The translations under genes and the position numbers were made by a program. This document shows, one piece after another, positions 1-64,000 of a DNA stretch of 64,000 nt; the stretch's first letter is position 1, and every line of letters begins with the position of its first letter. The stretch lies in NCBI RefSeq assembly GCF_900103265.1, contig NZ_FMWX01000001.1, positions 558,001 to 622,000 of the forward strand, in the 5' to 3' direction. This DNA is from Sphingomonas sp. NFR15. GTDB lineage: Bacteria; Pseudomonadota; Alphaproteobacteria; Sphingomonadales; Sphingomonadaceae. The notes below the pieces were generated by a model. It was given only the letters and a program-made list of their open reading frames with translations, was not told the origin of the DNA and did no database searches.

Positions 1-124
1 ACGCATGATCGCCCGGCTGGAGGCGCTGTCGCGCTCGCTCGCGCAGGAGGATCTCGACAGTTTCGCCGACAACCTGCGCTTCATCGAGAATCGCTACGGC
101 AAGGGCGACGATCCGCTGCGATAG
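1..124 (+). CDS. 3' end of an unidentified gene (partial)
   Basis: An open frame enters from the left edge and stops with TAG at 122-124. It encodes about 40 residues, ending in FIENRYGKGDDPLR. The tail is charged and probably helical, and its codons are G/C-ending like those of neighbouring genes, so it is likely a real C-terminus. The family cannot be named from this much sequence. It converges on the Ter block that ends at 212, with a palindromic repeat between them. Confidence 0.5.
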   Translation, partial: RMIARLEALSRSLAQEDLDSFADNLRFIENRYGKGDDPLR

Positions 125-139
125 CGAGGTCTTCCCTGA

Positions 140-202
140 CCGTTCGTGTCGAGCGAAGTCGAGACACCTGCACTGTCCCTCGACTTCGCTCGGGACGAAC
201 GG
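140..202. repeat. Intergenic palindromic repeat, family A, copy 1
   Basis: A near-perfect inverted repeat: CCGTTCGT at 140-147 pairs with ACGAACGG at 195-202, and CGAGCGAAGTCGAG at 149-162 pairs with CTCGACTTCGCTCG at 179-192, around a loop of about 16 bases. It lies between two convergent genes and could fold in RNA from either strand. There is no T-run, so any role in 3'-end formation is inferred. Four related copies occur elsewhere in the window. Confidence 0.85.
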
Positions 203-211
203 ATGCGGGAA

Positions 212-1000
212 TTACCCCAGCCGCATCGTCGGCGTCAGCCACACCGTCCCGCGCCCACGGAACAGATACACCAGCCCCTCGCCGCTGCGCCACGCGTTGC
301 GCAGACCCCGCACGAGCGGACGCAGCTCGACCTGCAAGCCCGCCGAATACATCAGCATCAGGTCGCCATCGACGATCAGCTCCTTCTGGCCGTCGAGTTC
401 GACCACCTCGATCTCGTCCGCCGGCACCGGCGACTCGACGACGAACGCGCCCGCGCCGGTCAGCTTGGGCTGCATCAGGCCATTGCCCGACAGGATGCCC
501 TGCACCGAGCGGTGGATATGGGTCGACAGCGCGACATTGGCGTCGCAGGCGTAGAACGCGCCGTCGTCGAGGATCAGCGCATCCTGCGGGCCGTCCATCG
601 CGGCGAGGATGAAGTGCTTGGTGGTCACCTCGGTCCACACCTCGCCATAGCCGGCATAGCGGGTCGCGAACGCGCTCTCGCCCGATCCGGCCGAGGTGAT
701 CGCGCGCGAGAGGAAGCCGCCCGCGCCGGCGTTCTTCTGGATATCGACCTGCAGCTTGCCATGCGCATATTGCAGCGCGCCCGGCTCCAGCAGCGCCGCG
801 CCGCCCTCCAGCACGATGCGGACCTGCCGCGCCGTCGCCGCGTGGGGCGGGTGCAGATGGATCACCGGCGCGGTGCCGCTGCTCGCCGATGCGGCGGGCA
901 GCGGCATGTGGAGCGCATGGCTCTTGCGCTCGAACTGATAGACTTCGAAGCGCACGCCGGCGCTGGCCTGCTCGTCGATGCGGGTACGAAAATCGCTCAT
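212..1000 (-). CDS. AIM24/TIGR00266 family protein, last gene of the Ter block
   Basis: A 262-residue protein of the AIM24 (DUF124) beta-fold family, often found with Ter stress genes. It has the Gly-rich repeating beta pattern of the family, for example a GGFLSRAITSAGSGES segment near the middle followed by a GYGEVWTEV strand. There are no membrane segments or signal peptide, so it is probably cytoplasmic. The ATG at 1000 has AGGAG about 8 bases upstream and overlaps the stop of the lyase gene as ATGA, which indicates translational coupling. Biochemical function is unknown. Homologues have been linked to membrane association and stress, so a membrane-surface role in the Ter response is possible but inferred. 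Confidence 0.85.
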   Translation of the reverse strand: MSDFRTRIDEQASAGVRFEVYQFERKSHALHMPLPAASASSGTAPVIHLHPPHAATARQVRIVLEGGAALLEPGALQYAHGKLQVDIQKNAGAGGFLSRAITSAGSGESAFATRYAGYGEVWTEVTTKHFILAAMDGPQDALILDDGAFYACDANVALSTHIHRSVQGILSGNGLMQPKLTGAGAFVVESPVPADEIEVVELDGQKELIVDGDLMLMYSAGLQVELRPLVRGLRNAWRSGEGLVYLFRGRGTVWLTPTMRLG

Positions 1001-1938
1001 TGGTCGGCTCCTGTGATGAGGCGCAGCGCGGGCTGCGGGTCGGCGATTCCGTAAAGCGCCGCGCGTTCGAGCAGCCGTTCGGCCCAGGCGCGGTGCGTTG
1101 CCGGCTCGCACATCGCGCCGTCATGCGCGAACACGGCCGGCGCGTCGTCGGCGAGCATCAGCCGCGCCTCCTCGATTTGCGCGGTCGGCACCGCGAGCGC
1201 GGCGTGGATCACCGCGATCTGATCGGGATGGATCGCGGTCTTGCCCTGCAACCCGTGCTCGATGTCGCGCGCAACCTCCTCGCGCAGCAGCGCAACATCG
1301 GCGAACCGCTCGAACACCGGCGCGCTGAGCGCGAAGCCCCACGGCGCGAAGCTCGCGACGAGGCTGGCGATGATCCCGCCGAGCGGCCCGTCATAGGCGG
1401 TGCGCCCCGCCGGGCGGCGCAAGCCCATCGCGCGCAGCAGATCGTTGCCGCCGATCCGGAGCGCGACGATGCGATCCTGCACCACCAGCAACTGGTCGCG
1501 CAGGCGCCGCATTTCGTGCGGGTCGCACGCTTCGCGCGTCTCCAGCGTCGGCATCAGCCGGTGCCGGTCATGAAACGGCAGCGCGAGATAGGCCGGCATG
1601 GTGTCCGCATGCGCCTTGGGGATGACGAAGCCGGTCAGCCGCTCGACCCCCGGCATGCACAGCACATGCTCGAGCATCGCCGCGTCGCGCGGGCGCACGA
1701 ACAGCAGCGGCTCGCCCGGCCCCGCGCCGCGCGCCGACAGCGTGCGCAGGAACGCCGCGAGATGCGCCAGCGCCAACGGCACGTCGCGATCGAGCACCGC
1801 ATCCTCGAGGCACAGCACCGCCGATCGCAGCCCGGCGATCCGGCGACCGCCAAGCAGTGCCTCGGCGAGATCGTCGCGCGTACACGGCATGTACAGCGTC
1901 GCGCCGAGCGCGAGCGCGGGAAGCGGGTCGAGGGTCAT
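997..1938 (-). CDS. HpcH/HpaI aldolase / citrate lyase beta (CitE)-like protein
   Basis: 313 residues of the PEP/pyruvate-type TIM-barrel C-C lyase superfamily. Visible family features are a Leu-Glu-Asp segment near residues 44-46 (LCLEDAV), a substrate-binding LFVRPRD strand, a RIGGNDLL segment and GKTAIHPDQI near residues 228-238, which matches the CitE 'KxxIHP' signature. Family members cleave or form C-C bonds of acyl-CoA or 2-oxo acid substrates with Mg2+. The substrate here is unknown. CitE-like genes of this subtype occur beside TerD, PRTase and HAD genes and are thought to make a small metabolite. The start ATG at 1938 overlaps the preceding stop (ATGA), as does its own stop with the AIM24 gene. 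Confidence 0.85.
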   Translation of the reverse strand: MTLDPLPALALGATLYMPCTRDDLAEALLGGRRIAGLRSAVLCLEDAVLDRDVPLALAHLAAFLRTLSARGAGPGEPLLFVRPRDAAMLEHVLCMPGVERLTGFVIPKAHADTMPAYLALPFHDRHRLMPTLETREACDPHEMRRLRDQLLVVQDRIVALRIGGNDLLRAMGLRRPAGRTAYDGPLGGIIASLVASFAPWGFALSAPVFERFADVALLREEVARDIEHGLQGKTAIHPDQIAVIHAALAVPTAQIEEARLMLADDAPAVFAHDGAMCEPATHRAWAERLLERAALYGIADPQPALRLITGADQ

Positions 1939-3026
1939 GCATCGTGTCCCAAAGTGCGGATGATCGCCACCGCGCGGTAGCGCGAGCGCTCACCGAGCGG
2001 CTCGACCGGAATCTCATGTTCGGCGGCGAGATGGAGCAGATGCGCGACATCGGCGTCACCCGGATCGCGCACCAGCAGGCGCTCGGGCATGCGCCTGAGC
2101 AACGCGCGCGTCGCCTCGGCGATGCCGGGTTTGATCCGGTTGCGGTCGCGCGTGCCCGCATGCGCGAGCAGCGCCGCCATCATCGCCTCGCACCCCGCGC
2201 GCAGCGCCGGTCGGCGATCGGCGTGGTCCGCGATCGGCCGGGGCGCGGCGGCGGCGGCGAGCGGCGCGATGCCATCGACGAAGGCGCGCGACAGATCGGC
2301 GTGGGCGAACTGCGGATAGGTGACGCAGGCGTGGAAATCCTCCGGCCCGACCACGTCGGCGTTGAGGATCGAGCGGCTCACCAGCCCCGAGACGATGCCG
2401 TTGAGCAGCCCCGACGCGATCAGATAATCGTCGTCGGTCGCGGCGAGGTCGGCCTGCCCCGCCGGATCGGCGATCACCGCGAGTTCGGGCGCGAAGCCGA
2501 ACGGGCGCTCGGCGAGCGCGGCGCGGAGTTCCCCCGCGATCGCGCCCTTGCCGGTCCAGCCGTCGACGAACACCGCATCACGCGGATCATGGCGTGCCGC
2601 GATATGAGCGAGCGCGTTCCGGTCGATGCCGCGATCGCGGATGATGCTGACGGAATAATGGCTCGCTCGGTGCCCCCAGGCGCGCAGCGTCCGCGCGAGC
2701 AGCACCCCGATCGGCGTGCCCGCGCGCGCCAGCGACACGATCACCACCTCGCGCCCCGGCCGCCGCTCCGCGAGATGCGCGGCGAGGCTCGCGACATCCT
2801 GCGCCAACCGCGCGCCGTTGCGCGCCAGCGCGGCGTGGTACAGCGCGAGATAGTCGGCGCCCGGCACGCTCTCCGGCGCGATCATCTCCGAATAATGCCG
2901 CCGGCCCGATTGGATCGCCGCTTCCTTCGCCGCGACATCGGTCGCAGGCATTGCCACCGGCTTGAGCAGGAAGGTGACGTCGGCGGGATCGTAGCTGCCG
3001 GAGAACGGCGCGGCTTCAGCCGACAT
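1935..3026 (-). CDS. StiP/PRTase_1 family protein with C-terminal PELOTA-like domain
   Basis: 363 residues. The N-terminal two thirds match the ter-associated phosphoribosyltransferase-like family (also named 'cysteine protease StiP family' in databases): GRRHYSE at 41-47, SLARAGTP at 98-105 and the PRPP-loop-like VFVDGWTGKG at 152-161. Roughly the last 90 residues, rich in Arg and ending in YRAVAIIRTLG, fit the PELOTA-type RNA-binding fold attached to this family. The inferred role is transfer of a phosphoribosyl or related group during synthesis of a nucleoside-like compound; no reaction has been shown from sequence. Its 5' end overlaps the HAD gene by 11 bases and its 3' end overlaps the lyase gene. 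Confidence 0.8.
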   Translation of the reverse strand: MSAEAAPFSGSYDPADVTFLLKPVAMPATDVAAKEAAIQSGRRHYSEMIAPESVPGADYLALYHAALARNGARLAQDVASLAAHLAERRPGREVVIVSLARAGTPIGVLLARTLRAWGHRASHYSVSIIRDRGIDRNALAHIAARHDPRDAVFVDGWTGKGAIAGELRAALAERPFGFAPELAVIADPAGQADLAATDDDYLIASGLLNGIVSGLVSRSILNADVVGPEDFHACVTYPQFAHADLSRAFVDGIAPLAAAAAPRPIADHADRRPALRAGCEAMMAALLAHAGTRDRNRIKPGIAEATRALLRRMPERLLVRDPGDADVAHLLHLAAEHEIPVEPLGERSRYRAVAIIRTLGHDA

Positions 3027-3765
3027 CGAACAGGCCCCCCGCGAGTTGCGAGCGCGGCGGCATCATCGCGAAGTCGCACAGCGCCATGAACGGCGCATCG
3101 GTATGGCTGTCGCCCACGCCGATCACCGGCGCGTCGGGGAAGCGCGCGCGCAGCGCCGGCAGGATATGCGCAACGGCATGCGCCTTGCCGAGATAGGGCG
3201 GCATCAGCGCGACATTGTTGCCGTTGCGATGGTCGGTCCAGCCATCGGGCAACGCGGGGATCGCGGCATCGACCACCGCGAACAGCGCCTCGGCATCGGC
3301 ATCGGCGTGCTTGGCGAGCGTGTAGAGCGGCAGATCGCCCTCGTTCAGCACGCGCGCGTTGATCGCGACGCCGCGCGCGCGCGCCTCGGTGGCGATCGCG
3401 TCGGCGAACACGGCCAGCGTCTCGGCATGGGGGGCGGCGCGCAGGGCAATGATCTCAGCCCAGCCCGAATCGATCGCGCCGGTATCGTCGAGGATCACCC
3501 CGCCATGCGCACACACCGCCGCGCGGAACGGAATGTGCGCCCGCCTGAGCGCATCGAGGCTGCGCGCGGTGACGGGCACGAGATGCGTCGTCTCGGCGAG
3601 CCATTCGAGGAACCGCATCTGGCGCGGCGTCGCATAGCTCAGCGGCGCGCCGTCCTTGGCGAAGCCGAGCGGGGTCAGCCGCTCGACCGGCACGTCGGGC
3701 GGGCATTTTCGGAGTGTCTGGAACAATGTGTCGTCGAGATCGACGAGCGCGATCGCGCGGATCAT
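3016..3765 (-). CDS. HAD-superfamily hydrolase of the Ter biosynthetic module
   Basis: 249 residues with the full HAD signature: motif I DLDDTL at residues 9-14 (nucleophile Asp9, acid Asp11), motif II Thr66 in VPVTARS, Lys194 in YLGKAHAV and motif IV GVGDSHTDAPFM with Asp219 and Asp223. The large insertion between motifs II and III suggests a C2-type (Cof-like) cap. It probably removes a phosphate from a phosphosugar or nucleotide intermediate made by the neighbouring PRTase-like proteins. The start ATG overlaps the upstream PRTase/TRSP stop by four bases. Conservation of all catalytic residues argues for an active enzyme. Confidence 0.88.
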   Translation of the reverse strand: MIRAIALVDLDDTLFQTLRKCPPDVPVERLTPLGFAKDGAPLSYATPRQMRFLEWLAETTHLVPVTARSLDALRRAHIPFRAAVCAHGGVILDDTGAIDSGWAEIIALRAAPHAETLAVFADAIATEARARGVAINARVLNEGDLPLYTLAKHADADAEALFAVVDAAIPALPDGWTDHRNGNNVALMPPYLGKAHAVAHILPALRARFPDAPVIGVGDSHTDAPFMALCDFAMMPPRSQLAGGLFDVG

Positions 3766-4865
3766 GCCGACCAGCCGATCGGCGTGGCATCGAGCGCGGC
3801 GATCAGCGCCGGATCGAGCGTGTCCGCGCCGGTTTCGTGCGCGATCAGCGTCATGCGGCCGTCCGCCGGATCGGCGTTGTAGAGGTAATTGGGCACGCCG
3901 GTTCCATAATTGTCGGAGAAGCGGAGCTTGCTGGCCATCGCCAGCCCGATCCGCGCCGGGCTGCGGCTGGTCGCCTGCACGACCACGTCATGCCCTTCGC
4001 CCGCGAGACGTTCGGCAAGACGGAACGGCAGATAGGTGAACTCGCCGGTGCCGAGCACGCGCACCGGCCCGGTGATCTCGGGCACGGCGCTAACCGGCGG
4101 CGGCGCCACCGGCGCGGCGATGCCCAGCCGCCCGAAGTTACGATGCGACCGCATCCGCCCCAGCGACGCCGCCGCCCGATCGAACCCCGCGTCCGCCGCC
4201 ACGTCGGCGCCCTGCGTCCACGCCAGCCGCCCGCCGAGCAGCGCCGCCACCGCGGTCGGTCGCGGCATCCGCGCTCGCCAGTCGCGTCCGCGCGACCAGT
4301 CGGTCAGCGTCGCCACCACGATCTCCTCGACACGCGGCCATGCCGCCACCAGCGCCTCGGCGAGGTTGCACAAGGTCGTGCCGGTCGAAATCTCGTCATC
4401 GACGATCACCAGGCTGCGCGGCTCGGGCAGGTCGGGGCGGTAGATCAGATGCGCCGAAGCATGGCTGTGCGGCTCCTCGAACCGGCACAGCAACGGATGG
4501 TCGAGCTGCTGTCGCGTCGAATGGAGGAAAAACACATCGTCGCGCCCGGTCGCCGCACGCAGTTCCTCATGCACCGTCTGGCCGAGGCACACGGCGGTCT
4601 CGGCGAGGCCAATCACCATCACCGGCCCCGGCAGATCGGCCGGGATGCGCGCCGCCAGATCGCGCGCGCTCTCGCGGATCAGGTGCGGCGGCGTCGGCAG
4701 ATGCCGCCCGAGCACGCGCGACACGACGAGGAAGCCGCGCCTGGGGTTCTCGCGCGCGGCGAACGCGCACAGCCGGTCGAGCGGCCACGCGGCCTCCTCG
4801 ACCGCGATGTCGAGCCGCCCGGTCGGCAACTCCACCGTGCGCGTCTCTTCGGCGATGCTCAGCAT
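3762..4865 (-). CDS. Phosphoribosyltransferase (PRTase_2) with C-terminal TRSP domain
   Basis: 367 residues. The PRPP-binding loop is clear at 152-164 (LVIVDDEISTGTT). The C-terminal part holds the motif that names the TRSP domain, here T299-S-R-S-P303, together with GTGEFTYLPFRLAE at 272-285 and an SDNYGTG segment near 317. This two-domain arrangement is characteristic of ter-linked operons. The start was placed at the ATG at 4865, not at the upstream in-frame codons, because it begins MLSIAEE and overlaps the protease-fusion stop by only seven bases. The probable role is phosphoribosyl or nucleoside transfer in a specialised metabolite pathway (inferred). Confidence 0.85.
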   Translation of the reverse strand: MLSIAEETRTVELPTGRLDIAVEEAAWPLDRLCAFAARENPRRGFLVVSRVLGRHLPTPPHLIRESARDLAARIPADLPGPVMVIGLAETAVCLGQTVHEELRAATGRDDVFFLHSTRQQLDHPLLCRFEEPHSHASAHLIYRPDLPEPRSLVIVDDEISTGTTLCNLAEALVAAWPRVEEIVVATLTDWSRGRDWRARMPRPTAVAALLGGRLAWTQGADVAADAGFDRAAASLGRMRSHRNFGRLGIAAPVAPPPVSAVPEITGPVRVLGTGEFTYLPFRLAERLAGEGHDVVVQATSRSPARIGLAMASKLRFSDNYGTGVPNYLYNADPADGRMTLIAHETGADTLDPALIAALDATPIGWSA

Positions 4866-6013
4866 TCGCACGTCACCCGCGCGATCATGTCGCGCGCCTG
4901 GCGCACGACGGCGGCGCGGCCGATCACGGCATTGCCGTGCGCCATCTGCGGCTCGATGCCGAACGAATCGAGGAAACTGAGGATCATCGCGCCCTTGATG
5001 CCGAAATTGATATTCTCCGCGCTCGCCCCGGTCTGGCGCACGCGGTCGAGATTGAGCGAGGAACATACCAGCCCGATCAGATGCCCCGCCATGTCGAGAA
5101 TCGGACCGCCGCTGTTGCCGCTCGCGATCGGCGCGGTGAATTGGAACAGGCTGCTGTCGTTGCCGATCCCGGTCAGCGCCGCGATGTTGCCCGCGCTCGC
5201 CTGCGGCCCGGTGCCGAGCAGCCCCTGCAACGGAAACCCCAAAGCGACGACATCCTCGCCGAGATGCAGCCCCACTTCGGAGCGGAACTGCGCGATCCCC
5301 GCGACCGGCGCCTCGACCCGCAGCAGCGCGAGATCGTTGCGGCGGTCGGCGAACACCGTGTCGGCGGCGAGCGGCCGCCCGCCCGCCTGCACCGTCACCA
5401 CCCGCGCATCCTCGACGACATGCGCGTTGGTCAGGATATGGTGGCGCTCGACCGCGACACCGCTCCCGCTCGACGTGCCCGCGCGCGGGCCGCGCTCGCC
5501 ATCCGGCGCATCCGGCGGCTGCAAGCGCGGGATCAGCCGCATCACCCAGTCATGATCGATCCCATAGGCCGCCGCGATCGCGCTCAGCCCCATCGCGAAG
5601 CCCTGGCCGTTGGCGGCGATCCGCCACCCGCCTTGGTGCCGATAGCATTCTATCAGGATGACGGCGGCATCGGGCCGTGCGCGCAGATCGGCCGCGAAGC
5701 GCATGTCGCCCAGGTCGAGCGTGACCACCCGCTCGATCGGCCGATTGCCGCGATCGAAAGCGATCAGAAGCAGCCGCTCGACCGCGCCCGGCATCTCGTC
5801 GAGCGCGACGCGCAGCCGCGTGGCGCCCTCGAACCGCGCGGCGGGGCGCATCTCCCGCGTCACCGCGTCGATCGGCGCGAAGACCGGCGACACGCGCCGA
5901 TCCGCCCCTAGCGCGATCAGCGCCAGCGTCGGCGGGTCGCCGCCATCCCCGGCGAGCGCGAACACGCCCGCGCCGGAGATGGCGGCCCGTTCGCCCGCGA
6001 CCAGATCACGCAT
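4859..6013 (-). CDS. TerD-domain protein fused to a trypsin-like serine protease
   Basis: 384 residues in two parts. Residues about 1-155 form a divergent TerD beta-sandwich ending in the family's C-terminal signature (CYRHQGGWRIAANGQGF, then GL). Residues about 178-350 are an S1/HtrA-like protease with an apparently complete triad: His198 in ILTNAHVV, Asp227 in RRNDLALL and Ser301 in GNSGGPI. No signal peptide or PDZ domain is evident, so the protease seems cytoplasmic. Its position between two ordinary terD genes and the PRTase/HAD genes suggests it links metal or stress sensing to proteolysis. The target is unknown. The N-terminal acidic Ca2+-binding residues typical of TerD look degenerate here. 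Confidence 0.85.
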   Translation of the reverse strand: MRDLVAGERAAISGAGVFALAGDGGDPPTLALIALGADRRVSPVFAPIDAVTREMRPAARFEGATRLRVALDEMPGAVERLLLIAFDRGNRPIERVVTLDLGDMRFAADLRARPDAAVILIECYRHQGGWRIAANGQGFAMGLSAIAAAYGIDHDWVMRLIPRLQPPDAPDGERGPRAGTSSGSGVAVERHHILTNAHVVEDARVVTVQAGGRPLAADTVFADRRNDLALLRVEAPVAGIAQFRSEVGLHLGEDVVALGFPLQGLLGTGPQASAGNIAALTGIGNDSSLFQFTAPIASGNSGGPILDMAGHLIGLVCSSLNLDRVRQTGASAENINFGIKGAMILSFLDSFGIEPQMAHGNAVIGRAAVVRQARDMIARVTCEC

Positions 6014-6034
6014 CGGCGGGCGATGTCCTGCGGG

Positions 6035-6610
6035 TCAGACGTTGACGCCGAACGACCGCGCGAGCGGCCCGAGCCCGCCGGCGAAGCCCTGCCCGATCGC
6101 CTTGAACTTCCACTCGCCATTGTTGCGGTAGAGATCGCCGAAGATCATCGCCGTCTCGGTCGATGCGTCTTCGGACAGGTCGTAGCGCGCGATCTCGGTG
6201 CCGCCGTCATTGTTGACGACGCGGATGTAGGCGTTCGAGACCATGCCGAAATTCTGGCGCCGCGCGTCGGCGTCGTGGATCGTCACCGCGAAGCTGAGTT
6301 TCTGGATCTCGGCGGGCACCTGATCGAGCGTCACCACCACGACCTCGTCGTCGCCGCTGCCCTCGCCGGTCTGGTTGTCGCCCTGGTGGACGACCGCGCC
6401 GTTGGCACCGTTCTTGTTGTTGTAGAACACGAAATCCGCGTCCGAACGGACCTTCCCGCTCTCGCTCAGCAGGAAGACGCTGGCATCGAGATCGAACCCG
6501 GCGCCGTCGGTCACGCGCGTATCCCAGCCGAGGCCGACGCGCACGACCTTGAGGCCGGGCGCCTCCTTGCTGAGGCTGACGTTGCCGCCCTTCGAAAGTG
6601 AAACTGCCAT
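6035..6610 (-). CDS. terD: TerD family protein
   Basis: 191 residues, the usual TerD length. It shows both acidic Ca2+-binding motifs, [10 protein letters not shown] (Asp40/Asp42) and [13 protein letters not shown] at 77-89, and the C-terminal [16 protein letters not shown] pattern. TerD proteins are soluble beta-sandwich proteins that bind Ca2+ and work with TerC in resistance to tellurite, oxidants, phage or DNA damage. The ATG at 6610 has AGGAG about 7 bases upstream; an in-frame TTG at 6616 is less likely. It is very similar to the preceding gene, pointing to tandem duplication. Confidence 0.93.
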
Positions 6611-6634
6611 ATCCAACTCCTTGTCCGGCCGATA

Positions 6635-7213
6635 TCAGCCGATGTTGACGCCATAATTGCGCGCGAGCGGGGCGAGGCCGCCCTTGAAGCCCTGCCCGAC
6701 CGCGCGGAACTTCCATTCGCCGTTGTTGCGATAGACTTCGCCGAAGATCATCGCCGTCTCCGTCGAGGCATCCTCGGCGAGGTCATAACGCGAGATCTCG
6801 CGGCCCGTCGCATCGTTTACGATGCGGATGAACGCGTTGGAGACCATGCCGAAGCTCTGGCGGCGCGCCTCGGCCTCGTGAATGGTCACGGTGATCGCGA
6901 TCTTCTGCACGTCGGCGGGCACGCGGGTCAGCTCGACCTTGAGCGCTTCGTCATCGCCATCGCCTTCGCCGGTGCGGTTGTCGCCGGTGTGCTCGACCGA
7001 TCCGTCGCCTGAGCGCAGATTGTTGTAGAAGATGAAATCGCTGTCGCTGCGCACCTTGTCGCCCGCCGCGAGCAGAAAGGCACTCGCGTCGAGGTCGAAG
7101 TCGGCGCCGTCCGACGTGCGGGTGTCCCAGCCGAGCCCGATCAGGATCTTGCTGAGGTTGGGTTCCTCCTTCGACAGACTGACATTGCCGCCTTTGGTGA
7201 GGCTAACCGACAT
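6635..7213 (-). CDS. terD: TerD family protein (second paralogue)
   Basis: 192 residues, collinear and highly similar to the next gene downstream. [11 protein letters not shown] near 39-49, a [13 protein letters not shown] metal-binding loop and [16 protein letters not shown] at the C-terminus are all intact. It probably binds Ca2+ and acts at the inner face of the membrane with the TerC-like protein encoded 15 bases upstream. The ATG at 7213 is preceded by AGGAG. Two near-identical copies in a row may allow hetero-oligomers or higher dosage (inferred). Confidence 0.93.
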
Positions 7214-7228
7214 GGTGGTGTCTCCTGC

Positions 7229-8347
7229 TTACGAGTTGTTGAGCCGCTCGCCGGTGGCCACGATCGCGTCGTCATCGTCGTCACCCTTGGCGCGCAGCGA
7301 CGCGACGAAGGCGAGGCCGATCAGCCCCGCGCCGATCAGCCCGGTCACCGTCTCGGGGATTTCGAAGCGCACCGACAGCAGCATGATCGTGGCGAGCGCG
7401 ACGATCGCGTAGAACGCGCCATGCTCGAGATACCGATATTCGGAGAGCGTGCCGCGATCGACCAGCATCACCGTCATCGACCGCACGAACATCGCGCCGA
7501 TGCCGAGGCCGAGCGCGATGATGAACAGGTTGTTCGACAGCGCGAACGCGCCGATCACGCCGTCGAACGAGAAGGACGCGTCGAGCACTTCGAGGTACAG
7601 GAACGCCGCCAACCCCGATTTCGCCGCCGTCACCGCGACCGCGTGGCCGCCGGCATGCGCCGCGCCGCCCTGCGAATCCTCGTCGCCGTCGGCCTGTTCG
7701 AGCACCGCGCCGATCGCCTGCACGGCGATATAGGCGACCAGCCCGAAGATCCCCGAGGTGATGAAGGTCATCGCCTCCTCGGGTGCGATCAGCCGCGAAA
7801 TGCCGTAGAGCGCGAGGAGCACGATGCCGATCGCCAGCCCCGAGATCCGCGACAGGCCCGCGAACGGGCGCTCGATCACGCCGATCCAGTGCATGTCCTT
7901 GTCTTCGTCGAGGAAGAACGTCAGCCCGACCATCGCGAGGAACGCGCCGCCGAATCCGGAAATGCCGACATGCGCGCCGGTGATGATCCGCTCGTAGGTG
8001 ACCGGATCGGTCGCGGCGAGCTTGAGCGCCTCGATCGGCCCGACCTGCGCGGCGATCGCGACGATCACCAGCGGGAACAGGATTCGCATCCCGAACACCG
8101 CGATGATGATGCCCCAGGACAGGAAGCGGCGGCGCCAGATCGGGTCCATGTCGCGCAGCACGGTCGCGTTGACGACGGCATTGTCGAACGACAGCGAGAC
8201 TTCGAGCACGCCGAGCACCAGCACGATCCACAGGATGCCGAGCGTGCCCGCGACATCATGCGTGATCGTCCAGCCCAGCACCGCGCCGATCGCGAGGCAC
8301 AGCGCGGTGAAGAGCAACGATCCCCTGAAATATTTGAACACCATCAT
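7229..8347 (-). CDS. TerC-like integral membrane protein (DUF475 type)
   Basis: About 372 residues with some nine hydrophobic segments. TerC-superfamily signatures are present twice: membrane-embedded acidic residues in LEVSLSFDNAVVNA (Glu49, Asp55) and again in LEVLDASFSFDGVIGAF in the second half. Members are proposed metal-ion transporters or membrane anchors for TerD proteins. A cytoplasmic Asp-rich tail (KGDDDDDA) precedes the stop. Start candidates are ATG at 8347 or 8344, just after GGGGG, or a TTG at 8374 that would overlap the upstream stop; I chose 8347 because family members begin near FKYFRGS. Confidence 0.88.
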   Translation of the reverse strand: MMVFKYFRGSLLFTALCLAIGAVLGWTITHDVAGTLGILWIVLVLGVLEVSLSFDNAVVNATVLRDMDPIWRRRFLSWGIIIAVFGMRILFPLVIVAIAAQVGPIEALKLAATDPVTYERIITGAHVGISGFGGAFLAMVGLTFFLDEDKDMHWIGVIERPFAGLSRISGLAIGIVLLALYGISRLIAPEEAMTFITSGIFGLVAYIAVQAIGAVLEQADGDEDSQGGAAHAGGHAVAVTAAKSGLAAFLYLEVLDASFSFDGVIGAFALSNNLFIIALGLGIGAMFVRSMTVMLVDRGTLSEYRYLEHGAFYAIVALATIMLLSVRFEIPETVTGLIGAGLIGLAFVASLRAKGDDDDDAIVATGERLNNS

Positions 8348-8370
8348 CCCCCGGTTCGCCGCGTGCGGCC

Positions 8371-9549
8371 TCAATCCTTGCGCCCGGCGACCCAGCGCAG
8401 GCCCCAGCCGAGCGATTCGTCGAACATGCGCGTATCATGGAGATATTCCACGATCCGCGTAACCTTGATTGCACCCGCGTCATTTTCGATCAGCACGATC
8501 CCGCACAGCCTGCGGTCGTCGCGCCCCTCGGTCAGCCGCACTTCGATCGGCGGCTGGTCCGGCATGGTGACGAGCACCACGCCATCGGTCTGCTGCCAGT
8601 TGGGCACGCCCGAATAGATGTTGGCGAACACCGCGACGCGCTTGATCTGCGGCCAGAACGCGCCGTTGATGCGCAGCGTCTCGCCCGCCGAAACGTCGCC
8701 GGTGCGGTCATCGCCCGACAGCGCGATATAGGGCGCGTGATCGAAGGATCCGAACGAGTTGCCGAGCGCCTGCACACCGCCCTTGCGCCCGTCGATGAGC
8801 TCGAAGAGGCAGCCGATGTCGAGATCGATCGCGCTGCCGCCGCCGAACAGCCCCTTGCGCCCACGCGACCAGTTGAGGTTGATCGTGATCTCGCCGAAGC
8901 TCGCGCCGCGCTTGGCGAGGCTTACGGTCTGCCCGCGCTTCTCCAGCGTCACCTTGCTGAGGCTGACCGGCGGCGGAGCGGGCGGGGGCGGAGGAGGAGG
9001 CGGTGTCGCAGCGGCCGGCGGCTCGTCGGCGACGTCGATCCCGAACGACCGCGCGAGCGGCGCAAGCCCGCCGTTGAACCCTTGGCCGACCGCACGGAAC
9101 TTCCATTGCCCATTTCGGCGATACAGTTCGCCGAAGGTCATCGCCGCCTCGCTCGCCCCGGCGAGCTGCGGCCGAAAGCGCAACGCTTCCCCGCCACCAC
9201 GCGGCGCAACGGTGATCTCGGCGCCGTCGAGCCGCGCCAGCGTCTCGCCTCGCGTCTGCGCGTCGGGGAGCGTCACGCAAAACACGATCCGCTCGATCTC
9301 GGCGGGTAGCCGCGCAAGATCGACCTCGAACGCGCCCTGCCCGCGCGACGCATCGAAACGGATGCCGCCGCCATCGCCCTCGGGCTGGTTGTAGAACACC
9401 ATGTCGGCGTCGCCGCGCACCTTGCCGGTCGCGGTCAGCAGATAAGCGGACGCATCGGCGTCCACCCCGCCCGTCGCGCTCCAGGCGAACGTCACGGCCA
9501 GCGCGTCGCCCGGGACGGGCGCATTGCCGCCCTGTTGCAGATCGGTCAT
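8371..9549 (-). CDS. Double TerD-domain protein (TerD-Pro linker-TerA-like)
   Basis: 392 residues. Residues 1-178 are a TerD domain with a partly degenerate first metal motif (VDADASAYLL), but [20 protein letters not shown] is intact. A run of proline and alanine at about 179-198 is a flexible linker. Residues 199-392 are a second TerD-like domain of TerA type, starting SLSKVTLEKRGQTVSL, with SAIDLDIGCLFEL and a GDDRTGDVSAGE loop. TerA proteins normally pair with TerD and TerZ in these operons. The ATG at 9549 follows AGGAG. The stop is 24 bases from the chosen terC-like start. Confidence 0.88.
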   Translation of the reverse strand: MTDLQQGGNAPVPGDALAVTFAWSATGGVDADASAYLLTATGKVRGDADMVFYNQPEGDGGGIRFDASRGQGAFEVDLARLPAEIERIVFCVTLPDAQTRGETLARLDGAEITVAPRGGGEALRFRPQLAGASEAAMTFGELYRRNGQWKFRAVGQGFNGGLAPLARSFGIDVADEPPAAATPPPPPPPPAPPPVSLSKVTLEKRGQTVSLAKRGASFGEITINLNWSRGRKGLFGGGSAIDLDIGCLFELIDGRKGGVQALGNSFGSFDHAPYIALSGDDRTGDVSAGETLRINGAFWPQIKRVAVFANIYSGVPNWQQTDGVVLVTMPDQPPIEVRLTEGRDDRRLCGIVLIENDAGAIKVTRIVEYLHDTRMFDESLGWGLRWVAGRKD

Positions 9550-9593
9550 GCGATCTCCTGTTCGTGTCGGCGAAAGGATGGTGGCGGGCGGCG

Positions 9594-10175
9594 TCAGAGC
9601 ACGCCGCGGATCACACCCATCATATCGTGGAAGGTCCGTCCGGTGGTGCGCTCGCCCAGCGCCTTCATCTCCCAGCCATCGCCCGAGCGCACCAGCTTCG
9701 CCATCACCTGCCCGGTGTGCGGACCCGATCCGCTGAGATCATAGCGCGCCATTTCCTTGCCATTGGTCGAATCCACAACGCGGCAATAGGCGTTTTCGAT
9801 CCGGTCGAAACTTTCGCCGGTGAAGCTGTTGACCGTGAACACCAGCGATCGCACCGTGGCGGGCACCCGCGTGAGATCGACATTGATCGTCTCGTCGTCG
9901 CCGTCCCCGGCGCCGGTGCGGTTGTCGCCGCTATGGACGATGCTGCCGTCCGCGCTGACGAGCTGCCGGAACCACACCTGATCGAGCAGCGCCCCGCCCG
10001 CATCGAACAGCAGGCACGACGCGTCGAGATCGATATCGCCGCCACCGCCGCCGAACAGGCCGAACAGCCCCTTGGACTTGCGCACGTCCCAGCCCACGCC
10101 CATCGCCACCCGCGTCAGCGTGCCGCCGCCCGACTTTTCCAGCTTTACAGTTTGGCCTTTTTGCAGACTGACCAC
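9594..10175 (-). CDS. TerD/TerZ-like protein, first gene of the terD run
   Basis: 193 residues with GWDVRKSKG, a Gly-rich insertion (KGLFGLFGGGGG) typical of TerZ/TerE subtypes, DIDLDASCLLFD and GDNRTGAGDGDDE metal motifs, and a C-terminus that departs from the YRNNGEWKF pattern. The start is GTG at 10175 with GGAGAAG about 7 bases upstream; no in-frame ATG fits. A promoter-like pair at 10223-10250 lies just upstream, so this may be the first cistron of the main Ter transcript. Confidence 0.88.
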   Translation of the reverse strand: MVSLQKGQTVKLEKSGGGTLTRVAMGVGWDVRKSKGLFGLFGGGGGDIDLDASCLLFDAGGALLDQVWFRQLVSADGSIVHSGDNRTGAGDGDDETINVDLTRVPATVRSLVFTVNSFTGESFDRIENAYCRVVDSTNGKEMARYDLSGSGPHTGQVMAKLVRSGDGWEMKALGERTTGRTFHDMMGVIRGVL

Positions 10176-10222
10176 GCTGGCTTCTCCATATTTTCGTTTT
10201 GTAACGTTCTGTATGCCAAGCG

Positions 10223-10250
10223 ATTATGACAGTTGACCTACAAACCACAA
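10223..10250 (-). promoter_or_regulatory. Candidate sigma-70-type promoter for the terZ-onward operon
   Basis: Read on the minus strand, TTGTGG (10245-10250) is followed after 16 bases by CATAAT (10223-10228), a 5/6 match to the -10 consensus. It lies about 50 bases upstream of the TerZ-like GTG, in one of the most A/T-rich stretches of the region. The -35 is poor (3/6), as would suit a regulated promoter. It falls just downstream of the ATP-grasp gene, so that gene could also read into the operon. Confidence 0.4.
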
Positions 10251-10266
10251 GGCCAGCGGTTCCGCC

Positions 10267-11286
10267 TCATCCCCGCGCCGCATCGGTTCGTCGTCGCCGC
10301 TCGGCATGGACCACCGCGACGATTTCGACGTTCACATCGGCGTCGAAGCGCCGCGCGGCGCCGGTCACGACATCGACCCAGGTCGCGCTGAACGGCACGC
10401 CCACCGCGTCGCAATAGGACGCGCCGCCCGCCGCGCGCGTGTTGATTTCGAGGATGCGCCACGCGCCCTCGCGATCCTGCCGGTACTGGACGTTGACCGC
10501 ACCGTGCAGCGCGTAGCGCGCGACCAGACCGACGGCGTGGGCGATCAGCGGATGCCGCGTCTCGATGCGCTGCCGGTTGGCGTCGAGCTTGGTCCGCACC
10601 GCCGCGACCAGCGTGTCGCCACGATCCGCGACGATGTCGACCGATGCCTCCAGCCCCGGCAGATGCTCCATCACCAGCAGCGAGAAGGTCTCGCCGCGCG
10701 CCTCGCCCGCCCGCAACGCGGCGGCATAGACCTCGGGCGCGATCCGCCGCGCATCGGGATCGGCGAGATGCTGGAGCGCGGTCGCCGCATCGAGCGTCCA
10801 ATAGCCGGCGCCGTAAATCCCCGTCGCCGGCTTGACGCAGGCGACCGCACCGCCCCGCGCGATCGCATCCACCGCCGCCTCGAACGCCGCCGCCGTCGTG
10901 ACCGGGATCGTCGGGCACAGCATCGCATCCCCGGCCAGCGCCGCCGAAAACGCCGCCTTGTCGTCGAGCAGCCGCAATGTCGCCGCGTCGGCGGCGACAT
11001 GCAGCGCGATCCCTTCCGCCGCGAACCGGTCGGCCATCCCGGCGACATCCATGCGCCCCCGCTGCGCGACCAGCGCATCGACGCCGCGTTCGATCGCGGT
11101 CGCGAGCAGCCATTCCGGGTAATCGAAGGTGCCGCGTGCCGGCTCGCGCCAGAATTCGGGCGCGACATCGCGCACCGGCGACTCCGGGTCGATCGCGCTG
11201 ACGCACAACGAAATGCCGGGCCGCTCGACGGCGATGCGAGAGACGATGTTGCGGAGCGAAAACGCCTGGTTGAACCACAGCTTCAT
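10267..11286 (-). CDS. ATP-grasp domain protein of the Ter module
   Basis: 339 residues beginning MKLWFNQAFSL. The layout is that of ATP-grasp ligases: an N-terminal pre-ATP-grasp region, a central ATP-binding strand VACVKPATGIYGAGYW (phosphate-contacting loop), a VMEHLPG segment, and the C-terminal metal site ILEINTRAAGGASY with Glu-Ile-Asn. ATP-grasp proteins of this sort accompany TerD/PRTase/HAD genes and probably ligate an amino acid or carboxylate to a metabolite. The ATG at 11286 was chosen over a longer frame running antisense through rplK. It is divergent from rplK across 200 bases. Confidence 0.85.
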   Translation of the reverse strand: MKLWFNQAFSLRNIVSRIAVERPGISLCVSAIDPESPVRDVAPEFWREPARGTFDYPEWLLATAIERGVDALVAQRGRMDVAGMADRFAAEGIALHVAADAATLRLLDDKAAFSAALAGDAMLCPTIPVTTAAAFEAAVDAIARGGAVACVKPATGIYGAGYWTLDAATALQHLADPDARRIAPEVYAAALRAGEARGETFSLLVMEHLPGLEASVDIVADRGDTLVAAVRTKLDANRQRIETRHPLIAHAVGLVARYALHGAVNVQYRQDREGAWRILEINTRAAGGASYCDAVGVPFSATWVDVVTGAARRFDADVNVEIVAVVHAERRRRTDAARG

Positions 11287-11487
11287 AGCTCGGCGGATAT
11301 CGCCCCTCGCCGTCACGTCAACCGCGGCGCGCCGATTGCATCGCCACGCCGCTTGCGCTATGCGCCCGCGCTTCCAGAGCGACAGCAATGGGATTCGTGC
11401 GGGAGGGCGCTGTGACACGCGCCCGCTACCAACCGCTAGACTTGATCGGGGCACGCCACCGTGCGGGCCCGACCGAAAGAGAGTGAC

Positions 11488-11919
11488 ATGGCAAAGAAGA
11501 TTACCGGATACATCAAGCTGCAGGTTCCTGCAGGCAAGGCGAACCCCTCGCCGCCGATCGGCCCGGCGCTGGGTCAGCGCGGCGTGAACATCATGGAGTT
11601 CTGCAAGCAGTTCAACGCCTCGACGGGCGATCAGGAAGTCGGCACCCCGCTGCCGACCATCATCACCGTCTATGCCGACCGCAGCTTCTCGTTCGAGACC
11701 AAGACGCCGCCGGCGACCTATCTCATCAAGAAGGCCGCGAACCTGAAGTCGGGTTCGAAGGAGCCGGGCAAGACCTCGGCGGGCAAGATCGCCCGGTCGA
11801 AGCTGTCGGAAATCGCGCAGGCCAAGATGAAGGATCTGAACGCGAACGACATCGAAGCGGCAACGCGCATCATCGAGGGCTCGGCCCGCGCGATGGGCCT
11901 CGAAGTGGTGGAGGGCTGA
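11488..11919 (+). CDS. rplK: 50S ribosomal protein L11
   Basis: 143 residues, the standard L11 length. It starts [32 protein letters not shown], with the Pro-rich N-terminal domain that binds factors and the C-terminal domain for 23S rRNA GTPase-centre binding. The ATG at 11488 follows a GA-rich Shine-Dalgarno (AAAGAGAG). A weak promoter-like pair, TTGCAT (11336-11341) and TATGCG (11359-11364), lies upstream. The usual neighbours secE and nusG are not directly upstream; the Ter ATP-grasp gene is there instead, on the other strand. Confidence 0.97.
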
Positions 11920-11923
11920 TATC

Positions 11924-12622
11924 ATGGCAAAGCTGACCAAGAAGGCGAAGACCCTCGCCACCGTGATCGACCGCGACAAGCTGTACGGCATCAACGAGGC
12001 GATCGAATTGGCCCGCTCCAACGCGACCTCGAAGTTCGACGAGACGATCGAAGTCGCGCTCAACCTCGGCGTCGATCCGCGTCACGCCGACCAGATGGTG
12101 CGCGGCGTCGTCACGCTGCCCAAGGGCACCGGCAAGACCGTGCGCGTCGGCGTGTTCGCCAAGGGCGCGAAGGCTGAGGAGGCGCTCGCCGCCGGTGCCG
12201 ACGTCGTCGGCGCCGAAGACCTCATGGAAATCGTCCAGGGCGGCAAGATCGACTTCGATCGCTGCATCGCGACCCCGGACATGATGGGCGTCGTCGGCCG
12301 GCTCGGCAAGATCCTGGGTCCGAAGGGCCTGATGCCGAACCCCAAGCTCGGCACCGTCACGATGAACGTCGCGCAGGCGGTCAAGGACGCCAAGGGCGGC
12401 CAGATCGAATATCGCGTCGAGAAGGCCGGCATCATCCACTCGGGCATCGGCAAGGCGTCGTTCCCGGCCGAAGACCTGCGCGCGAACTTCGACGCGCTGG
12501 TCGATGCCGTGGTCAAGGCGAAGCCGGCGGGCGCCAAGGGCAAGTATGTCCGCAAGGTCGCCGTCAGCTCGACGATGGGCGCCGGCATCAAGGTCGACAC
12601 CGCCGAGGTGAGCGCGGCGTAA
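11924..12622 (+). CDS. rplA: 50S ribosomal protein L1
   Basis: 232 residues, usual L1 length, with the conserved [15 protein letters not shown] segment and the C-terminal [10 protein letters not shown]. It binds 23S rRNA at the L1 stalk and in many bacteria represses its own operon. It begins four bases after the rplK stop, with GGAGGGC ahead of the ATG, so the two are co-transcribed. A strong terminator follows 28 bases after the stop. Confidence 0.97.
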
Positions 12623-12650
12623 GCCACGCCTCCACGGGCAAGAACACGAA

Positions 12651-12678
12651 GGGCCGGGAGCGATCCCGGCCCTTTTTG
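12651..12678 (+). terminator. Rho-independent terminator after rplKA
   Basis: Stem GGGCCGGGA (12651-12659) pairs with TCCCGGCCC (12664-12672) around a short loop, followed directly by five T residues (12673-12677). It separates rplKA from the EAL gene and shows that the ribosomal cluster is not transcribed as one unit here. Confidence 0.9.
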
Positions 12679-12756
12679 CGTGCGCCCATGATCGAGGTTA
12701 ACCACTTTCCTGATTCATAAGGCTTTTCTTTGAACTTTCACGGGCATGATGCGCGC

Positions 12757-13557
12757 ATGGCCCTTCCCGTGACCCCATCGGCGCCCGCGCCCGCCCCCTG
12801 TGCCGGATGCCGCGACGGCGGCGATCTCGATTTCGCCTTTTCGATGGCGTTCCAGCCGATCGTCGATATCGTCACCGGCACGCCCTTCGCCTACGAAGCG
12901 CTGGTGCGCGGCCCCAACGGACAAGGCGCCGCCAGCGTCCTGTCGCGCGTGTCGGACGCCAACCGCTATGCCTTCGATCAGCAATGCCGCGTGCGCGCCA
13001 TTTCGGTCGCGGCCGCCGCCGGGCTGATCGACACCGGCGCGCGCCTGTCGATCAACTTCCTTCCCAACGCGGTCTATTCGCCCGCCGCGTGCATCCAGTT
13101 GACGCTCAAGACCGCCAGGGCGGTGGCGTTCCCCACCGACCGGCTGATCTTCGAATTCACCGAAAACGAGCGGATGGCCGATCCGGCGCACGTCGCCGAT
13201 ATCATCGCGACCTATCGCAAGATGGGCTTCGGCACCGCGCTCGACGATTTCGGCGCGGGGCATGCCGGGCTCAACCTGCTCGCGCGGTTCCAGCCGGACA
13301 TCATCAAGCTCGACATGGAGCTGATCCGCGGGCTCGACAGCAGCCTGCCGCGCCGGATGATCGTCGATGGCGTCGTCAAGATGTGCGCCGCGCTCGGCAT
13401 CACCGTCATCGCCGAGGGGATCGAGACCGCCGGCGAATTGGCGGCGCTCCGCGCGATGAACGTCCGCTACGTCCAGGGCTATCTGCTCGCCCGGCCCGGC
13501 TTCGAGACGCTGCCGCCGATCGCGTTCGACGTGACCGCGGAGCCGCCGATCGCCTGA
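12757..13557 (+). CDS. EAL-domain cyclic-di-GMP phosphodiesterase
   Basis: 266 residues from the ATG at 12757; a TTG at 12730 would add nine. It is essentially a stand-alone EAL domain with no GGDEF or membrane segment. Catalytic residues are all present: Glu47 in YEALVRG, Asn100 in SINFLPN, Glu133 in FEFTENE, Asp163-Asp164 in DDFGAG, Lys184 in IIKLD, Glu220 in IAEGIE and Gln240 in VQGYL. It should therefore hydrolyse c-di-GMP to pGpG. A CAGC motif near residues 15-18 could be a redox or metal-binding CxxC. It is convergent with the AsmA gene, only four bases apart, and sits between rplA and rplJ. Confidence 0.93.
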   Translation: MALPVTPSAPAPAPCAGCRDGGDLDFAFSMAFQPIVDIVTGTPFAYEALVRGPNGQGAASVLSRVSDANRYAFDQQCRVRAISVAAAAGLIDTGARLSINFLPNAVYSPAACIQLTLKTARAVAFPTDRLIFEFTENERMADPAHVADIIATYRKMGFGTALDDFGAGHAGLNLLARFQPDIIKLDMELIRGLDSSLPRRMIVDGVVKMCAALGITVIAEGIETAGELAALRAMNVRYVQGYLLARPGFETLPPIAFDVTAEPPIA

Positions 13558-13561
13558 GCCG

Positions 13562-15481
13562 CTACCGCAACGCCGCCGCGCTCAACCGCGCGCAATCGAG
13601 TGGCGCGAACGCCGGGCGCGGCGCAGGCTTGTCGCCCAGCCCGATCGCTTCGCCGATCGAGCGCCCGAGCGCCTTGAAGAAGCCGCCGACACCCGGCTTG
13701 CCCGAGGGCGCGTCGCTCCCCGCGATCGCGATGGCGGGTTTGCTGAGCGTGCCGCCGATGCGGATCGGGTCGACGATGCGCAGCGCCGGATCGTCGCGCG
13801 TGCGCCCCGCCAGCGTCAGCGCGATGCGCTCGTCGCGCAGGTCGATTCGCCCGCTGCCGCGCCCTATCGAACTGCCGGTGTCGATCGCCAGCGGGTTCGG
13901 CGTCAGCACGCCGCCCCGCGCGCGGAACGCGGCGACGAGACAGCGTAGCGGCACCCGCTCGGACGGGTGCAGGATCGCCTGTTTGATCGTGCCGCCAAGA
14001 TCCTGCCCGAGCACATCCGCGACCACGGCCTTGATCGTGCCGGCGTTGGAGACGATCGCAGCGCTGCCGTCGGCATGGCTCAGCGCCTCGCGCACTGTAT
14101 CGCCCTGCCCGCTGAGCGCGATCCGCCCGCGCACGATGCCGGTGATGTCGTCGGGCGACCCGACCAGCGTGTCGAGCGTCATCCCCTCCAGCCGCAGATC
14201 GGTCGACAGCTTGGGTCGGCCGCTGCGGTGATCGACCCGGATCACGCCGGTCATCCGTCCGGTCGCGAGCGTCGCGACGAGGCGGTCGACCGTTAGCACT
14301 TGATGGTCGAGACGAAGCTGCCCGCGGAGCGTGCGAAACACCGTCCCGCCGCCGGACAGCAGATGATCGACCCGGAACGCGATCGTACCGTCGGTCCGCC
14401 AGAGATGCGAAAGGTTGATCCGCGTCGGCGGCAGCACGCGCGGGCCGATCGCGGCCTTGCTCGCCGCCGCCCTGGCACGCCCCGCTTCGTCGGCGAGGTC
14501 GTCGAAATCGAACTGGCTGGCGCGCATCTGCGCGTCGATCCTGGTGCGTCCGTCGCGCTTGAGGATGCTCGCCTTGCCGACGAAACGCGAACGCCCGATG
14601 CCGCCGCCGATCCGGTCGAGATACCAGTCGCGCGCATCGTGCCGCACCTGCGCGATCAGTGCGATCGGCCGCGTGCCGAACAGCCCGGCCTCGATCGCGC
14701 GGTCGAGGTTCTTGAGCGTGGGTGCGCGCGCCGTCACGGTCGCGCCGAAGCGATGCGTGTTGAGCACGCCGTCGGTCGTCCCTTTCGCCTCCAGCCGCAG
14801 CGCCGGCGACACCAGATGCAGCTCGACCGGCCATGCCGCCGCCGGATCGATCCCGTCGATCCGCCCGCCGGTCACGTCGAGCCGCGCGGGCGTACCGAGG
14901 AACGTGCCGCTCGCGGCCAGCCGCAGCCCGGATGCACCCGTCACCGCGAACGGCCCGGCGACGCTCAGTTGCCGCTTGGCATCGCGCAGGCTGAGCCGGC
15001 CGTCCCGGATCGTCAGCCGGGTCAGCCCCGGCCCCGTCGTGGCCGGCGGCGCATCCGCTGGCCGGGGCCGCCCCTTCCAGTTGGAGCGACCGCTCGCGTC
15101 GCGCACCAGCGCGACCTCGAGCCCGTCGATCACCAGCGCGTCGGGCTTCACTCCGCCGAACAGCAGCTTGAACACCGGCAGCCGCATCGTCACCGCCCGC
15201 GCGCGCAGGAAATCGCCACCACCCACCCAGCCGGGCTGTTCGATCCGCACGTCTTCGATCACGATGTCGGGCGTGTAGGAGAAAGCCTGCAAACGGCGGA
15301 TCGCGCCGATATGCGCGGGCGCGCCGAGCCGGGCGGCGATCCGCCGCTCGATCGCCGGGCGCAGCAGCCCGAACGGCAGCGCCCCCAGCGCGAGCGCGAG
15401 CAGCGCCGCGAGACCGGCGACGATCAGCCCGGCCCAACCGGCGCGCCGCAGGAGCGACCGCGTCGCCGGTGTCATCGCCAT
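13562..15481 (-). CDS. AsmA family protein
   Basis: 639 residues. A single N-terminal membrane anchor (about 14-35) is followed by a long periplasmic beta-rich region beginning IERRIAARLGAPAHIG, typical of AsmA/DUF748 proteins, and a C-terminal domain with DDITGIVRGRIALSGQGDTVREALSHADGSA, the usual AsmA C-terminal signature. The last part has repeated IGGTLSKPAIAI-type strands. AsmA-like proteins form bridge-like structures that move phospholipid toward the outer membrane or affect its assembly. The start ATG is at 15481 with AGAGGGG upstream; a second ATG lies two codons later. Confidence 0.9.
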   Translation of the reverse strand: MAMTPATRSLLRRAGWAGLIVAGLAALLALALGALPFGLLRPAIERRIAARLGAPAHIGAIRRLQAFSYTPDIVIEDVRIEQPGWVGGGDFLRARAVTMRLPVFKLLFGGVKPDALVIDGLEVALVRDASGRSNWKGRPRPADAPPATTGPGLTRLTIRDGRLSLRDAKRQLSVAGPFAVTGASGLRLAASGTFLGTPARLDVTGGRIDGIDPAAAWPVELHLVSPALRLEAKGTTDGVLNTHRFGATVTARAPTLKNLDRAIEAGLFGTRPIALIAQVRHDARDWYLDRIGGGIGRSRFVGKASILKRDGRTRIDAQMRASQFDFDDLADEAGRARAAASKAAIGPRVLPPTRINLSHLWRTDGTIAFRVDHLLSGGGTVFRTLRGQLRLDHQVLTVDRLVATLATGRMTGVIRVDHRSGRPKLSTDLRLEGMTLDTLVGSPDDITGIVRGRIALSGQGDTVREALSHADGSAAIVSNAGTIKAVVADVLGQDLGGTIKQAILHPSERVPLRCLVAAFRARGGVLTPNPLAIDTGSSIGRGSGRIDLRDERIALTLAGRTRDDPALRIVDPIRIGGTLSKPAIAIAGSDAPSGKPGVGGFFKALGRSIGEAIGLGDKPAPRPAFAPLDCARLSAAALR

Positions 15482-15585
15482 AGTTCGATCGCCCCTCTTT
15501 CACGGTCTCAATCGTCGGACAGACATTTGGTTGCGCGTGCGTACGCGATCTGGACAGCGCCTCGCGCATCGTTATCAGCGCGCGC

Positions 15586-15786
15586 ATGGCAGTCATCGCA
15601 ACCATCATGAACACGGCCACCGGCCAGCCCATCCAGAAAATGACCTTCGGGCGCATGCCCAAGCCCTGGGTATCCTTCAATCTCGCCACCGGGGAACTCG
15701 TCACCGCGGACCGCGTCGAGGTCGGCAAGCCCGCGCCGGGCAAGGTCGTCGTGCCGGTTTCGGTGTGGGTGACGGTGAAGGCGTAA
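15586..15786 (+). CDS. Small protein of unknown function (66 residues)
   Basis: 66 residues, MAVIATIMNTATG... to SVWVTVKA. Third codon positions are almost all G or C, matching real genes here, and a clear hairpin follows the stop, so it is likely expressed. The sequence looks like a small beta-rich domain with no signal peptide or cysteines. No family is recognised. The Shine-Dalgarno is weak; an internal ATG at 15607 is an alternative start. Confidence 0.65.
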   Translation: MAVIATIMNTATGQPIQKMTFGRMPKPWVSFNLATGELVTADRVEVGKPAPGKVVVPVSVWVTVKA

Positions 15787-15802
15787 GCGCGGTCGGGGTA
15801 AA

Positions 15803-15823
15803 GGGGCCGGTTGCTCCGGCCCC
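15803..15823 (+). terminator. Hairpin after the small ORF, likely terminator
   Basis: GGGGCCGG (15803-15810) pairs with CCGGCCCC (15816-15823) around TTGCT, followed by a pyrimidine-rich TCCTCTCCTC rather than a pure T-run. Termination is probable but less certain than at 12651. Confidence 0.6.
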
Positions 15824-16036
15824 TCCTCTCCTCACTCGCAGCCCTGTCGGGCGAGCCTGTCCGCGAAACCTCCGGCGCGGCCGACTCATCGAAGGTGAAT
15901 CGGCGGAACCCGTCGAGTGTCTCGCAAAGCCTCTGGCAATGCTACAAGGTTGATGCCGCGCGGCGGTCACCTCCGGCTCGTTTCACCGACGAAATCACAC
16001 GTCTCGGCACACTTATAAAGGATCCACCAACGGCGA

Positions 16037-16064
16037 TTGACTTTGCCGCCAATGCCGCTAACAG
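16037..16064 (+). promoter_or_regulatory. Candidate promoter for rplJL
   Basis: TTGACT at 16037-16042 (5/6 to the -35 consensus), a 16-base spacer and TAACAG at 16059-16064. It would give a leader of about 265 bases before rplJ. The -10 match is weak (3/6). Confidence 0.4.
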
Positions 16065-16332
16065 CGCGCCTTCGCCCGGCACGCGTTCGCGTATGCCGGG
16101 TCCGTCCGAGACAGTGGGTGCGCCGGGTTTGCCGTCGCTTAATTTCCCGCCGAGACGGGGAATGGAATTCTGGTCCGGGCGTTCCGCGCCCGCGCCCTTC
16201 GGTCCGTCGCCATGTGTCGCGGTCCGCCATGCCCCTTCGCTGGACAGCCCCCGGAAGGGTGCGGCTGTTGCGCCGCGTTCCTCCGGGTCAACCGGCCCGC
16301 CGTTCGCGGTGGGCCAACACGTGGAGAATGGC

Positions 16333-16854
16333 ATGGATCGTGCTCAAAAGACCGAGCTCGTCGCCGAGCTGAACCGCACTTTTGCCGAAGTCGGCGCGGT
16401 GATCGTCACCCGCAACCTCGGCATGACCGTTGCACAGTCGACCAAGCTGCGCAACGCGATGCGGGATGCCGGCGCGAGCTACAAGGTCTCGAAGAACAAG
16501 CTTGCCAAGATCGCGCTCGACGGCACCGACTATCTCTCGCTGGGCGACATGCTCACGGGTCCGGTCGGTCTCGCCACTTCCGTTGATCCCGTCGCGGCCG
16601 CCAAGGTGGCCGTCGAATTCGCGAAGACGAACGACAAGTTCGAAATCGTCGGCGGGGCGATGGGCGCGACCGTCCTCGACGTAGACGGCGTGAAGGCGCT
16701 GGCGACGATGCCGTCGCTGGATGAACTGCGTGCCAAGATCATCGGCCTGCTGGTTGCTCCTGCAACCAAGCTCGCCACGATCACGCAGGCTCCGGCGGCA
16801 CAGCTCGCCCGCGTCCTCCAGGCCTATGCCGACAAGGACAAGGAAGCCGCCTGA
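16333..16854 (+). CDS. rplJ: 50S ribosomal protein L10
   Basis: 173 residues beginning [14 protein letters not shown], with [24 protein letters not shown] in the rRNA-binding part and a C-terminal helix for L7/L12 dimers. The long open extension upstream was rejected because this ATG has GGAGA just before it and matches the family N-terminus. It forms the base of the ribosomal stalk and is co-transcribed with rplL 68 bases downstream. Confidence 0.97.
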
Positions 16855-16922
16855 TTTCAGGCTCTTTCGAGATTTTTCTTACCTGAACAGACCGGGGCGA
16901 TGCCCCCTATTGGAGACTACAC

Positions 16923-17306
16923 ATGGCAGACCTGAACGCGCTGGTTGACCAGCTTAGCGAACTGACCGTCCTCGAAGCCGCCGAGCTTTCGAAGCTGCTC
17001 GAAGAGAAGTGGGGCGTTTCGGCCGCTGCGGCCGTCGCCGCTGCGCCGGCCGCCGGTGGCGCCGGTGGCGCCGCTGCTCCGGCCGCTGAAGAGCAGACCG
17101 AATTCGACGTCATCCTCACCGGCGACGGTGGCAAGAAGATCAACGTCATCAAGGAAGTCCGCGCGATCACCTCGCTCGGCCTGACCGAAGCCAAGACGCT
17201 GGTCGAGTCGGCTCCGAAGGCCGTCAAGGAAGGCGTGTCGAAGGACGAGGCCGCCAAGATCAAGGCGCAGCTCGAAGCCGCCGGCGCGACCGTCGAAATC
17301 AAGTAA
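16923..17306 (+). CDS. rplL: 50S ribosomal protein L7/L12
   Basis: 127 residues. The N-terminal dimerisation helix ([20 protein letters not shown]) is followed by an Ala/Gly hinge (about 36-56) and the C-terminal factor-binding domain with EKTEFDVIL-type start and [25 protein letters not shown]. It is the multicopy stalk protein that recruits translation GTPases. GGAG lies upstream of the ATG. A strong terminator and several hairpins follow. Confidence 0.97.
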
Positions 17307-17319
17307 GCCGCAGTCGGCA

Positions 17320-17410
17320 CGCGGGCTGGCACGCCAGCCCGCGAGACCGACAAGGCCGGCCGGCGCGGGCGCCAAGCCCGCGTCCGACGTCATGGGCTTC
17401 GCCCATGACG
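17320..17410. repeat. Run of three G+C-rich hairpins after rplL
   Basis: GCGGGCTGG/CCAGCCCGC at 17320-17341, a second stem around GCGGGC...GCCCGC, then CGTCATGGGC/GCCCATGACG ending near 17410. They are not followed by T-runs. Their role is unknown; they may protect the 3' end of the abundant rplL message. Confidence 0.6.
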
Positions 17411-17422
17411 GCTTGCAAAAAG

Positions 17423-17458
17423 AAGGGGCGGCATCCGCGAGGATGCCGCCCCTTTCTT
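17423..17458 (+). terminator. Rho-independent terminator of rplJL
   Basis: AAGGGGCGGCATCC (17423-17436) pairs perfectly with GGATGCCGCCCCTT (17441-17454) around GCGA and runs into TTTCTT. Preceding A residues on the other strand mean it could also act for the minus-strand gene ending at 17563. Confidence 0.9.
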
Positions 17459-17462
17459 ATAC

Positions 17463-17557
17463 CCACCGTCGCCCCGGCGCAGGCCGGGGCCGCCAAGTTG
17501 TCTGCCGGGCGGGTTGCCAGAACCGAAACGGCCCCGGCCTCCGCCGGGGCGACGGCT
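17463..17557. repeat. Pair of inverted CCCCGGC palindromes
   Basis: CGTCGCCCCGGC...GCCGGGGCC near 17467-17491 and GGCCCCGGCC...GCCGGGGCGACG near 17531-17556 are inverted copies of the same short element. The spacer holds CTGCCGGGCGGG. This looks like a paired REP-type element and may fold into one large hairpin after rplL. Confidence 0.65.
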
Positions 17558-17562
17558 TATCC

Positions 17563-18750
17563 TCAATCGTCCCGCGACACCGTGAACGACAAATGCCGCA
17601 CGCGATCATGCATGCGCGGCGGGCCGTCTAGGCGGAACGGCCCGAGCTTCGCGTCGGCGCCGCGATCAAGCCCGACGACGAACGAAGCGGCACTGCGCCC
17701 GTGCCCGCCCTCCCACGCATAATCGAGCGCGACCGTCATCACCGGCACGAACAGCGCCCGCCCCTCACCGACCCCCTGGATCGCGAGCGGCGGCATCACG
17801 TCGCGCGGCAGCATCGCGGTGCCTTCCAGCGCGGCGGTCGCACCGGCGGCGAGATCGAACCGCGCGACGACCGCGCGTTCGATCGGCGCGGCGAACAAGG
17901 CGTCGAGCGTCCGCTCCAGCCCCGGCTCGACTCCGAACAGCCGCAGATCGAGCGCGATCGCGCGCGCATCGACTTCGCCGGCATTGTGCAGCACGATGCG
18001 ATATTCGACCGCCGCGCTCAGCAGGTTGGTGCCGGCCCGCTTGACCTCGAGCGCGATCGCGATCCGCGCGCGCGGCGCCGCCACCGCCTCGGCGACGGGC
18101 GCGGGCGCAAGCGGCGATGGTGCCGGTGGGGGTGGCGGCGCCGTCGCCGGCTCCGCTTCGGCGGTGATCTCATCGTCCCCGCGCCGCCGCCGCCGGTACA
18201 GCACGACACCGGCGCAGACGGCGATCAGCGACACACCGGCCGCCCACAGCCCGAGTGATCCCCAATTCTTCGCGGCCGGGGCGGATGGCGGGGTCGCCGC
18301 GACCACAGCCGCCGGCGGCGCGGCCTCTGGCGCGGGCGCTGACGTCGGGATCGCCGTCGGTGCGCGGGCCGGTGTGAGCGCCGGCGCGGGCACGGTCGCG
18401 CGCGCGATCGGTGTCGGCGTAGCGGCGGGGGTCGCCCTTGGCGTCGGCGTCGCCCGAACCGTCGGGCGCACCGGCGGCGGCGTCACCGTGGCGGGCGTCG
18501 GGGTCGCGCTCGGCGTGGCGGTGGCGCTCGGCGTCGGGCGCGGCAGCGGCGCGACCTTGGGCTCGGGCGTCGGCACCGGCGTCGGGCGTGTCGGCTCGGT
18601 CGGCAGGCTGAAGCCTTCGAGTCCCGGGATCGTCGCGGGCGGCTGGCTGTTCTGCGCGCCCGCGCTTCCGGCCGTCCCGACCGTCCCGACCGTCACGGCC
18701 AGCGCGAGCACCGCGCGCGCGCGGCGGGTCGCAGGAAAAAGCAAAGTCAA
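17563..18750 (-). CDS. Signal-anchored Pro/Thr-rich protein of unknown function
   Basis: About 395 residues. There is no in-frame ATG at the natural N-terminus; TTG at 18750 with GAGG upstream gives a good signal peptide (TRRARAVLALAVTVGTVGT... to GAQ). Next comes a long low-complexity region of PTPTA repeats, then a single membrane span (WGSLGLWAAGVSLIAVCAGVVLY) with RRRRR on the inner side. The C-terminal domain, near residues 215-395, looks like a beta-sandwich (AVEYRIVLHNAGEVDARAIALDLRLFG). The layout is an exported stalk with a cytoplasmic domain. No known family; the role is unknown. Confidence 0.75.
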   Translation of the reverse strand: MTLLFPATRRARAVLALAVTVGTVGTAGSAGAQNSQPPATIPGLEGFSLPTEPTRPTPVPTPEPKVAPLPRPTPSATATPSATPTPATVTPPPVRPTVRATPTPRATPAATPTPIARATVPAPALTPARAPTAIPTSAPAPEAAPPAAVVAATPPSAPAAKNWGSLGLWAAGVSLIAVCAGVVLYRRRRRGDDEITAEAEPATAPPPPPAPSPLAPAPVAEAVAAPRARIAIALEVKRAGTNLLSAAVEYRIVLHNAGEVDARAIALDLRLFGVEPGLERTLDALFAAPIERAVVARFDLAAGATAALEGTAMLPRDVMPPLAIQGVGEGRALFVPVMTVALDYAWEGGHGRSAASFVVGLDRGADAKLGPFRLDGPPRMHDRVRHLSFTVSRDD

Positions 18751-19085
18751 AATCGCCTCGGTGCGTCGTTCAAGCCCATGCCATACGACCGCGTCATGAT
18801 AAGACAAGCGCCAGACGCGCCGCGCGCGCCGACCCGATCGCGCGGATTGTCGGCCGGATTTGACACGCTCCAACACCGCGCCTATATGGCGTCCTTCACC
18901 ACGACTTTCGGGAAATGACGTGCCCTCGCGCAGCATGTCGATCGGATTGGAGGTTGTGGCCTTACGAGGACGCCGAGAAGCTGCTGTTTTCCGAGTATCG
19001 CGGAGGACATGCGGCTTTTTGCGTCTTTCCGCGTGCCCGCCCGGGCGATCCGGGCACGAAATTTTGACGTGAGGGCTAAAGACAC
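18751..19085. other. 335-base rpoBC promoter and leader region
   Basis: No gene is seen. It contains the rpoB promoter at 18860-18888, a leader of about 190 bases and, at 19032-19058, the hairpin CGTGCCCG/CGGGCACG followed by AAATTTT, which may act as an attenuator-like structure shortly before the rpoB start. Confidence 0.6.
18860..18888 (+). promoter_or_regulatory. Strong sigma-70-type promoter for rpoBC
   Basis: TTGACA at 18860-18865 (perfect -35), exactly 17 bases of spacer, and TATATG at 18883-18888 as -10. It is the best promoter match I found in the window and would make rpoBC independent of rplJL. Confidence 0.8.
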
Positions 19086-23240
<4,155 letters not shown>

Positions 23241-23247
23241 CCGACTT

Positions 23248-23350
23248 CTCCCCTCCCGTTCACGGGAGGGGTCGGGGGAGGGCCTGTGGGCCGAGCACCT
23301 CCCCGACGTGACATGCCCTCCCCTAGCCCCTCCCGCACGCGGGAGGGGAA
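23248..23350. repeat. Intra-operon palindromic repeat, family B, between rpoB and rpoC
   Basis: Two hairpins: CCCCTCCCG-TTCA-CGGGAGGGG at the left and CCCCTCCCGC-AC-GCGGGAGGGG at the right end, with TCGGGGGAGGGCCTG between, matched by CCCTCCCCTA on the other arm. The same arrangement recurs at 50085-50190. It fills almost the whole rpoB-rpoC spacer and has no T-run. Confidence 0.85.
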
Positions 23351-23363
23351 TTGGAGCTGAAAA

Positions 23364-27650
<4,287 letters not shown>

Positions 27651-27673
27651 TCGGCTCGTCAGACACCAACGCG

Positions 27674-27712
27674 AAAGCCGCCGTCCGGGGATGCCCGGGC
27701 GGCGGTTTTTCG
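27674..27712 (+). terminator. Rho-independent terminator of rpoBC
   Basis: GCCGCCGTCCGGG pairs with CCCGGGCGGCGG (one-base imperfection) around GATG and ends in five T residues at 27706-27710. It begins about 25 bases after the rpoC stop. Confidence 0.9.
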
Positions 27713-27743
27713 TTTGGGGACATTCGTCCGCGCGCCTTCCTCT

Positions 27744-27814
27744 CCGTTCGGCCTGAGCGAAGTCGAGGGATGATCGCGGAGCGCAGACGCCTCGCCTTCG
27801 CTCGGCGCGAAAGG
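27744..27814. repeat. Intergenic palindromic repeat, family A, copy 2
   Basis: CCGTTCG...TGAGCGAAGTCGAG on the left and CTCGCCTTCGCTCG...CGAAAGG on the right form a decayed version of copy 1. It lies between the rpoC terminator and the DUF2794 gene. Confidence 0.75.
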
Positions 27815-27905
27815 ATTGGGGTGGTGATGGAGGATGCTGCACCGGCGCGGGGGCGACCGCCCTCCCCAACCGTCACCCAGCGTAAGCCGGCGTGACGCTA
27901 GGAGG

Positions 27906-28250
27906 CTATTCCTCGACCAGCTTCATCAGCCGCCGCTCGACGGGCGCGAGCACCGGGCCAAGTTCATGCCCGCGCTTCACCACCGCGCCCTGTTCGCCGA
28001 CCAGCGCCCACATGCCCTGCTTGTTGCGCAGCGCCGGCCGCTTCTCGATGCGGAACTCAGGGCGTTCGGCGGTGCGGCGATAGCAGGAGAACACCGCCGC
28101 CTCCCGCCCCAGGTCGATCGCGTAATCGCGCCAATGCCCGGCCGCGACCATCCGCCCGTACAGATCGAGAATACGGTTGAGTTCGAGCCGCTCGAAGCCG
28201 ATCTGCGCGGGCCTGCCCGGCGGCTGGGGAAAAGGCGTGACCGTCCCCAT
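27906..28250 (-). CDS. DUF2794 family protein
   Basis: 114 residues, matching the small alphaproteobacterial DUF2794 family: ELNRILDLYGRMVAAGHWRDYAIDL, then SCYRRTAERPEFRIEKRP and a final PVERRLMKLVEE. Function is unknown; it is soluble and basic. Its ATG at 28250 overlaps the stop of the serine acetyltransferase gene by one base (TGATG), so the two are translationally coupled and may be linked in sulfur metabolism, though this is only inferred from context. Confidence 0.9.
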   Translation of the reverse strand: MGTVTPFPQPPGRPAQIGFERLELNRILDLYGRMVAAGHWRDYAIDLGREAAVFSCYRRTAERPEFRIEKRPALRNKQGMWALVGEQGAVVKRGHELGPVLAPVERRLMKLVEE

Positions 28251-28930
28251 CAGGCGCGGCTGCGCACATCCTCTTGCTCCGCGAGCAACGCGTCGAGCCG
28301 CTTGCGCATCGTCTCGATCTCGCAGCGGAGCAGCTCGACCTTCTGGGTCTGCGGATCGAACACGTCGCTGCACGGCGTGCCATAGGCGAGGAACCCCGGC
28401 TTCGCTTGCCCGCCCTCGATCATCGTCGGCCGGGCCGGAATGCCGACCATCACCGCGCCCTCGGGCACGTCGCGGGTCACCACCGCGTTCGCGCCGATGC
28501 GCGCGCCCTTGCCCACCGTGATCGGCCCGAGCACCTGTGCGCCCGAACCGATGATGGCATTATCGCACAAGGTCGGGTGGCGCTTGCCCGCCACGCCATT
28601 GTCGGGGCTGGTGCCGCCGAGCGTGACGCATTGGTAGATCGTCACATTGTCGCCGATCTCGGCGGTCTCGCCGATCACGGTGAAGCCGTGGTCGATGAAG
28701 AAATGCCTGCCGATCCTGGCGCCGGGATGGATGTCGATCGCGGTCGTCATCCGCGACAAATGGTTGACCAGCCGGGCGAGGAAGAACAGCCGCGCCGTGA
28801 ACAGCCGATGCGCGACGCGGTGCCAGACCAGCGCCCACACCCCCGGATAGGTCAGAATCTCGAGACGCGATCGCGGCGCGGGATCGCGCGCCTTGATCGA
28901 GTCGAGATACGCGACCAACCGTTGCAACAT
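28250..28930 (-). CDS. cysE: Serine O-acetyltransferase (EpsC/CysE type)
   Basis: 226 residues. The left-handed hexapeptide-repeat domain is evident (IDIHPGARIGRHFFIDHG, IGETAEIGDNVTIYQ, GGTSPDNGVAGKRHPTL, GARIGANAVV), with catalytic His in HPG and DHG. It makes O-acetylserine from serine and acetyl-CoA for cysteine synthesis. The short N-terminal helical region is the EpsC form. The C-terminus carries a coiled segment (VELLRCEIETMRKRLDALLAEQ). ATG at 28930 is preferred, with GAGGGG upstream; a GTG one codon earlier is possible. Confidence 0.92.
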   Translation of the reverse strand: MLQRLVAYLDSIKARDPAPRSRLEILTYPGVWALVWHRVAHRLFTARLFFLARLVNHLSRMTTAIDIHPGARIGRHFFIDHGFTVIGETAEIGDNVTIYQCVTLGGTSPDNGVAGKRHPTLCDNAIIGSGAQVLGPITVGKGARIGANAVVTRDVPEGAVMVGIPARPTMIEGGQAKPGFLAYGTPCSDVFDPQTQKVELLRCEIETMRKRLDALLAEQEDVRSRA

Positions 28931-29088
28931 CACGCACGTCCCCTCTTCGATCGACGGTATCTAGGCGTTCGCGCGTGCGAATAAAAGTGCGACGAAAACC
29001 GCGAAGCCGCTGGATTTAAACCCCATCTTCCCTGTAGGAATTGGAAACCGAGCCATTCCGGCGCGTTATGCTTGCGCAAGGAGCGCGA

Positions 29089-29856
29089 ATGCCGGATTTT
29101 TCCACGATCGACTTCGCCGCTATCCTGCCCTTCATCGCGATCGGTTTCGCGGCACAAGTGATCGACGGCGCGCTCGGCATGGCGTTCGGCCTCATCAATT
29201 CGACCTTGCTGGTCAGCATGCTCGGCATGCCGCCCGCGCTCGCCTCGGCGAGCGTCCACGCGGTCGAGACCTTCACCACCGCCGCCTCGGGCACCAGCCA
29301 CATCGTCCACCGCAACGTCGACTGGCGGCTGTTCGGGCGGCTGGTGGCTCCCGGCGTGCTCGGCGGCGTGCTCGGCGCTTATGTGCTCAGCAACATCGAC
29401 GCCGCCGTCGCGCGCCCGTTCGTGATGGCCTATCTCGCCGCGATCGGCCTGTTCCTGCTGTTCCGCGCCTGGCGCGGCGCGCTGACGCTGCGCTCGCCCA
29501 GGATCGTCGCGCCGCTCGGTCTCGCCGGCGGGTTCCTCGATGCGGCGGGCGGCGGCGGCTGGGGTCCGGTCGTCACCTCGAACCTGCTCGTGCAGGGCTC
29601 GGCCCCACGCACCACGATCGGCACGGTCAACACCAGCGAATTCTTCCTCACCGCGACCGTCTCGATCACCTTCTTCACGCAGATGGGCTGGGCGGCCTTC
29701 TCGCTGGCGACGCTAGGCCTGCTGATCGGCGGACTGGCCGCCGCCCCGCTCGGCGGCATGGTCGCGAAACACGTGCCCGCGCGGCCGCTGATGGCGATGG
29801 TCGGCACGCTGTTGACGGTCACCAGCGCCTATACGATCTGGCAGGCGCTGCGGTAA
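29089..29856 (+). CDS. TauE/SafE (TSUP) family membrane permease
   Basis: 255 residues with seven or eight hydrophobic segments and the two-repeat layout of the family: GFAAQVIDGALGMAFGL in the first half, GLAGGFLDAAGGGGWGPVVTSNLL in the second. Members move sulfite, sulfonates or related organic anions. Its divergent position to cysE suggests a sulfur-compound role here. ATG at 29089 was chosen because AGGAG lies seven bases upstream; earlier in-frame ATG and TTG codons lack such a site. Confidence 0.88.
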   Translation: MPDFSTIDFAAILPFIAIGFAAQVIDGALGMAFGLINSTLLVSMLGMPPALASASVHAVETFTTAASGTSHIVHRNVDWRLFGRLVAPGVLGGVLGAYVLSNIDAAVARPFVMAYLAAIGLFLLFRAWRGALTLRSPRIVAPLGLAGGFLDAAGGGGWGPVVTSNLLVQGSAPRTTIGTVNTSEFFLTATVSITFFTQMGWAAFSLATLGLLIGGLAAAPLGGMVAKHVPARPLMAMVGTLLTVTSAYTIWQALR

Positions 29857-29882
29857 GCAGCGACCGGCCCGCCCCCGTACCA

Positions 29883-29997
29883 CCGTTCGTCCCGGGCGAA
29901 TTACCACCGTTCATCCCGAGCGAATTACCGCCGTTCGTCCCGAGCGAAGTCGAGGGATGCGCCTCAAGCGCTGCCCGTGGTCTCGACACGAACGGTT
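29883..29997. repeat. Intergenic repeat, family A, copy 3 with a 24-bp tandem array
   Basis: Three left-arm units (CCGTTCGTCCCGGGCGAATTA, CCGTTCATCCCGAGCGAATTA, CCGTTCGTCCCGAGCGAAGT, each under-lapping the next) start at 29883, 29907 and 29931, an exact 24-base period. The full right arm TCTCGACACGAACGG closes the element at 29997. The tandem array suggests local expansion by slippage or unequal exchange. Confidence 0.8.
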
Positions 29998-30045
29998 AGG
30001 GAACATCCTCTAGCCGCAAGGCCCCGCCTGCGCTATCCGCACATC

Positions 30046-32028
30046 ATGTCCAAGGAAGATCTGTTCGCCGCCGCGCCAAAGCCCGATTTCGAATATGACG
30101 CCTCCTCGATCGAGGTGCTCGAAGGTCTTGAGCCGGTGCGCCGCCGCCCCGGCATGTATATTGGCGGCACCGACGAGCGCGCCTTGCACCATCTCGCCGC
30201 CGAAGTGGTCGACAATGCGATGGACGAGGCGGTCGCCGGCCATGCGACGCGGATCGAGGTGGTGCTCGACGCGGGCAACCGTCTCACCGTCATCGACAAC
30301 GGCCGCGGCATCCCGGTCGATCCGCATCCCAAATTCCCCGGCAAATCCGCGCTCGAAGTGATCCTCTCGACGCTGCATTCGGGCGGCAAGTTCGAGGGTA
30401 AGGCGTATCAGACCGCCGGCGGCCTGCACGGCGTCGGCATCAGCGTCGTCAACGCTTTGTCGTCCGACACCACGATCGAGGTCGCCCGCAACAAGACGCT
30501 CTATCGCCAGCGCTTCTCGCGCGGCGTCACGCTCGGCCCGCTCGAGGCGCTCGGGCCGACCCCCAACCGGCGCGGCACCTCGGTCAGCTTCGTGCCCGAT
30601 ACCGAGATCTTCGGGCCGGAACTCCACTTCAAGCCCGCCCGGCTCTACAAGCTCGTCCGCTCCAAGGCGTATCTGTTCGCGGGCGTCGAGGTGCGCTGGC
30701 GCTGCGCCGCCGGGATCATCACCGACGACACCCCGCCCGAGGCGGTGTTCCAGTTCCCCGGCGGCCTCGCCGATCACCTGCGCGAGCAGATCGGCAACCG
30801 CGAATGCGCCACCACCGATTTCTTCGTCGGGCGGCAGGATTTTCCAGGCGAGCAGGGCCGCGTCGAATGGGCGGTGGCGTGGCCGCTGTGGAGCGACGGC
30901 AGCTATAGCTGGTATTGCAACACCATCCCCACCCCCGACGGCGGCACGCACGAACAGGGCCTGCGCGCCGCGCTGGTGAAGGGCATCCGGGCCTTCGCCG
31001 ATCTCGTCGGGCAGAAGAAGGCCAAGGACATCGCGCCCGAGGACGTGATGACCGGCAGCGAACTGATGCTCTCCGTGTTCATCCGCGACCCGCAGTTCCA
31101 GAGCCAGACCAAGGACCGGCTCACCAGCCCCGAGGCGGCCGCGCTGGTCGAGCGCGCGGTGCGCGACCATTTCGACCATTTCCTCAGCGACAATATGGAG
31201 CGCGGCAAGGCGCTGCTCGGCTATGTGCTCGATCGGATGGACGATCGCCTCCGCCGCAAGGCCGAGCGCGAGGTCAAGCGCAAGACCGCGACCAGCGCGC
31301 GCAAGCTGCGCCTCCCCGGCAAGCTCACCGATTGCGCCGCCGACAGCCCCGAAGGCACCGAACTCTTCATCGTCGAGGGCGATTCGGCGGGCGGCTCCGC
31401 CAAGCAGGCGCGCGACCGCAAGACCCAGGCGATCCTCCCGATCCGCGGCAAGATCCTCAACGTCGCGAGCGCCACGTCGGCCAAGATCCTCGCCAATCAG
31501 GAGATCGCCGATCTCATCCAGGCGCTCGGCTGCGGCACGCGCAAGGACTGCAACCCGGAGAATTTGCGCTACGAACGCATCGTCATCATGACCGACGCCG
31601 ATGTCGATGGCGCGCATATCGCCACGCTGCTGATGACCTTCTTCTTCCAGGAGATGCCCGATCTGGTGCGGCGCGGGCATCTGTTCCTCGCCCAGCCGCC
31701 GCTCTACCGGCTCACGGCGGGCACCAAGAGCCTCTACGCGATGGACGATGCCGATCGCGGCCGCATCGAGTCCGGCCCGTTCAAGAACAAGAAGGTCGAT
31801 GTCGCACGCTTCAAGGGTCTCGGCGAGATGAACCCGATGCAGCTCCGCGAGACCACGATGGACCCGGCCACCCGCCAGATGCTGCGCATCACGCTCCCGC
31901 AGGAATATGAGGAGCGTGCCGGCGTCAAGGATCTGGTCGATCGGCTGATGGGCACCAACCCCGCGCACCGCTTCGCCTTCATCCAGGAGAATGCCGCGCG
32001 CATGGACGTGGCCGAACTCGACGCCTGA
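30046..32028 (+). CDS. parE: DNA topoisomerase IV subunit B
   Basis: 660 residues. The ATPase domain shows [19 protein letters not shown] and [15 protein letters not shown]; the Toprim region shows [12 protein letters not shown] and DADVDGAHI; the C-terminus has [11 protein letters not shown]. The length and the [18 protein letters not shown] segment fit ParE rather than GyrB. It decatenates chromosomes with ParC (not in the window). ATG at 30046 begins MSKEDLF; a longer frame from 29977 runs through the repeat and was rejected. Confidence 0.93.
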
Positions 32029-32090
32029 TCCGCCCGCACGCCCGCGCCACTGGCAAAGATCGCGCCAATCGCCTACATGCGCCCTCTCTC

Positions 32091-33422
32091 ATGGCAACGA
32101 CTCTCCCCTCCCCGCCGCGCGTCGGCATGGTTTCGCTTGGCTGTCCCAAGAACCTCGTCGATAGCGAGCGCATCCTCACCAAGCTGCGCAGCGACGGCTA
32201 TCAGATGTCCCCCGATTACGCGGGCGCGGATGTCGTGCTGGTCAACACCTGCGGCTTCCTCGATTCCGCCAAGGAGGAGTCGCTTGAAGCGATAGGCGAG
32301 GCGATCGCCGAGAATGGCCGCGTCATCGTCACCGGCTGCATGGGCAAGGAAGCCGAGACGATCCGCGCGCGCTTCCCCAACGTTCTCGCCGTCACCGGCG
32401 CGCATCAATATGAGGAAGTGGTCGGCGCGGTCCATGACGCTGCGCCGATGCCGCCGAGCGCATTCCTCAATCTTGTGCCCGACAGCGGCCTCAAGCTCAC
32501 CCCGCGCCATTACAGCTATCTCAAGATCAGCGAGGGCTGCAACCACCGCTGCTCGTTCTGCATCATCCCGAGCCTGCGCGGCGATCTCGTCAGCCGCCGG
32601 CCCGATGCGATCCTGCGCGAAGCCGAGAAGCTGATCGCGGCGGGCACGCGCGAGCTGCTCGTCATCAGCCAGGATACCTCGGCCTATGGCGTCGACATCC
32701 GCCACCAGCCGCGCCCGTGGCATGGCGCGGAGGTGCGCGCGCACATGACCGATCTGTCGCGCGAACTCGGCAAGCTCGGCGCGTGGGTGCGGCTCCACTA
32801 TGTCTATCCCTATCCGCACGTCGATCAGGTCATCCCGCTGATGGCCGAGGGGCTGGTCCTCCCCTATCTCGACATCCCGTTCCAGCATGCCAGTCGCAAC
32901 GTGCTCAGGCTGATGAAGCGCCCCGCCAACGAGACCAAGGTGCTGGAGCGCATCAAGCACTGGCGGACGATCGCGCCCGATATCGCGATCCGCTCGACCT
33001 TCGTCGTCGGCTTCCCCGGCGAGACCGAGGATGACTTCGCCTATCTGATGGACTGGCTGGAGGAAGCCCGGCTCGACCGTGTCGGCGCGTTCCGCTTCGA
33101 ACCCGTCGAAGGCGCCGCCGCCAACGCGCTGCCCGATCCTGTGCCGGAAGAGATCAAGGAAGAGCGCTACGCCCGGCTGATGGCGCTCACCGCGCGCATC
33201 TCGGCGGAGAAGCTCCAGGCCAAGATCGGCCGCACGCTCGACGTCATCATCGACGCGGTCGGCGAGGATGGCGCGACCGGCCGCTCCAAGGCCGACGCGC
33301 CCGAGATCGACGGCGAGGTCCACTTGCGCGACGCCGGCCACCTCGCCCCCGGTGACATCGTACGGGTCGCGATTGAGGATGCCGACGAACATGATCTGTT
33401 CGGGGTGCCCGTAGCCGCGTGA
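32091..33422 (+). CDS. rimO: Ribosomal protein S12 methylthiotransferase
   Basis: 443 residues with the three-domain MTTase plan: N-terminal UPF0004 domain with Cys18, Cys54 and Cys83 for one [4Fe-4S] cluster, radical-SAM domain with C150-NHR-C154-SF-C157, and a C-terminal TRAM domain ([12 protein letters not shown]...). [12 protein letters not shown] is the RimO-type N-terminus. It adds a methylthio group to the S12 aspartate. It heads a chain of genes with overlapping starts and stops that continues to 36842. Confidence 0.95.
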
Positions 33423-34069
33423 CGACTCCTGCCGAAGCGCTCGCAAGCTGGCAGCCGCAGCGTTATGCCGCGGTGCGCCGCGCCGTCCGCACCGGCGATC
33501 TCGCGATCTGCTCGGGCAACCAGATGTTCTCGCGCGCCATCCAATGGGCGACCAAGAGCCAGTGGAGCCACATCGCGATGATCGTCCGGCTCGAAGAGCT
33601 CGACCGGGTGATGGTGCTGGAGGCGGTGCAGAAGATCGGCGTGCGCTGCGTGCCGCTCAGCCGCTGGGTCACCGATTTCCAGCCGCGTCACAAGCCCTTC
33701 AACGGCAAGGTCGTGATCGCCCGCCACGATCAGGTCGCGCGCGCCACGCAGGATCAGATGCGGCGGATGAGCGGTTTCGCCACCGGCCAGCTCGGCTGTC
33801 CGTTCGACGCGGCCGAACTCGCCAAGATCGCGCTCCGCATCGGCCTCGCGCGCTTCGGCGTGCGGCTGCCGCACATGATCCAGCCCAACGACGAATATTT
33901 CTGCTCCGAATATCTCGACGAATGTTATCAGCGGCTCGGCGTGAAGATCCCGTGGGACGGGCGCGGCTTCATCGCGCCGTCCGATTTCGCGCGCGCGCCG
34001 CACGTGCAGGCGGTGATGCGGGTTTCGCGCTTCCCGTTCCGCACGGGTGCGATACAAGACGACGAATGA
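33419..34069 (+). CDS. YiiX/YebB-like permuted papain-fold cysteine hydrolase
   Basis: 216 residues. The permuted NlpC/P60 arrangement is shown by His51 in QWSHIAMIV near the N-terminus, Glu68 in VLEAV and Cys162 in YFCSEYL toward the C-terminus. Such enzymes act on peptide or acyl-ester bonds; the substrate is unknown. No signal peptide is visible. Its GTG start overlaps the rimO stop (GTGA), and its own stop overlaps the next start (ATGA), so expression is coupled to rimO. Confidence 0.85.
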
Positions 34070-35454
34070 AAGCCCTGCTCGCCGCGCTGTTGCTCACCGC
34101 CGCTCCGGTTTCCGCGCAACACTTGTCGCCGGTCGAGACCGCCAGGATCGACACGATCGTCACCGAAAGCCTCGCGCGCACCGGCGTGCCCTCCGCGTCG
34201 ATCGCGGTCGTGCGCGACGGCCGAATCGTTCTCGCCAAGGCCTATGGCAAGCAGTCCGAGACGATCCGCCAGCCCCGCGCCGACGCCAAATACCCGATCG
34301 CCTCGATCTCGAAGCAGTTCACCGCCGCCGCGGTGCTGCTGCTGCGCGATCAGGGCAAGCTCAGCCTCGACGACACGGTCTCGAAATACATCCCCGGCAT
34401 CAGCGGCGGCGACGTCATCACGATCCGCCAGTTGCTCAGCCACACCTCCGGTCTGCAGGATTACTGGCCGCAGGATTACAGCTTCGCGGCGATGCGCAAT
34501 CCGGTCACCCCGCAGGACATCGTCGATCGCTGGGCGAAGAAGCCGCTCGATTTCGCGCCCGGCACCCAATGGCAATATTCGAACACCGGCTATGTCGTCG
34601 CGGGCATGATCGTCGAGAAAGTCGCCGGCATGCCCCTGCTCGATTTCCTCAAGGCCCATGTCTTCACCCCGCTCGGCATCGCCCCGGTCGATCAGGATCT
34701 CGCCACCGGCCCCGGCTATCCGCAGGGCTATCAGCGCTTCGCGCTCGGCCCGGTCCGCCCCGAGCCGCCCGCCGCGCACGGCTGGCTGTTCGCGGCCGGA
34801 GAACTGGCGATGTCGGCAAGTGACCTCGCAAGATGGGACATCGCCCGGATCAACCGCACTGTGCTGCCCGCCGCCGACTGGACCGAGCAGGAGACCCCGG
34901 TCAAGCTCACCAACGGCACCACCAACGGCTACGGCCTCGGCGTCACCGCCGGCGAGCAGTTCGGCCACCGTTTCGTCGAGCATAGCGGCGAGGCGGTCGG
35001 ATTCCTGTCGCAGAACACCGTCTTCCCCGATGACAAGGCGGCGGTGGTGGTGCTGGTCAACGGCGATTTCAGCGACGCGTTCAGCAGCATCGCCGCGCGG
35101 ATCGCCGAAACCATCCTGCCGCCGTCGCCCACCCAGCGCGCCGAGGCCGCGAGCACTGACAAGGCCCGCCGGGTCTATACGATGCTGCGATCGGGCACGC
35201 TCGACCGCACGCTGATGACCGCGGACTCCAACGGCTATTTCACCGCCACCGCACTCGCCGACTACAAGGCGACGCTCGGCCCACTCGGCGAACCCAGGAG
35301 CTTCGATCTCGTACGCGCGCCGCGACTGCGCGGCGGTTTCGTCAACCGCACCTATCGCGCGGTCTATGCCGATCGCACGCTCAACGTCGTGACCTATGCC
35401 GAACCCGGCGAGAGCGGGCGCTACGAACAATTCCTGGTGATGCCGAGCCAATGA
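34066..35454 (+). CDS. Secreted serine hydrolase, beta-lactamase/class C family
   Basis: 462 residues with a signal peptide ([18 protein letters not shown]). The SxxK motif is Ser80-I-S-Lys83, the YxN motif is Tyr171-Ser-Asn173, and an EHSGEAVGF segment stands for the third motif. A C-terminal extension of about 100 residues follows the catalytic domain. Members of Pfam Beta-lactamase include D-aminopeptidases, esterases and PBP4-like enzymes; true beta-lactamase activity cannot be assumed. It may release D-amino acids or peptides, fitting with the peptidase genes on both sides (inferred). Confidence 0.9.
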   Translation: MKALLAALLLTAAPVSAQHLSPVETARIDTIVTESLARTGVPSASIAVVRDGRIVLAKAYGKQSETIRQPRADAKYPIASISKQFTAAAVLLLRDQGKLSLDDTVSKYIPGISGGDVITIRQLLSHTSGLQDYWPQDYSFAAMRNPVTPQDIVDRWAKKPLDFAPGTQWQYSNTGYVVAGMIVEKVAGMPLLDFLKAHVFTPLGIAPVDQDLATGPGYPQGYQRFALGPVRPEPPAAHGWLFAAGELAMSASDLARWDIARINRTVLPAADWTEQETPVKLTNGTTNGYGLGVTAGEQFGHRFVEHSGEAVGFLSQNTVFPDDKAAVVVLVNGDFSDAFSSIAARIAETILPPSPTQRAEAASTDKARRVYTMLRSGTLDRTLMTADSNGYFTATALADYKATLGPLGEPRSFDLVRAPRLRGGFVNRTYRAVYADRTLNVVTYAEPGESGRYEQFLVMPSQ

Positions 35455-36842
35455 CCTACGATCCCACGCCCCTGCTCCAACCCGATCGCGGCCAGAGCGC
35501 CCGCACGATCCACATCGTCACCACGGATGCGTTCGCGGGCTGGCGCACCGCCCAGCCGCCGCGTGTACGCGCTGCGCTCGACGCCGCGCGTGTCGAAGCC
35601 AAGCCGGGCGCGAGCGCGATCCTGCCCGGCGCCGAGGCCAAGGACTGGTCGGTGCTGCTATGCGTCGCCAAGACCCCGCTCGGCACGTGGGATCTCGCCA
35701 AACTCGCCGAAACCCTGCCCGATGGCAGCTACCGGCTCGACGGCGCGCAAGCGGGCGCGGCGCTGCTCGGCTGGGCGCTCGCCCAGCACGCCTTCACCCG
35801 CTACAAACAGCCCGATCGCACCCCCGGCCGCGTGCTGCTCACCACCGAGCCGGCGCGCATCCCCGAAACGCTGGCGCTCGCCCGCGCCACCGCGCAGGTG
35901 CGCGATCTCGTCAACACCGCCGCCGCCGATCTCGGCCCGGCCGAGCTCGAGGCCGAAGCCGCCGCGCTGGCCGAAGCGCACGGCGCGCAGCTTGCCGTTA
36001 CCAAGGGCGCCGCGCTCGCCAGCGGCTATCCGATGATCCACGCGGTCGGCCAGGCCGCCGCGCACGGGCGCGAACCCCGGCTGATCGAACTCGAATGGGG
36101 CAACCCCGCGCATCCCCGCCTCGCCGTGATCGGCAAGGGCGTGTGTTTCGATTCGGGCGGGCTCGACATCAAGCCCTCCGCCGGCATGCGGCTGATGAAG
36201 AAGGACATGGGCGGTGCCGCCCACGCGCTCGCGCTCGCCGGGCTCATCATGGGCGCGCATCTGCCGGTGCGGCTCCATCTGCTGATCCCGGCGGTGGAGA
36301 ACGCGATCGCCGGCAACGCCTTCCGCCCCGGCGACGTGCTCGCGACCCGCAAGGGGCTGACCGTCGAGAACACCAACACCGATGCCGAGGGCCGGCTCAT
36401 CCTCGGCGACGCGCTCACCCGCGCCGGCGAGACCAGCCCCGAACTGATCCTCGATTTCGCCACGCTGACCGGCGCCGCGCGCGTCGCGCTCGGCCCCGAC
36501 CTCCCCGCCACCTTCGCCAATAACGATGCGCTCGCCGATGCCTTGCTCTCGGCCGGCACCGCGACCGAAGACCCGCTGTGGCGGATGCCCCTTTGGGACG
36601 GCTATGACGACATGCTCGCCTCGGACATCGCCGATCTGCTCAACGCCCCCGACGGCGGCTTCGCCGGCGCGGTGACGGCGGCGCTGTTCCTGCGCCGCTT
36701 CGTTCCCGAAGGCGCGCAATGGGCGCATCTCGACACCTTCGCATGGCGCCCGAGCGCCAGGCCGGGCCGCCCCAAGGGCGGCGAGGCGCTCGGTTTGCGC
36801 GCCGTCTGGGCGATGCTCAAGGACCGCTACACCGCAGCGTGA
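35451..36842 (+). CDS. M17 leucyl aminopeptidase family protein
   Basis: 463 residues. The C-terminal catalytic domain has the two-metal site: GKGVCFDSGGLDIKPSAGM, LMKKDMGGA and the signature NTDAEGRLILGDAL; GNAFRPGDV is also typical. The N-terminal domain is shorter and divergent compared with PepA, as in the PepB-like branch. It removes N-terminal residues from cytoplasmic peptides. The ATG overlaps the upstream stop (ATGA), making the fourth gene of the coupled chain. Confidence 0.93.
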   Translation: MTYDPTPLLQPDRGQSARTIHIVTTDAFAGWRTAQPPRVRAALDAARVEAKPGASAILPGAEAKDWSVLLCVAKTPLGTWDLAKLAETLPDGSYRLDGAQAGAALLGWALAQHAFTRYKQPDRTPGRVLLTTEPARIPETLALARATAQVRDLVNTAAADLGPAELEAEAAALAEAHGAQLAVTKGAALASGYPMIHAVGQAAAHGREPRLIELEWGNPAHPRLAVIGKGVCFDSGGLDIKPSAGMRLMKKDMGGAAHALALAGLIMGAHLPVRLHLLIPAVENAIAGNAFRPGDVLATRKGLTVENTNTDAEGRLILGDALTRAGETSPELILDFATLTGAARVALGPDLPATFANNDALADALLSAGTATEDPLWRMPLWDGYDDMLASDIADLLNAPDGGFAGAVTAALFLRRFVPEGAQWAHLDTFAWRPSARPGRPKGGEALGLRAVWAMLKDRYTAA

Positions 36843-36903
36843 GGGCGCGCGGGTTCGGGCCATTACGAATGGCCGCGACCGGGCCTACCGATATCGTCAC
36901 GCG

Positions 36904-38400
36904 ATGGACTCGCCACGATCCCTTCCGGCCCAGCGTACGGACGCGCCGCGCGAGGTCGAGATCAAGCTGGATCTGGACGGCGCGGCGGCGGCGATGCTCG
37001 AGACAGCGCTGTCCGCCCGCGCCCGGCCGGAACGGCTCGAACAGCGCGCCGTCTATTTCGACACGCCCGACCACCGGCTGATCGCGGCCGGCTTCACGCT
37101 GCGTATCCGCGCGTGCGGCGGCCGTCTCGTCCAGACGGTGAAGACGCTGTCGCCCGGCGCGGGCCTGTTCGGTCGAGGTGAATGGGAACGGCCGGTGACG
37201 GCGCTCCGCCCGGTCGCCGATTCGCGCGTCACCGGGCTCCCCCTCGACGCCGAGAGGGTGGACGCGCTCGTCCCCGTCTTCGTGATCGAAACCGCGCGCA
37301 CGCGGTGGCGCCTCGCGTCGCCGGATTCGGCCACGCTGGTCACCGACCGCGCGCTGATCCAGGCGAGCGATCGGCAATGCATTTTCCACGAAGCCGAGGT
37401 CGAACTCGAACCCGGCGGCGGTGGCATCGGTGCGGCCTTCGCGCTGGTCCGCCAGCTCGACGCGGCGGCGCCGCTGCACATCGCGGTGCTGAGCAAGGCC
37501 GAGCGCGGCTATCGCCTGCTCGGGCCGGTCGCGGCCGCGTACAAGGCCGAGCCGGTGGCGCTCGATCACGGGATGACGGTCGCTCAGGCGCTGCCGGTGC
37601 TGATCAACGCCTGCCTGCGCCACTATCGGCTCAACGAAGCGATCCTGCTCGACCGACACGAGGGCGAAGCGGTCCATCAGGCGCGCGTCGCGCTGCGCCG
37701 GTTACGATCGGCGCTCGCGATCTTCCGCGCGCTGCTCGATGCACGCGCGCGGCACGTCGATGAAGCACTGGCGCGCCTCGCCCGGGAATTGGGGGCGGTC
37801 CGCGATCTCGACGTGGCGTTGCAGCGGGAAGACCTCGCGCCGTACCGCCCCGTCCTCAAACGGCGGCAGGCGGCCGCCTATGCCGCCTTGGTGGCGACGC
37901 TCCGCGCGCCCGAGACGCGCGCGGTGTTCCTCGATGCCACCGCCTGGCTCGCGGATATCGCGGCGCCCGGCCCGCAATCACCGATCGACGATCGCCCCCT
38001 CGCCGCCTTCGCGCGCGACGCGCTGACCCGCGCGCGTCGCCGCCTCGCACGCCGCGCCAGACACTTCGAACGCCTCAGCCCCGCCGCCCGCCACCGCACG
38101 CGCATGGCCGCCAAGCGGCTGCATTACGCCGACGACTTCTTCGCGCCGATTTTCACGGCGGCCAACCGCCCCCGCCGCATCGCCCGCTTCTCCCGCGCGC
38201 TCGGGAAGCTTCAGGACCGGCTCGGCGAACTCAACGATCTCGCCACCGCGCACGCGCTCATCCGCGATCTCGGCGTCATTGAGCGGGACGGCCGAAGCGA
38301 CCGCAAACCGCTGAAACGCGCACACCGCACACTCCGCCACGTCCTGCACCTGCCGCCATATTGGCGCGACGGTCGGGATGGCGCTCGCGCCGGCGGGTGA
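36904..38400 (+). CDS. CYTH-CHAD domain protein
   Basis: 498 residues. The CYTH domain opens with EVEIKLDLD (17-25) and continues through VYFDTPDHRL and LTLRIR-like strands; it is a triphosphate tunnel fold. The CHAD domain (about 225-480) is helical and rich in His/Arg: HQARVALRRLRSALAIF, RDLDVAL and RMAAKRLHYADDFF. CHAD proteins bind polyphosphate and CYTH domains hydrolyse or bind triphosphates, so a polyphosphate-related role is likely. The ATG at 36904 has only a weak Shine-Dalgarno. Confidence 0.9.
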   Translation: MDSPRSLPAQRTDAPREVEIKLDLDGAAAAMLETALSARARPERLEQRAVYFDTPDHRLIAAGFTLRIRACGGRLVQTVKTLSPGAGLFGRGEWERPVTALRPVADSRVTGLPLDAERVDALVPVFVIETARTRWRLASPDSATLVTDRALIQASDRQCIFHEAEVELEPGGGGIGAAFALVRQLDAAAPLHIAVLSKAERGYRLLGPVAAAYKAEPVALDHGMTVAQALPVLINACLRHYRLNEAILLDRHEGEAVHQARVALRRLRSALAIFRALLDARARHVDEALARLARELGAVRDLDVALQREDLAPYRPVLKRRQAAAYAALVATLRAPETRAVFLDATAWLADIAAPGPQSPIDDRPLAAFARDALTRARRRLARRARHFERLSPAARHRTRMAAKRLHYADDFFAPIFTAANRPRRIARFSRALGKLQDRLGELNDLATAHALIRDLGVIERDGRSDRKPLKRAHRTLRHVLHLPPYWRDGRDGARAGG

Positions 38401-38481
38401 CGAAGCCGGCGGCGGGGAGGCCGAGGAACACACGGATCGAGAAACGGGCGCCTTGCCGGATATCAAGCCATTCCAGCGCAG

Positions 38482-38527
38482 TTGACTCCGTATCACCCAA
38501 AGGTTACTTATGTAACCCGTGGGTTAC
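38482..38527 (+). promoter_or_regulatory. Promoter with three symmetrical half-sites, candidate operator
   Basis: TTGACT (38482-38487) is a good -35. The following bases contain GGTTAC-TTAT-GTAACC (38502-38517) and, sharing its right half, GTAACCC-GT-GGGTTAC (38512-38527): three half-sites in alternating orientation across the expected -10. The downstream operon ends with an XRE-type regulator, so autoregulation by that protein is the simplest reading (inferred). Confidence 0.65.
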
Positions 38528-38542
38528 CAATGGAGTGCGCAT

Positions 38543-38962
38543 ATGCAATCGGTTGTCGCCGAACGGGCGGAGCGTCTGTCAAAGCACAGAGCCATAGCCG
38601 CAATCGTTATGGGCACCGTTCTAGCAGCAACTCAAACGCAGCGGATGGACGCGAGCGGTGCCGGTCCGATCACATGGATCGTCACCGGCGTAGTCGTTGC
38701 CATCTTCCTGCTTTGGGCGAGCGGCCTATTCCGCAACACGGTGTTGCGCGGCATTCTCAACGATGAAGGAAGCGACGTTAGCAGACGACGCTCCTTGATG
38801 ATCGGCTTCTGGAACATGCTCGCCACAGCCGTGGTTTGCTACATTTTGACATATGTGAAGGATTATGGGCCGCGAGATGCCATCCAAATAATCATGTCCG
38901 TGGGCATCTGTTCTGCTCTGATAAGCTTCGGCGTCGCGGAACGTATTTCGGCACGTCAATGA
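38543..38962 (+). CDS. Small membrane protein paired with an XRE regulator
   Basis: 139 residues with four likely membrane spans arranged in two pairs (AIAAIVMGTVLAAT, TWIVTGVVVAIFLLWASGLF, MIGFWNMLATAVVCYILTYV, IQIIMSVGICSALISFGVA). No enzyme motif is seen. GGAG precedes the ATG at 38543. It overlaps the XRE gene by four bases (ATGA). Pairs of a short multi-span protein and a small HTH regulator are common in bacteria, but function is not established. Base composition is visibly lower in G+C than in neighbours. Confidence 0.8.
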   Translation: MQSVVAERAERLSKHRAIAAIVMGTVLAATQTQRMDASGAGPITWIVTGVVVAIFLLWASGLFRNTVLRGILNDEGSDVSRRRSLMIGFWNMLATAVVCYILTYVKDYGPRDAIQIIMSVGICSALISFGVAERISARQ

Positions 38963-39171
38963 CCGAACGCCTGCTGAACGGGCTTCGCGCAGAGCGGGAG
39001 CGGCTAAACTTGACTCAAGCCGATTTGGCACAGCGCGTCGGCGTATCTCGTAAAACGATCAACACGATTGAGAACCTGGTCTTTTCACCCTCTGCGCTGC
39101 TGGCGCTAAAGATCGCCCGTGATCTCGATAAGAGGGTAGAAGACCTTTTCTGGATCAGCAACGAGGATTGA
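38959..39171 (+). CDS. Short XRE/Cro-type HTH transcriptional regulator
   Basis: 70 residues, almost all helix-turn-helix: RAERERLNLTQADLAQRVGVSRKTINTIENLVFSPSALLALKIARDL, then KRVEDLFWI. It resembles the compact YozG-type regulators that pair with small membrane proteins. It probably binds the symmetrical sites at 38502-38527 upstream of its own operon. Start ATG overlaps the previous stop, ensuring coupled synthesis. Confidence 0.9.
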   Translation: MTERLLNGLRAERERLNLTQADLAQRVGVSRKTINTIENLVFSPSALLALKIARDLDKRVEDLFWISNED

Positions 39172-39371
39172 AGAGCGGTTCCTCGACTTGGAGGAAACCG
39201 GCTGCGCCAAGCGGGCTGACGGCCATGGACGCGTTTCGCTTCCCCAAGCCTGTTCACGACTGGCATTTCCCGAAATTGCAGCGTGCAGATGGAGGTATGA
39301 AATAGGTCGGCCTGAACCAATATCCGTTCCGGGAACCATCAGTTGCGCCTCAAACGACCGCAAGTGGGGCG

Positions 39372-39602
39372 CTAGCCGTCATGCCCGGGAAGTATGGCCC
39401 GCGCTTTCTTCAGAACGGCGTCCATGTCGGTGTCCGATTCTTTCAGGTTCCGTCGAGCGCGCTCGACATCTCCGTTCGCGAGCGCCGCCACCGCGTTGTT
39501 GGTGTTCATCACCGCGAATGAGAGCGAGCCGACCATCTCGACCAGATCCGCCATGGTGACACCCAGCCCGTCTTTCGCCGCGCCATTGCCCGTCTTCCCC
39601 AA
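39372..39602 (-). CDS. Small hypothetical protein
   Basis: 76 residues if started at TTG 39602, which has a perfect AGGAGG five bases upstream; a GTG at 39650 or ATG at 39554 are alternatives. The body is helical (MADLVEMVGSLSFAVMNTNNAVAALANGDVERARRNLKESDTDMDAVLKKARAIL). Third codon positions are G/C-rich, supporting a real gene. No family recognised. The 200 bases between it and the XRE gene and the 297 bases up to the Rieske gene show nothing else I can name. Confidence 0.55.
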   Translation of the reverse strand: MGKTGNGAAKDGLGVTMADLVEMVGSLSFAVMNTNNAVAALANGDVERARRNLKESDTDMDAVLKKARAILPGHDG

Positions 39603-39899
39603 CCCGACCTCCTCAAGCACCGGGCGCCCCGTGATCATCATCCGGGCCACTAAGGGGTCGGATCACATACGTCCGAAACGGTTTCAATACGTAGTCCGTC
39701 ACTTTTCCGGCCGAGGCGGAGGCGCCTGGCGGAGGGCTGGGACGTGGCGCAGCGGCAGGTGGTTGCCATCACTGGGAAACGCATGAAATGCGCCGCCCCC
39801 CGCCGCCCTAATTTTCGCAACGCCGCGTGAAAATCATTGCGTTTGATCGTGCGCCTCAACCCCGCCATCTCCCGCTCATCCGCTATCGATGAGGCCCCC

Positions 39900-40964
39900 A
39901 TGGCGACCGCCGCGATCTTCACTCCCGAGGGGCCGGCCCTGCCGCGCAACTGCACATTCGATCCCGCCGATTGGGCGATCCTCGCGCGGCATTGGTATCC
40001 GGTCGCGCTCGTCCGCGAGATCGGCGATGCCCCGCTCGGCACCAAATTGCTCGATCAGCCGCTGGTCATCTACCGCGCCGAGGGCGAGATCGTCGTCGCG
40101 CCCGATATCTGCCCGCATCGCGGCGTGCCGCTCAGCATGGGCGCCCAGACCGGCGGCGGGGTGGTCTGCGCCTATCACGGCCTGACGTTCGGCGCGGGCG
40201 GGCGCTGCGTGCATGTGCCCGCGCACCCCGCCAAGGGAATCCCCGATCGCATGCACCTCAAGACCTATCCGCATGTCGAGCGGTACGGGCTGATCTGGAC
40301 CTGCCTCACCGCCGCGCCCGGCGCGCGGCCCGCGCCGGGCGACATCCTCGACGTGCCGCATTGGGACGAGCCGGGCTATCAGCAGATCGTCTGCCCGTGG
40401 ATCGACATCCACGGCTTCGCCGGGCGGCAGATGGAGGGGTTCCTCGACGTGGCGCATTTCGCCTTCGTCCACACCGGCACCTTCGGCGATGCCAACAACG
40501 CAGAGGTGCCCGCGTACAAGCCGCGCACCACCGAACATGGTTTCGAGGCCGAATATTGGAGCACGGTCGGCAATTATCCGATCGGCGTGAGCGGGCGCGG
40601 CGTGCCCGATTTCCGCTGGCTGCGCCACTTCCGCTGCCACCTGCCCTTCTCGGCGTCGCTCGAAATCCACTTCCCTGGCGCCGACCGGCTGGTGGTGGTC
40701 AATCTCGCCTCGCCGGTTTCGGCCAAGGTCACGCGGCTGTTTGCGCCGATCGCGCGCAATTTCGATACCGATCTGCCGGTGCAGGCGGTGTATGATTTCA
40801 ACCTGCGCGTGTTCCAGGAGGACAAGGCGATCGTCGAGGCGCAGATGCCCGAGGAGCTGCCGCTCGATCCGATGATGGAAGCGCACATCCCCGCCGACAT
40901 GAGCTCGCTCGCCTATCGGCGGCTGCTCCGCGACATGGGGCTGAGCCGATTCTTCACGGCGTAG
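39900..40964 (+). CDS. Rieske non-heme iron oxygenase alpha subunit
   Basis: 354 residues. The Rieske [2Fe-2S] site is C71-P-H73 and C90-A-Y-H93. The mononuclear iron site is seen as D183-VA-H186-FAFV-H191. The layout and size fit the vanillate demethylase (VanA)/ring-demethylating group, which needs a separate reductase; none is encoded nearby. The substrate is unknown. ATG at 39900 with GAGG upstream is preferred to an ATG 21 codons earlier. Confidence 0.9.
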   Translation: MATAAIFTPEGPALPRNCTFDPADWAILARHWYPVALVREIGDAPLGTKLLDQPLVIYRAEGEIVVAPDICPHRGVPLSMGAQTGGGVVCAYHGLTFGAGGRCVHVPAHPAKGIPDRMHLKTYPHVERYGLIWTCLTAAPGARPAPGDILDVPHWDEPGYQQIVCPWIDIHGFAGRQMEGFLDVAHFAFVHTGTFGDANNAEVPAYKPRTTEHGFEAEYWSTVGNYPIGVSGRGVPDFRWLRHFRCHLPFSASLEIHFPGADRLVVVNLASPVSAKVTRLFAPIARNFDTDLPVQAVYDFNLRVFQEDKAIVEAQMPEELPLDPMMEAHIPADMSSLAYRRLLRDMGLSRFFTA

Positions 40965-40979
40965 GCGAACGCCCGCCAA

Positions 40980-41050
40980 CCGTTCGTGTCGAGCGAAGTC
41001 GAGACACCGGCGCGCGGAGGCGCCGCCTCGATTTCGCTCGGGGCGGACGG
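40980..41050. repeat. Intergenic palindromic repeat, family A, copy 4
   Basis: CCGTTCGTGTCGAGCGAAGTCGAG on the left and CTCGATTTCGCTCG...CGGACGG on the right, with a GC-rich stem GGCGCGCGGAGGCGCCGCC in the middle. It lies between the convergent Rieske and tpiA genes and ends six bases before the tpiA stop. Confidence 0.85.
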
Positions 41051-41055
41051 TGGCG

Positions 41056-41805
41056 CTATCCCAACCCGGCCGCCGCCGCGATGATCGGCACGAACGTCGC
41101 CGCGCTCAGGCTCGCGCCCCCCACCAGCGCGCCGTCGACATCGTCGGCCGCGAGCAGCGCGGCGGCATTGTCCCCGGTCACCGATCCGCCGTAAAGGATA
41201 CGCATCGCCGATGCGTCGTCGCCGAGCAGTTCGGCCAGCGTCGCACGGATCGCGCCGTGGATCGCGGCCGCGTCCTCGGGCGTCGGGGTGCGCCCGCTCC
41301 CGATCGCCCAGATCGGTTCATAGGCGATCGACAGCCAGCCCGATGCCGCGCCGTGCGGCATCGATCCGCGCAATTGGCCGGTCACGACCGAGACGGCCGC
41401 CCCCGCGCCACGCTGTTCCGCCGTCTCGCCGATGCACAGGATGCCGTTCAGCCCATGCCGCAGCAGCGCCTCGGCCTTGCCCTTCACCTCGGCGTCGGTT
41501 TCCGCGTAGCCGCCGCGGCGCTCGCTGTGGCCGACGATCGCGAAGCTCGCCCCCGCCTCGCGCACCATTCCGGCGGAGATACAGCCGGTAAAGGCGCCGC
41601 TGTCCGCAGGATGGACATCCTCCGCGCCGATCGCGAAGCCCGGCGCGCGCGCCGCAGCCGGTGCGATCAGCGTCGCGGGCACGCCGACTGCCACGTCCAC
41701 GCCCGGATAGCCCCTGGCCGCCGCCGCGATCGTCTCGATCTCGGCGAGCGCGGCGAGATCGCCGTTCATTTTCCAGTTGCCCGCAATCAGCTTGCGTCGT
41801 CTCAT
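41056..41805 (-). CDS. tpiA: Triose-phosphate isomerase
   Basis: 249 residues, usual TIM length. RKLIAGNWKMNG supplies Asn10 and Lys12, VGHSERR the catalytic His, and AYEPIWAIGSG the catalytic Glu with loop 6 start. It interconverts DHAP and glyceraldehyde-3-phosphate. ATG at 41805 gives the family N-terminus; a longer frame was rejected. It is divergent from ppiD. Confidence 0.97.
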   Translation of the reverse strand: MRRRKLIAGNWKMNGDLAALAEIETIAAAARGYPGVDVAVGVPATLIAPAAARAPGFAIGAEDVHPADSGAFTGCISAGMVREAGASFAIVGHSERRGGYAETDAEVKGKAEALLRHGLNGILCIGETAEQRGAGAAVSVVTGQLRGSMPHGAASGWLSIAYEPIWAIGSGRTPTPEDAAAIHGAIRATLAELLGDDASAMRILYGGSVTGDNAAALLAADDVDGALVGGASLSAATFVPIIAAAAGLG

Positions 41806-41940
41806 CCCCAGTCTCCCCCTTTTTAGGTGTTTGTTGCGCTGCGATACCGAGGTTCCGCCGTCACACAAGCTTGAAGCGCCCGCCCCCGCCGCCTAAAGCG
41901 GCGCGCTACTCCGCCTTCAACAGATCGGCACGCCCGCGTT

Positions 41941-43896
41941 ATGCTCAGTTTCTTCCGCCGGATCATCAACTCGAAGGTCGGCGTCGTCGTCACCCTCGCC
42001 GGGCTGATCGTCATCGCCCTGATGTTCGGGCTGACCGACATCACCGGGCTGACCGGGGGCGGCGGCGCGACCGGATCGGGCGAATCGCTGGCGACCGTCG
42101 GCGGCACCAAGATCGGCGCGAACGACATCCGCAGCCGCGCGCAGCGCGAGCTGGAGGGGTATCGCCAGCAGAACCCGACGCTCGACATGGCGCAATTCGT
42201 CGCCGGCGGCGGGGTCGACGGCACGCTCAACCGCATGATCGACACGATCGCGCTCGAACGCTTCGGCCACAAGCAGGGCATGTTCGTCAGCGACCGGCTG
42301 GTCGACGGCCGCATCGCCAGCATCCCGTCGCTGCAAGGCCCCGACGGCAAGTTCAGCCAGGACGCCTATGACCGCGCGCTCAAACAAGCGCACCAGACCG
42401 ATGCCGCGCTGCGCGCCGACATGAAACAGGGCATGATCGCCCAGTTGCTCGTCACCCCGCTCCAAGCCGACACGCCGCAGGTGCCGCGTGCGCTCGCGCT
42501 GACCTATGCCGGGCTGCTGCTCGAGAAGCGCCACGCGCAGATCGCCGCGATCCCCGCCGGCGCGCTCGCCACCGGTCCGGCGCCGACCGATGCCGAGCTC
42601 GCCGCGTATTACAAGACCAACGCCGCGCGCTACAGCGTGCCCGAACGCCGCACGATCCGCTACGCGACCGTGTCGGGCAAGGCGCTGACCACCCCGGTCA
42701 CGGTCAGCGACGCCGAGATCGCGGCGGCCTATCAGGCGCAGATCGCCAGCTTCCGCGCGGTCCAGCGCCGCACCGTCGTGCGCGTGATCGTCGGCGACGC
42801 CGCCAGCGCCAATACGCTCGCCGCCAAGATCAAGGCCGGCACACCGATCGACCAGGCCGCGCGCGCCGCCGGCCTCGAACCCGCGACGATGACCGCGCTG
42901 GAGAAGAGCGCGATCGCCGCGCAGACCTCGCCGGCGTTCGCCGATGCCGTGTTCGCCGCCGCCAAGGGCAGCGTGATCGGCCCGGTCAAGGGCACGCTCG
43001 GCTATGTCGTCGGCCGCGTCGAGAGCATCGACGATCGCGGTGAAATCCCGCTCGCGCAGGCCAAGGCCCAGCTCACCGAGCAGCTCACCACGCAGAAGAA
43101 GAACGATCAGCTCCGCAAGATCCACGATGCGCTCGACGATGCGATCTCGAACCGCGCCACCTTCGACCAACTCGTCAGCCAGCAGAAGCTGACCCCGCAG
43201 GTCTCGCCGCCGGTGCTGGCGAGCGGGGTCGATCCCGCGCACCCCGACGCCAAGGTGCCCCCGGCCGCGAAGGCGATCGTCGATGCGGGCTTCGCCAGCC
43301 AGCCGGGCGACACGCCGCAGCTCGTACCGGTCGATGCCGACAGCTTCGCGATCGTCGCGACCGCCAAGGTGTTCCCGTCCGCCCCGCCGCCGCTCGCCGA
43401 GATCCGTGACGCGGTCGCGCGCGATTTCACCATGGAACGTGCCGCCAAGGCCGCGCGCGCCGTCGCCAAGAAGGTGATGGACGCCGCCAACACGGGCACG
43501 CCGCTCGCGCAGGCGGTCGCCGCCGCCGGGGTCAAGCTGCCCCCGGTCCAGCCGCTCGACAAGACCCGCGCCGAGATCACCGCCAACCCCGCCGGCGTGC
43601 CCGCGCCGCTCGCGATGCTGTTCAGCATGGCGCCGCACACCGCCAAGATCGTCGCCGTGCCCAACAACGCGGGCTGGTTCGTGCTGTGGCTCGACCGGAT
43701 CGACAAGGGTGACGCGCGGGGCCGCCCCGATATCGTCGCGGCGACCCAGGCCGATATCGGCAAGGCGACCGGCGGCGAATATATCCAGCAGTTCGTCAAG
43801 GCGGTGCGCGGCACGGTCGGCGTCAAGACCGATGCGATCGCGCTCGCCAAGCTCAAGGCGGCGCTGACCGGACAGGAGACGACCGATCAGCCCTGA
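41941..43896 (+). CDS. ppiD: Membrane-anchored peptidyl-prolyl isomerase-like chaperone (PpiD)
   Basis: 651 residues. A short cytoplasmic start (MLSFFRRIINSKVG) and a single span (about 13-30) anchor a large periplasmic region: a SurA-N-like helical domain (near 55-220), a parvulin-type domain around 250-345 that looks degenerate, and a further C-terminal helical part. It probably helps fold exported proteins at the inner membrane. trpE begins ten bases after its stop; this ppiD-trpE pairing is usual in sphingomonads as I know them. Confidence 0.9.
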   Translation: MLSFFRRIINSKVGVVVTLAGLIVIALMFGLTDITGLTGGGGATGSGESLATVGGTKIGANDIRSRAQRELEGYRQQNPTLDMAQFVAGGGVDGTLNRMIDTIALERFGHKQGMFVSDRLVDGRIASIPSLQGPDGKFSQDAYDRALKQAHQTDAALRADMKQGMIAQLLVTPLQADTPQVPRALALTYAGLLLEKRHAQIAAIPAGALATGPAPTDAELAAYYKTNAARYSVPERRTIRYATVSGKALTTPVTVSDAEIAAAYQAQIASFRAVQRRTVVRVIVGDAASANTLAAKIKAGTPIDQAARAAGLEPATMTALEKSAIAAQTSPAFADAVFAAAKGSVIGPVKGTLGYVVGRVESIDDRGEIPLAQAKAQLTEQLTTQKKNDQLRKIHDALDDAISNRATFDQLVSQQKLTPQVSPPVLASGVDPAHPDAKVPPAAKAIVDAGFASQPGDTPQLVPVDADSFAIVATAKVFPSAPPPLAEIRDAVARDFTMERAAKAARAVAKKVMDAANTGTPLAQAVAAAGVKLPPVQPLDKTRAEITANPAGVPAPLAMLFSMAPHTAKIVAVPNNAGWFVLWLDRIDKGDARGRPDIVAATQADIGKATGGEYIQQFVKAVRGTVGVKTDAIALAKLKAALTGQETTDQP

Positions 43897-43906
43897 TCGC
43901 GATGGC

Positions 43907-45403
43907 ATGGCGGCGGCGGCCACCGCGCTCGCCGCCGGGCGCCCGGCGCTGCTGTGGCGGCGCCAGATCGCCGACACCGAGACCCCGGTCGCCGCCGCGC
44001 TGCGGCTGATCGAGCCGGGTCGCGGCGACTTCCTGCTCGAATCGGTCGAGGGCGGCGAGACGCGCGGGCGGCACAGCCTGATCGGCCTCGCGCCCGATCT
44101 CGTGTTCCGCGCGCACGGCCAGTCCGCCGAGCTCAACCCGAACTGGCTCACCGACCGCGATGCCTTCGCGCCCGCCGCCAAGCCGACTCTCGCCGCGTTG
44201 CGCGATCTCGTCGCGTCGTGCCGGATGGACGTGCCCGCCGAGCTGCCGCGCGCGCTCGCCTGTCTGGTCGGCTATTTCGGCTATGAGACGATCGGGCTGG
44301 TCGAAACGCTGCCGCGCCCCGATGTCGATCCGCTCGGCCTGCCCGACATGATCTTCGTGCGCCCGACCGTTATCCTGATCTTCGACCGGCTCGCCGACGC
44401 GCTGTTCCTCGTCGCGCCGGTGTGGCCCGACGCCACGCGCGCGCCGGACGCGATCATCGCGCAAGCCGCCGAGCGGATCGACGCGGTCGCCGGGCGCCTC
44501 GCCGCGACGCCGCTGCCCGCACCCGTCCGCGCCACCGACCTGCCCGAGATCGCGCTCACCCCGACGCTCCCCGCCGGCCGCTACGCCGAGATGGTGGAAA
44601 CGGCGCGCGACTATATCGTCGCGGGCGACATCTTCCAGGTGGTGCTCGCGCAGCGCTTCACCGCGCCGTTCCCGCTGCCGCCGTTCGAACTGTATCGGTC
44701 GCTGCGGCGGATCAACCCCTCGCCCTTCCTCTACCATCTCGATCTGCCGGGCTTTTCGCTGAGCGGCTCGTCACCCGAAATCCTGGTGCGCGTCCGCGAT
44801 GGCGAGGTGACGATCCGCCCGATCGCGGGAACCCGCCCGCGCGGCAAGACGGCGGCGGAGGACGAGGCCAACCGCGTCAGCCTGCTCGCCGATCCCAAGG
44901 AGCGCGCCGAGCATCTGATGTTGCTCGATCTCGGCCGCAACGATGTCGGCCGGGTCGCGGCGGCGGGCAGCGTGCAGGTGACGGCGAGCTACACCACCGA
45001 ATTCTACAGCCACGTCATGCATATCGTCTCGAACGTGGTCGGCACGCTGGCGCCCGACAGCGACGCGCTCGACGCGCTGTTCGCGGGTTTTCCGGCCGGC
45101 ACGGTCAGCGGCGCGCCCAAGGTGCGCGCCTGCGAGATCATCGCCGAACTGGAAGGCGCGGTGCGCGGGCCTTATGCTGGCGGCGTCGGCTATTTCTCGC
45201 CCGACGGGTCGATGGATTCGTGCATCGTGCTGCGCACCGCGATCGTCAAGGACGGGGTCATGCACGTCCAGGCGGGCGCGGGCATCGTCGCCGATTCGAA
45301 CCCCGAGTACGAACAGCGTGAATGCGAGGCGAAGGCCGGCGCGCTGCTCGCGGCGGCGCGCGAGGCGGTGGCACGGGCGAGCGCGCCGGGGTTCGGGCAG
45401 TAG
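43907..45403 (+). CDS. trpE: Anthranilate synthase component I
   Basis: 498 residues. The tryptophan-binding LLES motif is at 43-46, so feedback inhibition is expected. Chorismate-site motifs IAGTRPRGKTAAEDE, DLGRNDVGRV and PYAGGVGYFSPDG are intact. It makes anthranilate from chorismate using ammonia from TrpG. A second ATG five bases upstream is out of frame. The partner gene trpG is 4.1 kb away rather than adjacent. Confidence 0.96.
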   Translation: MAAAATALAAGRPALLWRRQIADTETPVAAALRLIEPGRGDFLLESVEGGETRGRHSLIGLAPDLVFRAHGQSAELNPNWLTDRDAFAPAAKPTLAALRDLVASCRMDVPAELPRALACLVGYFGYETIGLVETLPRPDVDPLGLPDMIFVRPTVILIFDRLADALFLVAPVWPDATRAPDAIIAQAAERIDAVAGRLAATPLPAPVRATDLPEIALTPTLPAGRYAEMVETARDYIVAGDIFQVVLAQRFTAPFPLPPFELYRSLRRINPSPFLYHLDLPGFSLSGSSPEILVRVRDGEVTIRPIAGTRPRGKTAAEDEANRVSLLADPKERAEHLMLLDLGRNDVGRVAAAGSVQVTASYTTEFYSHVMHIVSNVVGTLAPDSDALDALFAGFPAGTVSGAPKVRACEIIAELEGAVRGPYAGGVGYFSPDGSMDSCIVLRTAIVKDGVMHVQAGAGIVADSNPEYEQRECEAKAGALLAAAREAVARASAPGFGQ

Positions 45404-45532
45404 GCGTGATGGCCTGAGGGGTTTGAGCGGCTTGGGAGGGCGGGTCGCGCCCACTTGTGGTCGTAGAGCGGTAAGTGGACTTAGCCCGAAATCCGACATG
45501 CGCTGCTTGGTGATTGTCGCTATGGTCGTGCA

Positions 45533-46252
45533 ATGGCAGATACTGAGAACTTCGTATTGACCGGGGATCACCGCGACATTCCCATGGCCCTTGGTTTGAT
45601 CTGCATTGCTTGGAATAGCTGCGAGCTTGGTCTTCGCCAGATGCTACGTAGCCTTGTTTGTGCAGGCGAATATCGGAGTTGGAAGGCGGCCGAAATCCTT
45701 ATCGTCGAAATGAACTCGGTCGGCATCGCTCAAGCTCTCGACTGCATGGCCGAAGAGTTCGCAGATGAGCAGAGCGATTTGCGGGATGCTATCAAGTTTG
45801 CAGTAAACTACCTGACTCGCGCTCGACAATATCGAAATTATTATGTTCATGGTATTCGCGGGGTTACCGGGCTTGGGTTTTCATTGACCGACGAAGATAT
45901 CGAGAATGATACACCCGTGTGGGAATTGATGAAAGAGGGGCCATTTGGGCATGTCTATCACAAATCAGCTAAGCATAAGAGCAGGTTTACAAATGATTTC
46001 ATCAACAGCGATGCTCTTACGTCCTTTTCCAACAGCCTCGCGAATTTCAATGATTATATTCGCGCTTTAGAAATAAGCGTTAATCACTACTTTCGAGGCG
46101 AGCCATACCCCGAAACGGCACCCGTTCCTTCGGCTCCGTCGTTATTGTCTCCGCTGGTGAAGCCGGAAAACAAGCACCCCAAGCTCCGTAGTGCACCAGC
46201 TTTTAGGCTCTACAATCCGATACGGGATGATGACGACGTGGAGGCCGACTAG
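45533..46252 (+). CDS. Unknown protein with a HEPN-like Rx4H motif, low G+C
   Basis: 239 residues, largely helical up to about 190, then a Pro-rich and acidic tail ending RDDDDVEAD. Residues 98-106 (ARQYRNYYVH) contain R101-N-Y-Y-V-H106, the spacing and polar second residue seen in HEPN ribonuclease-type domains, on a predicted helix. HEPN proteins are common in toxin-antitoxin and defence systems. No family is recognised with certainty. Codons use many A/T third positions and the gene is plainly lower in G+C than its surroundings, suggesting recent acquisition. No obvious antitoxin partner is adjacent. Confidence 0.7.
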   Translation: MADTENFVLTGDHRDIPMALGLICIAWNSCELGLRQMLRSLVCAGEYRSWKAAEILIVEMNSVGIAQALDCMAEEFADEQSDLRDAIKFAVNYLTRARQYRNYYVHGIRGVTGLGFSLTDEDIENDTPVWELMKEGPFGHVYHKSAKHKSRFTNDFINSDALTSFSNSLANFNDYIRALEISVNHYFRGEPYPETAPVPSAPSLLSPLVKPENKHPKLRSAPAFRLYNPIRDDDDVEAD

Positions 46253-46453
46253 GCATGTCAGGCGGCTTTCTTGATTGTGCCGTTGAAAGCGGCCTGTCTC
46301 GTTCCCACCAACCCCGCTCCTCCCGATCGGACCAATGTCCCAGGCGCCCCCAAGCGTAACGACATACCCCGCCCAATCACAGAGCAGCGATCGAGCAGGC
46401 GCCTCCACCAGACCGAGCGCACGAACCGAACCACAGGGAACCGCCCCCCGACG

Positions 46454-47386
46454 TCACGCGATCCGCGCACCCGCCATGCGCTCCGGCAAAACCGTCTGGA
46501 GCATCGTCAGAAAGGCGCGCACTCCCGGATTGGCGCGCCGGCTCTCCGGCCATAGCGCGGTGATGGTGTTCCGCTCGACCGCGAAGGCGGAAAGCACCGG
46601 CACCAGTTCACCCCGCATCACGTGCGGCGCCGCCATGAACGTCGTTCCCATGCCGATCCCGCCGCCCGCCACCAGCATCGCGATCACCGCCTCGCTGGCA
46701 TCGGCCACCACACCGGCCTTGGGCACGATCTCGATCTCGCGGTCGCCGAGCCGGAACGGCCAGCGGAAGGTCTGGCCGGTGTTCTGATAGCGCAGGTTGA
46801 CGGTCTCATGCCCGTCCAGATCGTCGGGGTCGAGCGGCGTCCCATGCGCCTTCAGATAGTCCGGCGATGCGAAGCAGCAGAGCCGATGCGGCGCGAGCTT
46901 GCGCGATAGCAGGCGGCTGTCCGCGAGATCGCCGATGCGGATCGCGATGTCGATCCCCTCCTCGACGATATCCACCATCCGGTCGTTCAGCCGCAAATCG
47001 ACCGACAGTTTTGGGTGAAGCCGCCGGAACGCCGGTAGCGCCGGCGCGATCAGATGAAGCCCGATCGGCAGCGACGCCGCGACCCGCAGCGTGCCCGATG
47101 GTTCGGAGCGCGCGCGCATCGCGGTCTGCTCGATCTCCTCCGCTTCGCGCAGCAGCCGCAGCGCGCGCTCGTGCAGGTCGCGCCCCTCCGGCGTGAGGGC
47201 GAGCGAGCGCGTCGTGCGGGTGAACAGCGTCACCCCGAGGTGCCGTTCGAGCCGCTGGATGCTCTTGCTCACCGCCGACGGCGAGATCGACAGCGCGCGC
47301 GCCGCCGCCGTGTAGCTGCCGAGCGATCCCGCGCGCGCGAACGCGATCAGGCCGGTCAGCCGGTCGAGGATGATCTGTTCCGTCAC
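46454..47386 (-). CDS. LysR family transcriptional regulator
   Basis: 310 residues from GTG at 47386. The N-terminal winged HTH is clear ([48 protein letters not shown]), followed by the periplasmic-binding-like effector domain ([27 protein letters not shown]). It is transcribed divergently from the oxidoreductase, 89 bases away, and probably controls it and the ABM gene in response to a small effector. A longer GTG start at 47425 is possible. Confidence 0.9.
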
Positions 47387-47475
47387 GGCATTACTAAAGC
47401 GCCATACCGGCCGATTATCAACCACTCCGGCACGGGGCTACATCCCGCACATCGACTTTCTTAGCGGAGATGACC

Positions 47476-48492
47476 ATGCACGATATGATGAAGGCGGCGC
47501 GGCTCCACGCCTTCGGCGGCCCCGACGTCCTGATATATGAAGACGCCCCCAGGCCCGACCCGCAGCCCGGCGAGGTGCGCGTCCGCGTTCGGGCGGCGGG
47601 GCTAAACCCGCCCGATTGGTATCTGCGCGATGGCTATCGCGCACTGCCGCCCGAATGGCGGCCCGATGCGGCCTTTCCGCTGATCCTCGGCACCGATGTG
47701 TCGGGCGTGGTCGAGGCGGTCGGCGACGGGGTCGATCGTTTCCGCGCCGGAGACGCGGTGTACGCGATGGTCCGCTTCCCCGAAAATGTGATGACCGGCA
47801 GCGGCGCTTACGCCGAATATGTCACCGTGCCGGCATCGCAGCTCGCGCGCAAACCCGCTGGCATCGACCATGTCCACGCCGCCGCCGCGCCGATGTCGCT
47901 GCTGACCGCATGGCAGTTCCTCATCGAGCTTGGCCATGATGAACCGAACCCGTTCCAGCCGTTCCGCCATGCCCCGGTGCCGCTCGAGGGCAGGACCGTG
48001 CTCATCAACGGTGCCGGCGGCGGCGTCGGGCATCTGGCCGTGCAACTGGCGAAATGGCGGGGCGCGCGGGTCATCACGGTGGCATCGCCCAAGAACGCGC
48101 CGCTGATGCGCGAACTCGGCGTCGATCGGTTCATCGACTATCGGACGACCGCCGTCGAGGAGTCGGTTCGCGACGCCGATCTGGTTCTGGATGCGGTGGG
48201 CGGCGCGAACATGGAACGCTTCCTGCGGGTCATCAAACCCGGCGGCGCGCTGTTCCTGGTCAATCCGCTGGGGTTCGCCGGTCAGGCGGCGGCGGCCGCG
48301 CGCGGCGTCCATGTCTCCTCGACCCAGGTTCGATCGAACGGTGCCCAATTGGCGGAAGCCGCCCGCCTGCTCGACGACGGCACGCTTCGGATCGTCATCG
48401 ACAGCACGTTCCCGCTCGCCGAAGCGTCGCGCGCGCACCGCCGTGCCGAAAGCGGCGCCATTCAGGGCAAGATCGTCCTCACGGTCGCCTGA
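47476..48492 (+). CDS. NADP-dependent quinone oxidoreductase-like (MDR superfamily)
   Basis: 338 residues. The medium-chain dehydrogenase fold lacks zinc ligands and shows the QOR-type pattern: GPDVLIYEDAPRPDPQPGEVRVRV, ILGTDVSGVVEAVG, and the nucleotide-binding GAGGGVGHLAVQLAK. It likely reduces quinones or enones with NADPH. ATG at 47476 has GGAG with good spacing; the ATG at 47470 abuts that site. Divergent LysR regulator and downstream ABM gene suggest a small detoxification unit. Confidence 0.88.
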   Translation: MHDMMKAARLHAFGGPDVLIYEDAPRPDPQPGEVRVRVRAAGLNPPDWYLRDGYRALPPEWRPDAAFPLILGTDVSGVVEAVGDGVDRFRAGDAVYAMVRFPENVMTGSGAYAEYVTVPASQLARKPAGIDHVHAAAAPMSLLTAWQFLIELGHDEPNPFQPFRHAPVPLEGRTVLINGAGGGVGHLAVQLAKWRGARVITVASPKNAPLMRELGVDRFIDYRTTAVEESVRDADLVLDAVGGANMERFLRVIKPGGALFLVNPLGFAGQAAAAARGVHVSSTQVRSNGAQLAEAARLLDDGTLRIVIDSTFPLAEASRAHRRAESGAIQGKIVLTVA

Positions 48493-48523
48493 TCGTCATC
48501 GGGTCCAGGAAAGGCACGGCATC

Positions 48524-48826
48524 ATGCTGATCGTCACCGGGCACATCTCCGTCGCGCCATCGGCGCTCGCAACGTTCAGCCGCGATCTGCGCGCGCTCGC
48601 CGCCGCCGCGCGACGGCGCGACGGCAATCTCGCGTACGACGCCGCCGTGGCAGATCCGTCCACCGGGCGGCTGCTGATCGCCGAGCGCTGGCGCGATCAG
48701 GCGGCGTTGACCGCGCACCTGCAAGCGGCGGACACGGCGCGGTTCCTGCACCGGTGGCGGGATCGCATCTCGGGCGACATCCGCAAATACGATGTCACGC
48801 GAGAGCGGGCGTTGATGGACGATTGA
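48524..48826 (+). CDS. Antibiotic biosynthesis monooxygenase (ABM) domain protein
   Basis: 100 residues of the dimeric ferredoxin-like ABM fold: GHISVAPSALATFSRDLRALAAAARRRDGNLAYDAAVAD, then LLIAERWRDQAALTAHLQAADTARF. Members are cofactor-free quinol monooxygenases (YgiN type). It follows the quinone-oxidoreductase-like gene by 31 bases, matching a reductase/monooxygenase quinone pair. AGGAAAGG lies upstream. Confidence 0.85.
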   Translation: MLIVTGHISVAPSALATFSRDLRALAAAARRRDGNLAYDAAVADPSTGRLLIAERWRDQAALTAHLQAADTARFLHRWRDRISGDIRKYDVTRERALMDD

Positions 48827-48843
48827 CCGGGCGGCCGGCGCGT

Positions 48844-49374
48844 TCAGGGCGCGGTCGGGTCGATCGACTGGCCGTTGCGCTTCGCCACCCGCTCGGCGGT
48901 CCATTGTTGCAGCCGCTGCGCGCTACAGCCGGTCTGCCCGCCCGAGCCGACCGGCGAGCACGAATCGGGCAGCCCGGCCGCCTCGCGGCCGACCTGGTCC
49001 ATCGACGCGGTGCGATTGACCCAGCTCTGGTTCTGCGCCGGGATCGGCTTGCGGTCGCGCAGCGGCTTGGGGATGCGATAGGGTTCGTCGATCCGCGAAC
49101 AGACCACCACCTCGTCGGGCGAACTCGCCTTGGGGCACGGCGCGGTCCCGGTGATCGCGATGTTGCGGATGCGCTTCACCGGCTGGCCCGACTCGGCCTG
49201 CTCGGCGACCCCGGCGTGGTCCTGCTCGGCGAAATCCTTGCCCGCCACGTCCGCCGCGGTGATCGTGTCGCCCGATCGCGCGGCCGGCGGGGGCGGCGTC
49301 TGCGCGAACGTGGTCTGCGCGATCGCCGTCATCGGCAGGCTGAGCGCGGCGGCGAGAAACAGGGCGCGAACCAT
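48844..49374 (-). CDS. Secreted protein of unknown function
   Basis: 176 residues with a signal peptide (MVRALFLAAALSLPMTAIAQ). The mature part is Pro/Ala-rich at first, then has four to five cysteines (GTAPCPKASSPDEVVVCSRI, DSCSPVG, TGCSAQRL) and ends near AERVAKRNGQSIDPTAP. The CPxxxxPDEIVVC pattern occurs in many sphingomonad exported proteins of unknown role. AAGGAGA precedes the ATG at 49374. It is divergent from trpG. Confidence 0.8.
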   Translation of the reverse strand: MVRALFLAAALSLPMTAIAQTTFAQTPPPPAARSGDTITAADVAGKDFAEQDHAGVAEQAESGQPVKRIRNIAITGTAPCPKASSPDEVVVCSRIDEPYRIPKPLRDRKPIPAQNQSWVNRTASMDQVGREAAGLPDSCSPVGSGGQTGCSAQRLQQWTAERVAKRNGQSIDPTAP

Positions 49375-49511
49375 CGTCTTGATCTCCTTGGGGTGAACCG
49401 AACGCTCGGCCCACCCGAATCGCTCCCCCCTATTACAGCGCGGATCGTCCGAAAAGGCGGCGGAATCGGGGCGTGGTTGCGCTGTCGGCCACAAAGGCTA
49501 TGGCGAGGGGC

Positions 49512-50195
49512 ATGATCCTCGTCATCGACAATTATGACAGCTTCACCTGGAACCTCGTCCATTATCTGATGGAGCTGGGCGCGGAGGTGAAGGTGGTCCG
49601 CAACGACGCCCTTTCCGCGCGCGACGCGGTCGCGAGCAACGCGCAAGGCTTCCTGATCTCGCCCGGCCCCAAGACCCCGAACGAAGCGGGCATCAGCCTC
49701 GATCTCGTCGCCGCCTGTGCCGAGGCGGGCAAGCCGCTGCTGGGCGTGTGCCTCGGCCATCAGGCGATCGGCCAGCATTTCGGCGGCCGCGTCGTGCGCG
49801 GCGGGCTGATGCACGGCAAGACCTCGCCCGTCGTCCACGACGGCACCGGGCTGTTCGAGGGCCTGCCCTCGCCCTTCACCGCCACCCGCTATCACTCGCT
49901 GATCGTCGAGGATCTGCCCGAGGGGCTGATCGCCAACGCGCATGCCGACGACGGTTCGGTGATGGGCGTGCGCCACGCGACGCTCCCGATCCACGGCGTC
50001 CAGTTCCACCCCGAGAGCATCGCCACCGAACACGGCCACGCCTTGCTCGCCAACTTCGTGCGGCTGGCGGGGATCGCCACCAAACTCCCCTCCCGCTTGC
50101 GGGAGGGGTCGGGGGAGGGCCTGTCCTCCTCACAAACGGCGCATGCGGGGACAAGCCCTCCCCTAACCCCTCCCGCCAGCGGGAGGGGAATTTGA
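49512..50195 (+). CDS. trpG: Anthranilate synthase component II (glutamine amidotransferase) with repeat-derived tail
   Basis: 227 residues from ATG 49512 (a start at 49500 would add four). The class I triad is Cys80 in LGVCLGHQ, His166 and Glu168 in HPESI. The normal domain ends near residue 187 (NFVRLAG). The last 37 residues ([13 protein letters not shown]... to ASGRGI) are read entirely from a family B palindromic repeat, so the protein is about 35 residues longer than usual. It supplies ammonia to TrpE and overlaps the trpD start. Confidence 0.93.
50085..50190. repeat. Palindromic repeat, family B, inside the trpG-trpD junction
   Basis: CTCCCCTCCCGC-TT-GCGGGAGGGG at the left, GTCGGGGGAGGGCCTGT in the middle and CCCCTCCCGC-CA-GCGGGAGGGG at the right, the same plan as at 23248-23350. 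The left part is translated as the end of trpG, and the final GGGAGGGG is well placed as the trpD Shine-Dalgarno. Confidence 0.9.
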
Positions 50196-51187
50196 CGACG
50201 ATCGCGCTTCTCCCCGACCCCATTTCGCCGCTGTCGCGCGAGAGCGCGGGCGAGGCGTTCGCCGCGATCCTCGACGGCACCGCGCCCGAAGCCGAAATCG
50301 CCGATTTCCTCACCGGCCTCGCGATCCGTGGCGAGACCAGCATCGAGATCGCCGCCGCCGCCCGCGCCTTGCGCGAGCGCATGATCGCGATCTCCGCCCC
50401 GCCCGGCGCGATCGACGTATGCGGCACCGGCGGCGACGGCCACCACACGCTCAACGTCTCGACCGCGGTGTCGATCGTCGTCGCGGCGTGCGGCGTGCCG
50501 GTCGCCAAGCACGGCAACCGCGCGGCTTCGTCCAAGGCGGGCGCCGCCGACACGCTCGAGATGCTCGGGCTCGATCTCGACCGCGCCGCGCGCGATGCCG
50601 AGGGCAGCCTCGCCGATATCGGCATCGCCTTCCTGTTTGCCGCCAGCCACCACCCGGCGATGAAGCGGCTCGCGCCGATCCGCCGCGCGATCGGCCGCCG
50701 CACGATCTTCAATTTGATGGGCCCGCTCGCCAGCCCCGCGCGCGTCACCCGCCAGCTCATCGGCATCGCCCGCCCCGATTACGCCGCCACCTACGCCGCC
50801 GCGCTCGCCGAGCTCGGCACCGAGGCGGCTTTGGTCGTCGCGGGTGAAGAGTCGCTCGACGAACTCTCCTGCGCCGGCCCCAGCGTCGTCGTCGCGCTCG
50901 GCATCCCCAATATCGCCGAGCGCATCACCCCTGAAGACGCCGGCCTGCTCCGCCACCCGCTCAGCGCGATCCGCGGTGGCGACCCCGCGCATAACGCCCG
51001 TGCCCTGCGCGCGCTCCTCGACGGCGAAACCGGCCCGTACCGCGACGCCGTCCTCCTCAACGCCGCCGCCGCGCTGATCGTCGCCGGCACCGCCGACACC
51101 CTGAGCGAAGGCGCGGACACCGCCGCCGCCGCGCTCGACGATGGCCGCGCCGCCGCGCTGCTCGACAGATGGATCGCCTACCGATGA
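50192..51187 (+). CDS. trpD: Anthranilate phosphoribosyltransferase
   Basis: 331 residues. The PRPP site is DVCGTGGDG, the metal-binding motif appears as [15 protein letters not shown], and the anthranilate region as [11 protein letters not shown]. It joins anthranilate to PRPP. There is no ATG at the expected N-terminus; TTG at 50192 overlaps the trpG stop (TTGA) and is preceded by GGAGGGG from the repeat. Confidence 0.94.
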
Positions 51188-51969
51188 CCGACGTGCTCGA
51201 CCGTATCCTCGAAACCAAGCGCGCCGATGTCGCCGCGCGCAAGGCGACCACCTCGCTCGCCGAGATCGACGAGCGCATCGCGCGCCAGACCAAGCCGCGA
51301 GGGTTTCGCGCCGCGCTCGACGCCAAGGCGAAGACCGGCCACGCGCTGATCGCCGAGATCAAGAAGGCCAGCCCCTCCAAGGGCCTGATCCGCGCCGATT
51401 TCGATCCGCGCGCGCACGCCATCGCCTATCAGGCCGGCGGCGCCGCCTGCCTGTCGGTACTGACCGACGAGGAATGGTTCCAGGGCGCCGACGACTATCT
51501 CACCATCGCGCGCGACGCCTGCACGCTGCCGGTGTTGCGCAAGGATTTCATGATCGATCCGTGGCAGGCGCCCGAATCGCGCGGGCTTGGCGCCGATTGC
51601 ATCCTGCTCATCATGGCCGCGCTCGACGACGGCCTCCTCGCCGAGATCGAGGCGAGCGCGACCGAATGCGGCATGGACGTGCTGGTCGAGGTCCACGACG
51701 CCAAGGAGATGGAGCGCGCGATGAAGCTCCAGTCGCGGCTGATCGGCGTCAACAACCGCAATTTGCGCGACTTCACCGTCGATTTCGCGCGCACCTACGA
51801 ACTGGTGTCGAAGGCGCCCAAGGATTGCACCTTCGTCGCCGAAAGCGGCCTCACCACCCGCGCCGATCTCGACGCGATGGCCGAACACGGCATCCACTGC
51901 TTCCTGATCGGCGAAGCGCTGATGCGGCAGGCCGACCTCGAAGCCGCCACCCGCGCGCTGGTGGGATGA
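51184..51969 (+). CDS. trpC: Indole-3-glycerol-phosphate synthase
   Basis: 261 residues with the IGPS signature [21 protein letters not shown], then [24 protein letters not shown] and [10 protein letters not shown]. It closes the indole ring of tryptophan. The ATG overlaps the trpD stop (ATGA). It is followed by a palindromic repeat and moaC, an order common in sphingomonads. Confidence 0.96.
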
Positions 51970-51983
51970 GCGCGGCGTCCGCA

Positions 51984-52090
51984 CTTCCCTTCCCCTCCCT
52001 GGAAGGGAGGGGACCGAGGGGTGGGTCGGCCCGCGCGGAAACGCTGCGATCCCCTCAGGCCAACCCACCCGCGACCTTTCCGAAAGGGGA
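51984..52090. repeat. Intra-operon palindromic repeat related to family B, trpC-moaC
   Basis: CCCTTCCCCTCCCT-GG-AAGGGAGGGG at the left, then GGGGTGGGTCGG paired with CCAACCCACCC further on, and CTTTCC-GAAAGGGG at the right. The sequence differs from family B, but the outer-inner palindrome plan is the same. Its last bases provide GGGGAG six bases before the moaC ATG. Confidence 0.75.
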
Positions 52091-52096
52091 GCGCAC

Positions 52097-52600
52097 ATGA
52101 CCGCCCTCACCCACCTCGACCAAACCGGCGCCGCGCACATGGTCGATGTCGGCGGCAAGCCCGTCACCGCGCGGCAGGCGATCGCCACCGGCCGCATCAC
52201 CATGTCCGCCGCCGCCGCCGACGCGATCCGCCACGGCACCGCGCTGAAAGGCGATGTCCTCGCCGTCGCGCGCATCGCCGGCATCATGGCCGCCAAACGC
52301 ACCAGCGACCTCATCCCGCTCTGCCACCCGCTGCCGCTCACCCGTGTGCGCGTAGATCTCGCCCCCGACGCCGAGGGCGTCACCGTCACCGCCACCGCCG
52401 CGACCGAGGGCAAGACCGGCGTCGAGATGGAAGCGCTCACCGCCGCCAGCGTCGCGCTGCTGACGATCTACGACATGGCCAAGGCGATCGACAAGGCGAT
52501 GGTCATCACCGGCGTGCGGCTGCTGGAGAAGCGTGGGGGGAAATCGGGGGGGTGGCTCGCCCCCACGGAAGACGTAACCAGTTCCGTTCGTCCTGAGTAG
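52097..52600 (+). CDS. moaC: Cyclic pyranopterin monophosphate synthase
   Basis: 167 residues. [20 protein letters not shown], the catalytic region [14 protein letters not shown] and [24 protein letters not shown] are all family signatures. It acts in the first steps of molybdenum cofactor synthesis. The final residues (VTSSVRPE and stop) are read from a family A repeat, a small tail extension. moeA lies 2.3 kb downstream past inserted genes. Confidence 0.96.
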
Positions 52601-52636
52601 CGGCTGAGCGAAGTCGAAGACGCGTATCGAAGGACA
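52584..52636. repeat. Intergenic repeat, family A, copy 5 (degenerate)
   Basis: CCGTTCGTCCTGAG...CTGAGCGAAGTCGAAG followed by ATCGAAGGAC. The left arm is recognisable and the right arm largely lost. It covers the moaC stop and faces the convergent toxin gene. Confidence 0.6.
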
Positions 52637-52672
52637 AGCCGCGCGCGTAACCCGCGCAGACAAAGCCCGCCC

Positions 52673-52996
52673 TCACGCGATCGCGAAGAACACCGCCAGC
52701 GCACGCGTAACCGCGAGCATCGCTTCGGCATCAAGGCTGCCGATCACCGCACCGATCTTGTCGCGTTTCACCGACATCGCCTTGTCCACCATGATCTGCG
52801 ACCGAACCCGCAGCGCGTTATCGGGCGTCGGCTCGATCGTCGTGCGGATCAGCGGCGCGTCCACCAGAGTGCTGGAGATAAGCAGCACCGTCACCGTGCC
52901 GGTTTCGGCAAACTGATCGGACTGGATGACGACCGCCGGACGCGGCTTGCCGAAATCCCCCGACAAAGCGATCGTGACGAGATCGCCCCGCTTCAC
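52673..52996 (-). CDS. MazF/PemK-type toxin
   Basis: 107 residues from GTG 52996. It has the PemK/MazF SH3-like pattern: KRGDLVTIALSGDFGKPRPAVVIQSD, TVTVLLISS and SQIMVDKAMSVKRDKIG. Members cut mRNA at short sequences. The GTG overlaps the antitoxin stop (GTGA), so toxin synthesis depends on antitoxin translation. It is inserted between moaC and moeA. Confidence 0.9.
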   Translation of the reverse strand: MKRGDLVTIALSGDFGKPRPAVVIQSDQFAETGTVTVLLISSTLVDAPLIRTTIEPTPDNALRVRSQIMVDKAMSVKRDKIGAVIGSLDAEAMLAVTRALAVFFAIA

Positions 52997-53217
52997 GCCT
53001 CGCCTGCGGGGTCCACATCGGCAAGTGCGGCATCGAGGAACGCATCCAGATTGGGATCGGCCACATCGGCCGCCGCGACGATACGCGCTTGTCGCCGGCA
53101 TTCTTCGGCGAATCCGGCGCGGCGCGTATCGGGTACCCAAATTTGGATCGGTCGCAAACCGGCGGCGCGCAGTGCGTCGCGGCGCTTGCGGACTCGTTCG
53201 TTTAGAGGTGCTGGCAT
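52993..53217 (-). CDS. MazE-like antitoxin (DUF3018 type)
   Basis: 74 residues: an N-terminal basic segment (NERVRKRRDALRAAGLRPIQIWVPDTR) typical of DUF3018 antitoxins, then helices (FAEECRRQARIVAAADVADPNLDAFLDAAL) that should bind the toxin. It probably also represses its own promoter. The ATG at 53217 has a weak ribosome-binding site. Confidence 0.88.
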   Translation of the reverse strand: MPAPLNERVRKRRDALRAAGLRPIQIWVPDTRRAGFAEECRRQARIVAAADVADPNLDAFLDAALADVDPAGEA

Positions 53218-53234
53218 GATGCGGTTCGTCCAGA

Positions 53235-53263
53235 CGTCACATGTAACGTACGACTATTGTAGC
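53235..53263 (-). promoter_or_regulatory. Toxin-antitoxin promoter and possible operator
   Basis: On the minus strand a TACAAT -10-like hexamer occurs at about 53258-53263, some 40 bases upstream of the antitoxin start. Just downstream, CGTCACATGTAACG (53235-53248) is a palindrome with one mismatched pair, a plausible antitoxin binding site. No good -35 is seen. Confidence 0.4.
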
Positions 53264-53290
53264 GCGGTAGCAAGCATGCGCCTCCCGGAG

Positions 53291-54724
53291 TCAGAGGTCA
53301 TCTGCGTCGATCGTGCTTAGCATCGGCGCCTTATCATCAAATCGGAGCCCAGCGGCCCCCGCGACAACTGCAGAGAGCGCCACGGCGCGCAATGCGCCGG
53401 TTTGCTTGCGGGCGAGCGCTTCTGCTTCGGTCGCAGCTCCGGTCGCGGCAAGAAGCTGGATCAATTCAAATCGCCGACGAGTGTCGCCCTCACGTTCTCC
53501 CTGCTTCCGTGCGGGATGGTCAGGCGTTGGGTCAGTCATGGAGTCCGTGCTCCGTGCCCCCACAATCGGATCACCCGGGTCGAACGGCGGGAGAACAGCC
53601 GCAGCCTCTTTGGCAAGGGCTTGGGCAGCACCGTGATCCCCGCTGCGGAGTCGTGTCACGCCGATGTTCAGGAGGGCGTCGATCAGCAGGAATGGTGTCG
53701 TTCTCTCCTGACGAGCACGTGCGATCGCTTCATCAAATCTTCCAGCCGCAAGCAGGTACTCCACGAAAAGATCAGCGTTCAAACCGCTTGGGCAAACCTT
53801 CCTGAAAAGCGCTGAAGCTGGAAGTCGGTCGATAAATGCTCCCAGCGCATGCGAAGGCGCTGACGCGCTCCCGAGACGCGACAGGTCAAGACCTCCGAAC
53901 GGTCCAAACCATCCAAAGCACTCGTCACCAAATCTCGGCGGCGTGCTACCGAGCAGATTAAAGATTTCAATTGCAGCGTCCGTGTCTCCGGCGCCAGCAA
54001 GAATATAGATGATCTCAGCGCGAGAAGCGAAAGTGCGGCTCTTTCGCGCAGATGCCAAGGCTTCTTCCTTTTGGCCTGATCGATATAAAAATGCCGGCTC
54101 CGCGAGCACCTTCCGCAAGGCGTCTCTAACATCATCCGGCAGCGGAAACTCTTTCTTGTTGATTTCGACCATCACAAAGCGCTGAGCGTCCGCGTCGCCG
54201 TGACCGCGAAGTAACATGGCCAACACAGCGCCTTTGATCCGACCTGCGGGCAAGCCTAAAGCGATTTCACGAAGTTCATTTGCGGATGGGAAGCCGAACA
54301 GATCAACGTCGCGTCTCAACAGGCACGCTTGCGCCCAAGCCTCGCGGTCTTTGGGTGTCTTCGCTTCGCCGCCGCCATCCTGACGCCATAACCCGAGCGC
54401 GCACGGGCTGCCCATCGGCATAGCCTCTCGTATCGGAGCCGATCGGGACAGCCCAACGACGGCCTCGGCCGGAATCTCGCTAGCGCCACCGTCGGACATT
54501 GCGCGAGCGGCCCGCGTTCCGGCCACAGGCTTTCCAAACTCTCGCAGATTCCTTGAAACAGCGCGAAGTACGCTGTCGCGTTTGTATCCTGGCGGAAGAG
54601 CTATCGCGACTGCAACTGCCTCGTCGGCAATAGTCTCCATCTTGTCGGCAGCATAAGCACTGCTTTGCGTGATGGCGACCGTAAAGGCGACCGCCAACCC
54701 CATCATCATACGCGTCAATCGCAT
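53291..54724 (-). CDS. Secreted helical-repeat (TPR-like) protein of unknown function
   Basis: 477 residues with a signal peptide (MRLTRMMMGLAVAFTVAITQSSAYA). Several helix pairs resemble TPR or SEL1-type units: GDTDAAIEIFNLLG, GRFDEAIARARQ, GDHGAAQALAKEAAAV and GAATEAEALARKQ. Four cysteines are spread through the mature part. It is likely a periplasmic scaffold; no partner is evident. Its codon choice is less G/C-biased than that of moeA or moaC, and together with the toxin-antitoxin pair it interrupts the moaC-moeA order, which suggests an inserted block. Confidence 0.7.
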   Translation of the reverse strand: MRLTRMMMGLAVAFTVAITQSSAYAADKMETIADEAVAVAIALPPGYKRDSVLRAVSRNLREFGKPVAGTRAARAMSDGGASEIPAEAVVGLSRSAPIREAMPMGSPCALGLWRQDGGGEAKTPKDREAWAQACLLRRDVDLFGFPSANELREIALGLPAGRIKGAVLAMLLRGHGDADAQRFVMVEINKKEFPLPDDVRDALRKVLAEPAFLYRSGQKEEALASARKSRTFASRAEIIYILAGAGDTDAAIEIFNLLGSTPPRFGDECFGWFGPFGGLDLSRLGSASAPSHALGAFIDRLPASALFRKVCPSGLNADLFVEYLLAAGRFDEAIARARQERTTPFLLIDALLNIGVTRLRSGDHGAAQALAKEAAAVLPPFDPGDPIVGARSTDSMTDPTPDHPARKQGEREGDTRRRFELIQLLAATGAATEAEALARKQTGALRAVALSAVVAGAAGLRFDDKAPMLSTIDADDL

Positions 54725-54902
54725 ACTTTCAGAACACCTAGACAGCAGCACTGTTGATTTTACGAAGCTGAACCAACGGCTGCCCACAGGCAAGCTACAA
54801 CTCTGCTGGCATGTCCGTCACTATGCGGTTGGCCAGTCTTGCGTTACCCGAATACCGGACCTTCACAGCCGCCTTTCCACGACTCCCCGGAAAATCAACC
54901 AC

Positions 54903-56087
54903 ATGCCCCCCCTCCTCTCCGTAGACTCCGCCCTCACCCGCCTCCTCGCGCTCGCGCACCCTGTCGCGCCCGAAACCGTCCCGATCCGCGCCGCCGCCGG
55001 CCGCTGGGCCGCGTCGGACGTGGCCGCACTCCGCACCCAGCCCTACGCCGATCTCTCCGCGATGGACGGCTATGCGCTGCGCTTCGCCGACCTGCCCGGC
55101 CCCTTCACCGTCATCGGCGAGAGCGCGGCCGGCACGCCTTTCGACGGGACGGTCGGCGCGCGCGAGGCGGTCCGCATCTTCACCGGCGCGACGATGCCCG
55201 CCGGCGCGGACAGCGTGCTGGTGCAGGAGGAGGCCGCGCGCGACGGCGCGGTCCTCAGCGTCACCGGCGCAGGCCCCGCTTATGCCGGTCGCAACGTGCG
55301 CCGCGCGGGGCTCGATTTCCACGCGGGCGACGTGCTCGTGCCGGCGGGCGCGCGGATCACCCCGGCGCGGATCGCGGTCGCCGCGACCGGCGGGCACGGC
55401 ACGCTCCCGGTCCGCCGCCGCGTGCGCGTCGCCACCGTCGCGACCGGCGACGAGCTGGTCGCGCCCGGCGCGCCGCTGCCGCCCGGCGCGCTCCCCGAAT
55501 CGAACGGCGCGATGCTCGCCGCGATGCTTGCCGATCTGCCGGTCGAGATCGTCGATCTCGGCATCCTGCCCGATCGGCTCGACACGATCACCGCCGCCTT
55601 CGCGCGCGTCGAGGCAGACATTCTCGTCACCACCGGCGGCGCGTCGGTGGGCGATCATGATCTCGTGCGGCCCGCGCTTGAGGCGGCGGGGGGCAGCCTC
55701 GATTTCTGGCGGATCGCGCTGCGCCCCGGCAAGCCGATGCTGGCGGGGCGGCTGAACGGCGCGGTGGTGCTCGGCCTGCCCGGCAACCCGGTCTCGGCGT
55801 TCGTCACCGCGACATTGTTTCTGCGCCCGCTGATCGCGCACATGGCGGGCGCCGCCGATCCGCAGCCGCGCCGCGCGACCGCGATCCTCGGCGAAGACCT
55901 GCCCGCCAACGATCACCGCGCCGATTATCTGCGCGCCGAGACGCGCGCGGGCCGCGTCCATGTCGCGGCGATTCAGGACAGTTCGATGCTGCGCACGCTC
56001 GCCCGCGCCGATTGCCTGGTGATCCGCGCACCGAACGCACCTCCGGCGCGCGCCGGCGACTCGGTGGAAATCCTGCCGATCGGCTGA
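54903..56087 (+). CDS. moeA: Molybdopterin molybdenumtransferase
   Basis: 394 residues. AMDGYALRFADL, FTGATMPAGADSVLVQEE, VATVATGDELV, LPESNGAML, TTGGASVGDHDLV and GLPGNPVSAFV are standard MoeA motifs. It inserts molybdenum into adenylated molybdopterin. ATG at 54903 starts MPPLLSVDSAL, the usual N-terminus; an upstream frame was rejected. lexA follows. Confidence 0.95.
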   Translation: MPPLLSVDSALTRLLALAHPVAPETVPIRAAAGRWAASDVAALRTQPYADLSAMDGYALRFADLPGPFTVIGESAAGTPFDGTVGAREAVRIFTGATMPAGADSVLVQEEAARDGAVLSVTGAGPAYAGRNVRRAGLDFHAGDVLVPAGARITPARIAVAATGGHGTLPVRRRVRVATVATGDELVAPGAPLPPGALPESNGAMLAAMLADLPVEIVDLGILPDRLDTITAAFARVEADILVTTGGASVGDHDLVRPALEAAGGSLDFWRIALRPGKPMLAGRLNGAVVLGLPGNPVSAFVTATLFLRPLIAHMAGAADPQPRRATAILGEDLPANDHRADYLRAETRAGRVHVAAIQDSSMLRTLARADCLVIRAPNAPPARAGDSVEILPIG

Positions 56088-56097
56088 TGGACACCGC

Positions 56098-56140
56098 TTG
56101 ACTTGGCTCCTACCGTTCCATATTGGTTCCGCATCTGTTC
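56098..56140 (+). promoter_or_regulatory. lexA promoter with two overlapping SOS boxes
   Basis: TTGACT (56098-56103), 17-base spacer, TATTGG (56121-56126). Over the -10 lie three GTTC half-sites at 56115-56118, 56126-56129 and 56137-56140, each separated by exactly seven bases. GTTC-N7-GTTC is the alphaproteobacterial LexA box, so two boxes share the central half-site. This predicts tight autorepression. Confidence 0.88.
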
Positions 56141-56155
56141 GGACGGAGGAACGCG

Positions 56156-56824
56156 ATGCTCACTCGCAAGCAGCACGAGCTGATCTGCTTCATCAACGAT
56201 CGCCTGGAGGAAACCGGCGTGTCGCCCTCGTTCGAGGAGATGAAGGACGCGCTCGATCTCAAGTCGAAGTCGGGCGTGCATCGTTTGATCAGCGCGCTTG
56301 AGGAGCGCCAGTTCATCCGCCGCCTGCCCAACCGCGCGCGCGCGCTCGAGGTGCTGCGCATGCCCGAGCGGGTCGCCGCCACCAAGAAGGCGGCTGTCGC
56401 GCCGCCCGCCAACCTCCGCCCGCTGCCCGAGCCGGCCAACGACGTGATCGAGATCCCGCTCCACGGCCGCATCGCCGCCGGCGTGCCGATCGAGGCGTTC
56501 GAGGGCCAGTCGATGCTCGCGGTGCCCGCCGCGCTGCTCGGCAATGGGGAGCATTATGCGCTTGAAGTCGCGGGCGATTCGATGGTCGATGCCGGCATCC
56601 TCGATGGCGATTACGCGCTGATCCGCCGCACCGAGACCGCCCGCGACGGCGAGATCGTGGTGGCGCTGATCGAAGACGCCGAGGCGACGCTCAAATATTT
56701 CCGCCGCGAGGGCGCGATGGTCCGTCTCGATCCCGCCAACCGCGCCTATGATCCCCAGCGCTACGCCCCCGCGCAGGTGCGTATCCAGGGGAAACTCGCC
56801 GGCCTGCTCCGCCGCTACGACTGA
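56156..56824 (+). CDS. lexA: LexA repressor
   Basis: 222 residues. The winged HTH is at 1-65 ([33 protein letters not shown]). Self-cleavage site Ala108-Gly109 in GRIAAGV, nucleophile Ser142 in GDSMVDAG and Lys180 in ATLKYF are in place. It represses SOS genes until RecA-stimulated cleavage. ATG at 56156 has GGAGGA upstream. Its last 134 bases overlap the 3' end of comEC on the opposite strand. Confidence 0.97.
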
Positions 56825-58946
56825 TCCGCCACGGGTGACGGTCCTCGCTGTGGCGCACGATAGCGATGTTTCGGGTCGAAAAGGTGATCGCCACCCCGCC
56901 CGTCTCGGCCAGCGTGGCGGCGTCGAGCTTCAGCCAGCGCGGCGAGCAAGCGCGCGGCAACCGCCGCTCGGAAATGACGATATCGACGCCGGCGCAGAGC
57001 GGAACGAGCTGCTCGCTCGGAACTAAGTAAGCGCTGCGCGTGGCGAGGATTCGCCAAGCGCCGCGCCGAACGAGGCACAGATCGCGGCTGCACCGCGCGT
57101 CAGGCTGCTCGGACAGCAGCAGCGGCACCGCATCGACCCCGCCATTCTCGGCGAAGGTGGACGCGGTATAATCGCCGGTCCGGTCGCGCAGCACCGCGAG
57201 GTTGCCGCCCGCCGTCCGGATCGCCGCGTGCCGCCCGTCCCCGGTGACAAGCAGATCGGGCGCCGGCGTCAGCACCGCCCATGCAGCGCCGATCACCAGC
57301 GGCACCGCGCCGAGCCGCCGCCACCGCGTCCGCCACAAGGCGATCCACAACCCGCCCGCGACCATCAACGCATAAGCACCCGCCGGCATCGTCGGTATCG
57401 ACGCAACCGCCCCCGGCAACCCCGCCACCGAATGCGCGATCCACAGCAGCAGATCGAGCGACCGCGCCGCGACCCACCAGAACGGCCAGCCGGCGCCGAC
57501 GCAGTCGAACAGCAACGCCAGCGCCTCGAACGGCATCGTCACGAACGTCGTCAGCGGGATCGCGACAATATTGGCGACCGACCCGTACACACCGGCGCGG
57601 TGGAAGTGGAACACCGAGATCGGGATCAGCGCCAGCTCTACAACGACGCCGGTCAGCAGCAACGAGCCAAGCCCGCGCAACATCGCCCGCGCGCGCGCCT
57701 CCTCGTGCGGCCCGAACCAGCGCTTGATCGCCGGATGCTCGTGCAGCGATACGATCGCCGCCACCGCCGCGAACGAAAGCTGGAAGCTCGGCCCCGCCAG
57801 CGCCTCGGGGTAGAGCGACAGCACCACGAATGCGCCCGCCGCGACCAGCCGCAGCGTGATCGCCTCGCGCCCCATCGCCAGCGCGACCAGCACCAGCAGC
57901 GCCGCGACGCACGACCGCACGGTCGGAACTTCGGCGCCGGTGAGCAGCGTATAGCCGATCGCGGCGAGCGCGCCCGCCCCCGCCGCGATCAACGGCACGC
58001 GCCAGCGTAGCGCGATCCACGGCACCAACGCGAGCAGCCGTCCGACGATCAGCATGACCGCGCCGACCACGGCGGTGATATGCAGCCCGCTCACGGACAG
58101 CAGATGCGCGAGCCCCGAACGCCGCATCGCCTCCGCGTCGCTCTCCGGGATTGCACCCTGGTCGCCGGTCGCCAGCGCGGCGGCGATCGCGCCGGCCCCG
58201 CCCGGCGCGCTCGCTTGGATGTGGCGCGACAAGCGCTGCCGCAAACCCCCACCCGTCTCTCTGCCGGGTTTCAACACCGCCACGGGGGCGATGCCGCGAC
58301 CGGTCGCACCGATCCCATCGAACCAGGCCACCCGCGCGAAGTTATAGGCGCCCGGCACCGCCGGCGCCGGCGGCGGGAGCAGCCGCGCGCGCAGCCGTAT
58401 CGTCGCGCCCACCCCCAGCCCCCCCGGCACGTCCGCGGCGGCCAGATTGACGCGCAGGTGCGGCGGCAACACCGGTGCAATACGATCGCCTTCCGCAAGC
58501 ACGCGCGACGGCGCCAGCCGCAACCGTACGAGATCGCGCGCCGCGATCGGGTCGATCCGCTCCACCTTCGCCTCGAACCGGGCCAGCACCGGGCCGGGCA
58601 GCGGCGGGACGCCGACCGACTCGGCACGCCACCAGACGAGCAGGACGCCGCACGCGACGAGCATCGCTGCCACCGCGAGCGCTCGCCCGGCGCGTCCACC
58701 GTGTCCGATCGCCACGGCCGCGAGCGATACGCCCCCCGCCCCCAGCGCGACGACGGTCCATGTCAACGGATCGGGAAGTTCCAGCCACAGCGTGACACCC
58801 GCGCCGAGCATCACCGGCAGCCACAGCACCAGTTGGTCGCGCTCGGCTTCGAGCCAGCGCTCCAACGCCGCCACCCAAGCGGGCGGCCAGCCGATTTGAA
58901 GCGGCGAAGGTCGCGTGCTAGGGGCGTCGGCGGCTGAGCTGGCCAT
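56691..58946 (-). CDS. comEC: ComEC/Rec2 family DNA-uptake channel protein
   Basis: 751 residues. An N-terminal DUF4131 region with membrane spans is followed by the Competence domain ([23 protein letters not shown], then eight or so spans). The C-terminal part ([26 protein letters not shown]) corresponds to the beta-lactamase-like domain but lacks the HxHxDH metal motif, so it is probably inactive. The final 40 or so residues, after HPW, are antisense to lexA and low-complexity. It would carry single-stranded DNA across the inner membrane if competence genes exist elsewhere. Confidence 0.88.
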
Positions 58947-58974
58947 CGATATTCATGTCTGGGAGCAAGCGCGG

Positions 58975-60414
58975 TTGGGCGCAACATCTGATAGCGCGGC
59001 GGCCACGTCCGGCACGCCCGAAACCGCAAACATCGTCACCCGGTTCGCGCCCTCGCCGACCGGCTATCTCCACATCGGGGGCGCGCGCACGGCCCTGTTC
59101 AACTGGCTGTACGCCAAGGCCAAGGGCGGCAAGTTCCTGCTGCGGATCGAAGATACCGACCGCGCGCGCTCGACCCAGCCGGCGATCGACGCGATCCTCA
59201 CCTCGATGCGGTGGCTCGGGCTCGACTGGGACGGTGATGCCGTGTTCCAGTTCGAACGCGCGGCGCGCCACGCCGAGGTCGCGCACCAGATGGTCGAAAG
59301 CGGCCACGCCTATCGCTGCTACATGACGCACGAAGAACTGGCGGCGATGCGCGCGGAGGCGGAGGCGGCCAAGCGCCCCCTGCGCGTCCGCAGCCCGTGG
59401 CGCGACCGCGCGCCGGAAGCGGGCGACAAGCCCTACGTCATCCGCCTCAAGGCGCCGACCGAGGGCGCGACGACGATCGTCGATCGTGTCCAGGGCAGCA
59501 TCACCGTTCAAAATTCCGAGCTCGACGATCTCATCCTGCTGCGCTCTGATGGCACACCAACCTATATGCTGGCCGTGGTGGTCGATGATCACGATATGGG
59601 CGTGACACACGTCATCCGCGGCGACGATCATCTCAACAACGCCTTCCGCCAGTTGCCGATCATCAAGGCGATGGACTGGCCCGAGCCGATCTACGCGCAT
59701 GTGCCGATGATCCACGGGCCGGACGGGGGCAAGCTTTCGAAGCGGCACGGCGCGGTCGGCGTGGAATATTATCGCGACGAACTCGGCATGCTGCCCGAAG
59801 CGGTGGATAATTACCTGCTTCGGCTCGGCTGGGGTCACGGCGATGACGAAATCATCAGCCGCGAGCAGGCGGTCGCGTGGTTCGATCTCGACGGCATCGG
59901 CAAGTCGCCGTCACGCTTCGACCTCAAGAAGCTCGAAAACCTCAACGGGCATTATATCCGTGAGGCGGACGACGGCCGACTGGCCGCGTTGGTCGCGGCG
60001 CGGTTCGATCCCGCATTGAGCGAGGATCAGCGCGCCCTGCTCGAACGCGCGATGCCGTCGCTGAAGCCGCGGGCAGCCAGCCTGATCGAACTCGCCGATG
60101 GCGCGCAATTCCTGTTCCGCCAGCGCCCGCTCGCGATCGCGGTGGAAGCCGCGCCGCTTCTCGCCGGAAATGCGCAACCGTTGCTCGCTGCACTGCACAC
60201 GGCGCTTGACGCGCTCGACGGCTGGGATACGGAGGCGCTCGAGTCTGCGGTTCGGCAGGTCGCCGAGGATGCGGGGGTCAAACTCGGCCAGGTCGCGCAG
60301 CCGCTGCGCGCCGCCTTGACCGGACGCAAGACCTCCCCCGGTATCTTCGACGTGCTTGTGCTGCTCGGGCGCGAGGAAAGCCTCGGCCGGATCGCCGATC
60401 AGATACAGAACTGA
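58975..60414 (+). CDS. gltX: Glutamyl-tRNA synthetase
   Basis: 479 residues from TTG 58975, which has GGAG nine bases upstream; there is no in-frame ATG near the conserved start, and a GTG at 58915 lies inside com[22 protein letters not shown] carries the HIGH motif (33-36) and KLSKRHG (253-259) the KMSKS motif. It charges tRNA with glutamate. A second gltX copy, common in this group, is not in the window. Confidence 0.94.
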
Positions 60415-60432
60415 ATAGAGGAAGAGACATCG

Positions 60433-61716
60433 ATGACCGACACCGCGAAACTGAGTGTAGCCGGCAAGGACGTTGAGAACGCGGTGATTTCGGGCACGGT
60501 CGGCCCGGACGTGATCGACATCCGCAAGCTGTATGCGCAGACCGGAATGTTCACCTACGATCCCGGCTTCACCTCGACGGCGAGTTGCGACTCCGCGATC
60601 ACCTATATCGACGGTGACCAGGGTGTGTTGCTGCACCGCGGCTATCCGATCGGCCAGCTCGCCGAACAGTCAAGCTTCATGGAGACCTGCTACCTCCTGC
60701 TCAACGGCGAGCTTCCCTCGGCCGACGAACTCACCAAGTTCGAATATACGATCAGCCGCCACACCATGCTGCACGAGCAGCTCGCGACCTTCTATCGCGG
60801 CTTCCGCCGCGACGCGCATCCGATGGCGGTAATGTGCGGCGTGGTCGGCGCGCTGTCGGCCTTCTATCAGGATTCGGCCGACGTGTCGGACCCGATGCAG
60901 CGTATGATCGCCAGCCACCGGCTGATCGCCAAGATGCCGACGATCGCGGCGATGGCGTACAAATATTCGATCGGCCAGCCGTTCATGCACCCCAAGAACG
61001 ACCTGAGCTACACCGGCAACTTCCTACGCATGACCTTCGGCGTCCCCGCCGAGGAATATGAGGTCAACCCGATCGTCGAAAAGGCGATGGACCGCATCTT
61101 CATCCTCCACGCCGATCACGAGCAGAACGCCTCGACCTCGACCGTCCGGCTCGCCGGCTCGTCGGGCGCCAACCCGTTCGCGTGCATCGCGGCGGGCATC
61201 GCCTGCCTGTGGGGTCCGGCGCATGGTGGCGCCAACGAGGCCGCGCTCAACATGCTCCGCGAGATCGGCACGCCCGACAAGATCCCGCACTATATCGAGC
61301 GCGCCAAGGATAAGAACGATCCGTTCCGACTGATGGGCTTCGGGCACCGCGTCTACAAGAACTACGATCCGCGCGCGACGGTGATGCAGAAGACCGTGCG
61401 CGAGGTGTTCGCGTCGCTCAACGTGACCGATCCGGTGTTCGAAACCGCTTTGCGGCTCGAGGAGATCGCGCTCAACGATCCGTATTTCATCGAGAAGAAG
61501 CTGTTCCCGAACGTCGATTTCTATTCGGGCATCATCCTTTCGGCGATCGGCTTCCCGACCACGATGTTCACCGCGCTGTTCGCGCTCGCGCGCACCGTCG
61601 GCTGGGTCGCGCAGTGGAACGAGATGATCTCGGATCCGGCGCAGAAGATCGGCCGGCCGCGCCAGCTCTACACCGGCGCGACGCAGCGCGATTACGTTCC
61701 CCTTGCGACCCGCTGA
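60433..61716 (+). CDS. gltA: Citrate synthase
   Basis: 427 residues of the type I hexameric form. The active site is visible in [36 protein letters not shown] and [14 protein letters not shown] (catalytic His and the oxaloacetate-binding region). It condenses acetyl-CoA with oxaloacetate. GAGGAAGAG precedes the ATG, 18 bases after gltX, so the two may be co-transcribed. Confidence 0.97.
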
Positions 61717-61915
61717 CGCGCTCCGCATCGTCCTCCTCATCGCCGGCGCGCTCGCGCTGGCGATGGGATTGCTGTGGATCGGCCAAGGTCTCGGGGTGAT
61801 CCGTTGGCCGGCATCGAGCTTCATGATCGATGCCCGACGCTGGGTACTCTACGGCGCGGTCCTCGTGGTCGCGGGCGGTTTGCTGATCCTTCGGAACCGC
61901 CGCCCGCGGCGGTGA
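61703..61915 (+). CDS. Small two-span membrane protein
   Basis: 70 residues from TTG 61703, overlapping the end of gltA by 14 bases in another frame. Two spans ([24 protein letters not shown] and [17 protein letters not shown]) flank [12 protein letters not shown], a pattern I know from small conserved proteobacterial membrane proteins of unknown role. A basic tail (RNRRPRR) follows. The start is uncertain. Confidence 0.7.
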
Positions 61916-61919
61916 TCGC

Positions 61920-62888
61920 TCACAGCCAACCCAAGCGCCGGAACCGCCAATAGAGCACGGCGCATACCCCGACGATCACCGCCAGCGTCAGCGGATAACC
62001 CCATACCCATTTCAGTTCGGGCATATGCTCGAAATTCATCCCGTAGATGCCGGCGATCGCGGTCGGCACCGCCAGAATCGCGGCCCAGGCCGCTAGCTGA
62101 CGGGTGATCGCGCCGGTGCGCTGCCCTTCGAGCAGATTGCTAAATTCGAACACCGACGTCAGCACCTCGCGCAGCCCTTCGACCATTGATTGTACGCGAC
62201 GGACATGGTCGAGCACGTCGCTGAAATAGGGCCGCGCATCAACGTCGATACATGGCAGATCCAGCCGCACGAACTTGCCCGCAACCTCCCCCATCGGCAC
62301 CAGAACACGCTGAAAGCGCATCAGCTCGCGGCGCAGCGCGAAGATCCGCGCGACCTCGTCGCGGTTGAGAAACGCGTCGATGGCGCGGCGCTCCATCGCG
62401 ATCACCTCTTCTTCGATCGTCTCTACGATCGGCAGATAGCCGTCCGCGATGAAATCGAGGATAGCATGCAGGACGTAGTCGACGCCCTGCGCGAGCAGCG
62501 TCGGCGCCTTTTCGAGATTGTCACGCAACGACAGATGTTTGCGCGGCGAGCCGTGGCGCACGCTGATGATGTGGCTGTGCCCGACGAAAATCGACGTCTC
62601 GCCATAAATGATCTTGTCGCCTTCCAGGTGCGCGGTGCGGGCGACGACGAAAAGCTGGTCGCCATAGACATCGACTTTCGGAAGCTGGTCGGCCTTCAGC
62701 GCATCCTCGATCGCGAGCGGATGAAGATTATACGCCTTCTGCAGGGTACGCAGTTCGGCTTCGTCGGGTTCGGCGATGCCGATCCAGACGAACTCCGATT
62801 TGTTGTGCGCGCAATCGACCTTCTCATCGATGTCGATCTCGCGCACTTTTTTGCCGTCACGGTAGAGGTAGGCGGCAATCACGCTCAT
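61920..62888 (-). CDS. corA: CorA-type magnesium/cobalt transporter
   Basis: 322 residues. A long cytoplasmic domain leads into a stalk helix and two C-terminal spans; the channel signature YGMNFEHMPE is present in the loop between them. It forms a pentameric divalent-cation channel. It is convergent with the small membrane protein, four bases apart, and divergent from the methyltransferase gene. Confidence 0.94.
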   Translation of the reverse strand: MSVIAAYLYRDGKKVREIDIDEKVDCAHNKSEFVWIGIAEPDEAELRTLQKAYNLHPLAIEDALKADQLPKVDVYGDQLFVVARTAHLEGDKIIYGETSIFVGHSHIISVRHGSPRKHLSLRDNLEKAPTLLAQGVDYVLHAILDFIADGYLPIVETIEEEVIAMERRAIDAFLNRDEVARIFALRRELMRFQRVLVPMGEVAGKFVRLDLPCIDVDARPYFSDVLDHVRRVQSMVEGLREVLTSVFEFSNLLEGQRTGAITRQLAAWAAILAVPTAIAGIYGMNFEHMPELKWVWGYPLTLAVIVGVCAVLYWRFRRLGWL

Positions 62889-62987
62889 CGACGGGCCTTT
62901 GGAAACAGCGGTTTGGTGCGCGGTAGCAGAACACGTGCGCGTCGCTCAATCATCGACGCGGCGCTTTGGTTGCGGCATAGGCGGGCG

Positions 62988-63782
62988 ATGCCGCGCGAGA
63001 TCACCGCTTATTCGAACCCGCTCATCAAACGCGTGCGTGCGCTGCGCGAGAAACGTCATCGCCGCGAAGAAGGGCTGTTCCTCGCCGAAGGGCTGCGCAT
63101 CCTGACGGAAGCGCGCGAGAGCGGCCGCCTGCCGATCTACCTTTTCTTCGCGCGGGACAGCGCGGCGCATCCGCTGGTGCGCGCCCTCATCGCGGACGTC
63201 GAGGCGGCGGGTGGCGAGGCGATCGAGACCGTGCCCGACATCCTCTCCAAGCTGTCGGGCAAGGACAATCCGCAGGCCGTGGTCGGCGTCTTCGAGGAAT
63301 TCGCGGCCGAACTGACCAAGCTCGATCGCGGCGCCGCCAAAATCTGGCTGGTCGCCGAGCGGCTGCGCGATCCCGGCAATCTCGGCACGATCCTGCGTAC
63401 CGGCGACGCGGTCGGCGCGGGCGGACTGATCCTGATCGGCGAGTGCGTCGATCCGTTCTCGCTCGAAGCAGTGCGCGCGAGCATGGGCGCGCTGTTCACC
63501 GTGCCCATCGTTCAAAGCGGCTGGGCGGACTTCCTGACGTGGCTGCGCGCCGGCCCCGGCCAACTCGTCGGCCTCAGCCTCGACACCGATCAGCATTATC
63601 GCGAAGCGGACTACACCGCGCCGACATTCCTTCTCACCGGCAACGAAGCCCAAGGCATGCCGGACGACTATGCGAAAGCCTGTGACCTGCTCGTGAAGAT
63701 CCCGATGCTCGGCAAGGCCGACAGCCTCAATGCCGCCGTCGCGACGGCTGTGATGGCTTATGAGGTGCTCGCGCGCGCCTGA
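62988..63782 (+). CDS. TrmH/SpoU family RNA methyltransferase
   Basis: 264 residues. An N-terminal substrate-binding domain (SNPLIKRVRALREKRHRREEGLFLAEGLRIL) precedes the SPOUT domain with motif 1 (ERLRDPGNLGTILRTGDAVGA), motif 2 (FLLTGNEAQGMP) and motif 3 (KIPMLGKADSLNAAVATAVMAYE). It likely 2'-O-methylates rRNA or tRNA; the target is not clear from sequence. ATG at 62988 was chosen over a long frame antisense to corA. Confidence 0.92.
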   Translation: MPREITAYSNPLIKRVRALREKRHRREEGLFLAEGLRILTEARESGRLPIYLFFARDSAAHPLVRALIADVEAAGGEAIETVPDILSKLSGKDNPQAVVGVFEEFAAELTKLDRGAAKIWLVAERLRDPGNLGTILRTGDAVGAGGLILIGECVDPFSLEAVRASMGALFTVPIVQSGWADFLTWLRAGPGQLVGLSLDTDQHYREADYTAPTFLLTGNEAQGMPDDYAKACDLLVKIPMLGKADSLNAAVATAVMAYEVLARA

Positions 63783-63809
63783 CGTGGCGCGAGGCGCGCG
63801 CGGCTTGGC

Positions 63810-64000
63810 TCACACGGCGTCGTGCGGCACCGTCTTGGGCTCGGGTGCCGGCGCCGTCACGGGCGTAGGCGCGGTGCCGAACTTCGGCGCGGTGCCGCAA
63901 TCGCCGGAGCTTTGTGACACGACCTTCGGCTGCGCGCCCGCACCGTAAGACGTCATCTGATAGCTTTGCGTGCAACCGCCACCCTTGCCGTCACCGCTGC
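63810..64000 (-). CDS. 3' end of an unidentified gene (partial)
   Basis: The last 63 codons of a minus-strand gene that enters from the right edge and ends with TGA at 63810-63812. It reads SGDGKGGGCTQSYQMTSYGAGAQPK... to PEPKTVPHDAV. The Gly-, Pro- and Thr-rich tail with two cysteines fits an exported protein or lipoprotein, but no family can be assigned. It converges with the methyltransferase gene. Confidence 0.6.
   Translation of the reverse strand, partial: SGDGKGGGCTQSYQMTSYGAGAQPKVVSQSSGDCGTAPKFGTAPTPVTAPAPEPKTVPHDAV

Follow-up and report, generated by a model that had tools for sequence, protein, structure and literature searches.

The cluster of twelve minus-strand genes (A to L, Table 1) in the window, i.e., the whole 64,000-nucleotide stretch of Sphingomonas sp. 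NFR15 DNA analysed here, is a Ter stress cluster of a type already known, accompanied by its enzyme module and also present on plasmids and in a jumbo phage. The best reading, to which we give about an even chance, is a Ter complex joined to three enzymes (E, D, and C) that would perform a PRPP-dependent ribosyl transfer and then a dephosphorylation, yielding a ribosylated small molecule. Its observed basis consists of the gene identities, the predicted folds, the pairing of E with C, the persistence of E-D-C without TerD, and the family to which D belongs. Although 2,560 plasmid records contain 80% or more of the length of its StiP gene, the Ter enzyme module has no product on record in the accessible text of two later papers, which still offer predictions only (a nucleoside-like metabolite or a nucleotide derivative), in line with the earlier note. 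Here the question is narrowed to three genes, D is linked to a crystallised homologue deposited under another function, and natural strains are found to keep E-D-C without TerD; together, these make the product a tractable biochemical question.

All twelve reading frames were open with zero internal stops, bearing out the twelve minus-strand genes described previously, and the gene identities proposed in the earlier note were likewise confirmed by Pfam and PDB matches, nine of the ten proteins scanned against Pfam (A to F and I to L) matching above the curated cut-off. Successive genes overlap from F onwards (F/E by 7 nt, E/D by 4 nt, D/C by 11 nt, C/B by 4 nt, and B/A by 4 nt), and the gaps from K through F measure 15-44 nt, with 91 nt between L and K. 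The overlaps suggest translational coupling only, and the fixed stoichiometry once read from them is not supported; nor is a single twelve-gene operon, given the separation of L from K. The order K-J-I-H-G-(F)-E-D-C-B-A was found again in 16 of 53 loci, which are the loci having AIM24 and whose A to E proteins are 64-94% identical to those of the window, and this recurrence places the gene order beyond chance. The TerC-like gene I is absent from two of these 16 loci (L022 and L025). No compositional trace of recent acquisition was detected (GC 0.691 vs 0.673).

Table 1. Genes of the Ter cluster and the L-K spacer, with positions in the window and supporting matches
Feature	Position	Strand	Assignment	Evidence
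L	10267-11286	-	ATP-grasp of Ter module (ATPgrasp_Ter)	PF15632 E 9.1e-27; ATG start; 339 aa
K	9594-10175	-	TerD-family, TerZ position	PF02342 E 1e-45; both acidic motifs retained (alignment)
J	8371-9549	-	TerD + C-terminal TerA-like TerD-type domain, TerA position	PF02342 E 2.3e-46, residues 4-169
I	7229-8347	-	TerC-family integral membrane protein, DUF475 type	PF04332 E 1e-108; PF03741 E 3.6e-19
H	6635-7213	-	TerD-family protein	PF02342 292.5 bits
G	6035-6610	-	TerD-family protein, TerE position	PF02342 283.2 bits
F	4859-6013	-	Degenerate TerD domain + HtrA-like trypsin domain	PF13365 E 1e-25; PF02342 E 2e-7
E	3762-4865	-	PRTase_2 + TRSP	PF15609 E 1.8e-56; PF12500 E 1.5e-14
D	3016-3765	-	HAD-IIB-type phosphatase (predicted), homologue of PDB 6cj0/6d3v	phmmer E 1e-37, residues 3-244
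C	1935-3026	-	StiP: PRTase-fold + PELOTA/L7Ae-like domain	PF11202 E 7.6e-98; PF15608 E 2.8e-24
B	997-1938	-	CitE-like C-C bond lyase	PF15617 E 2.3e-88
A	212-1000	-	AIM24-domain protein	PF01987 E 7.8e-35
L-K spacer	10176-10266	-	91 nt; promoter-like TTGTGG-16 nt-CATAAT	By eye; GTCATAAT

Gene L may be transcribed separately from K-A. Besides the promoter-like element picked out by eye, the spacer contains GTCATAAT, common to the window, L021, L022, and L025. A consensus promoter scan placed one site in the spacer at 10219-10190, elsewhere than the by-eye candidate, and its total of 2 sites, with 1.2 expected from shuffles, is near the shuffle expectation. The position of L also varies: in L018 it separates F from G, and in L051 it comes immediately before F. 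Upstream of K, the top 7-mer was shared by 10 of 27 sequences (shuffle maximum 7) and seems to derive from closely related loci.

Ter-dependent stress response systems with an enzyme module were reportedly described by Anantharaman, Iyer, and Aravind in 2012 (Mol Biosyst 8:3142). The window harbors the matching gene set, including TerD-family proteins, a TerC-family membrane protein, PRTase_2/TRSP, StiP/PELOTA, a C-C lyase, an ATP-grasp protein, and a HAD enzyme, and the link to the published module drawn in the earlier note thus holds. The ATP-grasp protein and the lyase also count among the members of that module, in part by their Pfam names. TerD and TerC proteins together with PRTases and HAD enzymes, all shared with the window, are reported in the accessible parts of published descriptions (PMC7824862, PMC8115787, PMC5822837), and AIM24 next to TerD is, according to such partial text, already in print and hence not new here. 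Compared with published Ter systems, the window has no genomic TerB, a DUF475-type TerC, all genes on one strand, and, where the ter genes give way to the enzyme genes, a TerD-trypsin fusion. The clusters of the Salmonella IncHI2A plasmid (NZ_CP047523.1) and the P. aeruginosa plasmid pR31014-IMP (NZ_MF344571.1) resemble the window in combining L-E-D-C-B with terZ-A-C-D-E, and the latter also encodes a TerD-trypsin protein upstream of E. Unlike the window, both contain TerB, and in the Salmonella plasmid the enzyme genes are divergent from the ter genes and joined by extra vWA, PP2C, and kinase genes; neither cluster gave an AIM24 match. Since these plasmids hold as much or more, the set is not unusually large, contrary to its earlier description as extended.

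All five PF02342 matches above cut-off in the genome fall inside this cluster. J is 49% identical to the protein that occupies the TerA position in the plasmid locus L074, and the letters of the F trypsin triad (H198/D227/S301) are kept in all 14 sequences of the alignment, that of the window among them. The earlier statement that no TerB gene is present extends to the whole genome, where PF05099 gave 0 matches, and the cluster is therefore not classed as a classical terZABCDE tellurite-resistance operon. Queries from the Salmonella plasmid cluster (TerF, TerC, TerB, DUF4236, TerW, two vWA/TerY, TerY-C, PP2C, and kinase) were run against the window and the 10 kb adjoining it on the left, where the terF query matched TerD genes only, one TerY query yielded a 66-residue match (E = 0.002) at 18872-19066, and the remaining queries had no match. 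Identification as a known anti-phage defence system found no support, as PADLOC profiles run on ten of the twelve proteins (A to F and I to L) matched F alone, across its protease domain.

As for the enzymes, E is predicted to adopt an adenine-phosphoribosyltransferase-like fold (model pLDDT 90.5; best match APRT, Z 12.3, rmsd 2.8, 171 aligned). Its PRPP loop VDDEISTGTT is intact, with D156, D157, E158, S160, T161, G162, and T164 invariant across 32 sequences, both acids of the two-acid loop (D156 and D157) thus being present in all of them. The model of C (pLDDT 92.7) points to a type I PRTase fold, the best 50 of 1517 Foldseek matches all being phosphoribosyltransferases. Among the fold matches of C, CriT (8a0c) occupied the first row in a tie (Z 10.6, rmsd 3.8, 189 aligned), within 1 Z of many others, and was not among the best 50 of the 1517 Foldseek rows. 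The Pfam naming of StiP as a 'cysteine protease' was rejected in view of this fold and of the cysteines, none of which is invariant in 42 sequences (best Cys column 44/57). The predicted phosphoribosyltransferase fold of StiP, its lack of an invariant cysteine, and its L7Ae-like tail are listed as new. Of nine sub-threshold StiP matches read in sphingomonad genomes, seven proved to be conventional PRTases carrying WRGG and VDDVFDSG-like motifs, the other two having been read in the wrong orientation.

The PRPP loop of C is atypical, the second acid having given way to Gly in 56 of the 57 sequences and to Ser in the last, and C is therefore named PRTase-fold rather than a proven PRTase, and could be inactive or a sensor. 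In the latter case, which we consider unlikely, C would be a non-catalytic, PyrR-like protein that senses PRPP or what E and D produce and acts on RNA by its L7Ae-like tail, and the module would couple a nucleotide signal to RNA control. The acid lost in 57/57 sequences agrees with such a role, as do the PyrR chains among the best fold rows of C (tied with others, Z 9.9-10.1) and the tail residues K299, G301, E304, R307, and R311, invariant in 42 sequences, whereas the conservation of the putative active-site region, with S98, R101, G103, R130, D135, D155, T158, G159, and G161 invariant in the same number of sequences, looks above the need of a pure sensor.

A PRTase-fold transferase and a HAD phosphatase act sequentially in the CriT/CrpP pair of Bcs3, a Haemophilus capsule polymerase, and in the gPRT/PRP ribofuranosyltransferases, and such a pair is, in the accessible parts of the reports, an established route for ribofuranose addition (PMC10299916, PMC11127046). 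C and D offer the same two enzyme types side by side. Those enzymes use glycan acceptors and, unlike for C, an L7Ae-like tail is not mentioned in the accessible text; the likeness of C to CriT is one of predicted fold, and the layout of the active-site acids may differ. It is also conceivable, though quite improbable, that E and C add phosphoribose to an RNA picked by the C tail (candidate targets being tRNA, rRNA, or kink-turn RNA) and that D trims the phosphate, giving a stress-time modification rather than a diffusible metabolite. If so, Ter systems, legume symbionts, and a jumbo phage would share a stress-time RNA modification. The tail does align with L7Ae chains across KxGxxExT[KR] and, from the same partly accessible reports (PMC10299916, PMC11127046), polymer-glycosylating PRTase-fold enzymes exist, but the alignment is weak (best profile E 0.0045), the basis is one of fold and motif, and nothing in window 1-12500 reached an Rfam gathering score. 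One sub-threshold Rfam match, to a CRISPR repeat, fell inside gene C.

The assignment of D as a HAD enzyme draws on PDB homology, HAD motifs, and weak HAD-IIB profile matches under their cut-offs, no Pfam match being found at E <= 0.001. PDB 6cj0/6d3v is a full-length homologue, and Cys85 is common to D and PDB 6cj0/6d3v/6d3w and present in 51 of 53 family members. Separately, the count of D by profile was 50 of 53. From this similarity, D is placed in the PDB 6cj0/6d3v family, deposited as trehalose phosphatase, a relationship listed here as new. The structures 6cj0/6d3v/6d3w probably represent the P. aeruginosa 'extra-chromosomal' trehalose-6-phosphate phosphatase, an enzyme that, according to the accessible part of the inhibitor work, was assayed as such; if the crystallised enzyme is the assayed one, D has a homologue with reported phosphatase activity. 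A near-identical gene lies in a plasmid ter cluster, and a search of the available literature found no paper with both 'trehalose-6-phosphate phosphatase' and 'TerD'. That D is a plain trehalose-6-phosphate phosphatase, with the module making or regulating a compatible solute, is very improbable: the deposited title and the assays on what is probably the same enzyme speak for it, but otsA and otsB lie elsewhere in the genome (contig C20), D lacks a Pfam match at E 0.001, its neighbours in the clusters inspected are PRTases, and the plasmid and phage clusters have no annotated trehalose-phosphate synthase. A housekeeping role in trehalose metabolism was likewise judged unlikely, the single PF02358 match of the genome also being on contig C20 and D giving none. 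The present work also questions the natural substrate of the crystallised homologue.

E and C exceeded the cut-offs in the identical 12 of 398 Pseudomonadota genomes, no more than about 2 kb apart in 12/12, and PRTase_2 and StiP thus behave as an obligate pair, which is listed as new. D adjoins E-C in 11 of these 12 genomes, window included; next to E-C it was not found in the exception, G267, or in L055. Also new is the persistence of E, D, and C without TerD in six Bradyrhizobium genomes. At seven Bradyrhizobium loci E-D-C is intact, F survives as a remnant in 7/7, and B is a remnant in 5/7 and was not found in 2/7. For E-D-C of the L037-L042 pair, the nonsynonymous/synonymous ratio was about 0.29 (Fisher p 1.8e-7, site totals being approximate), suggesting that the Bradyrhizobium genes are under purifying selection. 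The occurrence of E-D-C without TerD indicates that the enzymes are not dependent on the Ter complex.

A reading of the cluster as chiefly a device for metal or envelope stress, built from TerC, TerD, the protease, and AIM24 and carrying the enzymes as passengers, is also quite improbable. StiP is missing from 31 of the 42 TerD-bearing genomes and, in the accessible part of the report, Klebsiella terZ-F alone confers tellurite resistance on E. coli MG1655, both of which would suit passengers; yet TerD is present in 11 of the 12 StiP genomes, neighbouring enzyme genes share 4-11 nt, and selection keeps the frames of E-D-C open even where TerD is absent. The sufficiency of terZ-F also implies that the two arms may be independent.

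In the preferred reading, ribosyl transfer followed by dephosphorylation, K-J-I-H-G-F would form a membrane-linked Ter complex in which TerD-family proteins are joined by a TerC metal transporter of the DUF475 type and by a protease, F being a putative cytoplasmic HtrA-like protease recruited via its own TerD domain. Catalysis in the enzyme module would centre on E-D-C: E and C may jointly move phosphoribose from PRPP onto an acceptor, C being a predicted enzyme of atypical phosphoribosyltransferase fold whose L7Ae-like tail would bind RNA, and D would then take off the 5-phosphate. B (C-C lyase) and L (ATP-grasp) may supply precursors or tailor the product, both steps being optional. A ribosylated small molecule would be the likeliest product, and the TerD/TerC complex may respond to it, in keeping with what has been published for Ter systems. 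Counting for this reading are the PRPP loop of E, the fold of C, the E-C pairing, the adjacency of D, the selection on E-D-C, the phosphatase activity reported for the D homologue (if the crystallised and assayed enzymes are one), and the established PRTase-HAD route of ribofuranose addition; counting against it are the PRPP loop of C without the second acid, the sufficiency of terZ-F, the occurrence of E-D-C without TerD, the missing D at G267 and L055, and the TerC-like gene missing in L022 and L025.

Among other rhizobial records, R. leguminosarum G155 contained StiP and gave no PRTase_2 match, its StiP contig being 3.3 kb long, with only 0.7 kb left on the upstream side of StiP. Separately, a fragmented plasmid record, MN956836.1, was left out. 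A tts-box-like pattern matched somewhere in 6 of 8 rhizobial loci with at most two mismatches, none near E. Across eight rhizobial genomes or records, PF15632 matched in 8/8 and PF15617 in 7/8, each time at low score (50.5 and 55.9 bits at most, respectively), and the rhizobial absence of B and L is a judgement, since these matches need interpretation. The PF15617 matches included short remnants of B as well as full-length low scorers, the latter taken for CitE-like proteins of a generic sort, and six of the nine PF15632 frames exceeded 1,100 aa and were taken as carbamoyl-phosphate synthase. The 339-aa PF15632 frame of G151:C81 (50.5 bits) is a possible Ter ATP-grasp.

The cluster in the window is a well-formed example of an already known Ter cluster type, and what is new is the definition of an E-D-C enzyme core (E, PRTase_2 + TRSP; D, HAD; C, StiP + PELOTA) with a tight E-C pair, TerD-free copies of this core in symbionts, and the bridging of D to a solved enzyme. 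Compared with known Ter systems, the composition is a variant, as the window has a DUF475-type TerC and a TerD-protease and lacks TerB, whose absence, noticed earlier from the window, extends genome-wide. The window is located on contig C8 of the 4.40-Mb genome, and among named relatives Sphingomonas populi is the nearest by StiP (93%). All twelve minus-strand genes were confirmed and their starts settled. L (ATP-grasp) lies 91 nt upstream of K, followed by gaps of 44 (K/J), 23 (J/I), 15 (I/H), 24 (H/G), and 21 nt (G/F), and then by overlaps of 7 (F/E), 4 (E/D), 11 (D/C), 4 (C/B), and 4 nt (B/A). These overlaps suggest translational coupling from F to A (B, C-C lyase; A, AIM24), but overlap is no proof of the fixed stoichiometry that the earlier note had read from it, and L and K may each have a promoter of their own. 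The gene rplK was seen by eye on the plus strand to the right of the cluster, and neither GC content nor third-position GC distinguished the cluster genes. Two further features of the window, both outside the cluster, are listed in the table.

Coordinates of individual features in the window and in two compared plasmid loci
Feature	Record	Positions	Remark
EAL-domain-like ORF	window	12730-13557	directly after rplA; by eye from translation
Weak match to TerY-type vWA protein	window	18872-19066	33%, 66 residues, E 0.002
Second HAD gene (PF12710)	L078, Pseudomonas plasmid cluster	14006-14734	between lyase and TerD genes; not in the window
E-C-D locus of symbiont plasmid	L077, Rhizobium, NZ_CP013502.1	102322-131368	near type III secretion genes

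Among 398 Pseudomonadota genomes, StiP and PRTase_2 exceeded the cut-off in the identical 12, always on one contig and no more than about 2 kb apart (12/12), and within the family StiP did so in 3 of 149 genomes. TerD exceeded the cut-off in 42 of the 398, including 11 of the 12 StiP genomes; the remaining one, G401, cannot be counted independently of the Rhizobium plasmid L077, because the two share E, C, and D at 99-100% identity. The window carries D, B, and L together with E-C, and in the 11 other loci D was found beside E-C in at least 10 (not G267), B in at least 7, and L in at least 4, these being lower bounds as some contigs are short and detection needs similarity to the gene sets used. 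Scanning the species-genome collection for StiP yielded 53 loci, 47 of which contained E by tblastn; in the other six, StiP starts no more than 732 bases from the locus and contig end on E's expected side. D was detected in 44 of the 53 by tblastn, and a looser profile pass, which did not count adjacency, revealed a D-like frame somewhere in 50 (missing in L054, L055, and L064). B was present in 48, in 42 of them with >60% of its length covered, and 37 loci had the TerC-like I. The enzyme order of a metagenomic viral contig (L083), B-E-C-D-L, is close to the B-E-C-D of Streptomyces loci.

Of TRANSFERASES E and C, both with predicted phosphoribosyltransferase-type folds, E retains the two-acid PRPP loop and is modelled as APRT-like. 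A cysteine protease, as the Pfam name of C implies, was rejected, since 42 sequences share no invariant cysteine and the model confidently shows a phosphoribosyltransferase fold. The PRPP loop of C reads D-G-W-T-G-K-G, with D155, W157, T158, G159, and G161 in 57/57 sequences and position 156 Gly in 56 and Ser in one. In sphingomonads, the StiP profile weakly matches ordinary PRTases, with the motifs in 7/9 loci (the remaining two were read in the wrong orientation). In the fold comparison of C, the capsule ribosyltransferase CriT (8a0c) came first, tied with PyrR and HGPRT rows, and 8a0c was not among the 50 Foldseek matches listed for C; as described in PMC10299916, the two acids of CriT are also spread across two loops. 

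The match of D to PDB 6cj0, 6d3v, and 6d3w ('trehalose phosphatase') spans almost the full protein (E 1e-37), and the ter-cluster D of the P. aeruginosa plasmid pR31014-IMP, annotated as Trehalose-6-phosphatase, is near-identical to these chains. A 2019 paper that used an extra-chromosomal P. aeruginosa trehalose-6-phosphate phosphatase reports that N-(phenylthio)phthalimide inhibits this enzyme (apparent Ki 2.1 uM), with Cys85 or Cys231 suspected as involved and called P. aeruginosa-specific (PMC6838324). Cysteines occur at 85, 231, and also 239 in the pR31014 protein, and at 85 and 231 in the PDB chains (counted on the alignment). The crystallised, assayed, and ter-cluster D enzymes are therefore probably one family member, although according to a 2018 abstract the chromosomal enzyme is reportedly the crystallised one. 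The Cys85 column is Cys in 51/53 D family members, the exceptions being the Salmonella (L074) and Rhizobium (L077) plasmids. D matched HAD-IIB profiles only weakly, and otsA and otsB are present elsewhere in the genome, on contig C20. D is inferred to act in the ter module as a sugar-phosphate phosphatase, for which trehalose-6-phosphate is probably not the natural substrate. A text search of open papers found none with 'trehalose-6-phosphate phosphatase' and 'TerD' together. The Pseudomonas plasmid cluster carries a second HAD gene (table).

Addition of ribofuranose from PRPP by a PRTase-fold transferase and then a HAD phosphatase is an established route (PMC10299916, PMC11127046), and the same logic is proposed here: E and C would transfer phosphoribose from PRPP, D would trim after this transfer, and B and L would tailor. 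The product is most likely a small ribosylated molecule, in agreement with the published nucleoside-like proposal. The tail of C can be aligned with L7Ae (best profile E 0.0045), and at the RNA-contact positions of L7Ae, E, K/R, and R are kept, with A or G in place of N among the forms shown; RNA as the acceptor is a real alternative to a small molecule, as is C acting as a sensor instead of a transferase.

The Ter arm comprises the TerD-family proteins K, J, H, and G, with a second, TerA-like domain in J, and I of the DUF475-type TerC family, and it is hypothesized to sense the module product. Klebsiella terZ-F was described as enough by itself to make E. coli MG1655 tellurite-resistant (PMC8115787). 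Alignment by eye showed the two acid-rich TerD motifs kept in H, G, and K and largely lost in the first domain of J and the TerD domain of F. In F, this degenerate domain is fused with a trypsin domain of HtrA-like type, the His, Asp, and Ser of which are retained in 14/14 sequences. F is a recurrent partner rather than a local oddity, because a homologue also lies immediately upstream of E on the Pseudomonas plasmid; in eight Sphingomonas loci (e.g., L033-L035), however, the interval from G to E gave no match to F. The neighbourhood of AIM24 and TerD is already in print (PMC5822837). Two close relatives retaining the cluster (L022 and L025) have no TerC-like gene separating J from H. A record filed as viral (L082, IMGVR_UViG_2660238583_000003) has a ter cluster that resembles the Pseudomonas one and includes the TerD-trypsin gene; instead of a virus, this record may represent a plasmid or an integrated element.

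Open E, D, and C frames were found in seven Bradyrhizobium loci (six genomes and plasmid pUSDA94-1), where F is reduced to a short remnant in 7/7; five keep a short N-terminal piece of B, and in the other two B was not found. The flanks vary by strain, with transposase genes close by on the plasmid. TerD was detected in none of nine rhizobial genomes or records (six Bradyrhizobium, one R. leguminosarum, and two single plasmid records), and PRTase_2 in all six Bradyrhizobium genomes, with no match in the R. leguminosarum genome. For L037 versus L042, a pair chosen for its comparatively high divergence, the three genes pooled had 40 synonymous changes at ~774 sites and 32 nonsynonymous changes at ~2164 sites (ratio 0.29, Fisher P = 1.8e-7; site totals approximate, derived from site proportions), and single-gene ratios in other pairs ranged from 0 to 0.64. 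This substitution pattern shows purifying selection on E-D-C, although the copies are closely related (dS <=0.072). On the Rhizobium symbiont plasmid L077, a tts-box-like site was not detected next to E. In the jumbo phage ME3, a previously published case, E-D-C adjoins TerC- and TerD-like genes.

Follow-up and report, generated by a model that had tools for sequence, protein, structure and literature searches.

In an extended ter operon of Sphingomonas sp. NFR15, one gene encodes, with near certainty, a single protein in which a TerD-fold domain is fused to a Trypsin_2/HtrA-type S1 protease. With a probability of roughly 0.5, this fusion serves the extended Ter system as a cytoplasmic, TerF-like adaptor protease; by a mechanism that we infer, it would cleave a particular protein when the cell is stressed or attacked by phage. 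The stretch of DNA analysed (64,000 nucleotides; hereafter the window) carries the features listed in Table 1. The TerD–trypsin architecture itself has been known since 2008 (PMC2605481); new here are its link to the operon, an active site shown to be conserved, the cytoplasmic setting, the loss of canonical acidic residues and the co-existence with TerF.

Table 1. Features of the fusion gene and the surrounding ter operon (window positions), and TerF genes encoded separately in fusion-carrying genomes and plasmids.
Feature	Position	Strand	Evidence or remark
TerD–trypsin fusion gene, 384 aa	4859..6013	-	ATG 6013–6011, stop 4861–4859; full length kept in 14 aligned proteins
TerD-fold domain, residues 1–160, divergent, acidic metal-site residues mostly gone	5534..6013	-	Pfam, hhalign, Foldseek
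Linker, residues 161–179, variable in length and sequence	5477..5533	-	Alignment; pLDDT <50 at 166–178
Trypsin_2/HtrA-type S1 protease domain, residues 180–384	4862..5476	-	Pfam Trypsin_2, phmmer, dN/dS
Catalytic His198 codon	5420..5422	-	Invariant, 14/14
Catalytic Asp227 codon	5333..5335	-	Invariant, 14/14
Catalytic Ser301 codon, within GNSGG	5111..5113	-	Invariant, 14/14
ATP-grasp ligase of the Ter biosynthetic module (ATPgrasp_Ter)	10267..11286	-	Pfam PF15632 E 9e-27
TerZ-type TerD protein	9594..10175	-	Pfam TerD E 1e-45
TerA, two TerD stretches	8371..9549	-	Pfam TerD E 2e-46
TerC/DUF475 membrane protein	7229..8374	-	Pfam DUF475 E 1e-108, TerC E 7e-18
Canonical TerD	6635..7213	-	Pfam TerD E 9e-88; phmmer to 2kxt E 9e-92
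TerE-type TerD protein, immediately upstream of the fusion	6035..6610	-	Pfam TerD E 6e-85
Phosphoribosyltransferase (PRTase_2 + TRSP)	3762..4865	-	Pfam E 3e-56
HAD-type phosphatase of the Ter biosynthetic module	3016..3765	-	Weak HAD matches; syntenic orthologues
StiP–PELOTA protein, predicted cysteine protease / RNA-binding	1935..3026	-	Pfam StiP E 8e-98, PELOTA_1 E 3e-24
C-C bond lyase, citrate-lyase-like	997..1938	-	Pfam E 2e-88
AIM24-family protein, operon end	212..1000	-	Pfam E 8e-35; present in most Sphingomonadales loci
Separate TerF (TerD–vWA) genes	L085:1572-3029; L086:1486-2865; L087–L089		PF10138

Pfam recognized Trypsin_2 at residues 183–315 (E 1e-25) and TerD at residues 104–150 only (E 2e-7; 31.1 bits against a curated cut-off of 25.3), the latter match covering just the last quarter of the TerD profile. 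Residues 1–103 were tested by a profile–profile comparison (hhalign), in which the TerD halves of 13 fusions were set against ten canonical TerD/TerE proteins and the homology extended across the whole domain (160 columns, E 4e-18, probability 99%). An AlphaFold2 model, built from 12 relatives with the plasmid-record rows left out, was confident over the N-terminal domain (10-residue blocks mostly at pLDDT 75–93), and Foldseek matched the predicted fold to the TerD structures 2kxt (E 3e-7, TM 0.65) and 3ibz (E 4e-7, TM 0.64), both TM values being normalised to the target. The C-terminal half of the model matches HtrA-type proteases, the loops around the active site being of low confidence. Pfam, the profile comparison and the predicted fold thus agree on the single-frame fusion of a divergent TerD domain and an S1 protease put forward in the initial annotation, and the N-terminal TerD domain that it expected a domain search to find was indeed recovered, in part by Pfam and in whole by the profile comparison. 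An accident of the reading frame was ruled out by the full-length conservation and the dN/dS values.

The triad of His198, Asp227 and Ser301, together with a GNSGG or GSSGS motif, is invariant in all 14 aligned full-length proteins, whose identity to the window protein falls as low as 33%, and the earlier claim of an intact triad therefore stands. Between Sphingomonadales species, the protease half gave dN/dS values of 0.09–0.18, and the TerD half values of 0.16–0.32. The former range indicates that purifying selection has maintained the protease, and it is close to the values for the lyase and StiP enzymes of the operon (0.10 each against S. populi). It is highly probable that the fusion is an active enzyme in the cytoplasm. 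In established S1 numbering, the position six residues before the catalytic serine is that of Asp189 in trypsin. It is occupied by Pro or Ala in the aligned fusions, so that a trypsin-like preference for Lys/Arg is not expected.

By sequence and fold, the protease half belongs to the same S1 group as HtrA/DegS/DegQ and MarP (Rv3671c); phmmer matched it to DegQ/DegS (E 7e-14), and its closest solved relatives are DegQ/DegP/DegS. The HtrA/DegS/DegQ and MarP proteases are periplasmic or membrane-anchored, those of the HtrA group carrying PDZ domains, and none of them is known to have a TerD domain. Unlike the HtrA/Deg family, the fusion lacks both an export signal and a PDZ domain, for which Pfam gave no match in the protein. 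In the protease tree the fusions formed one clade separate from 34 sampled non-Ter relatives (support 100/96), which fits a single fusion event within the limits of the sample.

No hydrophobic export or membrane segment was detected in the fusion, the highest 19-residue Kyte–Doolittle mean being 1.27. Its start codon follows the terE stop after 21 nt, a gap too short to hide a signal peptide. The initial annotation had seen no signal peptide and had named an exported protein as what would overturn its reading; the hydropathy profile and the short gap uphold the former, and an exported protease was rejected, as there is neither a signal peptide nor a transmembrane segment, nor upstream room for one. 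As judged by eye, the majority of the non-Ter proteins most closely related to the protease half have signal peptides or lipoprotein signals, often together with repeat regions.

The TerD half differs markedly from its canonical counterparts. Around 10 of the 14 acidic positions invariant in canonical TerD, including D30, D40, D42, D88, D144, E147 and D148, are lost in nearly all of the 13 fusion TerD halves. Only E152 is acidic throughout, with D78 present as Glu in most rows, and the positions of D57 and D87 are mixed. The positions compared belong to the canonical TerD motifs GWD, DLDAS, GDN..GDGDDE and RYDL.ED. Since the positions mostly replaced are those invariant in the Ca2+-binding TerD family, the canonical metal site appears to have been lost, as far as can be judged from sequence. 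A similar loss of canonical acidic residues was found in TerF, which is also the usual match of the fusion TerD half among enterobacterial plasmids. In the TerD tree, a branch with 100/99 support places the fusion TerD halves together with TerA and TerF, the long branches allowing no finer placement. It was also observed that the TerD halves of all 12 Sphingomonadales fusions carry an R-E-[ML]-R-P motif at residues 53–57 (window 5843-5857, - strand), which the Pseudomonas ones lack; it is a candidate ligand or partner site.

The genes of the operon are transcribed in the order ATP-grasp_Ter, TerZ, TerA, TerC/DUF475, TerD, TerE, fusion, PRTase_2/TRSP, HAD, StiP–PELOTA, C-C lyase and AIM24, which confirms the Ter-operon setting first proposed for the fusion gene, with terE on one side and the PRTase gene on the other. 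The listed open reading frame of TerE spans 6035–6616 from an upstream TTG, the gene being taken as in Table 1. The PRTase start overlaps the fusion stop by 7 nt (ATGCTGA), suggesting translational coupling. The TerC of the window is of the DUF475 type, in contrast to that of the enterobacterial and Pseudomonas operons, and a search of the genome of the window gave no match for TerB. The AIM24 gene ends most of the Sphingomonadales loci seen, whereas none turned up in those operons examined from Pseudomonas or enterobacteria. Genes resembling rplK and rplA for ribosomal proteins (11461-12622, + strand) adjoin the operon, marking a core chromosomal site.

TerF (TerD + vWA, PF10138) is among the closest comparisons. 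Like the fusion, it has two domains with a TerF/TerA-type TerD half largely devoid of the canonical acidic residues, and it follows terE in enterobacterial operons as the fusion does here; its second domain, however, is a vWA domain rather than a protease, and PF10138 had no match in the fusion protein or in the genome of the window. The idea that the fusion is a TerF whose vWA domain was swapped for a protease, with the two being mutually exclusive, was nevertheless dropped, because TerF was found as a separate gene outside the operon in three of the 12 fusion-carrying Sphingomonadales genomes and in both Pseudomonas plasmids. Such co-existence suggests that the two proteins are companions and not substitutes.

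Ter operons have been associated with tellurite, oxidative stress, colicin and phage phenotypes (PMC12054061), and terCD from P. citronellolis was enough for tellurite resistance (PMC8779313), so that the role of the fusion probably lies outside basic tellurite resistance. In addition, the ter module has been proposed in reviews to make a nucleotide-like product that is sensed by TerD or TerB proteins (PMC7824862; PMC7159879). In view of these phenotypes and this proposed product, an adaptor protease operating in the cytoplasm together with the Ter complex is favoured. Its TerD half, with the canonical metal site lost, would dock the protein on a TerD/TerE/TerA–TerC assembly, or alternatively may read the nucleotide-like product of the ATP-grasp/PRTase/HAD/StiP/lyase module. 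Tellurite, oxidative stress or phage would disturb the Ter assembly, and the HtrA-type protease half would then cut one or a few specific cytoplasmic proteins. The chances that the fusion docks on the Ter complex seem about even, and it is suggested more tentatively that stress or a ligand gates the cleavage of one specific target. The role of the ter operon past tellurite resistance (phage inhibition, colicin resistance and the proposed nucleotide-like product) is the question on which the fusion bears. A catalytic domain travelling with the biosynthetic module would provide an assayable output, namely what S301 cuts and under which cue, and such a role would set the TerD proteins that bind metal apart from a TerF/TerA-like class that lacks the metal site and whose members may act as adaptors.

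The initial annotation had suggested that a Ca2+- or stress-sensing TerD domain would switch the protease, with other Ter proteins or an abortive-infection target as possible substrates. Although the N-terminal domain has the TerD fold and the solved TerD structure 2kxt is described as calcium-binding, the canonical invariant acidic positions are mostly gone from the fusions, as from TerF, and on this reading of the alignment a Ca2+ switch was rejected as very improbable. Hardly more credible is a peptide-binding or scaffold role in which the protease fold is kept and catalysis is not the selected function; inactive trypsin domains do act in this way in other conflict systems (PMC7159879), but the triad and active-site motif have been retained across the whole aligned set, even at its lowest identities. 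A receptor-protease is also doubtful: here the nucleotide-like signal of the Ter module would bind the degenerate TerD pocket and unlock the protease, and a specific host or phage protein would be cut. If true, this would represent a cytoplasmic second-messenger-gated protease inside a tellurium/phage-defence operon.

Two further explanations are unlikely, though less so. The fusion may be a phage-defence effector, whose protease would be activated by infection and cut an essential host or phage protein in an abortive response. Ter operons have been linked to phage inhibition (PMC12054061) and interpreted as conflict systems for which a nucleotide signal is proposed (PMC7824862); systems of this kind often employ protease effectors (PMC7159879), and the PADLOC family RT-Protease_XI resembles the protease half (E 3e-15). 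That match, however, concerns the generic protease domain only, the operon lies beside the rplK–rplA-like genes with no obvious defence island, and terminal effectors usually change fast whereas the fusion protease is strongly conserved. A general quality-control function, with TerD bringing a cytoplasmic HtrA-like protease to stress-damaged proteins without a specific target, was given similar weight: DegQ/DegP/DegS are themselves quality-control or stress proteases, but the missing PDZ domain speaks against it, as does the strict linkage to the Ter biosynthetic operon, which suggests a pathway-specific role.

This linkage is apparent from the genome surveys. The full-length fusion was found in three of 150 genomes of the window's family, and when 200 genomes from the family were searched for StiP, exactly these three were returned. 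In one gammaproteobacterial genus, two of 37 genomes carried the fusion and the same two carried StiP, so that in both surveys the fusion was restricted to genomes with this operon marker (3/3 and 2/2). The probability of such coincidence by chance is about 2e-6 for the family and 2e-3 for the genus, figures that ignore relatedness and sampling overlap. The same architecture in equivalent operons was found in eleven further Sphingomonadales genomes and in Pseudomonas plasmids and genomes. A scan of named genomes (Sphingomonas, Sphingobium, Novosphingobium, Croceibacterium and one MAG) gave ten Sphingomonadales loci, each carrying the complete fusion at the equivalent place in the operon; an ATP-grasp gene lies between terE and the fusion in two of these and in G058. 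In Pseudomonas plasmids and genomes the fusion sits between the ATP-grasp and PRTase genes, and it directly precedes the PRTase gene in the Pseudomonas plasmids and in two further gammaproteobacterial genomes. Conversely, the majority of StiP operons in other parts of the phylum have no fusion, and it counts against the adaptor-protease reading that many related operons function without it.

The BMC Genomics paper of 2008 with the TerD-Tryp architecture listed Pseudomonas syringae YP_273108.1 as functionally uncharacterised (PMC2605481). According to its description, TerD lies N-terminal to the trypsin domain, as in the fusion studied here; the coverage amounts to one table entry and one sentence, without operon context, conservation or active-site analysis. 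The Pseudomonas plasmid homologue (NZ_CP125985, LC653116/Rms139) is full length with around 33–35% identity, and is encoded in an extended ter operon beside the ATP-grasp and PRTase genes. These plasmid operons differ in having the biosynthetic module before terZ, GSSGS in place of GNSGG, a shorter linker and TerB. At least 80% of the query was matched in one place by 126 plasmid records, and the plasmid homologues are named 'trypsin-like peptidase domain-containing protein' in databases. The earlier view that the fusion is not a standard part of Ter operons therefore holds for enterobacterial operons, from which it is absent, and fails for this Sphingomonadales operon, where it is constant, and for the Pseudomonas plasmids, besides the publication of 2008.

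A viral scan with P0001 found no relatives, and phage records matched the protease half only. Searches of the phylum and class with the fusion alignment gave, beyond the window, matches to the protease half only or a short non-TerD extension (L025). In a Proteobacteria MAG (L077:11575-12840, + strand), a very divergent TerD domain, a Pro-rich linker and Trypsin_2 are encoded beside terD and terA-like genes, possibly representing an independent fusion. It was also observed that the genome of P. neustonica contains a second ter operon of the StiP type (L076, 2162-14816), which lacks the fusion and encodes a 416-aa TerD-domain protein after the ATP-grasp gene.
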